A DNA stretch of 64,000 bases from Triatoma infestans. Taxonomy: Eukaryota; Arthropoda; Insecta; Hemiptera; Reduviidae. Below, one piece after another: positions 1-64,000 of this stretch; position 1 is the stretch's first letter; every line of letters begins with the position of its first letter. The notes under the pieces were generated by a model. It was not told the origin of the DNA, ran no database searches, and saw only the letters and a list, made by a program, of their open reading frames with translations. A program made the translations under genes and the position numbers. Where the stretch lies: NCBI GenBank assembly GCA_011037195.1, contig JAAEAF010002640.1:1-64000 (forward strand), given 5' to 3'.

Positions 1-148
1 TGGCATATATAAGAGTAAAATATGGAAATAACTTAGGAATTGTACTTACAAAAATTTCTTGTTAGAATTTCTTAACAACTATAGTTTAACTTGTGATATA
101 CCATCACCAAGTGTTACGGACATTGGGTGGGTCAAGGTTTATAAAGGG

Positions 149-1280
149 CTAGGAGAGTGGATGGGAAAACAGTGTCTTAATCTGTATTTTGTTTTGGAAA
201 TTCCAGGAGATTATTATTACTGAGGGATAGGTTGTTGGTATCTGTTCTAAAATTAATAAATATCTGTTCATAATAAATGTCTGTTGAGTCTTTCTAAAAT
301 TAATAGATAATATATCTTTTTTAATATGTATAATTTCCAATATATCTCTTTTTCTATTATTATTGATGATGGAGAGAATTTTAGTGTTTTCCATGTCAAA
401 TTCATGTTGGTATTGTATGCAACCTTTCGTTAGTGCTGTAGTCATGTCAGTCGGTTTTTTGTTTTGCAGTCGTATTTATGTTGGTATAGTCTATTTTTTA
501 AATATTGAGATGTTTGTCCTATATATGTAGCTGGGCATTGTAAACAATTTATTTTATAAATTACATCTGATAATAAAGTTGTGGTTGTGGGGTCTTTGAG
601 TTTAGAAAAGAGTTTTTTTAGAGGATTGGAGTTTTTGTGAGCGATGGAAAGGTTATATTTCTTGAAGTTTTAGCTATTTGTTCTGATAGACCCTCTATGT
701 ATGGGATAGAGGTATAGGATATTGGAAGTTGCTGTGATGGCGTAGAGGGAATTAGGTTGGTCATATTATCCGTTGATCGTTGATCTAATATTTTTTGTAC
801 TATATGGAGAGGACAGCCATTATTTTTAAATATCTTGGATAATTTTACTTTGTTGTGTTCATGATGGCTAAGATGAAGTACACGTCTGGAGAAAGATTTA
901 ACAAAGATGATTTTCTGATTATATGGATGATTGGAAAGGAAATGGAGGAATCTATCAGAACGTATGGATTTCACGCACCAGTTGGTAATAAGAGAACCAT
1001 TTTCTTCACGGATAATCGTCATGTCTAAAAAATTAATTTTATTATCTATTTCTATTTCCTGTGTAAATTGTAAACGGGGATGGTATGTATTAAAGTATGA
1101 ATTAATTGCATAATCTTGGTCATTAAATATGATTCTTTTTTTACAGATATACATGCCCCATTTATATGATATCTGTGGGTATAACACATCTTGGGAATAA
1201 CTATCCTTTGGGTTTCCCAAGTCCACATTATTGGATAAAATATGCACTTTATATGTTATCCTGGTGATGCAGCTCAACAC
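149..1280 (-). mobile_element. Penelope-like element, 3' half (RT end plus GIY-YIG endonuclease), broken
   Basis: Read on the minus strand, the first open stretch (1280 to 618) contains the pattern NKINFLDMTI, then SDRFLHFLSNHPYNQK, then an NNGCPLHIVQKIL block. These match the region after the catalytic RT core in Penelope-like elements. The frame continues past the RT-end region through about 618-450 and reads VIYKINCLQCPATYIGQTSQ, a GIY-YIG-type nuclease start, followed by LKNRLYQH. A frame change near 445 leads into the distal endonuclease segment (445-149). RT followed by a C-terminal GIY-YIG domain is diagnostic of Penelope-like elements. The catalytic RT core (the xDD box) is absent, so the copy is 5'-truncated near 1.1-1.3 kb. 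No pLTR is identified inside this copy, but hammerhead-like motifs elsewhere in the window may belong to the same class. Confidence 0.8.
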
Positions 1281-1740
1281 TCCACTCTTACATTGCCTTG
1301 AAAAATTTCGTAAATTTTTGTCTTAAAAAGATCAGATCTCCCCTGACACTTCCAATTTTTTTATCTATTTATTTATTTTTATTTTATTGATTTGGGGGAG
1401 GGGGATTGCTGTTTCATAAATTTATTTATTTATAATTCAGACTAAAATGTTTTTTTTTAATCTATAATGTTCTTTTCATTTTTAGTATAATAACCTTTTT
1501 TTTTACTGTTTGTATTTCATCTGTAATAGTTGCAGTAATTTCTAGTCCTCCCCCCCCTAAGTGTTATATCATTTATTCTTCTTTTTTATTGTAATTTTTC
1601 TTTTTGTGGCTAATTTTTTCTCCCTTTTTCTTCAATACAATTTATGTTGAAAAATTTAATTTACCCAGTAGTATCAACCCAAGGATCTTATTGTTTTGAT
1701 CAAATTCTTTAAAACAAAAATTGCATAGAAACTCTCACAC
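1281..1740. other. AT-rich DNA with no recognised gene
   Basis: Mostly T-rich runs with short G and C homopolymers. No coding pattern, repeat boundary or RNA gene is visible. It may include the decayed 5' side of the Penelope-like element. Confidence 0.4.
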
Positions 1741-2800
1741 TATATATTCCTTTTTGGAAACATCTCGGGAGCTGGTGCGAAAGATTTGATGAAAATCCAT
1801 CAACCGGAATTAAGACTTTACTGATTAGTTTTTGCGCTTTTCTCCGGAAGGATTTCAACGATTTTCTATTGCAGTATACTATATCTAACAACGATAAAAT
1901 ATTTACGTCATTACAAATGTATGCCCAGACTTGCAAGGCTGAAAAAAGAAAAGGATAAACAGAAGAATGAGATTTCTGAATTTTACCCAAGAGATTTCTG
2001 AATTTTGCGGGATTATCTCGTATTATTATTATTGCTCAGTAGGAGGGACCAAACGCTATCCAAAGCTCCACTGGGCCCATATAGCTACTCCCAAGAAAAA
2101 CAAAACAACAAACGCGTCTAGATCAAAAATTCAGACCTGGGTTTAATCCATCAATGATTCACCGGAGTCCGAACAAATCGGACAATGACTAAACCGAAAT
2201 AGTGTAAGCTCTTGCACAGACATACTGTTCGCCCAAAGGTTCCGAATCTAATTTCCTCACGATCCAAGCAATCTGTCACAAGATAATGGGTAGAAAAAAA
2301 TTATTTGGGATTTTGGGGTTAGGGCTGATGTTAAGATTTCCTGCTCAAGTGCTATTAAGTTTATTTCACAATCCTATCGTCTTAATATTTTAATTACAAT
2401 TATCTGGAATTTAAAGAAAATCGGTTGACCGAAATGCGTTTTAACGGAATAGTTTTTTTTTCAGTTTTTCGCGAATTTCTCTGTAAAAACACCAATGGGA
2501 TTTCAATAAATTTGCTATACGAACTATGAATATATGAGATCTATTACTTTTGTTGAAACTTTTTCGAAGAAATTTATTTTAAAAAGTTTGGGAGGGGGGG
2601 AGGGTTAAGGAGGATCTTATCCTTTTCTCACAGAAGTAATTTTAATAATTTTAGATTCTCCCATGATATAAAGCTGCACACAACATTTAGTACAAATTAT
2701 AAGTTTGAAGAAAACTGGTCAATTACAACTGTGTGTTGGTGCAGTCAGAGAAAATCGGGTGAGTGTTTCACGTCAGATGTGTCTGCATTATGATTTGACC
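1740..2800 (+). repeat. Dispersed repeat DR, decayed plus-strand copy in two pieces
   Basis: About 1755-1910 carries the DR block 'aaaatccatcaaccgg ... tttctccgg ... caacgattttct'. About 2390-2800 carries the later block (gaagaaaatcgg, aaaacaccaa, tttgttgaaac, a G-rich run, gattctccca, then a tail with gtgtttcac). The 2010-2390 stretch between them is not recognisably DR and may be an unidentified insertion. DR is the most frequent repeat of this window. Confidence 0.6.
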
Positions 2801-2859
2801 AAGGAATACCAAAATGGGCAGGATGACCTTGAAGAACTACATCGGAGCAGAAGAGTAAC

Positions 2860-3095
2860 AGTTGTGCGAGCACGTGGGTGGGACTAGTTGGTGACGTCAC
2901 CATACCACTATACCATCTCAATAGATGAACGACCTCAATACTTCCTTAAAAAGTAGTGGCCCGCGCTCTACGGCGGCCAGTTCGCTATCGACTATTCTTT
3001 GTACACAGATATTGCGTATATCCTGCATGCAGTTCCACTATGATCAATAAAGTGGTTAATAATAGCTCGTGGTATAAGTTCTAATGTAACAACAG
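2860..3095. repeat. Possible solo LTR, uncertain
   Basis: A relatively GC-rich block begins near tgtgcgagcacgtggg. It contains an AATAAA-type signal near 3045 and ends near taacaaca followed by ggttac, which resembles the junction of a Copia-type LTR with a Met-tRNA primer site. The motif gtaaca occurs on both sides. No partner LTR or internal region is seen, so this is only a candidate. Confidence 0.25.
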
Positions 3096-3329
3096 GTTAC
3101 AATAATTATTATTAACTGTAATACGAAGTAATAATTGGCTTTTATAGAAACAAATTTGTTGCGAAACCGGTGTCTCATTGCAATGCTACAAAATTCTGTT
3201 AATACTCGCAATATTTACTGTTTAGTTCTCTGAACTTGCAGAGTGACAGTTGGTGCACTGATACTGACAGGGTTGAAGTTTACAAACACTCAGATTCGAA
3301 AATTCAATATGATATGTCCTCTTTACTTT

Positions 3330-4435
3330 CTTGTAAGAGAAAATAAACAAATCTGCTGTGAAACACTCGCACAACTTTCTTTAAGCAATTTACAAAGTAA
3401 TGAACGATTTTCTTCAAATTTCTAATTCTTACTATTAATTGTCTTCAATGTTATATCAATAAGCAGCCCCGCTCTAGGGGCGGGCAACCGGACATTTGTC
3501 CAGGGCGACAAAATTTAGGGGTGCCATTTTGTTGGCTGTGTGAGGAAAATATTGACGTGTTAAATTTTAATTAATAGAAAATTTCCCATATCGATTTTTT
3601 CGTTCGCTACAAATTTAGTGAGTAGCGTATTTACATTATGTCTAAAAGCTAAAAATATTTATATTATTAGTGAAAAATTTACGCAGAATTGTGAAGGACG
3701 ATGCTTGAACTTGTTTGAACATGCATATACTTCTGTGAACAGAATAGCATTAGCGCTGTTTCAACATGTATAGAATGCTTATAGAAATATATATATATTC
3801 TTAGAAGAAATATATATTCTTAAGGGGCGGCAATTTGTCTTTTTGTCCTGGGCGACGTAACCCTAGAGCGGGCGCTGCAATGAGACAATCTAAACTTAAT
3901 CAAAACTACTTTTTTGAGGAAAGGTTACCACACCATACCCCCCTTAAATGAATTCACTCTGAAAACTAATTCGAACAAAAGTGATAGGTCTCTGTATGGA
4001 TGGTTAGTATTACAAGTTTAATGAAATCAGTCGTGTCTTTAAGGAGAAAACCGCAAAAAACTGAAAAAACACCAACGGTTCAGTAAAGTTGTACTTGCGG
4101 TAAACCAATTTTCTTCATACTCGGAATTTTGTAATTGAATTCGATAATTAACAAATATGTAGATGTTGGAATGATATAATTAATTTAAATAACATTTTAG
4201 AGAAATACAGAACTTCACCCCTTTCCCAAAACTCCTGGAAAAACGAATTTTCCTGAAAAAATGTTTCAAATAAAAGTTGTAGCTCTTTACATATGTAGTT
4301 AATGTATTAAGTTTAAAGAAAATCGTTGGAGCCAATTTCGAGAAAATCGCAGTTTACTGGAAAATCCTTCAATACAGTGTCCAGGAATGAAGCAGGAAAA
4401 GGCATTTTCTTGACGAACTCCACTATACCGATGGG
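3330..4435 (-). repeat. Dispersed repeat DR, minus-strand copy, interrupted by a MITE
   Basis: Starts with the DR end signature (gtgaaacactcgcacaactttct) and runs through two internally similar halves. Each half has a 'cacccctttcccaaaac ... ttcctgaaaaaatgtttcaaataaaagt ... aagaaaatcgttggagcc' pattern. The presence of two related halves shows that DR itself contains an old internal duplication. The segment 3464-3877 is a foreign insertion. A continuous ORF is not present. Confidence 0.7.
3464..3877. mobile_element. hAT-like non-autonomous element (MITE), 414 bp
   Basis: The ends form terminal inverted repeats: the left end reads cagccccgctctaggg and the reverse complement of the right end reads cagcgcccgctctaggg. 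More inverted similarity follows (ggacatttgtccagggcgac against the internal part of the right end). The flanks are CAATAAG (3457-3463) and CAATGAG (3878-3884), a near-perfect target duplication about the size made by hAT transposases (8 bp typical). The interior is AT-rich with no transposase. The CAG...CTG termini also fit hAT. Confidence 0.75.
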
Positions 4436-4679
4436 TAAGTAAGATTTGTTGATTAGATAATAAGTAAATGGAAGATGATTTTTGATTTTTTATGCAAAAA
4501 GTTTGAGAGCACAAGAACAAAGGCCCTGAGCCATATCCAGAAAAACACCCAAACACTTGTTTTCATTCCACACTGTTTTCGCCACCTGTTTTCAGGGTGG
4601 GTGAAAACATCTGTTTTCGCTCTAAGGAAGACGCAATAGGGTCTACAACTTGGGCAAGTTGACGTAAGCAACAAATGGA

Positions 4680-5215
4680 AAGAGATGTTGAATAGAGTGC
4701 AGAAGAAAAATGAAGACACGGAAGATTACTTCCAAGAAAAGATGCGAATGCGTAGAAGACTCAACTTATCATTTGATGATGCCAAATTGCAGTTAATTGA
4801 AGGATTGTGGTCGAAAGATTTAAGTGACCATCTTCTATCAGTCACTCACAGGGATGGTGATGACTAAGAAACTCTATTGAAACATTTGAGCGTGTAAATA
4901 AAGCGAGAATTACGAAAATTAAAATAAGTAAGGACGAACATGGAATGTCAATGGGGCTAAGAATTCGGTGGATTTCAGAAAGGTAGTAAAAGAGACTTCG
5001 TAGAAGAAAATCAACCTATGCTCCAAGTAAACATCCCACCTAGGGAAAGAAGATTGGAGACTTTAACACCAAGGAAATGTTTTGTATGCGGGAAGTTGGG
5101 CACTTTGCTAGGGAATGTCCTTCCGGTCAAAAGGAAAGAAGCTGTCGAAAATGTGGAAAATTTGGGCATCTGAATTCGCCCATCAGGGCGAATGTGACAA
5201 AAAAGAACAGCTGAC
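4680..5215 (+). pseudogene. Gag remnant with CCHC zinc knuckles
   Basis: A 60-residue open stretch from 4685 (EDTEDYFQEKMRMRRRLNLS) resembles a retrotransposon Gag C-terminal half and ends in a stop at 4865. After about 200 bp of broken frame, 5080-5180 encodes two knuckles. The first begins CFVCGK and changes frame before its histidine (GHFAREC). The second reads CRKCGKFGHLN, but its last cysteine position is not met. Nucleocapsid knuckles bind the element's RNA. The gene is non-functional here. Confidence 0.65.
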
Positions 5216-5219
5216 AGTT

Positions 5220-5480
5220 GGGATTAAAAACAAAAAGTCATCACTCAGGAAATATATTAAGAAGGTGCGAGTAAATGATGGAATTGGTATTCCTGGGTTA
5301 ATAGATACTGGTGCAGGTGATTGTACCATAAAAGAATCTTCTGTTGATAGACTGAGTTTGAAGAAAGTACCAATAAATGTGACCCTTACTGGTTTTGGCG
5401 GTCGAGATTGTATTACTATGGTTAAGGATGCAGTTCTTGGCGTTTTAGAATTGATGGCGTTCTGGGAACAGAAATAAGAG
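5220..5480 (+). pseudogene. Retroviral-type aspartic protease domain
   Basis: The active-site motif LIDTGAGDCTI is present near 5298-5330, preceded by a short beta-like stretch (KVRVNDGIGIPG) as in Gypsy proteases. The flap region is short, and the frame is lost at a stop near 5475 before the usual hydrophobic-Gly C-terminal motif. It lies between the zinc knuckles and the RT, as expected for pol. Confidence 0.7.
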
Positions 5481-5879
5481 TTTTAGTAGTACCGGACAAA
5501 GCTCAGATTCACTTTTAGGAGTTATTGTAGGGAGGAGTTAGCTGGACCAACCACATATTGCTTACTTTAGCATAGAGGAAAAATTAAAGATTGGGTATCG
5601 TGAGGATGACCCATTTAAAGATCTTCAAACGGAAGAGAAATGTGGCAGAATTAAAATTGAGGCAAAGGAGAGTGTAAGTCTACCTCCGGTGAGTATAAAC
5701 ATAGTGGAAGCCTCAGCAGGAACGAAACGTTCCATTTATTGGCAAGGAATAAGACAAAGGAAACAACACTGATAAAGGAGCAGTAATTGATAATGGTCAC
5801 ATCCTTGTTCTGGAAGAAAATAAAACAGGTGCACGTAAAATAGGCCTCCAAAGAGAAATACGAGAAGAAGAAATACAAA

Positions 5880-6930
5880 TTGGTCCAGAAGTCACGGAGG
5901 AACGTAAAGAAGAATTAGTGAAATTACTAAACGAGTACCCGATGTGCTTCGCGGAAAAGACTTCAGAGATAGGATTAACAAATTTGACTGAGATGGAAAT
6001 AGAAGAAGAACCAGGAAGCAAACCTGTTCAAATGAAACCTTATAAAGCTAGTTCTATAGAGAGAAGGCAAATAACAAATATTGTAAAGGAGTGGAGATCC
6101 TTGGGGTGTCGCGGTGGCGTAGGCTGAAGAGCCAATTCTCCCGTTAGAATCTAATCTAAAGGAGTGGAAAGAGGCGGGTATCGTAACAGAATCGAAGTCA
6201 CCCTATGCAAGTCCTGTACTACTAGTAAAAAAAAAATGGAGAACCAAGATTTGTCGTCGACTATCAAACAAACAAACTTAACAAACAAACTATTACCCAA
6301 ACATACCCAATCCCAGATATAGATTCACAATTGGAGTCCCTAAGCGGAGCAGAATTATTTGTGACGTTGGATTTGGCTCACGGATATCTACAGGTTCCAC
6401 TGAATGAAAATGCAAAACAAAAAACAGTCTTTATCACTCCTGATGAACATGCCCAGTTCGAAAGGATGGTGTTCGGTCTGAAAAATGCACCTTATAAATT
6501 CACAAGAATGATGAATAAAGCCCTCGGACATCTGAAGAAGAACGTGGTGGCCCTTTGCTATTTAGATGATCTTTTAATACCAGCTAAGATTTGGAAAGAC
6601 ATGATCATGCGGTTGAAGAGCCTGTTGGAAGCCTTGAAAGCAGCCATGCTAACGTTAAGACTTCAGAAGTGTTATTTTGGCAAAAGGGAGGTGGAATATT
6701 TAGGATTCGTAATATCAGCAGGTGGCTTCAAGCCAGGTCTGCAGAAAACAGAGGCTATTGCAAATTATCCAGAGCCCAAGGATGCGCAGGAAGTACGACG
6801 CATTTTGGGATTAACCAGTTTCTTTCGACGTTTCGTACCAGGATTCACCCGAAGAGCATGTACCGTTCCATATCTAAGAAGGATGTACCGTTCCGATGGG
6901 AAGATGAGCACCGGGATGCATTTTGAGATT
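5880..6930 (+). pseudogene. Ty3/Gypsy reverse transcriptase, frameshifted
   Basis: The protease-RT linker (5918-6094, LLNEYPMCFAEKTSEIGLTN) is in frame until a 73-bp net insertion. RT proper then follows: GIVTESKSPYASPVLLVKKK (6175 on), VVDYQTNKLN, LFVTLDLAHGYLQVPL, FERMVFGLKNAPYKF and the catalytic box CYLDDLL (about 6560). The thumb region (LGFVISAGGFKPG) and a GLTSFFRRFVPGF connection follow. A frameshift near 6850-6890 separates it from RNase H. The lysine run near 6230 marks another frame break. The catalytic YxDD is intact as YLDD. Confidence 0.85.
6084..6167 (+). mobile_element. 62-bp tRNA-half-like insertion with 11-bp target duplication
   Basis: TAAAGGAGTGG occurs at 6084-6094 and again at 6157-6167, and the 62 bp between them interrupt the RT coding frame. 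The insert is GC-richer than its surroundings. It contains tggcgtaggctg, which fits an A-box/D-arm (ggc...gcc pairing), followed by an attct...agaat hairpin like an anticodon arm. That is the layout of a tRNA 5' half. The parent tRNA cannot be named. An 11-bp duplication is typical of LINE-type target-primed insertion. Confidence 0.5.
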
Positions 6931-7373
6931 TGAAAGACGCCTTAATGAAAGAGCCTGTCTTGCAGTTGTGCAATACGAAGGCCAAGACAGAACTCCATAC
7001 TGATGCAAGCAAGGACGGTTTGGCCTGTATGCTGCTGCAGGAAGGTAAGGACGGTGAGTTTCATTTGGTATATTGCGTCAGTAAAAGGACCTCGGATGCT
7101 GAAAGAAATTATCATTTGAGTAGGCTGGAGTTGCTGGATTGTATGGAGTATAGAACGACTTCGACAATAGATGTTCCGTTTACGATTTTTACGGACTGTC
7201 AAGCCCTGATCTATTTGAATTCAAGTAGAACGAAAAATGCATGTAGGTGGTATAACCAATTGCAAAAATTTAACTATCAAGTTAACTATAGGCCAGGGAT
7301 GAAGATGCAGCACGTAGATGCGCTAAGCAGAGCTGTACATCAAGAACAAGACACTCTGACGTGGAAGCATTAG
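6895..7373 (+). pseudogene. Ty3/Gypsy RNase H domain
   Basis: The frame reads VPFRWEDEHRDAF, then a TGA stop (6924-6926), then DLKDALMKEPVLQ. This is the normal entry into a Gypsy RNase H with one stop inside. TELHTDASKDGLACMLLQ supplies the first catalytic Asp, SRLELLD the Glu/Asp region, and FTIFTDCQALIYL the next Asp. It ends in HVDALSRA, the conserved end of the domain. It is displaced by one frame from the RT upstream. Confidence 0.8.
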
Positions 7374-7376
7374 GAG

Positions 7377-7870
7377 AAATATTCACATTTATGACCCAAG
7401 AAGACGAAATGAAAATATGGCAGCTAAGTGGTGAAAGGTTACATATACTGAAGAAAATTTTGGATAAGCAAGTAGAAAAGAGATCAGCCGGCGAGAAGCA
7501 ACAAATTGAGAGCGTTTAATCTATCAACGGAATTCTTTACAAAAATGTGGAAGGAAAAGAACTTCTTATGGTCCCCAGAAGTTTTCTGGATGATTATCAG
7601 GTTCCCAACATTCAGGTGCTCACGAATTTCGGAATTGAGGGCAATTCCAGTAGTCAGGATGACCGATATGTAGGAAAATCATGAGGTCGATAAAATTAAT
7701 ATCGATAGAATGGAGGAGATTATCGAGATTGTGAGAGACCGGGGTATCGGTGTACTGTGTGAGGAGAAGCGATCTTTTATGTGCTGTGTGAAAAATCCTT
7801 TTTGTCTTTGTATTAACTGTGTGTTAATTTTAAAATAAATAGTTTATTTTTCGATTGTAAATCATCTGCT
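7377..7870 (+). pseudogene. Integrase N-terminal remnant and 3' tail of the Gypsy-like element
   Basis: Translation after the RNase H stop gives RLHILKKILDKQ, then INGILYKNVEGKELLMVPRS, the block that precedes the HHCC finger in Gypsy integrases. Stops follow and no HHCC, D,D,E core or chromodomain is seen. The 7690-7870 part has AATAAA-like signals and T-rich DNA and may be a 3' UTR or LTR remnant. Confidence 0.6.
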
Positions 7871-8550
7871 TGTTTATATGTCTTGTTCCTTGAAATCAGA
7901 AAAAGGCAACAGGTAGTTTTGTACTATATGATTGTAAAGAAAAGCTTATTTAAAATAGTGTTAGATTTTAACTTTCTTTGGACAATAATTAAACCCGCAG
8001 GGGTGAATGTTTGTTTCTTACTAATTCATCTGTGTTTTGTTTTATATAAAATATTCAATCATTATGAAATTATTGATACGTGCTTTAATACCACTTGTTA
8101 AATGTTCTCACTTGATTGTGTTTGTTGTTTGCTTTGAAATTAAATCTATTGAAGACTGATCATTGCCTTTTAATAAACCTACTCCATCTTCACTTAGTTC
8201 ACCGGAACAATCAAGTAAACGTAACAAGCTTTCTGGTCGGCAGTTGTTTGATGATGTACGTATGTACGTTAAAAACGAGGATTAAAGCTTTAGAAGGTAA
8301 GTAAGATGTAGTTGTGAGTTAAGTCCTCTTCGGTTTTAAGTTAGTACTTGGATCGTTCATATTACGATGAGGAACAAATGCGTTAGTTAGGTAAGCAGCA
8401 AAAAGGTTAACTTTGTCACGTCGTTTTCGCCCGGGTAGAACTGTCATGTTGAAGTCGAGGAATACAGTCTTTATATGAAAAAATGTTGCAGTACTATAGA
8501 GATCTGTTGAAGTTGTTAAAGTTGAAGTGAACTTTTATAAATGTATTTTA
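7870..8550. other. AT-rich DNA with no recognised gene
   Basis: Contains short open stretches with no family signature. Nothing else is seen. Confidence 0.35.
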
Positions 8551-9059
8551 ATTTTAATATGTCTCATTAGGTGATATATACGGCTGCGTTCAGATGGTAA
8601 TCTGGTACGTTGCCATCTTGCTCTGGATTTTCTTTTCTCCGTCAGTTAGGTCCGTAAGTGTAGCGGTAATAGTATATTTTGGCAGAAATTATTTGACTTG
8701 GAGAAGTAGTGGCTATTCTTGCTGCTTGTTGAATAGTTTTAGTAAATGATCTACTGCTACGTCAATGTCTTCTGCTGTTTTTAATCTGATATTTAAATCA
8801 TTTAAGTTATAGAATATTCTTCTATTGAAGAGGTCCCACTTTGATGGCCCTGTGATAAGATAAAGAACTAGGTTTGAAAGTAGTTGGGAGTTTAGATTAG
8901 TAAGACGGGAGAGTGGTCAGAAGATAAGTCAGATGTAGTAGAAATTATCGATAGAGGAAGTGTTTATTTTGGAATATGAAAATATGTAGACTGTCGGACA
9001 ATTTACGAGGGGATGTTGGCCAATAAGTGAAATTAGGAGGAAAAATTATAGAATAAGAA

Positions 9060-9459
9060 GATTCATTTAGGGGAGTCCGCTCTTGTGGGTTTGAACACGG
9101 CATCCCCACTGCTGGTGCTTTGCATTCTAGTCACCGCCTGCTATAAAGTTGGAACCAAGAGATTGGAAGAAGCATAGGAGTTCATTTTGAGAAATCCTTT
9201 TATTAGGAATACAATATACCGCTGCCACCATAATCTGGAGAGGTTGATTATTCAGTGAGAGTGAGGTTGACATCAAGGATTCAGTATGTTTTCTAGGATT
9301 CAGAAAGTGAACTAAGAATCGGCAAATGAGAATAGCAGTCCCTCCTTGAGATCTGTCTGCAGGATGGTCCGCCCTGTAGATTACGGGGTCCTTAATATAG
9401 AAGTAAGTAGTGCTCATGAAGTGTCTTACTGAAATTACGAGTATGTTAGGTCTATCCAC
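9060..9459 (-). pseudogene. LINE ORF2 endonuclease domain (Jockey-like)
   Basis: The frame reads RADHPADRSQGGTAILI, then LQIMVAAVYCIP, then FFQSLGSNFIAGGD. These are the substrate-strand, beta-core and GGDxNA motifs of the Jockey-type apurinic endonuclease. Downstream, about 9060-8850 gives NARHQQWGCRV and, after frame changes, DLSSDHSPVLLT, the SDH catalytic motif. Several stops lie between these pieces. The enzyme nicks target DNA to prime reverse transcription. Confidence 0.75.
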
Positions 9460-9618
9460 CTGTTATATAATAACAAGTCGAGTTCGTCTTTGTGATCACT
9501 TCAGCCATTGGTATTCCAGAGAAGAATGATAAGAGACTGTTGCAACGATGGAGCACTCATGATTACTTGGGCAGCATTTCCTTCACAACAGTAGCGAGAA
9601 AAGTAATCAATAGGCTGA

Positions 9619-10226
9619 TCATTGTTTTAAAGTCATCAAGGAAAGTATAAGAAGTGAAATGATATGGGTTACTGACGTTGATGGAGGTATGAGTTGAGAG
9701 GTTTTCGGTTTTTGAGGTTTCATTATAGCTGGAGCAAAGATGTTAGAATAATGAGGTAGGTGAGAGGGAGAGGAAGTTTGTTGAATAGGGGACATATTAA
9801 ATGGATGGAAGTCGCTTGGCCCCAACTTTATTGAATTGGTTTCTTGAGAGATGGTTTCATCTGCTTGATAGAATGATCTCCTTGGCAGTTGGCGCACTTC
9901 TCTGGGTCATCCGTGGGGTTTAATGAATTCACTTGACCAATGTAGCCCTGCACACTCCACGCACCTAGGGAAGTGGTTGCAGTAGGATTTTGTGTGATCA
10001 TCCTCGCATCACTTGCATCGAAGAATTTGTCTTTTTTTAAAACATTCTTTTCCTTAATTCTGGTATAAAGAAGACTGTGGAGTGAGAATATTTCTTCATT
10101 ATTACGCCCTTGGTACAAGTCAACAAAGAATAATGGAAGCGTAATCTTGGTTGTTGGGCTTATAACGTTTGTGGCATATTTAACTGAAAAACCAAGTTTT
10201 TCGAGTTTTACTTTAATAAGGGTCAT
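9619..10226 (-). pseudogene. LINE ORF1 (gag-like, CCHC knuckles), frameshifted
   Basis: The N-terminal piece includes KITLPLFFVDLYQGRNNEEIF, matching the domain before the knuckles in Jockey ORF1 proteins. CCHC-like spacing then appears in two frames: HTKSYCNHFPRCVECAG in one and PEKCANCQGDHS in the other, implying small indels. A proline/serine-rich tail follows. The product would coat LINE RNA. Confidence 0.7.
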
Positions 10227-10259
10227 ATATGTAGTATAAGGAAGATTGCCACTAACCTT

Positions 10260-10430
10260 TTAGCTGAAACGTGTGGCAGTCAGGTTTTTGTGCCGTAAGA
10301 TATTTTATAATGGTCGATAACCATGAACAGTACTGGCAGTGCTGGTACCATTGGCTCTTGCTTTACATGCGAAATTGTTTCCACCAACTATACAATTGCT
10401 AAGAACTATACATATTTCCACAGAACTCTT
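10260..10430. other. Short unassigned spacer
   Basis: AT-rich sequence between the LINE and the first DR copy of this cluster. Nothing recognisable. Confidence 0.3.
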
Positions 10431-11215
10431 TTATTACTTTCTCTTACTAGGAAAGTGTAACGTAAACGTAAAGTAATATAAGAGAAAATAATAATAAGCC
10501 TCTTACTCCTAGTGAGAGGAAGTAATAGTAATCAAATAAGTAGTACACTAGTAATAGTGTCAAATTTTCGATATCGAGTTTTCACCAGAAATATCCGTTT
10601 TGAGGTCCCTGAGTCCAAAAAAGTGGTTTTTAGCATTTGGCCTGTCTGCCTGTCTATCTGTATGGGACAGCATATCTCAAAAATGAAAAATCGCAGAATG
10701 TTCAAACTTAATATTTCGTAAAAGTGCCACTAGGAGATCTGAGAATAAGCTTTTCGTAAAAATCGTTCTACCGGAAGTGCCACTTTAGTGAATTTTATTT
10801 TTGTAATTTTCTCGATCGCTCCGACGATTTCCTTTAAACTTGCCATGTAAACAACAAATAAAAAGGGCTACAACTTTAATTTGCAACAATTCTCTTGGTA
10901 AAATCATTTAGGGGGACTTTTGGGAGAGGGGTGGGGTTATGTTTACCTCTAAAGTGCTTATCATAGGTCATTATCATCTAAACAAAATTAATTAGAAACA
11001 AATAGACTGCCAAAATTCCGAGTTTTAAGAAAATTAGGAAACCGGAATGTTCTAATTAGGGCATTTTTACTTTACAATTTTTTCACTTTTCTCAATTTTC
11101 TCCAGAAAAACACGGTCGAATTTCGTTAAATTTGGTATACTAACTATAAACTTGTCAATTACAATTTGCAAACTGCAGTAAGAGAAAGGTGTGTGAGTAT
11201 TTCACACCAGATTTA
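10430..11215 (+). repeat. Dispersed repeat DR, plus-strand copy
   Basis: Begins at the inverted signature ttactttctcttact...gaggaagtaatag, then gtgtcaaattttcgatatcg, a block with caccagaaatatccgttttgag, cctgagtccaaaaaagtgg, and a tgtctgcctgtct run. It continues with cggaagtgccactttagtg and ends with the tail gtgagtatttcacacc. The next copy follows head to tail at about 11215. Confidence 0.75.
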
Positions 11216-11930
11216 CTTTCTCTTACTAATAATAATAGTAAAGAGGAAGTATTGTGGGTCAAATTTTCGAAATTGAGTTTTTACCGGACATACACGTTTT
11301 GAGGTTCCCTGAGTCCAAAAAAGTGGTTTTAGAAAATGGTTTGTATGTGTGCGTCTGTGTGTGAGTGGATGTGTGAAAAGAATATCTCAAACACGAAAAG
11401 TCGCAGGAAGCTCAAACTTGGTATTCCGTTTAGGTACTACCACCGCACCAGACACGAAGTTCTCGGGGAAAATCCATCAACCGGAAGTGCCACTTTACTG
11501 AATGGTTTTTTTCAATTTTTGTGATTTTCTCACAAATAACTTCAACGATTTTCTTGAAACTCAGTATATTAACTAACATACAAAAAGCTACAGCTATTAT
11601 TTGTAACATTTCTCCGGGAAAATTCATTTAAGTGTATATTTGGTGAAGAAGTAGGATTATGTTTTCCTCTAATGTGCTATTTCAATTCAACAATGGGCTA
11701 TACAATTCTGTCAACTACATAATATTAATTAGAATTATATAAGTTGCCAAAATTCCCAGTTTAAAGAAAATCAGTTTATCGTTAGTACGACTTTACGGAA
11801 TAGGTTTTTTATTTTTTTGTGATTTTCTCCATAAAAATGCCGACAGTTTGAAACACTGATAAGAATTGTAATTGTAAATAAAATTTGCCATTTCGCAGTA
11901 AGAGGAGGTCGTGTGAATTCAATTCAATAG
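11215..11930 (+). repeat. Dispersed repeat DR, second plus-strand copy in tandem
   Basis: Shows the same order of landmarks as the copy just upstream: ctttctcttact...agaggaagtattg, gaggttccctgagtcc, tctcaaacacgaaaag, ccatcaaccggaagtgccac, ctacagctattatttgtaac. It ends near agtaagaggaggtcgtgtg. Tandem placement of two copies suggests DR can multiply locally as well as disperse. Confidence 0.75.
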
Positions 11931-11999
11931 CCCTATTCTCCAGACAAACTCCTCCATCCAAATGCATTTCCAAATTATTTATGTAAAGGGATTGGAATT

Positions 12000-13090
12000 A
12001 ATTATCGAATCTTAGGAATTTCTCACCAGATTAGCTACATTAACTTCTGCACCAATATAATTTTCAGATAAAAGCTGCAATGTGCAAACCCTATTATTAA
12101 AGTCCCCTATCAAGACAATATTTAAATGTTGATTTTCAAAAACAAGATTAAACAAATTCCGAAAATCTAGATCCCAACTACTGCAATTTAGATACACCGG
12201 ACATATACAGATACAACTTTATTTTTAACGAAATTATATCATTACTTTTACAAAAAAAAAAAAAATTTTTTTAACTATACCTTTTAAATTTATGCCATAA
12301 AGGGACGCCCCTAATGCTCTTCCATATTTCGAATCTCTTTTTGTCACGTCAAATATCTCAATGTCGATTGCCATTCCTCTTGATCCTTCGCCTCCACGAA
12401 TGTTTCGTGAAGTAGAATCAGGTATATCCGAATTTTTAAAGGTGGTTTTGAAATCCAATTTATTTTTTTTGCTTTTCATGCCGTGAAAACTGTACACCAA
12501 CATGTCCAGTGGCTTATCCTTTTGAGATTGCTTTCCATCGTTAAGAAAGATTTTTTCTGTTCCACTGTCTGTGTTCTTTTCTCACGGCGGGTGAGGTGAA
12601 TAACTAAACTGCTCTAATCTTGACTTCAACAAGGCTTTATCTACATCAGAATTACTTTTTTTATGACGCTGTTCCTTCTTATTTCTTACAATCGATGTTT
12701 CACATTGTTTGGGGGATGAATCAAATAGCATCCGTTTTATAATTTGATTGTTCATTGTTTGTTGACCATCTTTAATTATCTATCAATCTATTATATTTGG
12801 TTGTTGCATACTTCTTCTACTTTTCTAGCTTCTATCAATTTTGGACGAAAAGCTTTGCGAATTTCTGCCACGTCCTTTGGAAAATCTTTTGAAATTGATT
12901 TCCTAGTTTCTTTTAATTTAAAACATTTTTTTAGAATAATTAATTTTGTGCGAAATTGACATTGAAAATAGATCGAGCTACATTCTCGTTATATTCATGT
13001 CTTGTTGATTAAGCAATTCAATAAATTTTGATGTATCCAAAGCAGAAAAAGTTCGTATAATAATTTTTATTATATTGTAAGCGCTCAATA
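12000..13090 (-). mobile_element. LINE remnant (endonuclease and preceding ORF), broken
   Basis: On the minus strand, 12503-12240 reads RGGEGSRGMAIDI, resembling the GGGxA stretch of LINE endonucleases. Piece 12197-12012 reads LNIVLIGDFNNRV, the GDFN catalytic motif. An A-run near 12250 separates them. Upstream (12540-13090) is a broken charged, coiled-coil-like region consistent with an ORF1 end. Clade is unclear, and no RT is present. Confidence is moderate because the motifs are short. Confidence 0.6.
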
Positions 13091-13435
13091 ATCCCAATGA
13101 CAATACAAATAATAAATGAATAATTCTGGTTGCAAAAACAATAATGAATTCTACCTACATACACAGATCCCCACCACAAATACTCCACTCTAAACTGTTT
13201 CTAGTTAGAAGTTTCAAACCTTTTTTAAACAAATTATTTCAAGCTCAACTAGCTGCCAAACGGCTCGATAAAAAATTAAGAAATTTTAACACAGCCACCA
13301 GATGCCATTATTTTTTGTCTGCAAATTTTCAAAATAAAGTAACGTTTTTAAGCCTTTTTGAAAAGAAACCTTTTGAGAGAGATGTTCACTAGAGAACAGC
13401 TTTAACAACACTCCGAGAAAGTAATAGTTAACTAT
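13090..13435. other. Unassigned, short ORF on plus strand
   Basis: An 82-residue open stretch (13144-13392, plus) is basic and phenylalanine-rich with no family motif. It could be chance. Nothing else is seen. Confidence 0.3.
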
Positions 13436-13860
13436 GAGAGACATTTTCCATGGTAGCCTGCTTCATTTTGTGATCATCGACCGGTTCGGGGTTCGCCCAT
13501 CTTCAGGATGCGTTTTTCAGACAGTGTGACAACACAGATTTGCTCTGTCAAGTCTGTCACCCCCTAAGTTGGAGACCCCTCTCCAGCCCTGTCCTTTAGT
13601 TGAACTTTGGAATCTGGGGAGGCTCCTAGGTGGTCGGTTAAGAGCACCTCCCATCAGAGCACCCTCTCGAGTCCTGTCTGCCTTAATAGACCCGAGAGGC
13701 CTCTGGTTGACGCTTGCAGGCGCCAGCTTCTCCTCTACTAAGAGGCGATACCTCAGTCATACCAGCCCCTCGCACTGACCCAGAACGTGCAGTGCTGTTT
13801 CGTCTTCTTCCTGACAAAACCTACACTGGCTATCCATTGCCAGGCCCATGCGATGCATGA
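13436..13860 (-). mobile_element. LINE 3' fragment (C-terminal zinc knuckle) ending in a hammerhead-like motif
   Basis: Minus-strand translation near 13850-13780 gives CRFCQEEDETALHVLGQCEG, a C-x2-C-x7-H-x4-C knuckle found at the C-terminus of many I/R1/Jockey-type LINE polymerases. A GC-rich 3' segment follows to about 13440, unlike the AT-rich surroundings. The extreme end contains the hammerhead-like core listed separately. The upstream RT is absent. Linking the knuckle and the ribozyme-like end in one element is an inference. Confidence 0.6.
13472..13515 (-). ncRNA. Degenerate hammerhead-ribozyme-like motif
   Basis: The minus strand reads CTGAAGA (13506-13500), a GGG-CGAA-CCC hairpin as stem II, then GAACCGGTC, where ACCGGT (13485-13480) is a self-complementary stem III followed by C as the cleavage position. 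Stem I pairs CATC with GATG (4 bp). One A of the invariant GAAA box is missing, so cleavage is doubtful. Confidence 0.5.
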
Positions 13861-14130
13861 ACGAATTTTCCTATTCCTTTCAGAGAATCTCAAAACGTAT
13901 TTCCGGTGGAAAGTCAATTCGAAAATCCGACAAGATCGGATATCAGGAGGCAAAAACTGATATTCTGAATGCATAATATCAGTTATCAATCAAAATATAT
14001 AGGAAGCATCAGTCAAAATCCTTCAGTTGGAAGTGACTATTTTGTTAAATGGATTTTTTTTTAGTGTTTCCGATTTCTTGGAAAAAGCTTCCGAGATATG
14101 GCATTTATGTTGTGCAGATCAAGTTCGTTT
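13860..14130. repeat. Two short DR fragments
   Basis: About 13865-13950 is a minus-strand DR edge (tctcaaaacgtatttccggtgg) and 14000-14120 a plus-strand DR middle (cagttggaagtgac, gattttctt-like blocks). Both are truncated. Confidence 0.5.
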
Positions 14131-14265
14131 TTCACTTTTTCTCACTCCTCGTAGTAAGGAAGTGTTGCGATCGTGTCAGATTTTTGAAACTGAGTTCATG
14201 TATCGGAAATACATGATTGAGTCCCCTGAAAAGCGAAAAAAATGTTTTTAACGAATGGTCTGTGC

Positions 14266-14306
<41 letters not shown>

Positions 14307-15170
14307 ATCTTAAAAACGAAGAGTCTAAGGAAGCACAAATTTGTTATATTCCGTTTAGACACTACAACCGCATCAGACACCAAGATTCCGGGCAAAATTC
14401 ATCAACCGGAAGTGCGATTTCCCTGAATGGTTTCTTCCAGTTTTTTGCGATTCCCAAAACGTCTCCAACGATGATTTTCTTTATAATTCCTCTGCTATCT
14501 CACAAAAAAAACCTAACACTTTTATTTGAAACATTTTCACTTTTATTTGGGAAAATTGAGTAGTGTTATGGTTGCTTTTAGAGTGCCACTTTGTGGTATA
14601 ATAGTATAATATACGGTTTTACCATCTACATAATATTACTACACATTAGAAGCATGGATAGAATTTCAAATTGGAAGAAAATTGGTTAACAGGAAGTGCG
14701 ACTTTTACAGAATAGGTTTTTGAATGTTTTGGAATTTTCTCGAAGATGGCGGACAACGATTTTCTGCAAACATGGAATGGCTTGCTGCATGGATATAAAC
14801 GTATCATTTATGTGTGGAACATTTTTCTGAAAGAAATTATTATGGCTAGTTGTGCGGAATTTGGGGCGTTAATTTCAAATGTTATATGTAGTTGTTCAGT
14901 GTTCTTAGAGCGCTCTCATAATAATCACCACTTCTCTACCTGTCAAGTAGCATAGTTGGTACTTATATCCCCCACCACCTCTATATTTATGTGATCACAA
15001 ATATGTAAAATTTGAGTTTAAAGGAAATTTGTCATTATATATTATATATATATACTATATAATATATATAATATAAAAGTGTGTTAAATGGCGTAAGAGA
15101 AAGTTGTCTGTGTATGTGTCACACCAAATTTTGTTATCGTCATTTTCTGAATAAAGACACCAACGGGTTT
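14130..15170 (+). repeat. Dispersed repeat DR, plus-strand copy with GT microsatellite
   Basis: Starts ctcactcctcgtagtaaggaagtg and carries all DR landmarks: gagttcatgtatcgg, gagtcccctg, caccaagattccgggc, caaccggaagtgcgattt, aaaattggttaacagg. The tail is near 15080-15130 (gtaagagaaagttgtctgtg). A GT run (about 14264-14302) has expanded at the position where other copies have short tgtg or tctg repeats. A TA-rich microsatellite (15035-15075) lies in the second half. Confidence 0.7.
14264..14303. repeat. (GT)n microsatellite
   Basis: About 18 uninterrupted GT units inside a DR copy. Open frames across it are low-complexity artefacts. Confidence 0.9.
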
Positions 15171-17080
15171 CTTTAGAATTGGAATACTAAGTACACTTAT
15201 CCGGTCAATCGCATTAGATTTAATTCCAATTCCAATTGAATAGAATTGCAATTACATTCGATTCCGAGAAAATTGATTTAATCGGAATTTTACGGGAGCT
15301 GGGAGTCCTTGTTTTCTAAAAAAATGCCGTTTTACTGCAGTTTTGGTTCTTGTACGTATTTATCATAAAGTCAATTAAATTTTTAGTAAATGCTTTTAAA
15401 TTATATCGCCATTTTGGCTGCGTTATAACAGCCTGCCCATCCAAGTCTAAAGCTATTATCAATAGTCCTCCAGCAAGGCATGACCTACATTCCAGTCACA
15501 ACTGTTCAATATTATTTACTACAGATGCTGATCCAATCAGCTAGAATAATAGCAGTCTGATCATTGCTACAATCCCACCAGACCTTCTAACACCAGTGTA
15601 AATGCATATTTTTTTTTTAAGATGCGCGCGCAAACAATTTATATCCAAAACCAGTCAATTTTCCCAAATTATCCAATTATTTTCATTTGTTCTGGTAATT
15701 TCTCTCAGCTACAATGTTTCCAGTTTTCCATAATCATTGAATATTATTTTCAATGTGATTGTTCAGCTGGAAAATTGTAACCAAAGAATTATTCCTAAAT
15801 ATACTAGAGGACATCTTGTAATGGGTGAAAATATGTCAGCATATTTTGGTATAATTTAGCCATAGATAATGTTGTACTACTGATACATTTCCAATACGGT
15901 CTTCAGTAAGTATGTTGCCCAAGGATGGCGGTTGATTTGGGTGTGGGGGAGGAGGAGGGAGAACGTCTCAGCAGCTATACGGAGATAGCTATGGTAGCCT
16001 GATGCGACCAACCCTGGATTACATTCAGGTTTGGTTCCAGCCGATGTTGGCCAGCATTGTAAGTAAAGTCAGAAAGCTGCAGTTAGTACGATGGTAGAAT
16101 GACGGTTGACCAACAACGAAATGAGAACATGTGAAAAGGGTACTGTTGTGTATTGACTTTTCAACGAATTTACTGATTAACGAGAGAATATAAAACTAAT
16201 TTGAACTGACAAAATAAAACTGATTAATGATTGTAAAATGACCTAGCAAATCGTAATGATGATTGGTTGGTAGCGTGATGAATTTAGTTTAGCGTTGATG
16301 CTCTGCGTCCCTCGAAGAGTGATATGCCTAGTTAGAAACTCTTGCTTGTTTTGCCGATGGCCAGCTAGTGTGCCTGGCTTGGAACCTTAAATGGCTACAA
16401 TATGTGTATGCTATCGGTTGAAGCCTACTTGTAGTAGGCGTAACACAGAGAGTGTAATGCGTATTTGACTGTGCTTGAAGGTTCAGTAGTGGTGCCTTGA
16501 TGCGGTTGCTAATAGAACTATTGAGTCTAGCTTTTGTGTGCAGAATCTGCTGGCGATTGGATCCATTACATTAGGTCTCGGGGTTGTGAATACCGGAAGT
16601 CACGGCGGTGGAAGCCGTGTGTTTTGACCATGTTTTGTTATGTTTTCTCCCCTCTTAAAGATGGCGCTTGCTATTCTATGGTTTGGATAGATAGATTTTG
16701 GAGCAAGTGGCTAAAATGACGTCCGTTACGACCTAGAAGATCTATTGTTGTTCGCTCATATTTCACTATCTGTGAGTGTACAAATTGTGTAGTGTGTTGT
16801 GAACGAGTATTTCCGGTAGGCAGGCTAGGACAGAGTTGCATCCATCAGCTAATCAGCAGACCCTCTATGAATTGCGATGACTTGTGAAGAAGTGACTACT
16901 GGGAGAAGTCAGTGAGATGCTCTATACTTTACAAATGCGTCATGGGTCATTTAAATTCAGCTTACCTTGATGTTCGTGGGGACATCCCAACGGGGTATTC
17001 CACCCACAAATTGAGAGTAATTGAGACCAGTACACTCATTGTGACAAAATCTAGCTCAACACCACATATACTCACTTCCT
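15170..17080. other. Unassigned region
   Basis: No coding family is recognised. Around 15965-16045 is a tRNA-like pair of promoter boxes (ggtagcctgatgcg about 40 bp before ggtttggttccag) that could be an old SINE, but the match to the B box is poor. The stretch 16320-16900 is less AT-rich and could contain untranslated or exon sequence, though no splice-supported frame was found. Confidence 0.3.
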
Positions 17081-17085
17081 CTACA

Positions 17086-17349
17086 TTACCACACATTCAA
17101 ATATTTGCACGTAATATGTACAATTGCTGTGAAATAATATAATATAGTGTTTTGTGAGATTATGGTTAAACCTGAGTCGCAATATAGTTGTATAATAATG
17201 CCTTTCTCCTTCCATTGCGACAACCATAGCTTTTTGGGGATTCGTAGTTGTATGTCGGCGTAATATCTAGCTTTATTTTTCTTTTCCCGATCATACAACT
17301 CTTGCCGTGCAAAACACTTACAAAATAACTGAATTAAATTGATCAACAA
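17086..17349 (-). repeat. Coding-like dispersed segment, copy 1
   Basis: An 87-residue frame contains ELYDREKKNKARYYADIQLR and KKLWLSQWKEKGIIIQLYCD. The nucleotide block from about 17155 to 17310 is repeated at about 22073-22225 with the same order (gagattatggttaaacct, cctttctccttccattgcgaca, cggcgtaatatc, cttttcccgatcatacaac). Conservation of a reading frame suggests a mobile or duplicated gene segment. No family is recognised. Confidence 0.45.
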
Positions 17350-18470
17350 AGATTTATTTGCGTTGTATGTATTTGTAAAGACAAGGGTAAAATAAGATCT
17401 TTTATGGAATGTATGTAATGTTTATACAAGTGTGCTACTAATTGTATAGCTGAGCAGTTTCCCATACTTCTTCTTGAGCTCAAGGGAAGTTTGCTTATAG
17501 ATGGGGATTTCCGTTCCTAGGACAGCAGTTAAACGCTGGTTTACCGTATCACCACGCAGATCCAAAGCAAACCACAGTAGTTGGTGTTGTACACATCGTT
17601 ATCGATCTATTGCACTGATGTTCCATTGGTTAAATGGAATTCATTGAATGTTGACATGACAACCCAATGTTGTCTACGTGCCCCGCACAAATATTAACCA
17701 TCACATATGCAATTTGATGACGAGTAAAAACAAATGCCAGTGGTGCCTAAATTAATGTGCTCCTGCTCAGTACCCGCTGTTTTATCATTACCACGTAACA
17801 TACTATCTGTTTCATGGAAGCACCGGTGATCGTACAAACAGTTAACGATTGACAAAACAGTCGAGGCGGTCGATGTAGTACCGGCTGAGGTGGTGCCGGC
17901 GATACAACATAGTACGGCTGTTAAAAGAGAGTGGAGGAGGCCACTCTACTAATGATCTTCCAAACATTTTGTTCCTGTTAATTATAACCTTAACCATGGT
18001 AACCTCACCATCCTACTTTTGTACGCTTCTCTTTCACTCTGAATCTTAGTTCACCTTTATTTTTTTTGACATCCAGCTCATCAATCATAGATCTTCAAGT
18101 AAAAAAAAAGTTACTAATGAAAGCAGCAGGAGGTCTACGGTCGTCATTCTTCTGAAGACATCGAACTCCATTGTAGCAAATAACACTTGTTACAGTTTGT
18201 AACATAACCTTTACTATAACCAGGGTCGTTTACCTTAGAAACTTTAATACTGTCTTTTTATGCGCATAGTTCAGCGCATTCTGTAGCTTACTTGTTGAAT
18301 ATAGGGCGTGGGTCATCTTGATTATAACACCCATTTTCAGTAAATAAGTAGAATTTTTTACTTTCGTAATCTTCCTTAATATTGTATGCAGATATCAAAT
18401 AAGAAAATATAATTGAATTTTTTTCGAATTGCGAATACCATACCTATTTTCTTCAATGCTGATGAATCAC
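17350..18470. other. Unassigned region
   Basis: No coding or repeat signature beyond short AT tracts. A moderately GC-balanced part (17500-17950) shows no frame with family motifs. Confidence 0.3.
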
Positions 18471-18764
18471 GATATTTTCTTTACTTCCGGTTACAGCTGG
18501 AAAGAGAAAGTATTGCGATCGTGTCAAATTTTCGATATTGAGATGTCATCGGATGTAGATGTTTTGAGGTCCCATGAGTGCGAAAAGGTGTTTTCTTAAA
18601 AATTGGTCAGCGTATGTGTGCAGGTATGTGAACAGCACAGCTCAAAAACGAAAAATCGCTGAAAGTTCAAACTTGACATTTCTTTTGGGTATCACAGTGG
18701 GTTAAGTAGGAAGTTATCTAAAAAACATTTGAGTTTCTGGGTTGAGACCGCGCCAATGTTTGCC

Positions 18765-18820
18765 AAAAAACCGACGTTTCGCCCCTCTTGCAATATGCCT
18801 CTTCAGGGTCATTGCCTTAT
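18765..18820 (-). ncRNA. Hammerhead-like motif, left arm
   Basis: The minus strand reads GACC-CTGAAGA, a weak stem II, GAAACGTC, then GGTT. The CTGANGA and GAAA boxes are intact. Stem I (GACC/GGTT) pairs, stem III is the self-complementary ACGT, and the cleavage position is C. Stem II (about 18788-18806) is poorly paired, so activity is uncertain. Confidence 0.5.
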
Positions 18821-18834
18821 TAGCTTTCAAGGTG

Positions 18835-18890
18835 TAATGACCTGAAGAGGCACATTGCAACATGGGCGGAACGTCTGTTTTCGGCAAACC
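18835..18890 (+). ncRNA. Hammerhead-like motif, right arm (degenerate)
   Basis: CTGAAGA at 18842-18848 is followed by ggaacgtc near 18868. One A of the GAAA box has been lost or altered, and stem II is weak. Probably inactive. Confidence 0.4.
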
Positions 18891-19419
18891 ATGACGCGAT
18901 CTGACCCTAGAAACTCAAGTGTTTTTCATGAAAATGGCCGCAGAAACCTAGGAAGTTATCTGTAAAAATTCCTCAACCGGAAGTACCACTTTATTGACTG
19001 GTTTTGCGATTTTCTCGAAAACGGCTCCAACAATTTTACTTTATACCAACTCCACATACAAAGAGCTACAACTTTTATTTGAAACATTTCTTCGGGAAAA
19101 TTCATTTAAGTGTGCTTTTGGCGGAGGAGGAGTGCTATGTTTTCTCTATAGTGCTATCTTAGTTTATTATATAATCCTATCATCTAAAGCATATTAGAAT
19201 TAAGTATGTTGTTGAAATTCCGACTTTGAAACAAAAACTATGGACCAGAAGTACATTTTGACTGAACAGATTTTTTGTTTTCTCTGATTTTGTCCATGAA
19301 GACATCAAGGCGGGTTCCATTAAACTTGGATTACTAACTATGTTAATGAAGATTCTCGACCGATCTAATAACAACTAAAGGAGATCTCGAGGAGCGGTCA
19401 ATAAAATGTACACTTTTTT

Positions 19420-19480
19420 TTAAATCTTTTCCAACGTTTCGACAAATTTATTGTCTTCTTCAGGGATAAAGATAAAAAAA
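19420..19480 (-). ncRNA. Hammerhead ribozyme candidate, left arm
   Basis: Mirror copy of the right-arm motif on the minus strand: CTGAAGA (19463-19457), stem II GACAA-TAAAT-TTGTC, GAAAC (19440-19436), ACGT and T. The single base difference between the arms falls in the stem II loop, leaving the helix intact. Confidence 0.7.
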
Positions 19481-19607
19481 ATGTTAATCGGTGTTGGATA
19501 TATTTTTCTGATGATGTAGCTCATACAGTTAGTAACTCTCTCTGTTTATTACATAATTTGAGTTTAGTTTGTTTTATGGAAAATATATCCAACACCGATT
19601 AACATTT

Positions 19608-19668
19608 TTTTTATCTTTATCCCTGAAGAAGACAATAAACTTGTCGAAACGTTGGAAAAGATTTAAAA
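19608..19668 (+). ncRNA. Hammerhead ribozyme candidate, right arm
   Basis: CTGAAGA (19623-19629), stem II GACAA-TAAAC-TTGTC with 5 perfect pairs, GAAAC (19646-19650), stem III ACGT (self-complementary, so a dimer could form) and T at the cleavage position. Stem I pairs TCC with GGA, then has an internal loop, then ATCT with AGAT, and further T/A-rich pairing outside. All invariant core residues are met. This is the best candidate in the window. Confidence 0.7.
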
Positions 19669-19984
19669 AAAAGTGTACATTTTATTGACCGCTCCTCGAG
19701 ATCTCCTTTAGTTATTACTAACTATACATACAGAGACCTTGAAACTTTTCTTTGAAACTTTTTCTGAGAAAATTTTTTTAAAGAAGATTTTGGTGGTTGG
19801 GGGGGGGGTTATGCTTTCCTCAAGAAATCGCTTTATTAAGTTTGGATTGTCACATTGTATAAATTGAAGAGATTCAAACATACAATAATAATTTGTAATT
19901 TGTAGAAAATAAGCACTGGAGTAAAAGAAAGTAGCGTGCACGGTTCGCACCAGATTTTCTTCCATTTTGAGATACTTTGTACTT

Positions 19985-22070
19985 ATAAATAATGTAAAGC
20001 CGTGTGAATAAGTCCATAAAATATTGCAGGAATAGATCTGTATTATTGGTAACAGTATTTAGATCATAAATATTAAGAAAGAAAGATGTAAGTGACTAAC
20101 AAACCGACAGAATGATGTCAACTTGCTTAAAAAACTGCAGTTGCTTGTAGAATGTTACCACAAACCACATCCTCTGTAGTTTTATGTAGTTTGTAGCAGT
20201 CGGGCCCTCCTCCTGCCTACAGAGTGCACTGCTATCGCCACTCAGTCACACTGTATATGACTTTCAAATATATATCCACGGATAACTAGATCATAAAACA
20301 TGATCAGTTAGGGGTGGTCTTTCATTCCCCATACCGCTGTTGCCACCATTACAGATTACGAATGTTTATGTTGGGGTTCTCAAAAAAATAAACATATATA
20401 AATATACAGTCGAGGAAAAAAACACAATTTATTCTCAAATTAAACAATAAAACTTGCATATTAAGTGAATCAAAACATTAGGCACATACCGATTAGTAAA
20501 ACACAAAAAAAACAAGGATGATAGTAAGAACGTAAACAACACGACCCACGAAATCATGTGACTCAAAAAAAAGAAATATTCTTTTTCCAAACATTAAAAC
20601 AAATCGATATATAATCATACATCGATAGCGGCTATAATTCTCAACAGTTTACTCTTGACAATTATATCTTGTAATTATGTACATATATTTTGAGGTGGAA
20701 AACTCATCGACGATTTTCTTTAAAGTTTAGTATACTTGAGTATATAATATTTAGGCCTGGATCTTGTTTTCATAATATCAAGGACAATTACATTTTTATA
20801 GATGAAAACTGCAGAATGAGATGGTTGTGATATGTGAATATTGTGATGGCTGCAATGGTTGGACTGGCTGTGTAACACAATCTGATTTGGAATGTTCACA
20901 CCATTTTCTCCTACTGCCAGTACCAAAATTCCAAATGACAAATTTTCTTCACACTTGGAGTTTTCACTCCATGTGGGTTTATTGAATGTGTGGAGGGGTC
21001 CGCAATAGTGCTGGATAACATCTGGGATTTTATCCAATCGAGGTATGCATATTTTTGATGTTGCTGACCAGTTTCGCATTTACCGTCAGAGAAAAGTTAT
21101 CAAGTTCGAGTAGAGAGTTCACTTCAACTTAGTGTTTTATATTGGGAAGAGGGGACAAGATATTTAAGGAGTATACTATACTCAGAATAGATAACATTTG
21201 AAGGCAATGCAAAGTTTAAGGAAAGAGATGATATATAAATAAATAATTAGAGCAAGTCAAAATGTATTCGTTTGTTATTTATCATGCTTGTTTATGTATA
21301 AATGATGATATTAATAATATGTTGAGAGAGACGCCGTATAATTTGTGGTTTTATATTTAAACAGTGGGAGAAAATCGAGTTTAATAAACTAAAAGGATTA
21401 AAGGTTTTTAAACATTAAATTTTTATTTATTTAATTATGTGTTTGTGGTTTTATTACTGACATTAACCAATTCTTATTATTGAGGGCTGGAAAAATCCAA
21501 CATATGGACATTATTGACTACTATTAGCTCTACATGCTGCAACTCAATATGTTGGTGGTAAACAACCAGCCCCATCTTTTCAACTTTTTTTTTTATATAG
21601 TGAGTGTGCATCATCTTCCGCTATCTTCTCCAGGTCTTACTGGAGATAGGGTAATCTTGAACGCTGTATGCTTTCAGCTACAGAGCTCTAAGCTCTTTTT
21701 ATGAAACAACGTATGTGTGCTTGTTCACTGATGTCTGTCATATTACTTTTGTTCTGTCTTTAAAAATATTTTTCTATGTTTGAGGTGTCTGGTGGAGGTA
21801 AAATGTGATTTTACTACCTATTGTCATGGAGTTATTCTTTTGCTTCTTCATCCTATATTTTTATTTATTTCTAGTAATGAAGTTATAAATACATCGTAGC
21901 GCTTCTGTTTTCATTGTAGCTACAATAGATTTAATGCTTCAAGGGCATACAGATAGACTTTTTGCGGCTTTTGTTTATCTACTGCAACTAAAGATTACAT
22001 GGTTGGCGTAGCCATCTCCGCTACCGCAGTCACATTGTGGCAGTCACTTTAATTTATTTAGACGCGGTTT
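19985..22070. other. Unassigned region
   Basis: Mostly AT-rich. The minus-strand ORF 20720-21079 is listed separately. The stretch 20195-20260 is locally GC-rich. No repeat family, RNA gene or conserved protein motif could be recognised. Confidence 0.3.
20720..21079 (-). CDS. Hypothetical ORF of 119 codons
   Basis: An ATG-initiated frame includes PRLDKIPDVIQHYCGPLHTF and a stretch rich in Ser, His and Asn. Its composition is more balanced than most chance ORFs of this AT-rich window and it has no low-complexity runs. No family is recognised, no signal peptide or membrane segment is obvious, and no splice or polyA context was confirmed. It may be an exon, a repeat-derived frame or chance. Confidence 0.2.
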   Translation of the reverse strand: MRNWSATSKICIPRLDKIPDVIQHYCGPLHTFNKPTWSENSKCEENLSFGILVLAVGENGVNIPNQIVLHSQSNHCSHHNIHISQPSHSAVFIYKNVIVLDIMKTRSRPKYYILKYTKL

Positions 22071-22072
22071 CG

Positions 22073-22720
22073 TGAGATTATGGTTAAACCTAAGCCTTAG
22101 TATAATTGTACACAAAGGCCTTTCTCCTTCCATTGCGACAAACCAAGGCTTTTTGCAGATTTGCGCTTGTATGACGGCGTAATATCAGTTTATATCTCTT
22201 TTCCCGATCATACAACTTTTGTCATGCATTTAAACATTTCTTCAAGACACTTACCAAATCTCCTGAGATCATTACAGGAATGTGTTCTCCCACAGAGTAG
22301 GCTTTTTCCGCTATAATATAGACTTTTTCATTGCCAACGATTCCTAGCGTTTTCCTTTCAACCGTAGCCATTGCATTCTCCAAATGTGTTGCTATTTCAT
22401 TAATAATGAGGTCTGTTAAATCACCGAGTTGGCTTATTTTTTGGAGTGCCCTTTTCTAGTAACAGAAAACCACTATTAGTGGTATACTTCTTATACATCT
22501 GTTACACCAGAACCACGGCTTTAGAGATAGCTACCTTCTCCGAAATAAGTGCCGAAACAATATTTGGGAGCCTAAATTTAAGAGTTTTTCCCGTTTGTAG
22601 GTCTAGCACAGCACAACTCACTCCATGTTCCGATTCATATGTAAACAGCAAATGTGGACTGGCTAATTTGCGGAATAAAGGCCAAATGGGAGTACTCCCC
22701 CCAGACAAAAGTTAAATCTA
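22073..22720 (-). repeat. Coding-like dispersed segment, copy 2, longer
   Basis: The block 22073-22225 matches the one at 17155-17310. On the minus strand upstream, 22450-22230 reads in one frame DLIINEIATHLENAMATVER, then KVYIIAEKAYSVGEHIPVMI, then QKLYDREKRYK after a stop, joining the segment shared with copy 1. A further frame (22708-22502) contains LFTYESEHGVSCAVLDLQTG. This looks like a decayed gene of a mobile or duplicated unit. The family is not recognised. Confidence 0.45.
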
Positions 22721-22824
22721 ATTAACCCATACCTCAGAATCCAAATAAAAATTCAGTTTTTCTTAAAAGAGGTTTGAATTAGTGGTGACAAAATAAATAT
22801 CTTGGCAATTAGTATTACAAGCTT

Positions 22825-23130
22825 AAGGGAGAATCATTCGAGCTGTTTCAGAAAATTTAAAAAAAACACAGACACCTATAATGCTGCTCGTACGGTCAAC
22901 TGATTTTGTTCAAACTTGGAATTCTACTAATGCATTTAATGTACCTTAATATTGTGCCGGTGATGGAAATGGCTCCTTAGAGGAAACCACAACATTCAGT
23001 CCCCACCCTTCAAAAATTAATCTTCCTAGATAAATGTTTCCAATAAAAGTGATAGCCATTTTAAATCGATGTTGTCATTTTTGAAAAAATCGAAATTTGG
23101 TTTAGAGATAGTAGGTATTTACCTTGGGTT
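22825..23130 (-). repeat. Dispersed repeat DR, minus-strand fragment
   Basis: Contains ttcagaaaatttaaaaaaaacac, cggtcaactgattttgttcaaacttgg, ttagaggaaaccacaac, cccacccttcaaaaattaatcttcc and gtttccaataaaagtg, all DR landmarks in reverse orientation. Confidence 0.65.
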
Positions 23131-23680
23131 TTATTAGAGATCGATTCATCATACAATTTATTTGTACACATTTAAGGGCGTAATTAAATTAAGGAATAAA
23201 GTAAAAATAAATACAACTTTTATTAAACAAAAGATACAGAGAGCATAATCAGCTGATTGTGAATCTGAAATACTAACAAGAAATATCATACTATATTATG
23301 TAGGTAGGATTCAGTTAATTTGGCAGTGCGATATATTTACATAATATAGGTTAGAGGATAAGCTGGGCAACGTTAAACATTGATGGTGGCAGCGGCATCT
23401 CTGGGTCAAACAGGGGAACTACGCAGGAGATAGGCTAGCAAGCGGCATGTCAGATGGAGGAACTACCCGCTTAATTTTGAATATTAATAACAAGGTGAAA
23501 TGATTCACCCGGTTGCTAATTGTAAATATGTAATAATAATTAGTAGTTACAAAATTCCGATACAATTCTAACATATCTAAAACCCAATCATATCATGGCG
23601 TGGGTTTGTTAAATATAAGAATAACTTTTAACAAACTTAACATGAAGCTGGGCATGCAATTGTTCATAAGAAGAAAAAAT
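23130..23680. other. Unassigned AT-rich region
   Basis: No gene or repeat recognised. A less AT-rich stretch near 23340-23480 has no open frame with motifs. Confidence 0.3.
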
Positions 23681-23689
23681 CTTTTTTTT

Positions 23690-23925
23690 TCTTTTCTTTT
23701 ATAATTCAAGGCCGTCAACATTCATGGTCATTGGCGCCCGGAGCCTTCTCAGTGCACTGCCGGCTCCACACAGTGCTCTCTCGTTACAGGCAACACTGAC
23801 CGTCACCGGACAGTGAGCTGTAGAGGCTCCTAGGAAGAGAAAATCTATGGACAGCACAGCTGGAATCGAACCTTGGTCCTCCGCGTGGGCGGACAGTACG
23901 CTAACCACTTAGCTATTCCCTTCCT
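23690..23925 (-). mobile_element. tRNA-derived SINE
   Basis: On the minus strand the head reads tagctaagtggttagcg, an A box, and about 35 bp later ggttcgattcc, an exact B box. This gives an internal RNA polymerase III promoter as in a tRNA. A GC-rich body of about 150 bp follows, ending in an A-rich tail (aaaagaaaagaaaaaaaaag). The short word aaaatct flanks both sides (near 23676 and 23928), a possible target duplication. The body does not match any LINE 3' end in this window. Confidence 0.75.
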
Positions 23926-23929
23926 GAAA

Positions 23930-25110
23930 ATCTATAGCAGCATATTGCTTTTTTACAAACGGATGATTGAAATCAAACATCCATTCTATTAAGATAATAT
24001 GATTAAAAATAAAAATAAAAATCCGAAAGTTTTTTTATTTTTACACTGTAGTAGGGCTGAGTATCTTCCTTCCTAATACAACCAACTTACCTTTTCCTAT
24101 TTCTTACCTCATAAACATCAATGCAGTCTATATCATCAATGCAATCTACAATGCACCTGAATGTATAAACTCTCTTACTATTTGTATGTTTGTATGCCTG
24201 TTTTACATGTTTACATTCACATGTATGTTGTAATTAAAAATACATTCACATGGATATTTTTAAGATATTTTCTGTTATACAAAAAAAAGAATTCTCAAAT
24301 AACAAACATAAAAAAAAAAAAATTAAATTATTTGAATAATTCTTTCTCCACTCCATTCTTCGAGTTTTAGCTTCACAATATTTTTGAATAAGTTTTTCAT
24401 TATAATTACTTGTTTGAGAAATCAAGTACTGTCAGTATTTGCTGAATTATAATATTAGGAATGGAAGCCCTTTGTTTTTTTATTTCAATTTTTTTGTGTA
24501 ATTCATTTGAGAAAAACAATTTTTTTGAAGTATTCAACATTAACCACCCATCTTGATAAAGCTACAAAATAATGTATATTTTATTGTATATTTTTATTCT
24601 ATAAAAAATAATATTGAATAAAAAAAATTTTACCGTTAAATCTTTAACGAACAGAATAAAAATATTTTTTTGATTAATATAACCTACACATTGCACACAG
24701 TTTCAATTTACGCGGCCTGGCGAGCGGCTAATATTGCACTAGTTGGGTCACATTATTAAGGCAAGCGAACCTTGTGGGAAATAACCGAATATGACCACTT
24801 TTCGGCCCGGCAAATTGGTCAGCATCAACATCAAGCAACGCTTGATGCGCCATGGTTTGGGGCACCATTCTGGATTTTAGCCAGAAACTATTGTAACGAG
24901 TTTAACTTATAAAATTACAAATTTTAAGAAATTTTAATGAATCAGAAGGGTGAAAGCAATGTGAATGTTTCATAGATGTTTTTTCAAGTGAAAACACAGA
25001 AAATAAGTTAAGAAACTAAATAAAGAACGAACCTTTGCCATGTACCCAAAGCATCTGCTTCAACTTGACTGAATCCTTCCATATTCTTTTATTTCCTACG
25101 TTGAAATACG
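23930..25110. other. Unassigned region, AT-rich with one GC-balanced block
   Basis: AT-rich with A-runs to about 24690. The block 24710-24895 is clearly GC-richer, but no frame with motifs is found. It could be an exon or regulatory block of the neighbouring gene, or an unrelated repeat. 24900-25110 is downstream flank of the coiled-coil gene. Confidence 0.3.
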
Positions 25111-25115
25111 GAAAC

Positions 25116-26030
25116 TTACTCAAAATCAGCCGACTGCGCGACATCCAGCTCATTTAACGCATCACTGCCTTCAGCCTCGTTGGCAAATTTTTCCCAGATA
25201 GTTTGTCGTTGGTTCATTGCCAGTTTCACCTCTTTGCGTAGTTTCTTGTTATCCTGGATCAACAACTTGATATAGGTACCGCGATCCGACAGACCTTTCC
25301 TCATCATTTTCATCAGTTCTGAAGCTTTATCCAGCTGTTTCGTTCGAGTTTTCAACTCCATTTTCATACGTTTTAGCTCATTCAATAAGTCGGTTTCAAT
25401 TTTTGTGCCAGAACTACTCATTTCTGAGGAAGTGTTCACTTGGTTTGTCTCCGATAAGAAAAGTAAATCGGAAAGGTCTTCCCCAGGTAAAAAGTCCAGT
25501 TGTACAGTTTTGAACATCTCTTTTTGCTCTTTATATGTTTCTAATTTAGTTTTCACAGTATTTATCAAATCTGGAGTAAGTTGATCTTCTAATTCGTTAT
25601 AATCGCCAACTTCTTGTGTTGATCGCGTGATGGTACTTTGTTTAGCAAGAACTGCAATATTCCTGCTGGAGCTGCCTTGCTCAACGCCTTCATCTTCAAC
25701 AATACTATCTCCATCTGACTGTTGGTCACCCTCACTCGCATCCTCCGATTCTACATCTTCATCTTCATCAGGCTTTTCAGCCTCCAAATACTCCACTGAA
25801 CCGGCGCTATCTTCACAGTCCTCATTTTCATTGGAATCATCACACGATTCACTACTGTTCACGGTTAAAGTCGCGGACTTATTTACGTCTTGTGCATTGA
25901 GCGATTTGTTACCATTGTCCGCCTGGAAAGGACTAAAATTGCATTCCACTTTACCTGATGTTTGTGCACTTTGTTCACTTAAACTCATTTGCTTGTCTCT
26001 TAACAGCGAACTTTGCTTTCTTGATTCCAT
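25116..26030 (-). CDS. Acidic coiled-coil protein, probable host gene (single exon or first coding exon)
   Basis: A 304-codon intact frame on the minus strand, the only long open frame here without transposon motifs. Residues about 1-60 are polar. About 60-120 is a highly acidic Ser/Asp/Glu stretch (EKPDEDEDVESEDASEGD). Residues 150-190 contain LEDQLTPDLINTVKTKLETY, and about 210-280 is a heptad-rich Lys/Glu/Leu coiled coil (LLNELKRMKMELKTRTKQLD). No catalytic motif, signal peptide or membrane segment is visible. The stop TAA (25116-25118) sits within GA|GTAAGT, a strong splice-donor match, and an AATAAA signal lies about 25 bp further on. So either this is the 3' end of the gene or the exon continues by splicing. 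The family is not recognised; a structural or cytoskeletal role is only a guess. Confidence 0.6.
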   Translation of the reverse strand: MESRKQSSLLRDKQMSLSEQSAQTSGKVECNFSPFQADNGNKSLNAQDVNKSATLTVNSSESCDDSNENEDCEDSAGSVEYLEAEKPDEDEDVESEDASEGDQQSDGDSIVEDEGVEQGSSSRNIAVLAKQSTITRSTQEVGDYNELEDQLTPDLINTVKTKLETYKEQKEMFKTVQLDFLPGEDLSDLLFLSETNQVNTSSEMSSSGTKIETDLLNELKRMKMELKTRTKQLDKASELMKMMRKGLSDRGTYIKLLIQDNKKLRKEVKLAMNQRQTIWEKFANEAEGSDALNELDVAQSADFE

Positions 26031-26500
26031 TATGTCTGGATTCTTCAGAAATAAAAAATGAAAATTTTAAACTATTTTAATAAACACAGAACACACTCGA
26101 TAACAATTTATATAACCAATGTGATCTTCAGTAACTTATTTAAACAAATCACCATGGAAATCGCATTGTTAATAGTTCCTTTATTGACCCATAGAGTGCA
26201 TAGTCATTAAATGAGACATTTAGTTGTTAACAGTTTCCATCATATTTACACAAAAAAAAGAAGACCAATTGTTTAAATAACTATTAAATATAATTGGTTT
26301 AGTATAATGGAATTGCTTGAACACTTACCGTATTTATACCCGTTTAATAAGCTTCCGTACTCACTGTCTTTTGTTCTTATTCATACGCATTTGCTATTTA
26401 CTTTCTCTGTGTAGTCCTTGCAATGACATTTGCCTAACATCCCAGATCAAAATACCCAAAAATCAATGTTTCAACGCATCCATTTTGAGTTTGTGATGTA
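26031..26500. other. Probable 5' flank of the coiled-coil gene
   Basis: A T-rich tract just before aatccag (26045-26036, minus) could be a 3' splice site feeding the ATG exon, or part of the 5' UTR. No clear TATA box or initiator is distinguishable in this AT-rich DNA. Confidence 0.3.
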
Positions 26501-26504
26501 AGCC

Positions 26505-26888
26505 ACACACGACGCGACTTCCTCCTATTGCAATTTACATAGTTCTGATAAACAAATTTTCTTCAGACTTATAATTCTCTTCCTAATGTATATTTGCCTT
26601 CAATATTATATCAGTGGTGGAATCAAAATTGAATAAATAAACTTTTTTCAGGAAAGCATAACCTTACCCTCTCCTAAAACCATTTGAAGAACTAGCTTGG
26701 AAAAAAGGTACAAATAAAAATTATATGTCTCTGTATTTATAGTTAGTACACCAAGTGTAATGAAATCTGTCGGTGTTTTTATAGAGAAAATCGCCGAAAA
26801 TGAAAAACTGTACAGTAAATCCGCACTTCCATTCAACAGATTTTCTTTGAACTTGGAATTTTGACAATATATTTAATTTTAATTAATA
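26505..26888 (-). repeat. Dispersed repeat DR, minus-strand copy, left part (split by LINE)
   Basis: Contains ctctcctaaaaccatttg, acaaataaaaattatatgtctctgtatttatagttagtac, gagaaaatcgccgaaaatg and cacttccattcaacagattttc in DR order. It is cut at AATTAATA (26881-26888) by the LINE and resumes at 30705. An uninterrupted copy at 34560-34690 shows the same junction without an insertion. Confidence 0.75.
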
Positions 26889-27129
26889 AAGTTTATTTAT
26901 TTATACACACTTAACGGTCGAGCCTTTAAAGCTATACGACCTTAATATTTAATTTTGATTGACAAATGCCCAACACTGAATCATGTGCTCTCTCCATATC
27001 ACAATATAATGTACAATTTACCATACAATGTATCTTCATTACTTATGAAATTCTTAACAATGTAATTACATACAAATAATGTTTTTATTCTTCTATCCTG
27101 TTTGGTACATAATTTATATCTTTATAATT

Positions 27130-27976
27130 TTGCCTACAAATACTAAAAACCTGGCAATCATTTTTAATTCCAACTGATTATAAAGATTTTGTTTCAGCGG
27201 GTTATTTATATTGTTCAATAAAACTCTTTTCTCTTCGTGAACTCTACAATCAATCATGATAGTTTGTAACTCTCCTCATCTCCGCACAGCATGCACACAT
27301 TATTTTTATATCCCTTCCTTTCAGTTTTTAGCTGCCATACACCAAGTCTGAACCACGCCATTGCCTTTATTTCTCTTCTACTTAATATATTCAGATATGG
27401 TTCGGTGTTATAATATAATTTATTCTCCCTTAAAAAAATTAATGACACCTTATTATCCATTCCCGCATGAATATTCTGACGTTCAATATCTCTAATTCTT
27501 TTTGACACTATTTTATGCAACACATGGGCAGGTAAAGTAGAATCTCTAATTATCCATCCCAAACCTATTCTTTCAATTTCACTTTCCACTTGCTTTACCC
27601 AGTTATTACTATTTTTATTATAACATTGATATTCAAAACGTTTTGAAACTAGCTCCCCTTTTGTACGTTGTTTCAATTGGCAAAAATATTTAAATACCCT
27701 GGGGATGCTCTCTGCTACAACCGTTTTACAACCTAATTCCCATAAAACCCCGACATTAGCTGTTGCTGTAGGTACTTCTAAATAATATTTGCACATCTCA
27801 TTTTTGACAGTTTGTAGTTGCTTGATCTCTGGTTCTAGACCCCATATTTCAATACCGTACATCATAATTGAATTAATCATAACATTGAAATATTTTAAAT
27901 TTTCCTTCCAACATAAGTCTGGCAGTCTTCCCAGACTTAAATCTGATATCCTTTTTAAATTTTTAAATCTTCCCAA
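27130..27976 (-). pseudogene. LINE ORF2 C-terminal region with zinc knuckle
   Basis: 240 open codons contain VMINSIMMYGIEIWGLEPEI, the typical post-thumb helix (Y-G-x-E-x-W), then a long basic region. It ends in NVCMLCGDEESYKL, the start of a C-x2-C ... H-x-C knuckle whose second half (DCRVHEEKR) is in another frame after about 27260. Translation ends near 27120, and 3' UTR follows. Confidence 0.75.
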
Positions 27977-28094
27977 TGCTAGTTTCCCTTACAATTTGTC
28001 ATCTCAATGTGCTTGTTCCATTTATAATTTCTATTAATTTTAAATCCCAAATATTTAATTTCATTAGTGATTTCTACTTTTTTCCTTTGTAATA

Positions 28095-28820
28095 TCATTT
28101 TTCGTTTTTTTTTAGTTTGTATCCTTTACTGAAAACCATAATATTTGTTTTTTGCACATTTACCTTCATACCATATTTGTCACAGAAGTTGCCCAGGCAG
28201 TCTAAAGCTCTTTGTAGTCCTATTATGGATTCTGATATTAATGCAATATCATCAGGAAACATAATAAGTGGTATATCGGTTCCGCCTACATTGGGAGCAT
28301 GTGTACCCGCTTGTGCCAGCATCTCTGCAAAGATATCCATAAATATAATGAATAAGGTAGCTGATAGGACACATCCTTGCCGTAATCCTATATTTGTTTC
28401 TATGTTTCCAATTACTTCGCCAGTATTTATCCTGACTTTGCTATTCACCGTCTTATAGATATTCATTAGAGCCAAAATAATTTTCTTTGAAAATCCCATT
28501 TTTCCTAGTCTTTCCCATAAATAATATCTATCAACCCTGTCAAATGCTTTCTCTAGATCTATAAGAGCTACATATAATTTTCTTCTCTTAACATTTATAG
28601 ATCGATTTATAAGAGTGGTAAGGACAAAAACAGCATCTATCGTACTTGAATTTGCTCGGAATCAGAATTGATATATTGATATTAAGTTATTTATTTTCAA
28701 GAAGGGTTGTATCCGTGCATGTAATATTTTTAAGTAAATTTTACTTATTGTTCACAATAGTGTTACACCTCTATAACTCGTCACCTCATTCTTATCTTTG
28801 TTTGGTTTTAGAATCGGACA
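28095..28820 (-). pseudogene. LINE reverse transcriptase core, altered catalytic box
   Basis: After a broken stretch (28820-28500, including a DLEKAFDRV-like fragment near 28560-28520), the long frame has VRINTGEVIGNIETNIGLRQGCVLSATLFIIF. It is followed by LIMFPDDIALISES where LINEs have FADD, an Ala-to-Pro change directly before the catalytic Asp pair. Then come LDCLGNFCDKYGMKVNVQKT and NIMVFSKG. The substitution should cripple the polymerase. Confidence 0.75.
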
Positions 28821-28822
28821 AA

Positions 28823-29751
28823 TTACCTCAGTGGACCATGCTTTGGATATTCATAACCCTCAAATATTTTATTAAAGATTAGCGTTAGTACCCTGACCGT
28901 TTCTGGTTCTGTAGAAACCTTATTCCAGATTTCGCTGACAAATCCGTCAATACCACAAGATAGTTTCTTTTTCAATTTCATAGCGGCCCACATTACCTCT
29001 TCTTTAATTATCTCATAGTCCGTTATAGCTACCTCTGCATTATTCAAATCAATTTCATATTTCTCCCTTATTTCCCCTCCACCATACAATTCCTCAAAGT
29101 AGTTTATCCATTCTTTATCCTTATTCCATATGTCTTTTTACCAATAATTTTCTTTATGTGTGACCAGACACTATTACTATTTTCACTCATCATAACATTC
29201 ATCAATTCTACTCTCTTTGCCTCCTGATATTTCTTCTTTGCCTCTTTAATCACATTCCTATACCTATTTCTAACTTTTACATATTCATTTCGGGACTCCT
29301 TATTACTATTATTTTTATATTTTCTATATAAATTATTTACTTTTCTTTTCAATAGCCGATATTCATTTGAAAACCATTTCATATTTTTAACCCCTTTTTT
29401 ATTATATCTTACTGTTTTTTGTAACATATTTTTACCTGCAATTCTAATTAAGGTATAGAGACTTGAAACTGCATGATTGACATTATTTTTTTTTAGAGCC
29501 CATTCAATGCCGATTTTAATTATACCGCCTATTTGATTATTTATTACATTAAAAAATTCCTTTTCAAATTGTTTATCCCTTTTAAACTTATTCATCTGCT
29601 CTATTTCAAAACATATATCATTCAATATGCTATTTTCAATGATAATATTAGGGCAACTTAATTCTAATATCAACATGCTATGCGAAGATGAAGGAAAATT
29701 ATCAATATAAAAATCTATTACCTTATTGAGAACGTTTTCACTGCCTATCAT
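28823..29751 (-). pseudogene. LINE endonuclease-RT linker and RT N-terminus, frameshifted
   Basis: 29751-29104 starts with the end of the endonuclease (SSSHSMLILELSCPN, the SxHxxL position). It continues as a very basic helical linker (NEYRLLKRKVNNLYRKYKNN) to SVWSHIKKIIGKK. Piece 29089-28823 carries MKLKKKLSCGIDGFVSEIWN, the K-x-GxDG entry motif of LINE reverse transcriptases, then TLIFNKIFEGYEYP. A one-base shift separates the two near 29100. Confidence 0.7.
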
Positions 29752-29798
29752 ATAATCAATTACACTGGCACCTAAAGCATTTACATAAGTGAACTCAC

Positions 29799-30410
29799 CT
29801 ACTTCTTTATCTTTTCCACATACATCATTCTTATAAACAATTCACATACTTCACAAAAACTTAATAATTTATTTCCTTCCGTATTTAAATGCTGATCTTT
29901 ACTGCTTCTCACTATACATTTATTTTCATCTGCAGGATTTTCTTCTGCAGTTCTCGCATTGTAGTCTCCCATTACGATGAATCTTGCATCTTCATATTCT
30001 TGTTTTATACTTCCCATCTCTTCCGTAAGTCTATCAAAGAAATAGGGGTCGTGAAATTCAGAATCTGCCGGACTATTACATATAACTGCCAAACATAAAC
30101 ATTCTTCCATGACGTTTCCAATTTTCAGCCATATAACTTGTTCCATTTTGTTTTTCATGTTTACAACCAATTTCTTCAGTGATGTTTTGTAGTACACACT
30201 TACTCCGCCCGAGGCTCTGCCTTTCATTTTTCTTTTCACGCCCTTTTTATGAATCCCACTATACCCCTCTATACTGTACAAGTTAATATTTTTTTTATCC
30301 TCTCCTAACCTAGTTTCACATACTCCCAATATATCAACGTCCATTTTGATTAACAAATCTTGAATGTACTCAATATTTCTCCTCAAACCCTCTACATTTA
30401 ACCACTATTT
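29799..30410 (-). pseudogene. LINE endonuclease domain
   Basis: The frame reads MDVDILGVCETRLGEDKK (the catalytic Glu sits in CETRL), GRASGGVSVYYKT, CLAVICNSPAD and RFIVMGDYNARTAEE (the GDxNA motif). This order is that of apurinic-type LINE endonucleases. It ends near a stop at about 29799. The SDH motif region continues as SSHSMLILEL in the next frame piece, so a frameshift separates them. Confidence 0.8.
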
Positions 30411-30430
30411 TCATCATTGGTTTCTTATCT

Positions 30431-30696
30431 TCAGGTTGACTTATTTGACTTTGTACGTGTTGCGGCTGCAGCTGCTGTAGTGGTACTCCTTGTGCTACGA
30501 AAAAGCTGTTGTTTAACTTCTACTGCTCCAGCTTTTTCAGCCCCAGCCTTTGCTGTCTTCCCTCTCTTAATTTTCTGATCACCTTCTCTCTCTTTCTTCT
30601 TCTCATCTAATTTATCAACTTCTTCTAAGTACTCATTATATGTTTTTAATAATTCTGTAAAATGAATAAATTTTTGATCTTCTAACAATCCATCCC
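30431..30696 (-). pseudogene. LINE leader ORF, charged and alanine-rich
   Basis: About 85 residues from 30688. An acidic/basic helix (TYNEYLEEVDKLDEKKKERE) is followed by KTAKAGAEKAGAVEVK and a Thr/Ala-rich run (about 30470-30500). It ends at a stop just before the endonuclease frame. It may be the end of ORF1 or the N-terminus of ORF2 cut by the 5' truncation. Confidence 0.5.
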
Positions 30697-30704
30697 AATT
30701 AATA

Positions 30705-31120
30705 TAGTTAGATGAAGGAATCGTATAATAAAGAAAAATAGCACTTTAGAGGAAAACATAGTTCATCCCCCAAAAGCCCCCTTAGATGAAATGTTCCAAA
30801 TAATAGTAGTTGTAGATTTTAATATGTCTAGTTGACATATCATTTTTAAAGAAAATCATTGAAGCCGTTTTAGAGAAAAATGCAAAAAATGAAAAACATG
30901 TATTCAGTAAAGTGGTATCGTTGAGGATTTGAGGAGCGATATGGTGATAACCAAACGGAATGTCACTTTCTGCGATTTTTCGTTTTTGATATGCTATTTA
31001 CCCGCCAAGGAATGGGAGAAACTGATCCACAGACACTTCTTCGCACCCAGGGGCCCCAAAATTTGTATTCCCGCAGAAAACTCTATATCGAAAATTTGGC
31101 AGCAGTAAGAGGTAGTAAAA
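30705..31120 (-). repeat. Dispersed repeat DR, minus-strand copy, right part
   Basis: Resumes DR after the LINE: cactttagaggaaaacatag, cccaaaagcccccttagatg, aaataatagtagttgtag, cattgaagccgttttagag, tgcgatttttcgtttttgatatg, then a break at ggggccccaaaatttg and the end near gcagcagtaagaggtag. Confidence 0.75.
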
Positions 31121-31309
31121 ATAGCAAAAAACTAAATTTGTAACCACACAATACTAACAGCAAACTGTAATATGGAAGACACCGACTTTCTCCTCTTGCA
31201 ACGCTCACATCACTGAGCTGATGGACAGAGTTTTACTTACTTCAAAGTGGGTATTTGACTAAATATTTGGCTGCCAAACTCTTACCAGTGCTATAACAAA
31301 CATTCTACT

Positions 31310-31735
31310 ACAATTCATTAGAAAGGGAAGCCTTACCCTAAGACACCCCACTAAAAATCAATTTCATCGGAAAAATTGTACAAATAAAAGTGATCGAATT
31401 ATATCTGTTTATTAAACATCCCAAATTTTAAGAAAGTCCGTCAGTGCCATTGAAAATTCCCTAGAACTCAGAAACTTACTCCCATTCTCCAAAATTGCAC
31501 TTCCGGTTAATCGTTGTTATTCGAACTTGGAATTCTAGCAATACATTGAATAAAACCTAACATTATATAGGATACATGTAGAATGGCAGTTATTCTGAGC
31601 AAGACAACACTGAATTCTGAGTCTTCTGAGTCTTCAGTTATTCTGAGTATTTCCAGTGAATACTCTCTTTCGAAAATATGGCAAGATCGCAGTACTTCCT
31701 GTTACTAGGAGCAGTAAAGAAAGTGAAAACATAAA
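31310..31735 (-). repeat. Dispersed repeat DR, minus-strand partial copy
   Basis: Contains gaagccttaccctaagacacccc, tcatcggaaaaattgtacaaataaaagtgatcg, gcacttccggttaatcg and gttactaggagcagtaaagaaag. Confidence 0.65.
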
Positions 31736-32860
31736 AATATAGCTGCAGAACTCGGCAAAGCTATATTACTTTTATCAAATTTTAATTTTTATGAACTTGT
31801 GACATTTATATATTAAACCATGAAGTGGAAAATAATTTTTTATTATTTAATAAATAAATAAAAATAAAAAACAAATTGTTTTTAAAAAGTGCATCAAGAA
31901 AATATAGTACAGTAATGAGCCGACATGGAATAAGACCATATATAATATCTAATAGGATTAATAGCAATACAATTGCAGTGATTGTTTATTTTTGCCTAAT
32001 TAGGGAAGTTTTTAAAAATATTTTCTTTGTACACAATTTATTATTTTCAGTATTCAATTGCTAATATTTTCAAATTCTGGAAAATTCCAATGAAATTTTG
32101 CCAATGCTAGGTTTTATGTATTTCATATTTTTGCAGTTATCCTCTTGTTATAATGTTGATAAAGCATATTATTGTATGACTGAATGTCTGGACAACCACA
32201 GCTGACCGGACAACAATTGCAGGTTATCAGAAGATTGTTTACTTTCTCTTTGGCTGTAAAAAGGCAGTATTACGATCAAATTTTATCTAATTAATATAAT
32301 CATCTCTTGTTATAAAACACAAATGAAACCATCAGTTACCTTCAATTTTAATCATTTGCCTGGAGGTCACTGTTCTCTGGCGTAGATTTTGGGAACTAAT
32401 ATATTTGTAAGTGCCCTGCTATCTGGCAGCTATTTCGTGAACTAACTTTATTTATTTCTTAGTCGGGAATGCATGTGAAATGTAAAAGTAATATGAATAA
32501 GTAAACAAAATAAAAAGAATAAGGGAAGCTTTAGCTAAACAAGTTCATAATTTTATTTATCGAGAAGATAATTAACTTCAACAAGTTTCTACATTTAAAA
32601 CTATTTACAATAATAGATAACTGTTGGGCCAGTAATTCATATCAGGAATTTAATTAAATTTCTAGAAAAAAAGTCTTACATTTGATTGGCAGTTTATTTT
32701 TGTTGGCAATACAAATATATAAAAATCCAGTCTTGGAAGGTACTGGGATAGTTTGCTTTCTCGTCGAATGCCGGCTTTTGTCCAAGCCATTGGTCTGTTA
32801 CAGCTTCTCTAGTTTGTAAGTTTGTTAGAAATCAGTCTAATTTTGGGCATTTCCATCTCC
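31735..32860. other. Unassigned AT-rich region
   Basis: No family motif or repeat boundary seen. A DR-like start (tactttctctttggctg, about 32235) is followed by unrelated DNA, so a short DR edge may be present. Confidence 0.3.
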
Positions 32861-33590
32861 TTGTGGACTTGAACGTTCCGTTTGAACCAGGGTTTCTCCC
32901 AAGTCATTATTTGGTTAAATCTGCAGGAAGCACTTTCTCTAACGTTTCATTCAGAAATTTTTGTACATTACATACCTTCTTGAATTTACACCAAGTGTTA
33001 CATGTTTTGAGATTCCATAAGTATGAAAAAAGTCGTTTTCTTGCGAATGCTCTGTATCCAAATTGGCCCATATGAGAAATATATATTCACGGGAAACTTA
33101 AACTTGATATTTTCCGTGTAGATTTCCTGATTCTTGACCAGGATCCTTTAAATAGGACGTGCGACCGAAAGAAAATTTTGGTTGAAAAATTGATTCCTAT
33201 TGGAGGATTGCAGGGGATTCCCTGTCATTTCTCTGCAATATATATGTACTTAATTAAATAAATTGTTAGAATTTCATATTTGAAGGAAATCGGTTAACCG
33301 GATGTGTAATTTTACAGAACAATTATGGAGTTATTTCTTTTTTAATTTTCGAAAAATGCTGCACCGATTTAATTCTAACTTGGCACGTTAATTCCACAGA
33401 TTTAAGACTATCACCTTAGGGGGGGAGGGAATGTTGTTCCAGAAAAATTTAATTTTAGGCGGGAATCCTATTAGTTGGGCTTGACCTTTCATCTATGTAT
33501 TTATTACAAGGCCAATGTGAAGACATTTAATGATAACTCTAGCAAAAGAAAATTGTGTTCGTGGTTCCCACACCACATTTTTCGTATTCT
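32860..33590 (+). repeat. Dispersed repeat DR, diverged plus-strand copy
   Basis: Landmarks include gttttgagattccataagtatgaaaaaag, aaacttgatattttccgtg, ggaaatcggttaaccggatgtg, gggggggagggaatg and a tail with gtggttcccacacc near 33565. Strongly diverged relative to other copies. Confidence 0.6.
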
Positions 33591-34420
33591 TTTTAATTTT
33601 GTTGTAGAGAAATAAATACTCCATTACAAACGCCATTTTGTTTGTATTGTGTTTTATTTATATTTTTATTATACAAAAACCAAAAAATATACATATAACC
33701 GCATTACAAAAAAAACAACACAATAATAGACGAGTGTCCCAAATACAGAGATATACAAAAATACAGTCACCACAGAAACGAGCACATCCAGCCACCGCAC
33801 ACAACACACTGACGTCATAGTTATACGTAATACAAAAATACTAGGTATAAGACAGTGCACTTCCGCCCGCATAGGAAATTATTTTTTGAAAAAATTAAAT
33901 AAATTATTGTAATTACCTTAACAGTATGTGCTTACGAAATAAAATATACGTATTCCATAATATAATAATAATCCTATTAGGAGCTCAATTTCAGGCGAAA
34001 TTCTTCTTAATTTTTATTTTTTATTAATTTATTATTTTTTTCAATTTAAAAAGTGTCTTTGAAACTGGAAGAGTGCACTAACTATCGTGAGAGCGATGCA
34101 CTTCCACCACACATATATCACCACCGGGCAGTCCATCACCAGTGTCTTCACTTCTGCGCCTCGACTCCACTTCTCTGTCTGACCTGCAACATAAATATGA
34201 CCTTTAAGGAGGTGCACAAAAGGAAGGATAAATCATATCAGATGTGGAAATGTGAATAAATTCAAGAGTAAGTTTGTTTTTTTTAGACAGTTTGAAACGA
34301 TTTCCACAAGAATAAAGTAGGCGCTCGCTCAAGCAAAAATACTTGATACAACAGTTTGAGCCGGAAAAAAAGCAACAAAAAAAGTTTCAATAATAAATTG
34401 ATAAGCTGTTATGTGGGTGA
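33590..34420. other. Unassigned region
   Basis: AT-rich, with a less AT-rich patch at 34060-34200 (ccaccacacatatatcacc). No recognised product. Nothing more can be supported. Confidence 0.3.
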
Positions 34421-35095
34421 GTAGCAGGCCAAGTTTAAAACAAAATGATTGGTCTCTGTATTTATAGTATCACAAATTTAATGAAATATTAAAAAAACAC
34501 ATCGGTGTTTGTATGGAGGAAATTGCAGAAAAACTGAAAAAAAATCTAATCAGTGAAAACGCACTTCCAGTTATCCGATTTTCGTTCAGACTCGGAATTT
34601 TACAAACATATTTAATTCTAATTAATAATATTATTTAGATGATAGAAATGTATAATAAATTAAAATTACACTTTAGAGGAAAACTCACCCAAAGGACTCC
34701 TGAAATGAAATTTTCCCGGAGAAATGTTGCAAACAATAGTTGTAGCATCAATGTGTATTGTTGACATACGACCCAAGTTTAAAGAAAATCGCAGGAGCTG
34801 TCTACGAGAAAATCTCAAAAAAGTGAAAAAAAAAACATTCAGAGCAATGGTACTTGCGGTTGAGGAATTTTGACAAATGACTTTTTGCCGGATCCCATGG
34901 TGATCCGATTCAAACCGAAATCTAAAGTTTGAACTTTTTGCAATTTTTCGTTTTAGAGCTATGGTGTTCACATATGTACTTACATACACACATCCTTTTC
35001 TAAAAAGCACTTTTTTGGACTCAGGGGACCTCAAAACGTGTATTTCCGTTGAAAATTTGACACGATTACAATACTCCTCTGACTAGGAGTGAGAG
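34420..35095 (-). repeat. Dispersed repeat DR, well-preserved minus-strand copy
   Basis: Gives a nearly continuous DR: cacttccagttatccg, gtataataaattaaaattacactttagagg, gttgcaaacaatagttgtag, aaagaaaatcgcaggagctg, cggatcccatggtgatccg, ccttttctaaaaagcac and ggggacctcaaaacgtgtatttcc, ending at gactaggagtgagagaaag. The empty LINE target AATTAATA is visible around 34620. Confidence 0.75.
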
Positions 35096-35219
35096 AAAGA
35101 AAAAATTAAAAATTATATTGACCTTTACTTTTCTTTTTTTTATCTCAAACTTGATTTTTTCTGAAAATGTAATTCTGACAAAATTCTTTATTATGCATTT
35201 ACGAAAACAAGGGTAATTT

Positions 35220-36000
35220 TAAATTTCTCTTACTGCTGTAAGAGGTAATACCAAGATCGAGTCAAATTTAAAAATCATTGGAAATAGGTGTTTTGAAGTC
35301 CTGTTAGTAGAAATTAATTGAAGTCCTCTCAGTAGAAATTAATTGAAGTCCTCTCAGTAGAAATTAATTGAAGTCCTCTCAGCAGAAATTAATTGAAGTC
35401 CTGTTAGTAGAAATTAGTTGAAGTCCTCTCAGTAGAAATTAATTGAAGTCCTCTCAGCAGAAATTAATTGAAGTCCTCTCAGTAGAAATTAATTGAAGTC
35501 CTCTCAGCAGAAACTAATTGAAGTCCTGTTAGTAGAAATTAGTTGAAGTCCTGTTAGTAGAAATTAATTGAAGTCCTCTCAGTAGAAATAAATTGAAGTC
35601 CTCTCAGCAGAAATTAATTGAAGTCCTCTCAGCAGAAATTAATTGAAGTCCTGTTAGTAGAAATTAATTGAAGTCCTCTCAGTAGAAATTAATTGAAGTC
35701 CTCTCAGCAGAAATTAATTGAAGTCCTCTCAGTAGAAATTAATTGAAGTCCTCTCAGCAGAAACTAATTGAAGTCCTGTTAGTAGAAATTAGTTGAAGTC
35801 CTGTTAGTAGAAATTAATTGAAGTCCTCTCAGTAGAAATTAATTGAAGTCCTCTCAGCAGAAATTAATTGAAGTCCTCTCAGCAGAAATTAATTGAAGTC
35901 CTGTTAGTAGAAATTAATTGAAGTCCTGTCAGTAGAAATTAATTTTATAGTGAAATTTCTGGTTGAAAGAAAATTTTGTGTGATGTGAAATATGTGGTAC
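35220..36000 (+). repeat. DR edge expanded into a minisatellite
   Basis: Starts as DR (ctcttactgctgtaagaggtaatacc...ggaaataggtgttttgaagtcctg) and then becomes the 25-bp array. The repeat unit appears to derive from the DR sequence gaggtcccctgagtcc. Confidence 0.6.
35295..35944. repeat. 25-bp minisatellite, 26 units, with a 10-unit higher-order period
   Basis: The unit is gaagtcctctcagtagaaat plus taatt. All 26 units are exactly 25 bp (650 bp in total). Variants (ctgttag or ctctcag, tag or cag, aaatt or aaact, taatt or tagtt) recur in the same order in units 5-14 and 15-24, giving a 250-bp higher-order repeat with a few differences. There are no spacers, so this is not CRISPR-like. Confidence 0.95.
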
Positions 36001-36360
36001 AGGAAAAGGCACAGCAAGCAGGAACTAGTTGTTCCCTTTAAATTCGATTAAATCCGACACGAAAATTTTGTTAAAAATCGAAATCGATTGGAAATGGAAT
36101 AAATTAGAGAATAAGTTTATTTTTTTAATTTTTTTTTAGACAGTTGGAAACGATTTCCATTAGAATGAAATGCTAACTGCACATATAATAATCTTGTCTC
36201 TTTTATTTGAAGTAGAAAATAATATTTTTGGCGTCTAGGAAATTTGTGAGTTCGTCTGAACTTCAACTCTATAACTGGTGTTACTATGGAGACGCCAGAG
36301 GGCACTGTTGTACTCACATTCAGATATATCATGTGCCCTACAAATTAATAAATATTATCT
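36000..36360. other. Unassigned spacer
   Basis: Short AT-rich region with a 71-codon minus ORF lacking any motif. Nothing recognised. Confidence 0.3.
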
Positions 36361-36597
36361 TCACATATGGGGTTATGTTTCCCTTTTAAGTGCTATTTCA
36401 ATTTATTATATAATTGTATCAACTAAACATTATTAAATACAATTGAATACTATTGCCAATATTCTGGGTTTGAAGAAAATCGGTTGACCGGAAGTGCGTT
36501 TTTTCGGTTTTCTGAGATTTTCTCGTAAACGGTTTCAACTATTTTCTAAACTTGTTATTCCGACTACACATATATAGAGTTTAAACTGTTATTTAAA

Positions 36598-36865
36598 ACA
36601 ATGAGATGTTTGTACGGCAATGGCCAGAGGAGTTTTTAAAGAAAAAGAATTCTTTGTTGCTTTACGTTTCGGGTACCATTGGTGCCCTTCTTCAGGAGCT
36701 CTGTAAAAATTTATTGGAGAAAATACAGCATTTTACAGTATAGTGGTTGTAAAAAAGTGCATAGATTTATAACAAAAAAAAAAAAAATTAAATCAAAGAA
36801 ATGTTAACAGAAGAAATTATAAAACAGAAGTGTTTTATAATGTTGTTTTATAATTTTATATGTTT
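36598..36865 (-). mobile_element. Hammerhead-containing insertion, 268 bp, 9-bp target duplication
   Basis: TTATTTAAA at 36589-36597 and 36866-36874 bounds a block absent from other DR copies, where aacttttatttgaaacattt is continuous. The block contains one hammerhead-like core on the minus strand and an A-rich run (36775-36787). No ORF. It is unlike the two palindromic insertions because only one ribozyme-like unit is present. Confidence 0.65.
36652..36705 (-). ncRNA. Hammerhead ribozyme candidate
   Basis: The minus strand reads CTGAAGA (36695-36689) and stem II GGGcACC-AAT-GGTaCCC (6 pairs, one mismatch). It continues with GAAAC (36670-36666), a self-complementary ACGT as stem III, and A at the cleavage site. 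Stem I pairs GCT with AGC after one mismatch. All core residues are met. Confidence 0.6.
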
Positions 36866-36911
36866 TATTTAAACCATTTCTCCGAAAAAATTCATTTCGT
36901 TTTAGGCCCCC

Positions 36912-37268
36912 CTAAAATAGGCCAAATTTATATTTCAATTGACTGTGTAATTTCGTAAGAAACAAGTAACAAGTGCGATGTTTTTTAACAAAAAAGTGGT
37001 TGTAATCAAATTCTGGCATATCGCGCAAATAATAATAAGCCTGATACTCAAAACTTAATTTTGAAACTTCTACATTAAAATACGGTGTCAAATCAGTCTT
37101 AGTGATGTAAGATAGTACTCTGTTCGAATTACGAACCCCTTGCACGTTAACATTTTCAGTGTCGAAACAGAAACAAATGAATTCCCTTACCTGTTCGTAT
37201 CTAACGGGTTCTTCAAATTTGAAATAGCAGTGGAGATGCGTTTGACAACACACAAATGATTAAGTTAT
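36912..37268 (-). pseudogene. rep: Viral Rep nuclease (HUH) domain, 5'-truncated and inverted
   Basis: The minus frame includes THLHCYFKF, the two-His metal-binding motif II, and 40 residues later RVLSYITK, the YxxK motif III with its catalytic Tyr. A linker region (FEYQAYYYLRDMPEF) follows, as in CRESS Reps. Motif I is missing: a TAA lies just before the preserved segment. The nuclease nicks the viral origin to start rolling-circle replication. Its strand is opposite to the helicase half immediately adjacent, so a local inversion of roughly 330 bp has taken place. The segment is shorter than an intact domain. Confidence 0.75.
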
Positions 37269-37272
37269 TATT

Positions 37273-37703
37273 ACAAAAAAAGGCATCTCTATTTATTTGG
37301 TGAAAGCAATGTTGGTAAAACTTATTTCACGATGTTACTGAGTAAATACTTGGGTAATCGTGTGTACTACGCGTCAGACGAAAAACCGCTTTTCGATATT
37401 TGTTCTGATCACAAATTAATTATATTTGAAGAATTTGATATTAGAAAGTATAATTTAGAATGGTTAAAGCAATTATTAGCTGGTGATGTTTGCTACATAA
37501 AACGGAAGTACGCTGGCGAACGTGTGTACGTCAATACAATACCAATTATTCTAGTCAGTAACTACAGACCAATTAATGGCACAGCATTTCTAAACCGACT
37601 ACATGTAATTGAGGCTGACTGTATGTTACAGGATATCGAAGAAGGAACTTCACAAGAAGTTACAACTTTCCATATCGGAGACGATTCTACTGATACCGAC
37701 TAA
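37273..37703 (+). pseudogene. rep: Viral Rep helicase (SF3) domain
   Basis: The open frame has Walker A GESNVGKT at 37299-37322, Walker B KLIIFEEFD near 37413-37439 and motif C PIILVSNY near 37548. The spacing is normal for CRESS Rep helicases. It ends in an acidic tail (GDDSTDTD) with stop TAA at 37701-37703. It has no stops from Walker A to the end. The nuclease half that should precede it lies on the opposite strand. The cap ATG begins 2 bp after the rep stop. Confidence 0.85.
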
Positions 37704-37705
37704 AC

Positions 37706-38552
37706 ATGTACTACCGAAGACGATACAGACGATACTACAGGAGAATACCACGACGTTATATTGGTACTTGGAATTACAGTCCTATTACTTACTTCACTCA
37801 CAAATTTACAAAAGTTGGTAGTTTATTGACAATGGGTGGATTCGGATCTAACTTCGAGGAATTTCAGTGTATGATATATCCATATGGAGCTCCCACAAAT
37901 TTGGCGGGAGATCCAAACGATTGGGGTACCAATCCTGAAATAAAAATGATACTAGCCAGATATTCTAAATTTAAATTATACAAAGTTACTCAGGTTATAC
38001 ACCAGATTAAGCCGTTCACTTTCAGCGATAGCTGATGAACATGCCACGGCTGAACAAAAGTACGCCATTGCAAAGTACTATCAAGACCGGTATGCAGTTC
38101 AAACCGATCCAAGTAGAACTGAAATTGATAACTTAGATAACTACGTGTTCAATGAGACACCACTAACTAATGCTTCAATGCAGACATTTCGAACTGGTAA
38201 CATTACATTATACGATGACGAAATTTCATACTCCGACATTGGTGACAACTTAGACTTACCAGCTAAACGAGATAAAAAAATTACTCCCCAAAGTCGTTTG
38301 ATAACACGCTATTACCCAAAGTGCCAACGTTATGCATCTACCAACAATTTTTATATGAGTCAAAGTTCTAGTTTTATTAAGTGGTTGAATTTGCAACATG
38401 CACTGCGGGCACCTACGTTGCTATATGGTCGTTTGATGCCAGAATTAATACCAGCATCTATGAAAGACGACACTTTTAGATTAATTGGTTCATATGCTGT
38501 TTGTGAAGTGAAAATTTATTACACTATTAAATTTTGTGGCTTCCGTGTATAG
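37706..38552 (+). pseudogene. cap: Viral capsid protein, one frameshift
   Basis: The start at 37706 gives a strongly basic N-terminus (MYYRRRYRRYYRR), the DNA-binding arm typical of circo/cyclo-like capsids. A beta-rich body follows (TYFTHKFTKVGSLLTMGG). A single-base frameshift lies near 38010-38030, where the first frame ends in SFS-like residues and TGA. The second frame then runs open to 38552, with EVKIYYTIKFCGFRV as the last strand. Total length of about 280 codons is normal for a small CRESS capsid. No family-level assignment is made. Confidence 0.75.
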
Positions 38553-38569
38553 GAGGTGTATAGGGGGTG

Positions 38570-38745
38570 AATAGGGGATGTATGTTTTCTCAAAAAAACA
38601 TTTTATTGCAGTTGAGATGCTCCCACTGATATAAAACTGAAGACAAATAAACATTTAGTGTAAATTATTAGGTTTGAATAAAATTTGCCACTTGAAACTG
38701 CAGTAAGAGAAGGTCTGCAACATGGCAATCTGAGCCACATACTCC
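38570..38745 (+). repeat. Dispersed repeat DR, right part after the viral copy
   Basis: Resumes with ggggatgtatgttttctc, gatgctcccactgatataaaactg, ttaggtttgaataaaatttgcc and gcagtaagagaaggtctgc, the last part of DR. Confidence 0.65.
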
Positions 38746-39590
38746 CTTTCAAAGGTGTTGTCTCTATTAGTTTCCTAATGGATGGATAATTCTTTTGTTA
38801 TAGTTATCATTCTTTTTATTTTTTAATAATTTATGGAACCATCCATTTATTTATTATTTTCTGTTTACTTTTACACTTGCCTACCTCCATCGATCGAAAT
38901 ATTAAGTTACGCAATTGAAGGAAGAAGTCTAGTTGTAGAATCCTTGAGTCCTTTAGTGTTATTTATGTAAGACAATAGGATTGTGTCGGACAGTATCTTC
39001 AGTCTTAGATCTCAGTTTTTATTTACGTAAATGTCTGAGTTGGACATATTGAGAGAAATAACACCATGTCAATTCCAGGCAATTTTCTTTCTGACTGTTT
39101 TCATACACAACGGTTTCCTTCATTGAACGCTTCCAAACCCACAACTGCAATTTACATTCTCTGATTACGTCATTCGTTTTCGAAAGAAATGTGGCCTACT
39201 ATGGAGACTTATTTTAGGTAAAAGAAATTTATATTAAACTGGCGTAAGTAAGCTAAGTACTAACGTTAGTAAATAATTATTTACTAACGTTAGTACTTAG
39301 CTTAAATTAAATTAAATTAAATTTTAATTTAAAAGCTTAATTAAATTAAAACAATTGGACAAATGGAATGATTATTATTTCAGAGGATCTTGACCGTCCC
39401 GGGGGGGGAGGGGGGGGGGGTTGAACACTTACTATTGAACAGGAACAGGTACTGACGTCACTGTAGGTAACTCCTAAGTCTCAAAGGAATCGGTATTTTG
39501 GCCGCACTATCAGCGATCTCTAATAGCTAGAAAGCAGATGTTTAACCAGTTCAAGGTATGTTTACATTAGAGTTGGTTTGTTATGTTTTT
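38745..39590. other. Unassigned region with palindrome and G-tract
   Basis: No gene recognised. It contains the perfect palindrome 39250-39303, an attaaatt-type tandem (39304-39350) and a run of G with few interruptions (39400-39420). Confidence 0.5.
39250..39303. repeat. Perfect 54-bp palindrome
   Basis: Each 27-bp arm begins aagctaagtactaacgttag and reads identically on both strands with no spacer. It would extrude as a long hairpin. The palindromic word taacgtta recurs inside each arm. Confidence 0.95.
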
Positions 39591-39700
39591 TTACTGCTTT
39601 AAGAGGAGCGATCGTATCAAATTTTCGATATTACGTTTTCACCGGAAATATGTCTCCAGGTTCCCTGTATATGAAACAAATCTACTGTGAAAACCCACAC
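39590..39700 (+). repeat. Short DR 5' edge
   Basis: Contains tttactgctttaagaggagcgatcg, tcaaattttcgatattacg and caccggaaatatg, then breaks off into a minus-strand DR copy. Confidence 0.55.
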
Positions 39701-40720
39701 GACTTTCTCTTACACAATTTAATCTAATTAAGAAATTTTCTTAAAAATTGCAACGTTACAATGTTAATTGGGGTGGAATTTAATTGTTTACCTGAGCGGC
39801 CTTATCTGGAGCACTCTATGTCAAAACCAGGAATGTTTGTGCAAATTTAAATGTAAACAAACTCCCAGACCTCCAATATCCCACAAATATCAATATTTTC
39901 AGAAAAATGTTACAAATAAAAGTGTTACGGTTCTGTCTATGCAGCAGTGCATTCCAAGTTTGAAGAAAATCGTTGTAACTGTTTTCGAGAAAATTCTAAA
40001 AAACTCACAAACCTATTCTGAAAAATCGCATTGCCGGTAAACCGATTTCTTGAAATTTGAAATTCTAGCAATGCGACTAATGTGTATTGTTAATTCCTTG
40101 CTAAAAACCAAATATTATACTGAAGCGGTATTTAGAGGGAAGTATAACGGTACTGTTCTCCCAGAAACTCACAAACCTATTCTGAAAAATCGCACTGCCG
40201 GTAAACCGATTTCTTGAAATTTGAAATTCTAGCAATGCGACTAATGTGTATTGTTAATTCCTTGCTAAAAACCAAATATTATACTGAAGCGGTATTTAGA
40301 GGGAAGTATAACGGTACTGTTCTCCCAGAAAACTCTATACAATCATTTCCTAGGAAAATGTTTAATATAAGTGATAGGATTTAGTGTGTAGATAATATTA
40401 GAATTACAAAGAAAACCAGTGGCGCCGTTTTCGAGACAATCACGAAAACTGAAGAAAAACATTCACTAATGTCGCACTTCTGGTTGAGGACTTTGCACGA
40501 AATCTTCGTGTCTGATACGGTGGTGGTACCTAAACAGAATACCAAGTTGGAGCTTTCCGCGGCATTTCGTTTTTGAGTATTTTGTAAACATACCTACACA
40601 CAGACCATTCTTTCAAAACATTTCTTTCGTATTCAAGGACGCCAAAACATATATTATTGGTAAAAAGTCAATTTCGAAAGCCTGGTAAGATCGCAATACT
40701 TGCTCTTACTATGGAATAAG
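39700..40720 (-). repeat. Dispersed repeat DR, minus-strand copy with internal tandem duplication
   Basis: Landmarks include acgactttctcttacac, ttacaaataaaagtgttacgg and aagaaaatcgttgtaactg. It then has two copies of a 164-bp segment (40001-40328), agtggcgccgttttcgag, cacttctggttgagg, cttcgtgtctgatacgg and the edge gcaatacttgctcttac. Confidence 0.75.
40001..40328. repeat. Tandem duplication, two units of 164 bp
   Basis: Unit 1 starts aaactcacaaacctattctg at 40001 and unit 2 starts with the same word at 40165. By eye they differ at one position (cattgcc or cactgcc). This is a recent local duplication inside a DR copy. Confidence 0.9.
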
Positions 40721-41060
40721 AGAAAGTAAAGAAGGTTTTTTCCGAATGGACTGCGTTTTGTGTGAAAGAATGTGACAAAAAGGAAAAACCGCAGGAAAGA
40801 TAGTACCACGCATCTGCACATGAAGGCATCGGACAAAATCAGTTGGATCTGTGGGAAGAGCGACTTCGCTCAATAGTTCTTCACTTCTTTTGCAATTTTC
40901 TACTATAGAAAACGACTCCAATGAGTTTTCTTTCAACTTTGCATACTAACTGGACAAATAAAGAAGGCCTATGCCTTTTATTTCGAACGTTTTTCAAGCG
41001 TCCTGGAGGAAACTGCAGTGTTTATGCTTCCCTCTTTAAATGTCAATTTAGTCACTGTAG
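40715..41060 (+). repeat. Dispersed repeat DR, plus-strand partial copy
   Basis: Contains tactatggaataagagaaagtaaagaagg, caaaaaggaaaaaccgcagg, gatctgtgggaagagcgac, aacgactccaatgag, ttgcatactaactgg and ttatttcgaacg. Confidence 0.6.
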
Positions 41061-41640
41061 CATTAAATACATTACTGGAATCCCAAATTTAAGTGGAAAC
41101 TATGATTTAGACTTTCAAGTGTCATCACAAGTTTTTCTGCGGTCTGTCCTGTGGACGCTGCCATACAGTCACATTCAGGTCTCCTGAACCCTAAAAAACC
41201 AACAAGTTATAATCCCCATCATTTAAATTTATTTATAATGCCAAAGCTAACTAAACTTTTTGTAAAACAATCCTAAGTTAGATTTGTTTTTCTTTGATGG
41301 CCTCGGATCATTGACCTCAATCTTCCAGGGTTTTCGTCCAGTAAAGGACCTTGGTAACAGTATGCTGTCACAGAATGCAGGAGGACACAGAAGATGGCCC
41401 ACAGCGGCTGTACAGTTATCATATCACACATGCAGATGGTGGGTAAATGTCCTAAAACCAATTAGATTATGTATGGGGAAACCAAAGTCATGGTATAATC
41501 AATCACAGATAGTGTTTGTCCTCATTTAATGTTCATAATTCTATATGATTCTACGGATTCTCATGTCATGTCCCGATATGCTGATTGCTGCGTCTTCAGA
41601 TCGTAATATCATACAATATTGCAAACAAATCTCTTCCAAA
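41060..41640. other. Unassigned region
   Basis: No repeat or gene signature recognised. A cluster of overlapping short frames on both strands (41273-41529) has no conserved motif. Confidence 0.3.
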
Positions 41641-41975
41641 ACAGTTACACTACCTCTCCCTTAGTGGCATTATTGAAATATTAATTTGATAAATTTTCTT
41701 TAAACTTGGAATTTTTACTAAACATATAATAATCCATTATACTTGTACATACAGACAAACGGTGGCAATTATAGTTACTGTTTGTTTGGGATGGCAGCAC
41801 TCTCTGTAAGCGGTGAGTGTATCTAAATGGAACATCAAGTTTGAACTTTCTTCCCCAGTCAGCCTCTACCTCAACTGTTATTTACGATGGAAATACAATT
41901 TCGTAAATTTGCTACCATCACAATACTTCCGGTTACAGCAGTCAGAGAAAATTGCCGTTTTTCAGCATTGCGGAC
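41640..41975 (-). repeat. Dispersed repeat DR, minus-strand fragment
   Basis: Contains gataaattttctttaaacttggaatttttac and a distal edge aatacttccggttacagcagtcagagaaaattgcc. The middle is diverged. Confidence 0.5.
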
Positions 41976-42480
41976 CAACTAGCCGTTGGAGCAAATCTGT
42001 TTACATGACGGTTAGAGTCACAATGCCCATTATACAAGCTAAATAAACTATTAGCTTTCTGGTACCTAAATCGGTAACTAATAATAAGTGCGCTATTTAT
42101 CACAACGATTGGTAAAATCGAAATACTGTTCAATTAAGTAAATTAAAGAAGAGGTGCAGGGAGGAGAGCATGCCGTGGTACACTCAAGTCCATTAGGAGC
42201 CTGCTATCAGTTAAATTAAGTGAGTTCCATTTATTATCATTCATAAGTACCATTTATATAAATAGTTCGTATGTGTGTATGAGGATAAAGTAGTACGTAT
42301 TTTTATAATATGCAGGCAGAAAGGAACTGTTCTAGTTTACCAAAATATATCCGGCCATAGTTCAGCACTACAATTCGTTGAAACGTTCGTATGTGCGTGC
42401 GATCTTACTTATTACTACAGACATTCAGATGAAATCATCAACCTCCATCCTCCCATCTTCCTAATACATTATATAATTTC
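41975..42480. other. Unassigned region
   Basis: AT-rich with no recognised feature. Confidence 0.3.
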
Positions 42481-42860
42481 TGGTGTGAAATGTTCACACG
42501 ACTTCCTCTTGATCAACTAGTTAATACAATTATAAAATAGACTATTTTGCTTTAAACTTGAAATTTTATTGGCAGTTTAATTTGCCCTAAAATAAATATA
42601 ATTATAGCAGAGAAAGATTGCCCCAGATCAATCCTCAGAAACATTTGAAATCTACAGCACAGATTGCCCAGAACCTTCCAAAATCAAATTTTCCTCCACA
42701 AAAATCTTTACTATCAAAAGAATTAATAGCTTTACATCTGTGCAATCAGTATTCCAAGTGTTCAAAAAACTGTTAGAGTATTTTGGAGAAAAAGGCGAAA
42801 CAAAATGCAGTAATGCTGCACTTCCGGTTAGTGGATTTAGATCGACACTTTCTCGTCAGG
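42480..42860 (-). repeat. Dispersed repeat DR, minus-strand partial copy
   Basis: Contains gtgaaatgttcacacgacttcctc, ttaaacttgaaattttattgg, gttagagtattttggag and gcacttccggttagtgg. Confidence 0.6.
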
Positions 42861-43690
42861 TGCGCTAGTGTTCATTGTATTGCATTAATTTTCTTTTCTA
42901 ATGTTATAAATATTATGTTAAATAATAACTCTTATGTTATAACATCATTAATCATTAAAGAAAATAATATTACTTAACAGATTGAATATTCACTAATTTT
43001 CAACGGACACTTTCTAGAGCCGGCCCTGCTCATGATGCCTAGAAACATGAATTTTTGGTAAAACTTAATTTCAATAATTTATCACAATTGCAGAACTTCA
43101 TCTTACAGCAATAAAAAAGAGTTATAAACGATCGTTTCACATAAAATGAGTATACCATCAGAAAAAATGTAAGTTACTATAATCTAACCTAAAAGAAAAC
43201 CTAAACCTAACCCTAAACCCTAAACCTAACCTTAACTCTATTCATTATACACACAATTGCGAGGTGAGCGTCAAAGGTAGAGTGCAGCCGCATAGAGAAG
43301 TGGAAGGTTACAGAGTGAGTGTAAGAGTATAATAGCATTGTTTACAAAGTGCGGAAGGCTGTGCTAATGGCAGACTAAATAAAGCAGTTATTGAGATGTT
43401 ACAGGTTTATACACACTACTTTAAAGTTTATATTCAGTAAGTTAGAAGGCGTACGCCACTACTTCCTCCCTCCGCCATATTCTACTAAGCAGTTGGTGTT
43501 GCGGCGGCTAGTTTAACAACTTCATTCTCTAAAACAAATCTTGGTAATAATGTTTAATGCGCGCTCACTTTCTGATCAAGCTTCCATTCTAACATAAACT
43601 GAGCGACTTGTTGCCTCGGACCAGTCGTATGTATTGGATTAGACCAGTGGTATTTATTGTATGTACCAGTGGTTTTGTGATTGTTTACTT
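42860..43690. other. Unassigned region with a telomere-like tract
   Basis: Short AT-rich frames only, plus the CCTAA-rich tract at 43185-43245. The block 43250-43500 shows no motif. Confidence 0.35.
43185..43245. repeat. Degenerate CCTAA-type (TTAGG) tract
   Basis: Contains units such as acctaaacctaaccctaaac, mixing CCTAA and CCCTAAA spacings over about 60 bp. TTAGG is the ancestral arthropod telomere repeat. This is an interstitial, degenerate match. Confidence 0.5.
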
Positions 43691-44320
43691 CGTCTTACTC
43701 CTAAATAAGAGCAATTATTGCAATCGTGATAGATTCTCGAAATTGAGTTTTCACCGGAAAAACAGAAAAAAAAAATGTTCAGTGAATAGCTGTAAATATA
43801 CGTTTACGCGTGTGCGCACTCAAAACCCTAAAATCGCAGGGAGATCGAACTTGACATTTCGTATGAGTTCTAACAGGCCACCCGACATTAAGATAGTAAC
43901 CGGAAGTACCACTTTACTGAATGGATTTAGAGTTTCTCGAAAACGGCTTCAACGATTTTTTTTTTTCGTTAAACTTGGTATGTGACAGTGGCTACACTTA
44001 TAAGCAGCTACAGCTTGAAATTGGAAAATTAACACTTTTTCTGGAAAATTCATTTTAATAGGGGTTTTTGGGGAGGGGTCAAGCTGCGTCTCCGTCAAAT
44101 ATGTAAACTGATTTTGCTCTGTGCAAGTCAGTTATCACACTGTTTGTTATCAAGACATCTTAATCATAGGCTGAACGTCCGATACCCGTCAATGACTATA
44201 AAACGAAGCTGAAAATCTCTTACCGTTTTATTAAGTTTAGATTCTCCCATTGAATAACGTTAAGAAACTAAATAAGTTTGTGGAAAATTGATCAATTATA
44301 ATTGCTTTGTAACTAGAATG
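43690..44320 (+). repeat. Dispersed repeat DR, plus-strand copy
   Basis: Contains ttactcctaaataagagcaattattgc, gaaattgagttttcaccgg, aaatcgcagggagatcg, agtaaccggaagtaccac, ctcgaaaacggcttcaacg and a gggaggggtcaagctg block, ending near ttgatcaattataattgc. Confidence 0.7.
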
Positions 44321-44690
44321 TCCTGTGCTTTAGACCATATATTTTTCCCATCGAGGATTTTTTACGCTCAAGAAAATAGAATATCTGGTGAATTCTTAAA
44401 CAGAATACTATTCTATTTTAAAACTAGAAACAGTACCAGGTGTTTATAATTCATGTCATCTGACATCACTCAGAATATCAGCTGACATTCTTATTTTAGT
44501 AAACATATGTATGTCTCTATTGTTAGATACAATATGTGACATGGATACTAACTTTCTCGCACGGCAATAAAGTTATCATATTCTGAAGTTATATATTTTT
44601 ATCATATTCTGAAGTCCTTAAAGCATTCTCTAAATTTTGCTGGATGGCGGTGCTTTACAATGTATATATTTTCTCGTCATACTTATTCCT
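44320..44690. other. Unassigned spacer
   Basis: No recognised feature. tcatattctgaagt is present twice nearby (44576 and 44600). Confidence 0.3.
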
Positions 44691-45180
44691 CAAAATCTCT
44701 CTTCCAACACACCCCTTAAGTGAATTTTACCGGGAAAAGGTTTCAAATAAAAGTTTGAGCTCTTTTCGAAAAAAGTCAATATACCATGTTTAAAGAAAAT
44801 CATGGAGCCATTATCGAGGAAATCGCAAAAAACTGAAAAATTCTACTCATTAAAGTGGTATATCCAAGGACCAATTTTGACCAAAACCCCGCATCATCTG
44901 TGGTGGCGCTTAACCGAAATACCAAGATTCAGCTTTTTGTGACTTTCTATCTTTGAGTTATTATGACCCTCCCCTACACATATATATACACAAACACAAT
45001 GTTTTAAAAAACCACTTTTTCGTATTCAGATTACCTCAAAATTTGTATTTCGTAATCTGAATACCTCAAAACTTGTATTTCGTATTCAGATTACCTCAAA
45101 ACTTGTATTTCGTATTCAGATTACCTCAAAATCTGTATTTCCGATGAAAACTCAATTGACCGCAGTAAGAGAAACTAAAA
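44690..45180 (-). repeat. Dispersed repeat DR, minus-strand copy with 30-bp tandem
   Basis: Contains acaccccttaagtgaattttaccgg, gtttcaaataaaagtttgagctc, aaagaaaatcatggagccat, ggtggcgcttaaccg and tcgtattcagattacctcaaaa repeated, then gaccgcagtaagagaaac. Confidence 0.7.
45019..45140. repeat. 30-bp tandem repeat, about four units
   Basis: acctcaaaacttgtatttcg plus tattcagatt is repeated at 30-bp spacing with small changes. It is an expansion of one DR edge. Confidence 0.85.
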
Positions 45181-45860
45181 AGTATTTTAAATGAGAGCAT
45201 TTAAAAAAAACTCTTAAAATGCAGTTTAAACGCTTGCAATTAATTTAGATAATACTGTAGTTACATAGTAGTTTGTTATTATAGTAATAATAATAAAAAT
45301 CATAAAAACAAGAGAAATGTTTATGCAAACAGATTGGTAATAAAATGCCAGCCTCCCCCCCCCCCCAACTTGTAGACATAATACTAGTTAAACCACTACT
45401 GAACACAACTATACAAAACAAACTATTGTTTACATCCCCACTACTACTAAACATATTACTAATGTTATTGCTATAAACAACTAAATAACTTGGTTTTTCT
45501 TCTTCTTTTTTTAACTATTTTTTTATTACTTTCTAATTTTATAGTCCAAATAATGTGAAGGGGGCGACATTGTTTCGAAAAATATTGTTTTACAAAACTG
45601 TAACAGTCTTTTTAACAACATTTCATATAGTACATATTATATAAAGCTGTGAATATATTATAGTATCATATTAATAATAAATATGAGGTTATAAAGATAT
45701 ACGGTTGTACCATCGGTATTACCTTCCGCAATTGTTATTATGGCCAAGTTCATAATTTCAACGCAAGATTGTCTTGACAGCAAAGCGCTTACTCCCATAA
45801 GAAAAAATTTTATCACTTTTCGCCGGCTTTACTACATATTTTGGAGTCCGAAAAATGAAA
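45180..45860. other. Unassigned AT-rich region
   Basis: Contains a C11 run (45356-45366), an aat-rich stretch and no motifs. Confidence 0.3.
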
Positions 45861-46800
45861 AAAAAAAAATTTATTGTGAAACACTCACACAACTTTCTCT
45901 CACTCTAAATTAATCAAGAAATTTTCTTTAAAATTGCAACCGTTCACATGTTTAGTTGGGCTGGCCATAAAAATGGTGGCGAGGATTTTACGTGCATACC
46001 TGAGCGGCCTTTTTTGGGACGCTATAAGTCAAAACTAAAGAAGCTTCTGCAATTTTACATTTAAACTAACTGACACCCTTAATATCCCTCAAAAATGAAT
46101 TTTTTCAGAAAAATGTTTCAAATAAAAGTGATACGTTTCTATCTATGCAGCAGCAAGCATTCCATGTTTAAAGAAATCAATTGTAATCGTCTTCAAGAAA
46201 ATTCTAAAAAATTCAAAACCCATTCTGTAAAACTGTACTTCCGGTTAACCGATATACTTCAAATTTGGAATTCTATTAATGTTCCTAATGTGTATTACTA
46301 TTATGTAGGTGGTAAAAACCATATATTACAGTCAAGTGGCGATTTAGCGGAATGCAGAATGCTACTCCCCCCCCCGACACCCTTAAAATCAATTTTTCCA
46401 TAAAAATGTTTCAAACAAAAGTGGTAGGTGTCTGTGTGAGTAGATAGAAGATGAGTGGGATGATATTTAGATCAGTTGGAGCTATTTTCCAGAAAATCAC
46501 GAAAAACTACAAAAAAAATTCAGTGACGTCCCACTTCCGGTCAGTGGATTTTCCCGAAATCTTCGTGTGTGGGGTGTGAAAGTAGCTAAATGGCTTCCTA
46601 TGATTTTTCGTTTTTGAGTTATTTTGTTAACCCACCGCACAAACCGTTCACTAATATTTATTTTGTAACGGCGGGAGTTAGACAGGGCTTTTTTATTCAG
46701 GGGGTTTTTCGTTTTTCCCAAACATGTATTTCTGGTGAAAACTGAATTTCGAAAATCTAGCACGATCTCAATACTTTCTCTTACTCCCAATGAGAGAAAG
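45860..46800 (-). repeat. Dispersed repeat DR, minus-strand copy
   Basis: Contains gtgaaacactcacacaactttctctcac, cagaaaaatgtttcaaataaaagtg, gtacttccggttaaccg, cccccgacacccttaaaatc, cacttccggtcagtgg and cttcgtgtgtggggtg, and ends ctcaatactttctcttactccc. Confidence 0.75.
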
Positions 46801-46801
46801 T

Positions 46802-46826
46802 ATACATACACACACACACACACATT
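46802..46826. repeat. (CA)n microsatellite
   Basis: A short acacac run just after a DR edge, equivalent in position to the tgtg stretches in other copies. Confidence 0.8.
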
Positions 46827-46829
46827 TAC

Positions 46830-47890
46830 ATGAGAAAATGAAGGCCGGCCATTTTTATATTGTTGATGGTCGGTATTGCCTAGCCATCAGGAGGCTATCA
46901 TCATATAATGGCTCCATCTAGTTGCCAACATCACACAATTTCATTCCTTCAAGGATTTATTTTGATTACTTTCTCTGACTAGTCAATGGGAACTCATTTC
47001 ATACCTACTCAAATTGGGTGTACACACATACTCGCAGGAAATATAAGTTTTTTAACCCCGGGAATACAAAGATGATGTTTCTACAAATTGTCGTGTAACT
47101 ATACAACAGAAACAATCTCATGTCGAACAATTATTACAATTCTAATTGGCTAATTGTGTTGAAAGTTGGAATTGTCACTTCACATTTAGTGACCGGCAAT
47201 ATCACATATAAATATATACATAGGTAATAAAGAAGGGCCGCCGCACATTAAACATATTAGTTTTTTTAGGACATTACCAGGTACAGAATGTAACTTCATT
47301 ATGGTCCACTAGACTGCGTACTTTAAAATTAAAAAAATATTGCTTTTATACTTTACAGATTGACCTAATGTTTCAGTTTCTTACAATTCATCAGAAAATA
47401 AATTTATTACAAATAAAAAAAAATTCAATTAGATTGATAGGTTTATATGTATGGGAGTTCAGTTTTAATGTTCGAACAATGCATAATTAAAATAGAGGTC
47501 GCTTGGAGCGCTGGCTTCCAGTTTTGTTTTCAACGTAACGGACATTAGGCACTCGGCTATCTGGTAGCGAGTGAAAATTTTGAGGACTAGTTGAGTATTT
47601 TCTTAATAAAGAAACTATATCATTTTATTTTTTATTTAAAAGGAAAATATATGTTGTATGTCTTTTCTTTCTAGACGATTGATTTTCTTTTCTTTAAATT
47701 TGATACAGTCCTAGACCAGCAACCTTGTATGGAAGGAAGTTAATCTACAAGAACCAAAATTGTCCTTATCTATTCCACTATACATTTCAAAAAAATCATT
47801 GGAACCCTTGTCGAAATAATTCTGCAAAATTCAAAAACTTATTTGGTAAAGTTGTACTTTGGCTATTGCTGTTTCAATAAAAGTGATAGG
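46830..47890. other. Mixed: unassigned DNA with short DR pieces
   Basis: DR-like words appear near 46965 (ttactttctctgactagtcaatgg) and at 47765-47890 (aatcattggaacccttgtcg, gtttcaataaaagtgatagg). The rest has no recognised feature. Confidence 0.4.
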
Positions 47891-47894
47891 TTAT

Positions 47895-47965
47895 CGATAA
47901 TCCGCCGTTGCTTCTGGACCGGTTTCTGATTCTTCAGAATCATCGTCAGACTAAGGCTATATCGT
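47895..47965 (-). ncRNA. Hammerhead ribozyme candidate with palindromic ACCGGT stem III
   Basis: The minus strand reads CTGACGA (47949-47943), stem II TGATTC-TGAA-GAATCA (6 perfect pairs) and GAAAC (47926-47922). The self-complementary ACCGGT (47923-47918) forms stem III, and C is the cleavage base. All core residues are present. Stem I is weak next to the core, with GC and TT/AA pairs further out. The copy sits directly after a DR piece, so it is probably another insertion. Confidence 0.6.
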
Positions 47966-48059
47966 CGGGTAGAGAGTTGACTTCCACTTAATGTTTTTGT
48001 CACGTACTACACTAGTTGATTGAATGCGGGAGGCTATTCACTGTAAAACCACGATTTAA

Positions 48060-48565
48060 CTTTTTTAATGATATAATGTTTTCGGGAAACATCGGGCAAA
48101 ATGTGCACATTTTATATTCGATGTTACATAGAAATTGTTCTTGATATAACTTTTTTTTTGTTAAGTAAATATTTTATACTTAATTTAAAATTTCTCCAAA
48201 CAAACATGTGAATCATTTTTAAAAAGGAAATGTAAAAGAACTTTCACAGTTGGCCAATCCCCATAAACATTAGATTCCCAAAGCTCCCCTTCCCTTTGCT
48301 ACACTCATTTTTATTACAGTTTTTATCTACAGTAATCTATTTCAGTTCATTTCTTTTGTTTGTCAAACCCCAATCGTCTCGAGAGTTTAAATAACTTTTA
48401 AAAGCGTTGGAGTTTAGTTTTGAAAGATTTTTGCCATAGTTTTCAAATTTCAGATTTTCCATTTTTAATGGCTTCGAAACGAAAATCATTATCTTGCAAA
48501 AAAATTGAATTAGAGCACATCAGGAGTCGTTAGCCAATTTAAAAAAATGGTAATCATTGTCTAAT
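48060..48565. other. Unassigned region
   Basis: AT-rich with no recognised feature. Confidence 0.3.
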
Positions 48566-48616
48566 GGTATATATAATCAGTGTTTAACGGAATAGATAAT
48601 CAGTGTGTAACGGTAT
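48565..48616. repeat. 24-bp tandem motif flanking the large LINE
   Basis: Two units of the type tataatcagtgtttaacgg lie here, and one or two more lie at 63840-63870 beyond the other end of the LINE. The LINE therefore landed in a small tandem repeat. Confidence 0.6.
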
Positions 48617-48662
48617 ATATAATAATAATAATAATAATAATAAAAATAATAATAATAGCCTT
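48616..48662 (-). repeat. LINE 3' tail, TTA microsatellite
   Basis: An aat/ata run (plus strand) directly follows the LINE 3' UTR and its AATAAAGGC signal. Short repeat tails instead of poly(A) are normal for RTE and CR1-type LINEs. Confidence 0.75.
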
Positions 48663-48849
48663 TATTTGGTTTTAGATTACACCGATATATACAGAACATA
48701 AAACAAAACACGTCATCTTCACAAACAAAAAAAAAAGAAAATTTAACTAAACGAATTCATAAGAATTTAAATTATCAGTCCTCTATAGTCCACTAATTAT
48801 TCTATTAATGCTTACAACCATCACTATTCATAAAACCAGGCCCTAACAG

Positions 48850-50037
48850 AGCATAGGCCTCTCCCATTCTGTTCCATTCTTCCATGTCTTGTGCTTTTTT
48901 AATCCATGATGAACCTGCATGTTTCACCAACTCATCCGTCCATCTTTTCTTCTGTCGCCCTCTTTTCCTTTGACTGAAATAAGGTTTCCATACGGTAACT
49001 AATTTTCACCACCTGTTATCATTAGTTCTAACTAGGTATCCAGCCCACTGCCAATATGCTTTTTTAATCTTAACCTCAATATCTTTCACATTGGTTCTCC
49101 ACCTTATAGCTTCACACCTGATACGATCTTTACGTTTAATACCCAGTATACTAGGTTCCATTGCACTTTGAGTAGTTTTTAATCTTTGCATATTCTTCTT
49201 TGTTAGGGTCCATGTCCGTGAACCATACGTTAAGCACTGTACCACACAACTATCCAAAATTTGCCCTTTCTTTACTTCACTAATATTTTTATTTTTTAAT
49301 ATGAATTTTAAGGACTTCTTCCAGGCGAGAATTACCCTTCTATCAATTTCCTTTTTAGATAAACCGTCTGACCTAAATAGATGACTTCGTTCGCCCAGGA
49401 TAATGGCACACCATTGACTTTAATCTCTAATCTGGGACCATTCGTAAACAGCATTGTTTTACTGACATTTAAATTTAGTCCAGCTAAACTACCAGCTTCA
49501 ACTAGTTCATTTATCATTCCTTCCAGCACGTTTGGAGACTCTGCAAAAAGAACGACATCATCCGCAAACCTAATGTTAGTCAGTCTTTTCCCATTTACAT
49601 GTAGACCATACCTACTACTATTCCAGTTCAAATTCCTGAAAACTTCTTCTAGTTCACAATTGAAAAGAGAAGGTGATAATGATGGGTCACCCTGTTTAAC
49701 TCCTTTATATATCCTAAAATATGGTCCCAAATTATCCATCTTAATCCTAGCTACACTACTGGAATAAATATTTTTTATCAAATTAATATATATGTATGGG
49801 ACTCCTTGATGTTCTAAGCGTCAAACAAAAATTTATAGACACAGAATCAAACGCTTTTCTATAATCGATAAAAGCTAAATTGACTGATCTCTGAAACTCT
49901 AAAGATTTTTCAATAACCTGGTTTATTACGTACAAATTATCTATAGTAGAAAAACTGGCCCTAAATCCAGCCCGTTCAACTAGATGTTGTTCTTCTAACT
50001 GATCCCTGATTCTATTTAGAATAAGTTTAGAAAACAT
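48850..50037 (-). pseudogene. RTE-like reverse transcriptase, C-terminal half, frameshifted
   Basis: Piece 50037-49783 has HLVERAGFRASFSTIDNLYV and NLAFIDYRKAFDSV (the RT motif A region with catalytic Asp). Piece 49781-49332 has GVKQGDPSLSPSLFNCELEE, then IRFADDVVLFAES (the FADD catalytic box, intact) and LNLNVSKTM. Piece 49257-49006 carries LTYGSRTWTLTKKNMQRL and the end of the thumb. After a stop, 48980-48850 encodes the basic C-terminal block. Frameshifts fall near 49782 and 49330. Confidence 0.8.
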
Positions 50038-50219
50038 GCGGTATTGTTTTCTTTTTACTACCTTCGAGTTTATTCATTTAATTTCTTTGATTAATTAAAT
50101 CCAATGTAGTTGAAGAAAGGGTTGGGAAGTTGATTTTTGCGGGGGTTGGTATTATTGTAGAGAAAGTATTTTTAATTATTTTTTTCTAAATTTAAGTAAA
50201 ACTGATATACGCTCTATTG

Positions 50220-50369
50220 TGGTATCATGGATGTTGTGTTGTTACTAACTTCCTCTTCAATTTTTTGTATAATTTGTTGTTTTAATTCATCCGGATACGT
50301 TGGTACTGTAGTATTCCAATTCGGTTTAGGTCTAACATTAAAATTTTTAACATTTAATGTAATAGTTAT
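50220..50369 (-). pseudogene. LINE endonuclease end and linker (left of BEL insertion)
   Basis: The frame reads NVRPKPNWNTTVPTYPDELK then QQIIQKIEEEV, continuing from DHRLIT at 61940 on the far side of the BEL element. A stop at about 50220 is followed by another linker remnant (FPTLSSTTLDLINQ) to about 50080. Confidence 0.65.
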
Positions 50370-51032
50370 TGTTTAATCTCCTGACGCCTTTTTGTCTCCC
50401 AATGTATACTTTTGCAACACATATGTTGCTTTTCGGCCGTTGTCGTAATTACGATAACTTCCGATTGCACATTGTCCGGTTTCCCCTCCAATCAGTTAGT
50501 ACTGTTGTAGTTCTGTTCGAAAACTGTTGTACCATACGCTCGTACACGCACGGAAGTGCTCTCTATTTTCCACCATGCTACCCCGCATGTTAAGTGCATT
50601 TCGTTTTCTCTATGTTAGTTTACTGCAAAGTATACGGGCGTCTCGTTTCTCGCCTCTTTCGTTACACCGCATTTTCACGGGTACGCAGTTTTCCATTCTT
50701 CTCGTTACACCGCATGTTCCCCGCTTGAGTATAGTACATCATACAAAGGAGGCTACTTATGCCTACTTGGCCTTCAATCTGCTCGCCTTTTAGACTGGAG
50801 GACACCATCTACGTTCACAAAGGTATCTGGGGCCAGGGGGAGTGGGGGAGTCGACTCTCTTTTCCTTTTGGGATCCCTTTCCTTGGAGCGTTGTTAAGCC
50901 AGTGTCCACATCTTACAAGGTAAGCGTTCTATTATTCATACTTATTTGAATTAGTATTCTCTGTTTCCCCGCATTAAGAACTACACCCTATCAAATACAG
51001 TCCACTTACCGCTTTGTTTGACAAGTCATATA
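50370..51032 (+). repeat. BEL/Pao left LTR
   Basis: Matches 61254-61916 throughout with scattered substitutions and small indels. The left boundary is TG after GTTAT and the right boundary precedes GTTAT at 51033. The end is ...catata rather than the usual CA, so the exact end may be off by a few bases. Confidence 0.75.
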
Positions 51033-51366
51033 GTTATGTAACCTGTGATCAGTTTAAAAGTTGAACTATTGAAAAATCGATATCTTTAATAATTTTCTAT
51101 CCTTAGCTAATACATATTATTTCATTTTTTACTCTTGCAAAATTGGGAGGAAAGCCATGTCCATTTCTTTCCTATCTTTCTTAAAAAAGGTTTGTTCATG
51201 ATATATAATTAGTTTCCAAACCAAAATTGACTAATACTTCTCCTCTTAACTTCCTTTGTGTATAACCATAATGGCGACCAACTATTGTCTTCATTATTAT
51301 TTTTTCACCACTTGGAACTATTGAAGTCCCCGATGATTCATATGGGTTCCGGAAGTAGTTACATTA
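51033..51366 (-). pseudogene. Duplicated LINE endonuclease fragment
   Basis: Matches 61917-62253 (LINE endonuclease). It includes the same actattgaagtccccgat...ttccggaagt end, which encodes the GDFN motif region on the minus strand. It stops abruptly where BEL RT begins at about 51367. The copy is additionally mutated. Confidence 0.7.
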
Positions 51367-52133
51367 ATGGGAGTGGTATTTAACGCATCCGCTAAAGATG
51401 TTAACAACATTTCTCTTAACGATTGCTTAATGCCAGGGCCCAAACTTCAACGGGACATTCATGCCATTTTATTATCATTTCGTTTGCATGCCGTGGCGTT
51501 GTGCGCCGATATTGAGAAAATGTATCGCCAAATATTGGTGCGCCCGGAGGATCGCGTACACCAACACATTGTTTGTCGTACTGGCTCCAACGCGACCATT
51601 CAAGAAATGGAGCTCAACACTGTAACATACGGTCTAACTCCTTCTGCCTTTCTGGCTCAGCGTGTTCTCATTCAACTCGCGCATGATGAGTGTGAACGAT
51701 TTCCTCTTGCCTCTCAGGCGCTCCGGCATTGCACATACGTCGATGATATCATCACCGGTGCCCCTAATATTGATGCCGCACAGACACTTCGCCATCAACT
51801 CATTGAATTACTAAATAAAGGTGGATTCACCTTGAAAAAATGGTCATCAAACCACTCAAACCTCTTCAATGAATGGCAGGATGATCCGCATTGTTCTGCG
51901 ATACGATTTCACGCTGATGACATTTCAATTAAAATTCTGGGAATCCTATGGGATCCATTATCTGACACGTTTCGTTTTCTGTTTCGCCATTCGAAGGTGA
52001 GCTCTCCAAAAGAAATCTACTTTGATACATTGCTCGTATTTTCGATCCTTTAGGTTTTTTAGCTCCCATTACGTCCACGTTAAAATTTCTGCTGCAACAG
52101 TTATGGATCGCAAATCTAGATTGGGATGACACG
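51367..52133 (+). pseudogene. BEL/Pao reverse transcriptase
   Basis: The frame opens inside RT with VVFNASAKDVNNISLNDCLM, then ALCADIEKMYRQILVRPEDR, MELNTVTYGLTPSAFLAQR, CTYVDDIITGAPNID (YVDD catalytic box) and LLNKGGFTLKKWSSN. A frameshift near 52015 moves to ARIFDPLGFLAPIT and LQQLWIANLDWDDT. The Gypsy-type element then interrupts directly. The N-terminal part of pol is missing. Confidence 0.85.
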
Positions 52134-52437
52134 AGTTATATAACCAAAACAGTCTACATTCCACTTTATCATTTCCTCTTCCTGGAACCTTGATATAAGG
52201 TCATCCTTTTACTATAAATATGGCAGTCCTCTCTTGGCAAAGACAGTTCTGCTCTACCATTCAACAAGTGACAACACTCTATCCAAGTAAGTCGTGAACA
52301 CTCTTCCCTTCCCCTGCATATTTTACATTAACTGTTTAATTTATGAACTTTTGTAATTGAATTTAACTATTGTATTATTGAGAAAAATAAACTTTGCATT
52401 TTTTAAAAACTAACAAACAGTTGTGTAAAATATAACT
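52134..52437 (+). repeat. Errantivirus-like 5' LTR
   Basis: AGTTAT/ATAACT inverted ends. A possible TATA-type box (actataaatatgg, near 52210) and AATAAA (near 52387) place U3, R and U5 in the usual order. Confidence 0.85.
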
Positions 52438-52456
52438 GGCGCCCGATTGCAGAGAC
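52436..52456 (+). promoter_or_regulatory. Primer-binding site
   Basis: tggcgcccgattgcagagac follows directly after the 5' LTR. The TGGCGCC start pairs with the CCA-end of a tRNA, as in retroviral and Gypsy PBSs. The tRNA species is not assigned. Confidence 0.7.
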
Positions 52457-52841
52457 TCGAAATTTGTGCCAATTAGTATTTCGGTAGTGATTTAAATCCT
52501 CAACATACAACAACTCAGCCTAGGTGAGAAAAAGATTGAGAGAGAGAGCAAGAAGACATCGAAACAACATAACATCACACGTCACAGGTGGGCGGAACTC
52601 AAATATAAATAAATTTATCATTACTATTCTTTTATTGTTATTCTTTTATTCTATCATAATCTTAGCAGTAAATAATCTTTTTTATGTTAACTAATACTAT
52701 TGTCCCAGTTTCTTAAGGCCCATTACCCTGCTGAAACAATATATTAAAAACAGATAAAGTAGGCAAGGGAATTAATTAAACAAAAACCCCCTAAGTAAAA
52801 GTCCACGTAATTCTATTGTAATCACCCGAACTGTTATAAAG

Positions 52842-53942
52842 ATGTCCCTCGTACCACAAATTAACACCGATATACCTCCAATCCTTACCCCCCAGACATC
52901 CCAGGCGTCAACCCTTACTCCGGAGACTGAAGTCCAACAGACTCCCCGTTCCCGTATAAGTCAGCCAGTAATAAGAATAAACCACCAATTGCGTAAAGAA
53001 GATTATGACCACATTCCCACCTTCAGTGGAAAGCCTAGCGAATTACTATATTTCGTACAAACAGTAGAGGATGTCTACAATGTAACTTGTCAACCTAATA
53101 TTGTTGAAAGAACGACAAACGAATACTTACTACTCAACAAAGTCAAAGCGAAGCTTACGGGTCAAGCACAGTCCCTAATCCTAACAAAAAAAATTCATAC
53201 TATTAAAGACCTTTTAGACTTGATTAAAAGAAACTTTTCCTATTCCAAATCATTTGAAAAATTAAAAGCGGAAATGTACAATATGAAACCAAACTTTAAA
53301 GAACTCCCAGAAGAATATCTCCTTCGACTAAGGACAATTAGACACTTAATATTTGCCAAATATATGATCGACGGAATAGACGAAAATACAACCACAACCT
53401 CCATGCAATATGTAGACAAAGAAATTATCCACCACTTTTACTCTACAGTACCGTGGCAATTGTCCAACCATATAATGTCTTTCAATCCCGTATCAGTAGA
53501 AGAATTAGCACAAATTCTAAATACGAAGTGCACGTTCATTATCGATCAACTCTATAGAAAACCCCAAACAACTCAAAAACCCCCAGCACAACACAATCCT
53601 TCTCCTAGAAGATTTCAACCAGCCCAATCATCATATCAACCATTTTATCGTAACTCCAACTCTCCCTCGACCTCTAACTATCCTCCTCCGCTAATGCAAA
53701 TACAAACATCTTACAGACCTCCTACCAACAATCCTAGAGGTCATCCACAACCACCCAGACAAAATCCAAGACCAGCAAATCCATCAAACTCTTACAGGAG
53801 AAACCCAGCACCACTACACATGACAACACATGACTCCCAAGACCCCCAACTAAAAAAATTAAATGAAAGAATAGATCAACTCGAGAATTTTTTAGAAGAC
53901 GGCGACTCCAGCAGTGTAAGTCCAAAGAGCAACCGCAAGTAA
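52842..53942 (+). CDS. gag: gag polyprotein (366 aa), intact
   Basis: The ATG at 52842 opens an uninterrupted frame. The N-terminus is Pro/Thr-rich. The capsid-like part reads HIPTFSGKPSELLYFVQTVE, then KLTGQAQSLILTKK. The C-terminal third is basic and Pro/Asn/Gln-rich (RRFQPAQSSYQPFYRNSNSP) without a CCHC knuckle, as usual in gypsy-type errantivirus Gag. A short acidic tail ends at stop 53940-53942. The pol frame begins around the same point in the -1 frame, so ribosomal frameshifting is expected. Confidence 0.85.
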   Translation: MSLVPQINTDIPPILTPQTSQASTLTPETEVQQTPRSRISQPVIRINHQLRKEDYDHIPTFSGKPSELLYFVQTVEDVYNVTCQPNIVERTTNEYLLLNKVKAKLTGQAQSLILTKKIHTIKDLLDLIKRNFSYSKSFEKLKAEMYNMKPNFKELPEEYLLRLRTIRHLIFAKYMIDGIDENTTTTSMQYVDKEIIHHFYSTVPWQLSNHIMSFNPVSVEELAQILNTKCTFIIDQLYRKPQTTQKPPAQHNPSPRRFQPAQSSYQPFYRNSNSPSTSNYPPPLMQIQTSYRPPTNNPRGHPQPPRQNPRPANPSNSYRRNPAPLHMTTHDSQDPQLKKLNERIDQLENFLEDGDSSSVSPKSNRK

Positions 53943-56900
53943 AAACTAAACAGCTATCTAACTGTAAAGACAAGCCCCAAAACGAAACAAAAACACTCCC
54001 TTACTGTAAGGACAAACTCCAAAACAAATGGCTGATCGATACAGGATCAACCAGGAATTACATCACACCTACATCAATACCCCCCGACACACCAATTCAC
54101 GCTGAACCCTTCTCTATAACCACACCAGCGGGATCTAGAGACGGAAATTCCTATATCAATCTCAACCTTCAACCCCATTTCGGAATTAATTACGAAGCCA
54201 AACTCTATGTATTTCCATTCTCAAACGATTACCACATGTTACTTGGACAAGAAACAATGACTAAACTCAACCTGGTCTTAGACTTCAATACGAACACTAT
54301 TACTTATCCTGGTGTTACAATTGCAATTGAAAACTCAGAAAACAATGACATTTCCTTACACATCAAACACTATAACAAACTACCTACAAAAGAAATAGAA
54401 AAAATCATAAGAACAGAACACATGTTACCAGAAGAAAAAACTCCTTTACTAAAACTTTTAACCAAATACCCCAAAATAATAAGACTAGAGAATGACAAAC
54501 TAAGCTCCACAAATCTACTAAAACATGAAATAAAAACAGAAGACAACATCCCCGTATACTCGCGTAACTACAGGTACCCTGTAGTTTATAAGGAAAAAGT
54601 GAATCAGGAAATCAAAAAACTATTAGACAATCAAATAATCAGACCCTCAAAATCACCCTACAACTCCCCAATATGGGTAGTCCCGAAAAAACCAGACGCA
54701 TCCGGTAAGGAAAAAATACGCGTCGTAGTGGACTACAGAAATTTAAATAAGAAAACAATTAGCGATAGATTTCCTTTACCCAACATCGAGGACCTATTAA
54801 ACCAATTGGGAAAAGCCAAATACTTTAGTGCTATAGATCTAGCATCCGGATTCCACCAAATAGAAATGGAACCTAATTCAATAGCAAAAACTGCCTTCAG
54901 CACCGACTCAGGACACTATGAGTTCTTGAGAATGCCCTTCGGTCTAAAGAATGCTCCACCCACATTCCAAAGAGCAATGAATATCGTGTTTGCCAACACC
55001 GAAAACGTATTGGTATACATGGACGATATAATAATATTCTCCAAAACAATCGACCAGCATATTTCAGACCTGGAAAAAACATTCAAGCTACTCGAACAGC
55101 ATAACCTCAAAATCCAACTAGATAAAACAGAATTCTTTAAGAAAGAAATCACATTCTTAGGGCATATTATATCGGCTCAAGGGATACGACCGAATCCAAT
55201 TAAAATTCTAGCAGTAAAAGAGTTCCCAATACCAAAACCCAAAAACAAATCAAACAATTCTTAGGACTCACAGGATATTATCGCAAAATGATTAAAAACT
55301 ATGCAAAGGTAGCGAAACCCCTAACCGAGAAACTAAGACAAAACAACGACCCTATAAAACCAGATGATACTTACGTAGAAGCCTTTAATAAACTAAAAAA
55401 CATGCTAATCAACAGCCCCATACTACAATTCCCTGATTTCAGTAAGACCTTTACCTTAACTACTGACGCTTCTAACTATGCCATAGGAGCAGTCCTATCA
55501 CAAAACGTATCCGGAAAAGACCTTCCCATCTCTTACGCCTCCCGCACACTAAATAAACGAGAAGAAAACCTCAGTACCATAGAAAAAGAGCTATTGGCCA
55601 TTGTATGGGCATGTAAACATTTCAGACCCTATCTATACGGAAGAAACTTTATAATTTGCACCGATCACAAACCGTTGCAATACTTACATAATATGAAGGA
55701 CCCCAGTGCAAAACTACTTAGATGGAAGAACCAATTATCCGATTATGATTTCGAAATAAAACATGTAGACGGGAAAACCAACTACGTTGCAGACGCCCTG
55801 TCCCGCAATCCTGTTCCCTTAAATATCATACTTGGAGACGTCCCAAATATAGCAACACCATCAGATCAAGCTGACGACATGAATGAAGTCAACCCTTTTG
55901 ACCCTCTCGAGTCCCCCTATCTAGAACAGATCCTAGAAAGACCCCTAGAAGATGATGAAATCTCAAAAATAATAAACGAAATCGACCCCCCAGAAGAAAT
56001 ACCCCCAATGGACCTAGAAGAAATAATCATGGACGCCCTAAGAGAAATAAATGATTCCCCAAAAGAAATAAATGATTCCCCAAAAGAAATAAACGGTCCC
56101 CAATGCAATGAGTCCCAAAAAAATCCCCTAGATAACAATGAAGTAACCGAGGAAGCAATCCCCAATCAATTTATAATCATTGCAGATAAAAAGAAATGTG
56201 TGAACACTGAGAAACACCAAATACACATAAATATTGGTAACCCTGAAAACAGTAAATCAAAAACCTACTTCGGCAACCGCACGAGATTAATATGGCTAGT
56301 TGCATGGCCACATAAAGAAGTACTGACCAAACATTGCTTAGAATTCCTTAAACCCAATACTACATACGGCCTGTATTGTTCTAACCAAGCCACAGTAATG
56401 AACAATATTTTAGAAGACGTATTTAAAATATTCCAAGAAGTTATAGCAACAACTTACCCCACTATACGAATAAAAAGATATTTCAAAATTAACATTGACG
56501 TCGAAACCAGAAACGATCAAATCGAATTGATCCAGAATTACCACATAGGCAAAACATGTCACCGCGGCATTAATGATACCTACGAAAAACTAAAAGCAAA
56601 ATACTACTGGCCCCGCATGACAGATAGCATCACGGAAGTTATTAATAATTGCGACACATGCAAAAGAGCAAAGTATGAACGAAACCCCCCAAAACAGAAA
56701 TTTAAATTAACTCCTACACCCAGCAAACCTTTTGAGAAACTACAAATTGATACCCTATTTTTCTCAAATACTCCCATCCTAACACTAATAGACTGCTTCT
56801 CAAAGAGAATGACCGCTTTCATAATTACCTCAACCAATAGTACAGAAGTAATAGACAAACTGAGAGACTATCTTAGCAACTTCCCTGCGCCCCAAGAAAT

Positions 56901-57615
56901 CCAAGCAGATAATGGAAAAGAATTCGCTAATAAGGGATTCGAATCATTTTTAAATTACAATAATATCACCCTCTATTTAACTACTCCACACCATCATAAT
57001 TCCAACGGCCTCATCAACCGCGCACACTCCACACTGATAGAGTTACTCAACCTAATTCGTACAGACGAACCCAAATTACCACTAACCCAAACACTATAAC
57101 TCGCAATGATAGCCTATAACAATACACCAAATGGAACACTGAAACTCAGCCCTAATGAAATTAGTTTCGGAACCACTTTCCCCACAGAGCAAAATCAAGC
57201 CACTATCTTCGAAGTCCAAATCGAGGAATATCATAAAGAAAAACAATTAATCCACAAAGCTATCAAGAGCCTAATTGAAAAAGAAAAAACAGAAAGAACT
57301 GACTTACTCAATGAAGACAGAGAAAACATAGACATACCCCCAGGCAAAATATATGTAAAAACCCATAATCGAAATAAAGCCAAGCCCAAGTACAAACCTG
57401 TAATATATGACCCAACTAAACAAAAAATACTAACAGGCAAAACAAAAGAGACAAAAATACATCCTACACAACTTAAACGCCCCAGAAAATTTGAAGACCA
57501 CTCAAGTGAACTTTCTTGTTCGCAGGGCAGACAAACTAATGGAAACCGACATGACTACCCTAACATCCATAACAATTATGATTCTCCTAAGCCTGGAACT
57601 AGTGACAACCTATAA
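53930..57615 (+). pseudogene. pol: pol polyprotein (protease, RT, RNase H, integrase), two lesions
   Basis: Protease: KWLIDTGSTRNYI near 54030. RT: FPLPNIEDLLNQLG, FSAIDLASGFHQIEM, FGLKNAPPTFQRAM and VYMDDIIIFSK (catalytic Asp pair, about 55015). RNase H: LTTDASNYAIGAVLSQ and ICTDHKPLQYLHN. Integrase: an H...H...C...C finger (YHIGKTCHRGINDTYEKLK to NCDTCKRAK), QIDTLFF and IQADNGKEF supply the two Asp. At the usual Glu the sequence reads SNGLINRAHSTL, with Asn instead. A frameshift lies in an A-rich run near 55240-55262 and an in-frame TAA at 57097-57099. The chain ends at 57615 and overlaps the env start. A short GAAATAAATGATTCCCCAAA repeat (three units, 56045-56096) lies between RNase H and integrase. 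Confidence 0.85.
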
Positions 57616-58657
57616 AAGCACCAGTATACATAAAGGCCCCGGTATAATTCCCATCAAGATACAGGATTCCTATATGATTAATAAATACTTTACCTATATG
57701 CATTCCATCAATATCACCTCCCTCCAGGAAGAATTAAACAATATCGATTATACCCTTAACTCCCTAAAAGAACCAAAAAGAGATCCAAAACAAACCTATA
57801 TCGAACACCTCAAAATTAACTCCCATTCCTTACTACGTTCCTACATGAAAGCTCACATCAAGTACGCACAAAACAAACTAGACCACGTTCTTGTAAACTC
57901 AAAAGTCACCAGACCAAAACGCGGCTTAATAAACGCCCTAGGTACCGCAATATCCTGGATAACCGGTAATATGGACGCCAATGACAAAAAGTACTACGAC
58001 CAAATGATACGAAAGATAGAAAAGAATGACTATCACTTAGAACATAACGTTTTACAACAATTAACCATCAACAAAAAACTCATAAACGAATTTAATAAAG
58101 ATATCGCGATCATCCGCGACAACAACCAAAAGGTAAAGAAATTATTAAACTATGATATCAGTAATACCATGGAAATAAACCAACTATACGCCACCCTCCA
58201 TTCGGCCCTTACCCTTATAATTAATAAAATCAACGATCTAGATGACTCAGTAGAATTCTGCAAATTAGGAATTATACATAGTAGCATTATTTCACAAAAG
58301 GAATTAATGCAACTGCAATATATTAACAACATCAAATTGATAGCCAACAATGCGAAATTTCTATGGCAAGTCGGAAAAACCTATTGCTCAATCACCCCTA
58401 CACACCTTCATTATTTAGTCCAACTCCCTGTTGAAACCCCTTTAACAGAAACCTATTTCCTCCTATCTTACCCCTACGATCACTTAAATCAAACATTTAC
58501 CATATCCACTTTTCCCTCACTAATCCTGAAAACTGATAAACTATACACAGCTCAGTGTGAACTCCTATTAAATAATTATTATTGTAAAAATGCAACCATT
58601 ATAGACAATGAATGTATATTTAATCTTTTAATAATATGGAAGACAAATGTAAAATAA
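57491..58657 (+). pseudogene. env: env, N-terminal and central part (fusion-protein type)
   Basis: A 388-codon frame overlaps the end of pol. After an N-terminal hydrophobic segment (TLTSITIMILLSLELV, likely signal peptide), residues 141-144 are RPKR, a furin-type site. A glycine/alanine hydrophobic stretch follows (GLINALGTAISWITG), as in the gypsy/baculovirus F family. The rest is helix-rich. The frame is lost near 58625-58657 by a shift into the next piece. Env of this type is used for entry in infectious errantiviruses, but the lesion makes this copy non-functional. Confidence 0.8.
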
Positions 58658-59211
58658 TAACTATCCCTAAGCCCAAACCTTTTGTAAAGTATATAGACAT
58701 TGTCAATAAATACTTAATATATGAAACACCAATTGTAAACATTAAGAAAAACAATGCAAGTTTCACTGTAAATATTAAGAATACTGCTTTATTAACTCTC
58801 GAAAATGGAGAGCAGATTATCAATTGTAAACCCATTTATGTTTATAATGAATTTGAAAATGTATTAATCAACCCATCCATTCCCAATACATACGATACCC
58901 TTAATATCTCCTTCCTTACCCTTCACGACTTAAATATAAAAATGAAACCCCTGGAAGAGCTCGAAGAAGAACCACCCTCAGGCCATACATCAACTCTGTT
59001 CATCATAACAATCGTCGCTCTCTGCCTCTCAATCGCTCACATAATAGTGCAACACAGAAAACGAATCTACAAACTTATAATAACAAAAAGGGAATCACGA
59101 CCACAACAAATAGAAACCATGGAAGACACACCAATACCTCTTCAGCAGCAGCCAAGTCACACCTTTTCAACAACCATGGCAGCCTACCAACAACATCTTC
59201 AGATGCAGTAA
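58636..59211 (+). pseudogene. env: env, C-terminal part with membrane anchor
   Basis: Continues env in another frame. An ectodomain stretch precedes a single membrane segment (STLFIITIVALCLSIAHIIV). A basic cytoplasmic tail follows (QHRKRIYKLIITKRES), ending in a Gln/Pro-rich end at stop 59209-59211. The order fits the end of gypsy-type Env. About 50 bp separates it from the 3' purine tract and LTR. Confidence 0.75.
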
Positions 59212-59251
59212 TCATCCAGAACCTCCAAATTTCGTGAGGACACGAAAACTT

Positions 59252-59262
59252 AAGGACGGAGG
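59252..59262 (+). promoter_or_regulatory. Polypurine tract of the errantivirus-like element
   Basis: aaggacggagg immediately before the 3' LTR start at 59263 is the expected plus-strand primer site. Confidence 0.7.
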
Positions 59263-59566
59263 AGTTATATAACCAAAATAGTCTACATTCCACTTTATCA
59301 TTTCCTCTTCCTGGAACCTTGATATAAGGTCATCCTTTTACTATAAATATGGCAGTCCTCTCTTGGCAAAGACAGTTCTGCTCTACCATTCAACAAGTGA
59401 CACCACTCTATCCAAGTAAGTCGTGAACATTCCTCCCTTTCCCTACATATTTTACATTAACTGTTTAATTTATGAACTTTTGTAATTGAATTTAACTATT
59501 GTATTATTGAGAAAAATAAACTTTGCATTTTTTAAAAACTAACAAACAGTTGTGTAAAATATAACT
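59263..59566 (+). repeat. Errantivirus-like 3' LTR
   Basis: Same length and ends as the 5' LTR. About six differences by eye, most of them clustered in 59420-59455. Confidence 0.85.
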
Positions 59567-60065
59567 ACCGTTACCTATTCACTTAAATTCAACCGCCAAT
59601 AAGCTTCTTGAACAACTACCTATTGTATCACGATTTAGCATTCCCCGCTACATATCACATTCAAGTCCCTCAATCGTAGACATTGCTGGGTTCTGCGATG
59701 CTTCCGCACAGGCCTATGCCGCTGTTTTGTATATTGTATTTCGTGATAACGTCCTCGTTACGCCTACGTTATGGATTGCTAAATCTCGTGTAGCTCCATT
59801 AAAGCCGCTCACGATTCCTAGACTCGAGTTGTGCGCTGCTTTACTTTTAACTCGTTTATATGCTTCGCTCGATTTTTCTCTTTTCGCTCGTGCTCCTCCA
59901 AGGATACATTTCTTCTCCGACTCGCGTGACGTGCTTCACTGGCTGCACACACCTCCTCACTTGTTAAACACCTTTGTTTCAAACCGAGTAGTTACTATTC
60001 AAACCTTAGTGTTACCCAGTGGGCTCATGTACCCACCTCCGACAATCCAGCTGATTTAGCCACCA
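59567..60065 (+). pseudogene. BEL/Pao RNase H region
   Basis: Continues the BEL pol after the nested element: VSRFSIPRYIS, then IAGFCDASAQAYAAVLYIV (first catalytic Asp), RVAPLKPLTIPRLELCAALL (Glu motif) and FFSDSRDVLHWLH (next Asp). A frameshift near 60015 leads to WAHVPTSDNPADLATR in another frame. The order is as in BEL/Pao pol. Confidence 0.8.
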
Positions 60066-61132
60066 GAGCTATATTGCCGTGTAACTTCATTAACGATGAC
60101 AAAATGCGATTTTGGCTTCGTGGCCCTGCCTTCTTAAATTCTGCTGTTGATGATTGGCCTGCCCCGTTTGACAGTGCCCAATTTAATCATACTCTTGTGT
60201 CACCCGCTGAACCGCAGTGTTTAATTTCTGTAAATTCGTTAAACTCTGATTTAACAGACTACATTCAAAACGTTTCTTCATTGGTTAAACTCAAACGTGT
60301 TTTCGCCTGGATAACCCGCTTTATTAATAACGCTCGAGCTGCTAAATTTAAATCTGATTTGTTTCAGGGACCGTTGTCCGCGTCAGAGCTGACTCAGGCT
60401 GAGTTAACGTTAGTGCGAATTACTCAGCGTCAGTATTTTCCCCAGCTCACCCGAGACTTGAATTCTAACGCTGCCATCGCCATTGCTTACTCCAAATTGT
60501 CGCCTTTTTTGGATTCAACCGGTCTCATCAGGGTGGGCGGGAGACTGACCCTCTCTAAGTTGAGTTTTCATTCAAAGCACCCCCTACTGTTGCCAAAGGT
60601 GGCGCATCTATCTCGACTTATATGTGTTCACTTTCATGTTATGTATTTACACGCGGGCCCTAACACTGTGTTACCCGCTATTCGTTCGCAATTTTGGATA
60701 CTTTCTCTTCGTAGTCTTCTTCGTCAATGCATACACAGCTGCATTACGTGTCACCGTTTTAGGGCTCAGACTTATCAACCCTTAATGGCGCCGCTTCCGG
60801 CACACCGCGTCGAATTTATACGACCGTTCGCTCATGTTGGAGTGGATTTCGCTGGTCCGTTTTCCACTCGCACCTCAACACTTCGCAAATACCACCTAAC
60901 TAAGGGTTATCTATGTTTATTCATATGTTCCGCTTTCCGCACTCTAGTCAACGTGGGCGACGTAGTATACATCAAGTTTGCCAACACCTCTCCGCTTTCG
61001 TGGCCATTGGGGCGCATCCTTAACCTCTTCCCTGGACCCGATCGTATCTCCCGCGTCGCCTCCATTCGCACCCGTGACGGCGTTGTCACTCGTCCGGTGC
61101 GCAGTCTCATTCCTCTTCCTATCCAGGGCTGA
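60066..61132 (+). pseudogene. BEL/Pao integrase N- and C-terminal parts, catalytic core deleted
   Basis: Open from about 60062 to the stop at 61132. FWLRGPAFL and a long helical part lead to GGRLTLSKLSFHSKHPLLLP. An HHCC finger follows, with one His in VHFHVMYLHAG and the Cys pair in CIHSCITCHRF. The start of the core reads FAHVGVDFAGPF with the first Asp. After YLCLFICSAFRT the sequence jumps to NVGDVVYIKFANTSPLSWPL, the C-terminal strand of BEL integrases. The second Asp and Glu region is missing: an in-frame deletion of roughly 200 codons near 60945. Confidence 0.8.
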
Positions 61133-61239
61133 GTACAACTCACCCCACTATCCCTATCTCCCTGCTTTCCCCGATTCCTTATACCCTATCCTTCCTTGAA
61201 TTTTCCCATTATGGTACCCTCAGTAAAATCTTAACGATT

Positions 61240-61253
61240 TTAGGTGGGCGGTA
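61240..61253 (+). promoter_or_regulatory. BEL/Pao polypurine tract
   Basis: ttaggtgggcggta precedes the 3' LTR. A purine-rich tract at this place primes plus-strand DNA in LTR elements. Confidence 0.7.
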
Positions 61254-61916
61254 TGTTTAATCTCCTGACGCCTTTTTGTCTCCCAATGTATACCTTTTGC
61301 AACACATATGTTACTTTCGGCTGTTGTCGTAATTACGATAACTTCCGATTGTACATTCTCCGTATCACCTCCAATCAGTTAGTTCTGTAGTATTCTGTTC
61401 GAAAACTGTTGTACCATACGCTCGTACACGCACGGAAGTGCTCTCTACTTTCCACCGTGCTACCTCGCATGTTAAGTGCATTTCGTTTTCTCTCTGTTAG
61501 TTTACCGCAAAGTATACGAGCGTGTCGTTTCTCGCCTCTTTCGTTACACCGCATTTTCACGGGTACGCAGTTTTCCGTTATTCTCGTTACACCGCATGTT
61601 CTCCGCTTAAGTACAGTACATCATACAAAGGAATCTACTTATGCCTACTTGGCCTCCAATCTGCTCGCCTTTTAGACTGGAGGATCACCATCTACGTTCA
61701 CAAAGGTATCTGGGGCCAGGGGGAGTGGGGGAGTCGACTCTCTTTTCCTTTTGGGATCCCTTTCCTTGGAGCGTTGTTAAGCCAGTGTCCACATCTTACA
61801 AGGTAAGCGTTCTATTATTCATACTTATTTGAATTAGTATTCTCTGTTTCCCCGCATTAAGAACTACACCCTATCAAATACAGTCCACTTACCGCTTTGT
61901 TTGACAAGATCATATA
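61254..61916 (+). repeat. BEL/Pao right LTR
   Basis: Same 663-bp length and start as the left LTR. Followed by GTTAT (61917-61921) and LINE sequence. Confidence 0.8.
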
Positions 61917-62650
61917 GTTATTAACCTGTGGTCAGTTTAAAAGTTGAAACTATTTGAAATATCTATATCTTTAATTAATTTTCTACCCTTAGCTAATACA
62001 TATTTATTTCATTTTTTACTCTTGCATTGGGGGAAAGCCATGTCCATTTCTTTCCTATCCTTTTTTTAAAAAAGGTGTTCATTATATATAATTTATTTTC
62101 CAAACAAAAATTGACTAATACTTCTCCTCTTAAATTCCTTTGTTTATAACCATAATGGCCGACGACTATTTCCTCATCTATTATTTTTTCCCCAATTGAC
62201 TATTGAAGTCCCCGATTATTAATATGTGGTTCCGGAAGTTACATTTAATGTTATTCATCACCATTCTCAGATCATTACAAAAGCCGTAACATTCTTCATC
62301 CTCCAACTCACTTGTAGAGGCATACACCTGAATCAAATTCAACATTCGTTTACCTATTATTTGTACTTGTAATAAACCGATCCTATCTGAAAAAACTTGA
62401 AACTTATGATCTTGCTTTTTAAATAACCTTTGATTAAAAATCCTATAATTCGACATCCATAAGTTTCACCACAGTAAGCAAAAATATATTCCGACTTTCT
62501 ACTGATAATTTTTTCTTCACCCAATCTAACCTCTGAAATACCTAAAATGTCAATTGTTGATTTGGACAATGCATTTTCTAATTCAATCAATCTATCTTCA
62601 GAGCGTAATGTGCCGATTTTTATGTCAAACGTATTATCATATTCTGAATT
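61917..62650 (-). pseudogene. RTE-like LINE endonuclease domain, frameshifted
   Basis: Minus-strand pieces: IELENALSKSTIDILGISEV (catalytic Glu region), FAYCGETYGCRIIGFLIKGY, LLQVQIIGKRMLNLIQVYAS and ILIIGDFNSQLGK (GDFN). Then come KKWTWLSPNARVKNEI and DHRL (the SDH motif region) just before the BEL insertion. Frame breaks occur near 62450, 62180 and 62010. This is the 5' half of the LINE whose RT lies at 49-50 kb. Confidence 0.8.
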
Positions 62651-62832
62651 TCTATTTTTAACTATACTTTTATTTCTTTTATTGTTTAATGGGAGGTAAG
62701 TAAGGAGTCATATTCTCCTTGGCTGACAAGTCCTACTGGGAGAAGTGAGTTCCTATCTTCTAATTGTCCGGGCCTTGTTGCTATTCATTACCTTCATTAC
62801 TTTTTCCTGCTGAAGAACGTGAAATAGACCGT

Positions 62833-63600
62833 TCACGTATAGAAATTTGTCCTAATTTCTTGGAGTACTTGAGCTTTAGGTCTTTTATTACTTTTATCAG
62901 AAGTCTGTGGTGTTGTTTCTTTTTTTGGAGGGGTTATACTTAGGCCTCTTTTGTTACTAGTTTTTGCTATAAAATCTCTCACAATTAACTTATCGTAAGG
63001 AATAAGTGCATACTTTCCGTCTTCCCTTGCCTTCACCATATCCTCCAATAGTTGCTTTCTTTTAATTCTTACCATTTTTGGAAAATCTTCTGTTACATAA
63101 AAACCAGTATTTTTTAATTTACGTTTATTATTAAGAATTTCATTTCTCTTATCTTGAGAGATTAAGGTGATGCGTACTTGTTTCACACCTAGCCTTTTAA
63201 TACTGTCAATCTCCAATTCCTGCAAATTTATATTCAAAAACTCTTTCGCAAATGAAATAACCTTTTCTCGTAACAAATAAATATTTGTTTCAGACTCCTC
63301 TAGTCCGTGTAATATCAAATTTCGTTTCCTTACTTCTTTCTCCAGAAAGTGAATTTTCTCTTCCTGTTCTTTGACAGCAGCCTCTAATGAAACAATTTTT
63401 TCAGAAAATTTATTTAATAACATTTCCGTTTGACAATTCATATCTTTTTTTATTTCCTATTTGAATGCAACAATACTTTATGGGTTGCCGTTTCTATACT
63501 AATTTGTTCTTTAATTTCATTACGCAAAGTTAAAATCATATCTTTAAAAGTCTGTAATTCATTGTGCAGTTTATTAAATAATCAGAATATTATTACTTAT
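62833..63600 (-). pseudogene. LINE ORF1 (coiled coil and RNA-binding domain)
   Basis: The 202-codon frame from 63441 begins with a heptad coiled coil (VSLEAAVKEQEEKIHFLEKE), followed by VRKRNLILHGLEESE, an RRM-like strand typical of L1/RTE ORF1 proteins. It continues VRITLISQDKRNEILNNKRK and GFYVTEDFPKMVRIKRKQLL, the C-terminal single-strand-binding part. Upstream (63600-63460), MILTLRNEIKEQISIE lies in another frame and extends the coiled coil, so a frameshift near 63455 split it. The tail (TPPKKETTPQTSDKSNKRPK) is basic. Confidence 0.8.
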
Positions 63601-63619
63601 TAACTAGTTTTCAAATTTA

Positions 63620-64000
63620 TGATAATATAAACTGAAATCTATTTGTATGTAAGATGAGATGTAAATTTAATAACAATATTTATTTGATGTAATAAGTTCC
63701 TCTATTCCAACTATATTATACTATTGTGTTGATAAACAGCAGTGACTCACCTATGTTCACATGAATCCCCCACTCTTATTAGCTTCTTGTATTTGTAATT
63801 CAAACTTGTTAAATGTGAAAAAAAAATTATTTAATATGATATAATCAGTGTCTAACGGTATGTATAATCAGGATCTAAGGAATACAACAAAACACGATAT
63901 AATATTCAAGCTACATATTCCATATATCATATTATAAGCTTTGAAATACATATGGTAAGCTTTAAAATACTATGAATAGCACAATTCGATATAACATCGA
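63620..64000. other. Right flank, AT-rich, with a tandem motif shared with 48.57 kb
   Basis: The 63840-63870 words (tataatcagtgtctaacgg and atcaggatctaagg) match the repeat left of the LINE tail. No gene seen. Confidence 0.4.

What the first reader, a model, noticed from the sequence alone, without database searches (positions are those of the whole stretch)
36912..38570. Endogenous CRESS-DNA virus with both Rep and Cap
Seen: two-His HUH motif (THLHCYFKF), YITK, Walker A GESNVGKT, Walker B, motif C, and an Arg-rich capsid start, all within 1.65 kb. Known: this combination is specific to circular Rep-encoding ssDNA viruses. Most insect EVEs of this type keep only rep, so a linked cap preserving nearly its full length is uncommon. 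It sits inside an interspersed repeat, so it is genomic rather than contaminating virus.
Basis: partly seen in the sequence, partly recalled or inferred. Interest (0 to 1): 0.9.

Follow-up and report, generated by a model that had tools for sequence, protein, structure and literature searches.

The report
Scrambled fossil of small DNA virus
An insect-like genome carries the decayed remains of a small single-stranded-DNA virus, with a replication gene broken by an inversion and a probable capsid gene beside it; such fossils are known, but the capsid part is seldom reported from invertebrates.

Summary
About 36907-38573 holds a HUH-endonuclease piece, an SF3 helicase and an Arg-rich, capsid-like frame; the HUH and SF3 patterns occur once each in the window and in 0 of 300 Markov windows.

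The HUH piece (motifs II and III, no motif I) lies on the minus strand; helicase and cap lie on plus, two bases apart, and cap has one frameshift. It is a dead relic split by an inversion.

Two pieces of one dispersed host repeat flank it in the same orientation, so it is genomic. A second, more decayed HUH fragment lies at about 23928-24221, minus strand.

The helicase has four Pfam matches, one above cut-off. The HUH match is below cut-off. The capsid has no homology support and its fold failed. No exogenous relative was found, but the viral collection seems to lack CRESS viruses, so that says little; the own-genome search did not complete.

Verdict: a real endogenous CRESS-type relic, ordinary in kind, of interest for its probable linked capsid.

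The parts
36369..36594 (+). Left piece of the host repeat R (model positions 28-269)
   Evidence: nhmmer E 3.6e-26 with a model of three other R copies, source copies masked
36600..36832 (.). Another genomic repeat inside or beside R, left of the relic
   Evidence: 80% identical to L149 over 36600-36832 and 94% to L143 over 36600-36701, both from the same assembly
36900..36917 (.). Left joint: 7-base inverted repeat with a 4-base loop
   Evidence: 7-base arms with loops of 0-8 bases start at 123 places in the 64 kb window, so this may be chance
36912..37253 (-). HUH endonuclease piece of Rep: motif II THLHCYFKF, motif III YITK, linker; no motif I
   Evidence: Pfam Gemini_AL1 E 8.9e-4, below cut-off, profile 49-104 of 113
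37257..37703 (+). SF3 helicase piece of Rep, from just before Walker A to the stop codon
   Evidence: Pfam DUF5906 E 2.3e-6 above cut-off, three further SF3 profiles below cut-off
37706..38035 (+). N part of the probable capsid frame, 9 Arg in the first 25 residues
   Evidence: no relevant profile or PDB hit
38028..38552 (+). C part of the probable capsid frame, after one frameshift
   Evidence: open frame; no profile or PDB hit; fold failed, pLDDT 32.7
38545..38583 (.). 3.5 copies of an 11-base unit from the cap stop into the right host joint
38574..38705 (+). Right piece of the host repeat R (model positions 317-455)
   Evidence: nhmmer E 7.3e-18
23928..24221 (-). Second, frameshifted fragment related to the HUH piece
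   Evidence: tblastn E 5.1e-4, better than 500 of 500 shuffled queries; phmmer E 1.1e-6; DNA alignment not above shuffles

Best explanation
The captured piece ran from HUH motif II to the end of cap. During joining, or later, its first third (HUH) was inverted, with a breakpoint in the linker before the helicase. As it stands it cannot make an intact Rep, because the two enzymatic domains face opposite ways and motif I is missing, and cap has a frameshift. Shown: the pieces, their strands, the frameshift and the host flanks. Inferred: that both Rep pieces come from one virus and one event, that the third frame is a capsid, and the break-repair route.
For: HUH and SF3 profile matches; motif patterns in 0 of 300 Markov windows; rep stop and cap start two bases apart; laid end to end in their own directions the Rep pieces leave 78 residues from the motif III Tyr to the Walker A Gly, against about 75 that I recall for porcine circovirus 2; same-orientation pieces of host repeat R on both sides; no poly(A) at the right end and no shared direct repeat longer than 5 bases between the two edges examined.
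Against: No viral relative was found for any piece. The helicase scores no better against the RNA_helicase profile than against papillomavirus and parvovirus profiles, and its best PDB matches are NS1 and AAV Rep. The cap has no homology or fold support. A second HUH fragment without helicase in the same window shows that HUH-only fragments occur here. The 100 bases directly left of the relic resemble R only weakly.
Confidence: 0.65

Rival explanations
1. Two independent insertions: a HUH-Rep fragment on the minus strand, and at another time a helicase-cap fragment from the same or another virus next to it.
For: A HUH-like fragment without a recognisable helicase lies elsewhere in the window, also on the minus strand.
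Against: The two pieces complement each other, ending and starting in the Rep linker with a plausible 78-residue spacing.
Confidence: 0.2
2. Twin priming: a LINE reverse-transcribed a viral rep-cap transcript and inverted its 5' part.
For: The order of parts (inverted 5' piece, then sense 3' piece, breakpoint in the same linker) is what twin priming gives (recalled); LINE-like frames lie in the window (my reading).
Against: No poly(A) after cap; no direct repeat longer than 5 bases between the edges. Not all LINEs need poly(A) (recalled).
Confidence: 0.1
3. Not a CRESS virus: a relic of another SF3-helicase virus or mobile element, such as a parvovirus-like one.
For: NS1 and E1 profiles and PDB chains match the helicase.
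Against: The HUH piece has its best Pfam match to the geminivirus Rep domain; HUH and helicase together are compact, and the frame behind is Arg-rich and short.
Confidence: 0.08
4. Assembly error: the block, or its internal inversion, is a misjoin of a contaminating virus.
For: None found; reads were not available.
Against: Two pieces of one host repeat flank it in one orientation; it is truncated and frameshifted.
Confidence: 0.03

Closest known systems
Circularisvirus-like CRESS genomes of dragonflies, spiders and bat faeces (PMC6186406, section 11 read)
   Same: Genes in line on one strand, small genome (about 1.9-2 kb), arthropod association
   Different: No sequence comparison could be made here; the relic is incomplete and rearranged
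Endogenous cyclovirus of the tapeworm Hymenolepis microstoma (PMC6186406, section 13 read)
   Same: An integrated rep interrupted at Walker A and followed by partial capsid: a precedent for rep plus cap in an invertebrate genome
   Different: There Rep and capsid are recognisable as cyclovirus; here neither is close to a known virus by our searches, and the Rep pieces face opposite ways
Endogenous circovirus-like rep elements of invertebrates (PMC6069186 and PMC4573495, passages)
   Same: CRESS Rep relics in host DNA; some in PMC4573495 are flanked by interspersed repeats
   Different: PMC6069186 says all its new elements came from rep and none from cap (675 animal genomes, 307 invertebrate species); it also says cap-derived elements of genus Circovirus are known

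Membership tests
Cressdnaviricota (CRESS-DNA virus) | HUH motif I in Rep | tested here: not met
   not seen in frames beside motif II; profile match starts at position 49 of 113; the piece is truncated there
Cressdnaviricota (CRESS-DNA virus) | HUH motifs II and III with one Tyr | tested here: met
   THLHCYFKF and YITK; Gemini_AL1 E 8.9e-4 below cut-off
Cressdnaviricota (CRESS-DNA virus) | SF3 helicase with Walker A, Walker B and motif C | tested here: met
   the SF3 subgroup is not settled
Cressdnaviricota (CRESS-DNA virus) | HUH and helicase in one continuous Rep | tested here: not met
   opposite strands; hence filed as a rearranged relic, not as a virus genome
Cressdnaviricota (CRESS-DNA virus) | Jelly-roll capsid gene | tested here: inconclusive
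   no relevant hit; fold failed; Arg-rich start
Cressdnaviricota (CRESS-DNA virus) | Origin nonanucleotide on a stem-loop | tested here: inconclusive
   one NANTATTAC match in 36000-39500, at 37266, inside the helicase frame; 25 in the window on both strands
Circoviridae | rep and cap on opposite strands | tested here: not met
   cap is on the strand of the helicase; ambisense layout of circoviruses from PMC6069186
Circularisvirus-like group | rep and cap in line | tested here: met
   helicase and cap in line, two bases apart
Circularisvirus-like group | Rep phylogeny | not tested
   no CRESS sequences were available here
LINE (twin-primed) insertion | Target-site duplication | tested here: not met
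   no direct repeat longer than 5 bases between 36885-36912 and 38548-38592
LINE (twin-primed) insertion | poly(A) tail at the 3' end | tested here: not met
   sequence after the cap stop

The most novel reading that the evidence does not exclude
The relic belongs to an unsampled lineage of in-line (rep-cap) CRESS viruses of this host group, with a helicase no nearer to the CRESS-type model than to papilloma- and parvovirus ones and a capsid unlike known ones; the lineage entered this genome at least twice, so the host genome would be its only known record.
Probability: 0.3. Interest if true: 0.6.

Novelty: new member of a known kind. Interest (0 to 1): 0.4.

Why it matters
Capsids of invertebrate CRESS viruses are hard to recognise by similarity, and the survey whose passages I read (PMC6069186) found only rep relics in its new set. 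A relic that keeps a candidate capsid frame two bases behind a recognisable helicase would tie a capsid to a Rep and to a host by linkage. The inverted first part is also a record of how such viral DNA is joined into chromosomes.

Tried and rejected
Exogenous relatives: scans of viral contigs with pieces or motifs gave none. Among the 107 loci, tblastn of the helicase piece gave at best E 0.003 over 39 aligned residues around Walker A. As a control, 0 of the 21 loci with the HLQGYxEF pattern had a Walker A in the same open frame, so I judge that this collection lacks CRESS viruses and that its negatives mean little. Protein database: 11, 3 and 30 candidates, 0 at E 0.01; one search was limited by the length rule to about 81-257 residues, below the usual Rep length (recalled). 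Plasmids (E limit 1) and GTDB contigs: none.

Folds: cap C piece (pLDDT 32.7) and HUH piece (38.3) failed, so no fold search was made; the helicase was not folded. PHROGs, NCBIfam and PADLOC gave only weak helicase hits, plus unrelated chance-level ones. The DNA alignment of the two HUH fragments scored 46 against a maximum of 61 in 200 shuffles, so only the protein-level match is significant. Pairwise empty-site tests of the 100 bases left of the relic were weak: 43 of 1349 (26k copy), 43 of 1349 (2k copy), 132 and 64 of 1349 (39.9k and 34.7k copies) and 76 of 2000 (L132) background scores were as high; the 46k copy did better (1 of 1349). The profile matched the outer R pieces clearly but gave no hit on those 100 bases. 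R has internal repeats, so two separate R copies at the flanks are not wholly excluded. A helicase hit at 29403 (phmmer E 0.018) lies in a LINE-like region and was not accepted. A possible third HUH fragment in L142 (E 0.11) was looked at and not accepted.

Full report
What is there. The window is eukaryotic and insect-like (my judgement from its LTR retroelements). At 36912-37253 on the minus strand a frame of 113 residues holds HUH motif II (THLHCYFKF) and motif III (YITK). At 37257-37703 on the plus strand a frame holds Walker A (GESNVGKT), Walker B (IIFEEFD) and motif C (PIILVSN). Two bases after its stop an Arg-rich frame begins at 37706; after one frameshift near 38028 it continues in another frame to 38552. 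The HUH and SF3 patterns, written after seeing the motifs, occur once each in the window and in 0 of 300 Markov windows.

Identity. The HUH piece matches Pfam's geminivirus Rep domain at E 8.9e-4, below cut-off, over profile positions 49-104 of 113, so the part that would hold motif I is missing. The helicase matches DUF5906 at 2.3e-6, above cut-off, and papillomavirus E1, parvovirus NS1 and RNA_helicase at 1.8e-4, 5.6e-4 and 1e-3, all three below cut-off. Its best PDB matches are NS1 chains (E 0.0012 and 0.0037), then AAV Rep at E 0.07 or worse. It is an SF3 helicase; its viral group is not settled by this alone. The HUH piece, the compact layout and the Arg-rich frame behind the helicase favour CRESS. 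The third frame is called capsid only by position, length and nine Arg in its first 25 residues. No library gave a relevant hit and the fold of its C part failed.

Arrangement. The HUH piece faces left; helicase and cap face right. Laid end to end in their own directions the two Rep pieces leave 78 residues between the motif III Tyr and the Walker A Gly; I recall about 75 for porcine circovirus 2. So a single Rep, 5'-truncated and inverted in its first part, is the simplest reading. The left joint holds a 7-base inverted repeat, but such repeats are common enough in the window that it may be chance. A TATTATTAC string lies beside the inversion joint; with 25 NANTATTAC matches in the window this is probably chance too.

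Setting. A profile built from three other copies of the host repeat R matches 36369-36594 (model 28-269) and 38574-38705 (model 317-455), both in the same orientation. Between them lie another genomic repeat at 36600-36832, about 70 bases that resemble R only weakly, and the relic. R-like sequence is abundant in 200 kb sampled from the same assembly: 35 and 38 blastn matches to two R queries. This supports integration into the genome, without reads.

A second fragment. The HUH piece finds a frameshifted relative at about 24221-23928, minus strand: tblastn E 5.1e-4, while the best of 500 shuffled queries reached 0.005; phmmer E 1.1e-6. The DNA alignment is not above shuffles. No significant helicase or cap match was found in 21000-26500 around it. 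So related Reps entered more than once, or one entry was copied long ago. In the 200 kb sample no piece had a tblastn match below E 0.1.

How it came about. Most likely viral DNA was used as filler in repair of a break within R, with an inversion of its first part. Twin priming by a LINE predicts the same order of parts, but there is no poly(A) and no shared direct repeat longer than 5 bases at the edges. Two separate insertions cannot be excluded.

What is known. PMC6069186 (passages) screened 675 animal genomes, 307 of them invertebrate species; all its new elements derived from rep and none from cap, and it suggests that divergent caps may escape detection. PMC6186406 (sections 11 and 13) describes circularisviruses of dragonflies and spiders with genes in line, and a tapeworm relic with rep interrupted at Walker A followed by partial capsid. 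PMC4573495 (passages) reports circovirus-like relics in crustaceans. Eight literature searches were answered; I saw no title or abstract among their listings that describes a relic of this arrangement in an insect, but the listings are capped and the library holds only part of the literature. I class it as a new member of a known kind.

Limits. The own-genome search did not complete (19 calls), the viral collection seems to lack CRESS viruses, and joining the Rep pieces or the cap frames was left out by rule.

Noticed in passing
52842-59211, within 51367-61132: A gypsy-type retroelement with reverse transcriptase, RNase H, integrase and an env-like frame (Pfam Gypsy, E 2.4e-5, below cut-off), apparently nested in another LTR element whose parts (RVT_1; H2C2 and DUF5641) lie on either side.
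   Followed up: partly
35293-35944: Satellite of about 26 copies of a 25-base unit with a 125-base higher-order period, not seen in the 200 kb sample.
   Followed up: partly
39249-39304: A perfect 56-base palindrome without a loop.
   Followed up: no
40001-40331: A 164-base tandem duplication, 99% identical, within an R-like repeat.
   Followed up: no
L142:6732-6809: A THLHIYFK string resembling HUH motif II in another contig of the same assembly; tblastn E 0.11, not accepted.
   Followed up: partly
25116-26030: A 304-residue acidic open frame on the minus strand with no Pfam match at E 0.001; possibly a host gene or retrocopy.
   Followed up: no
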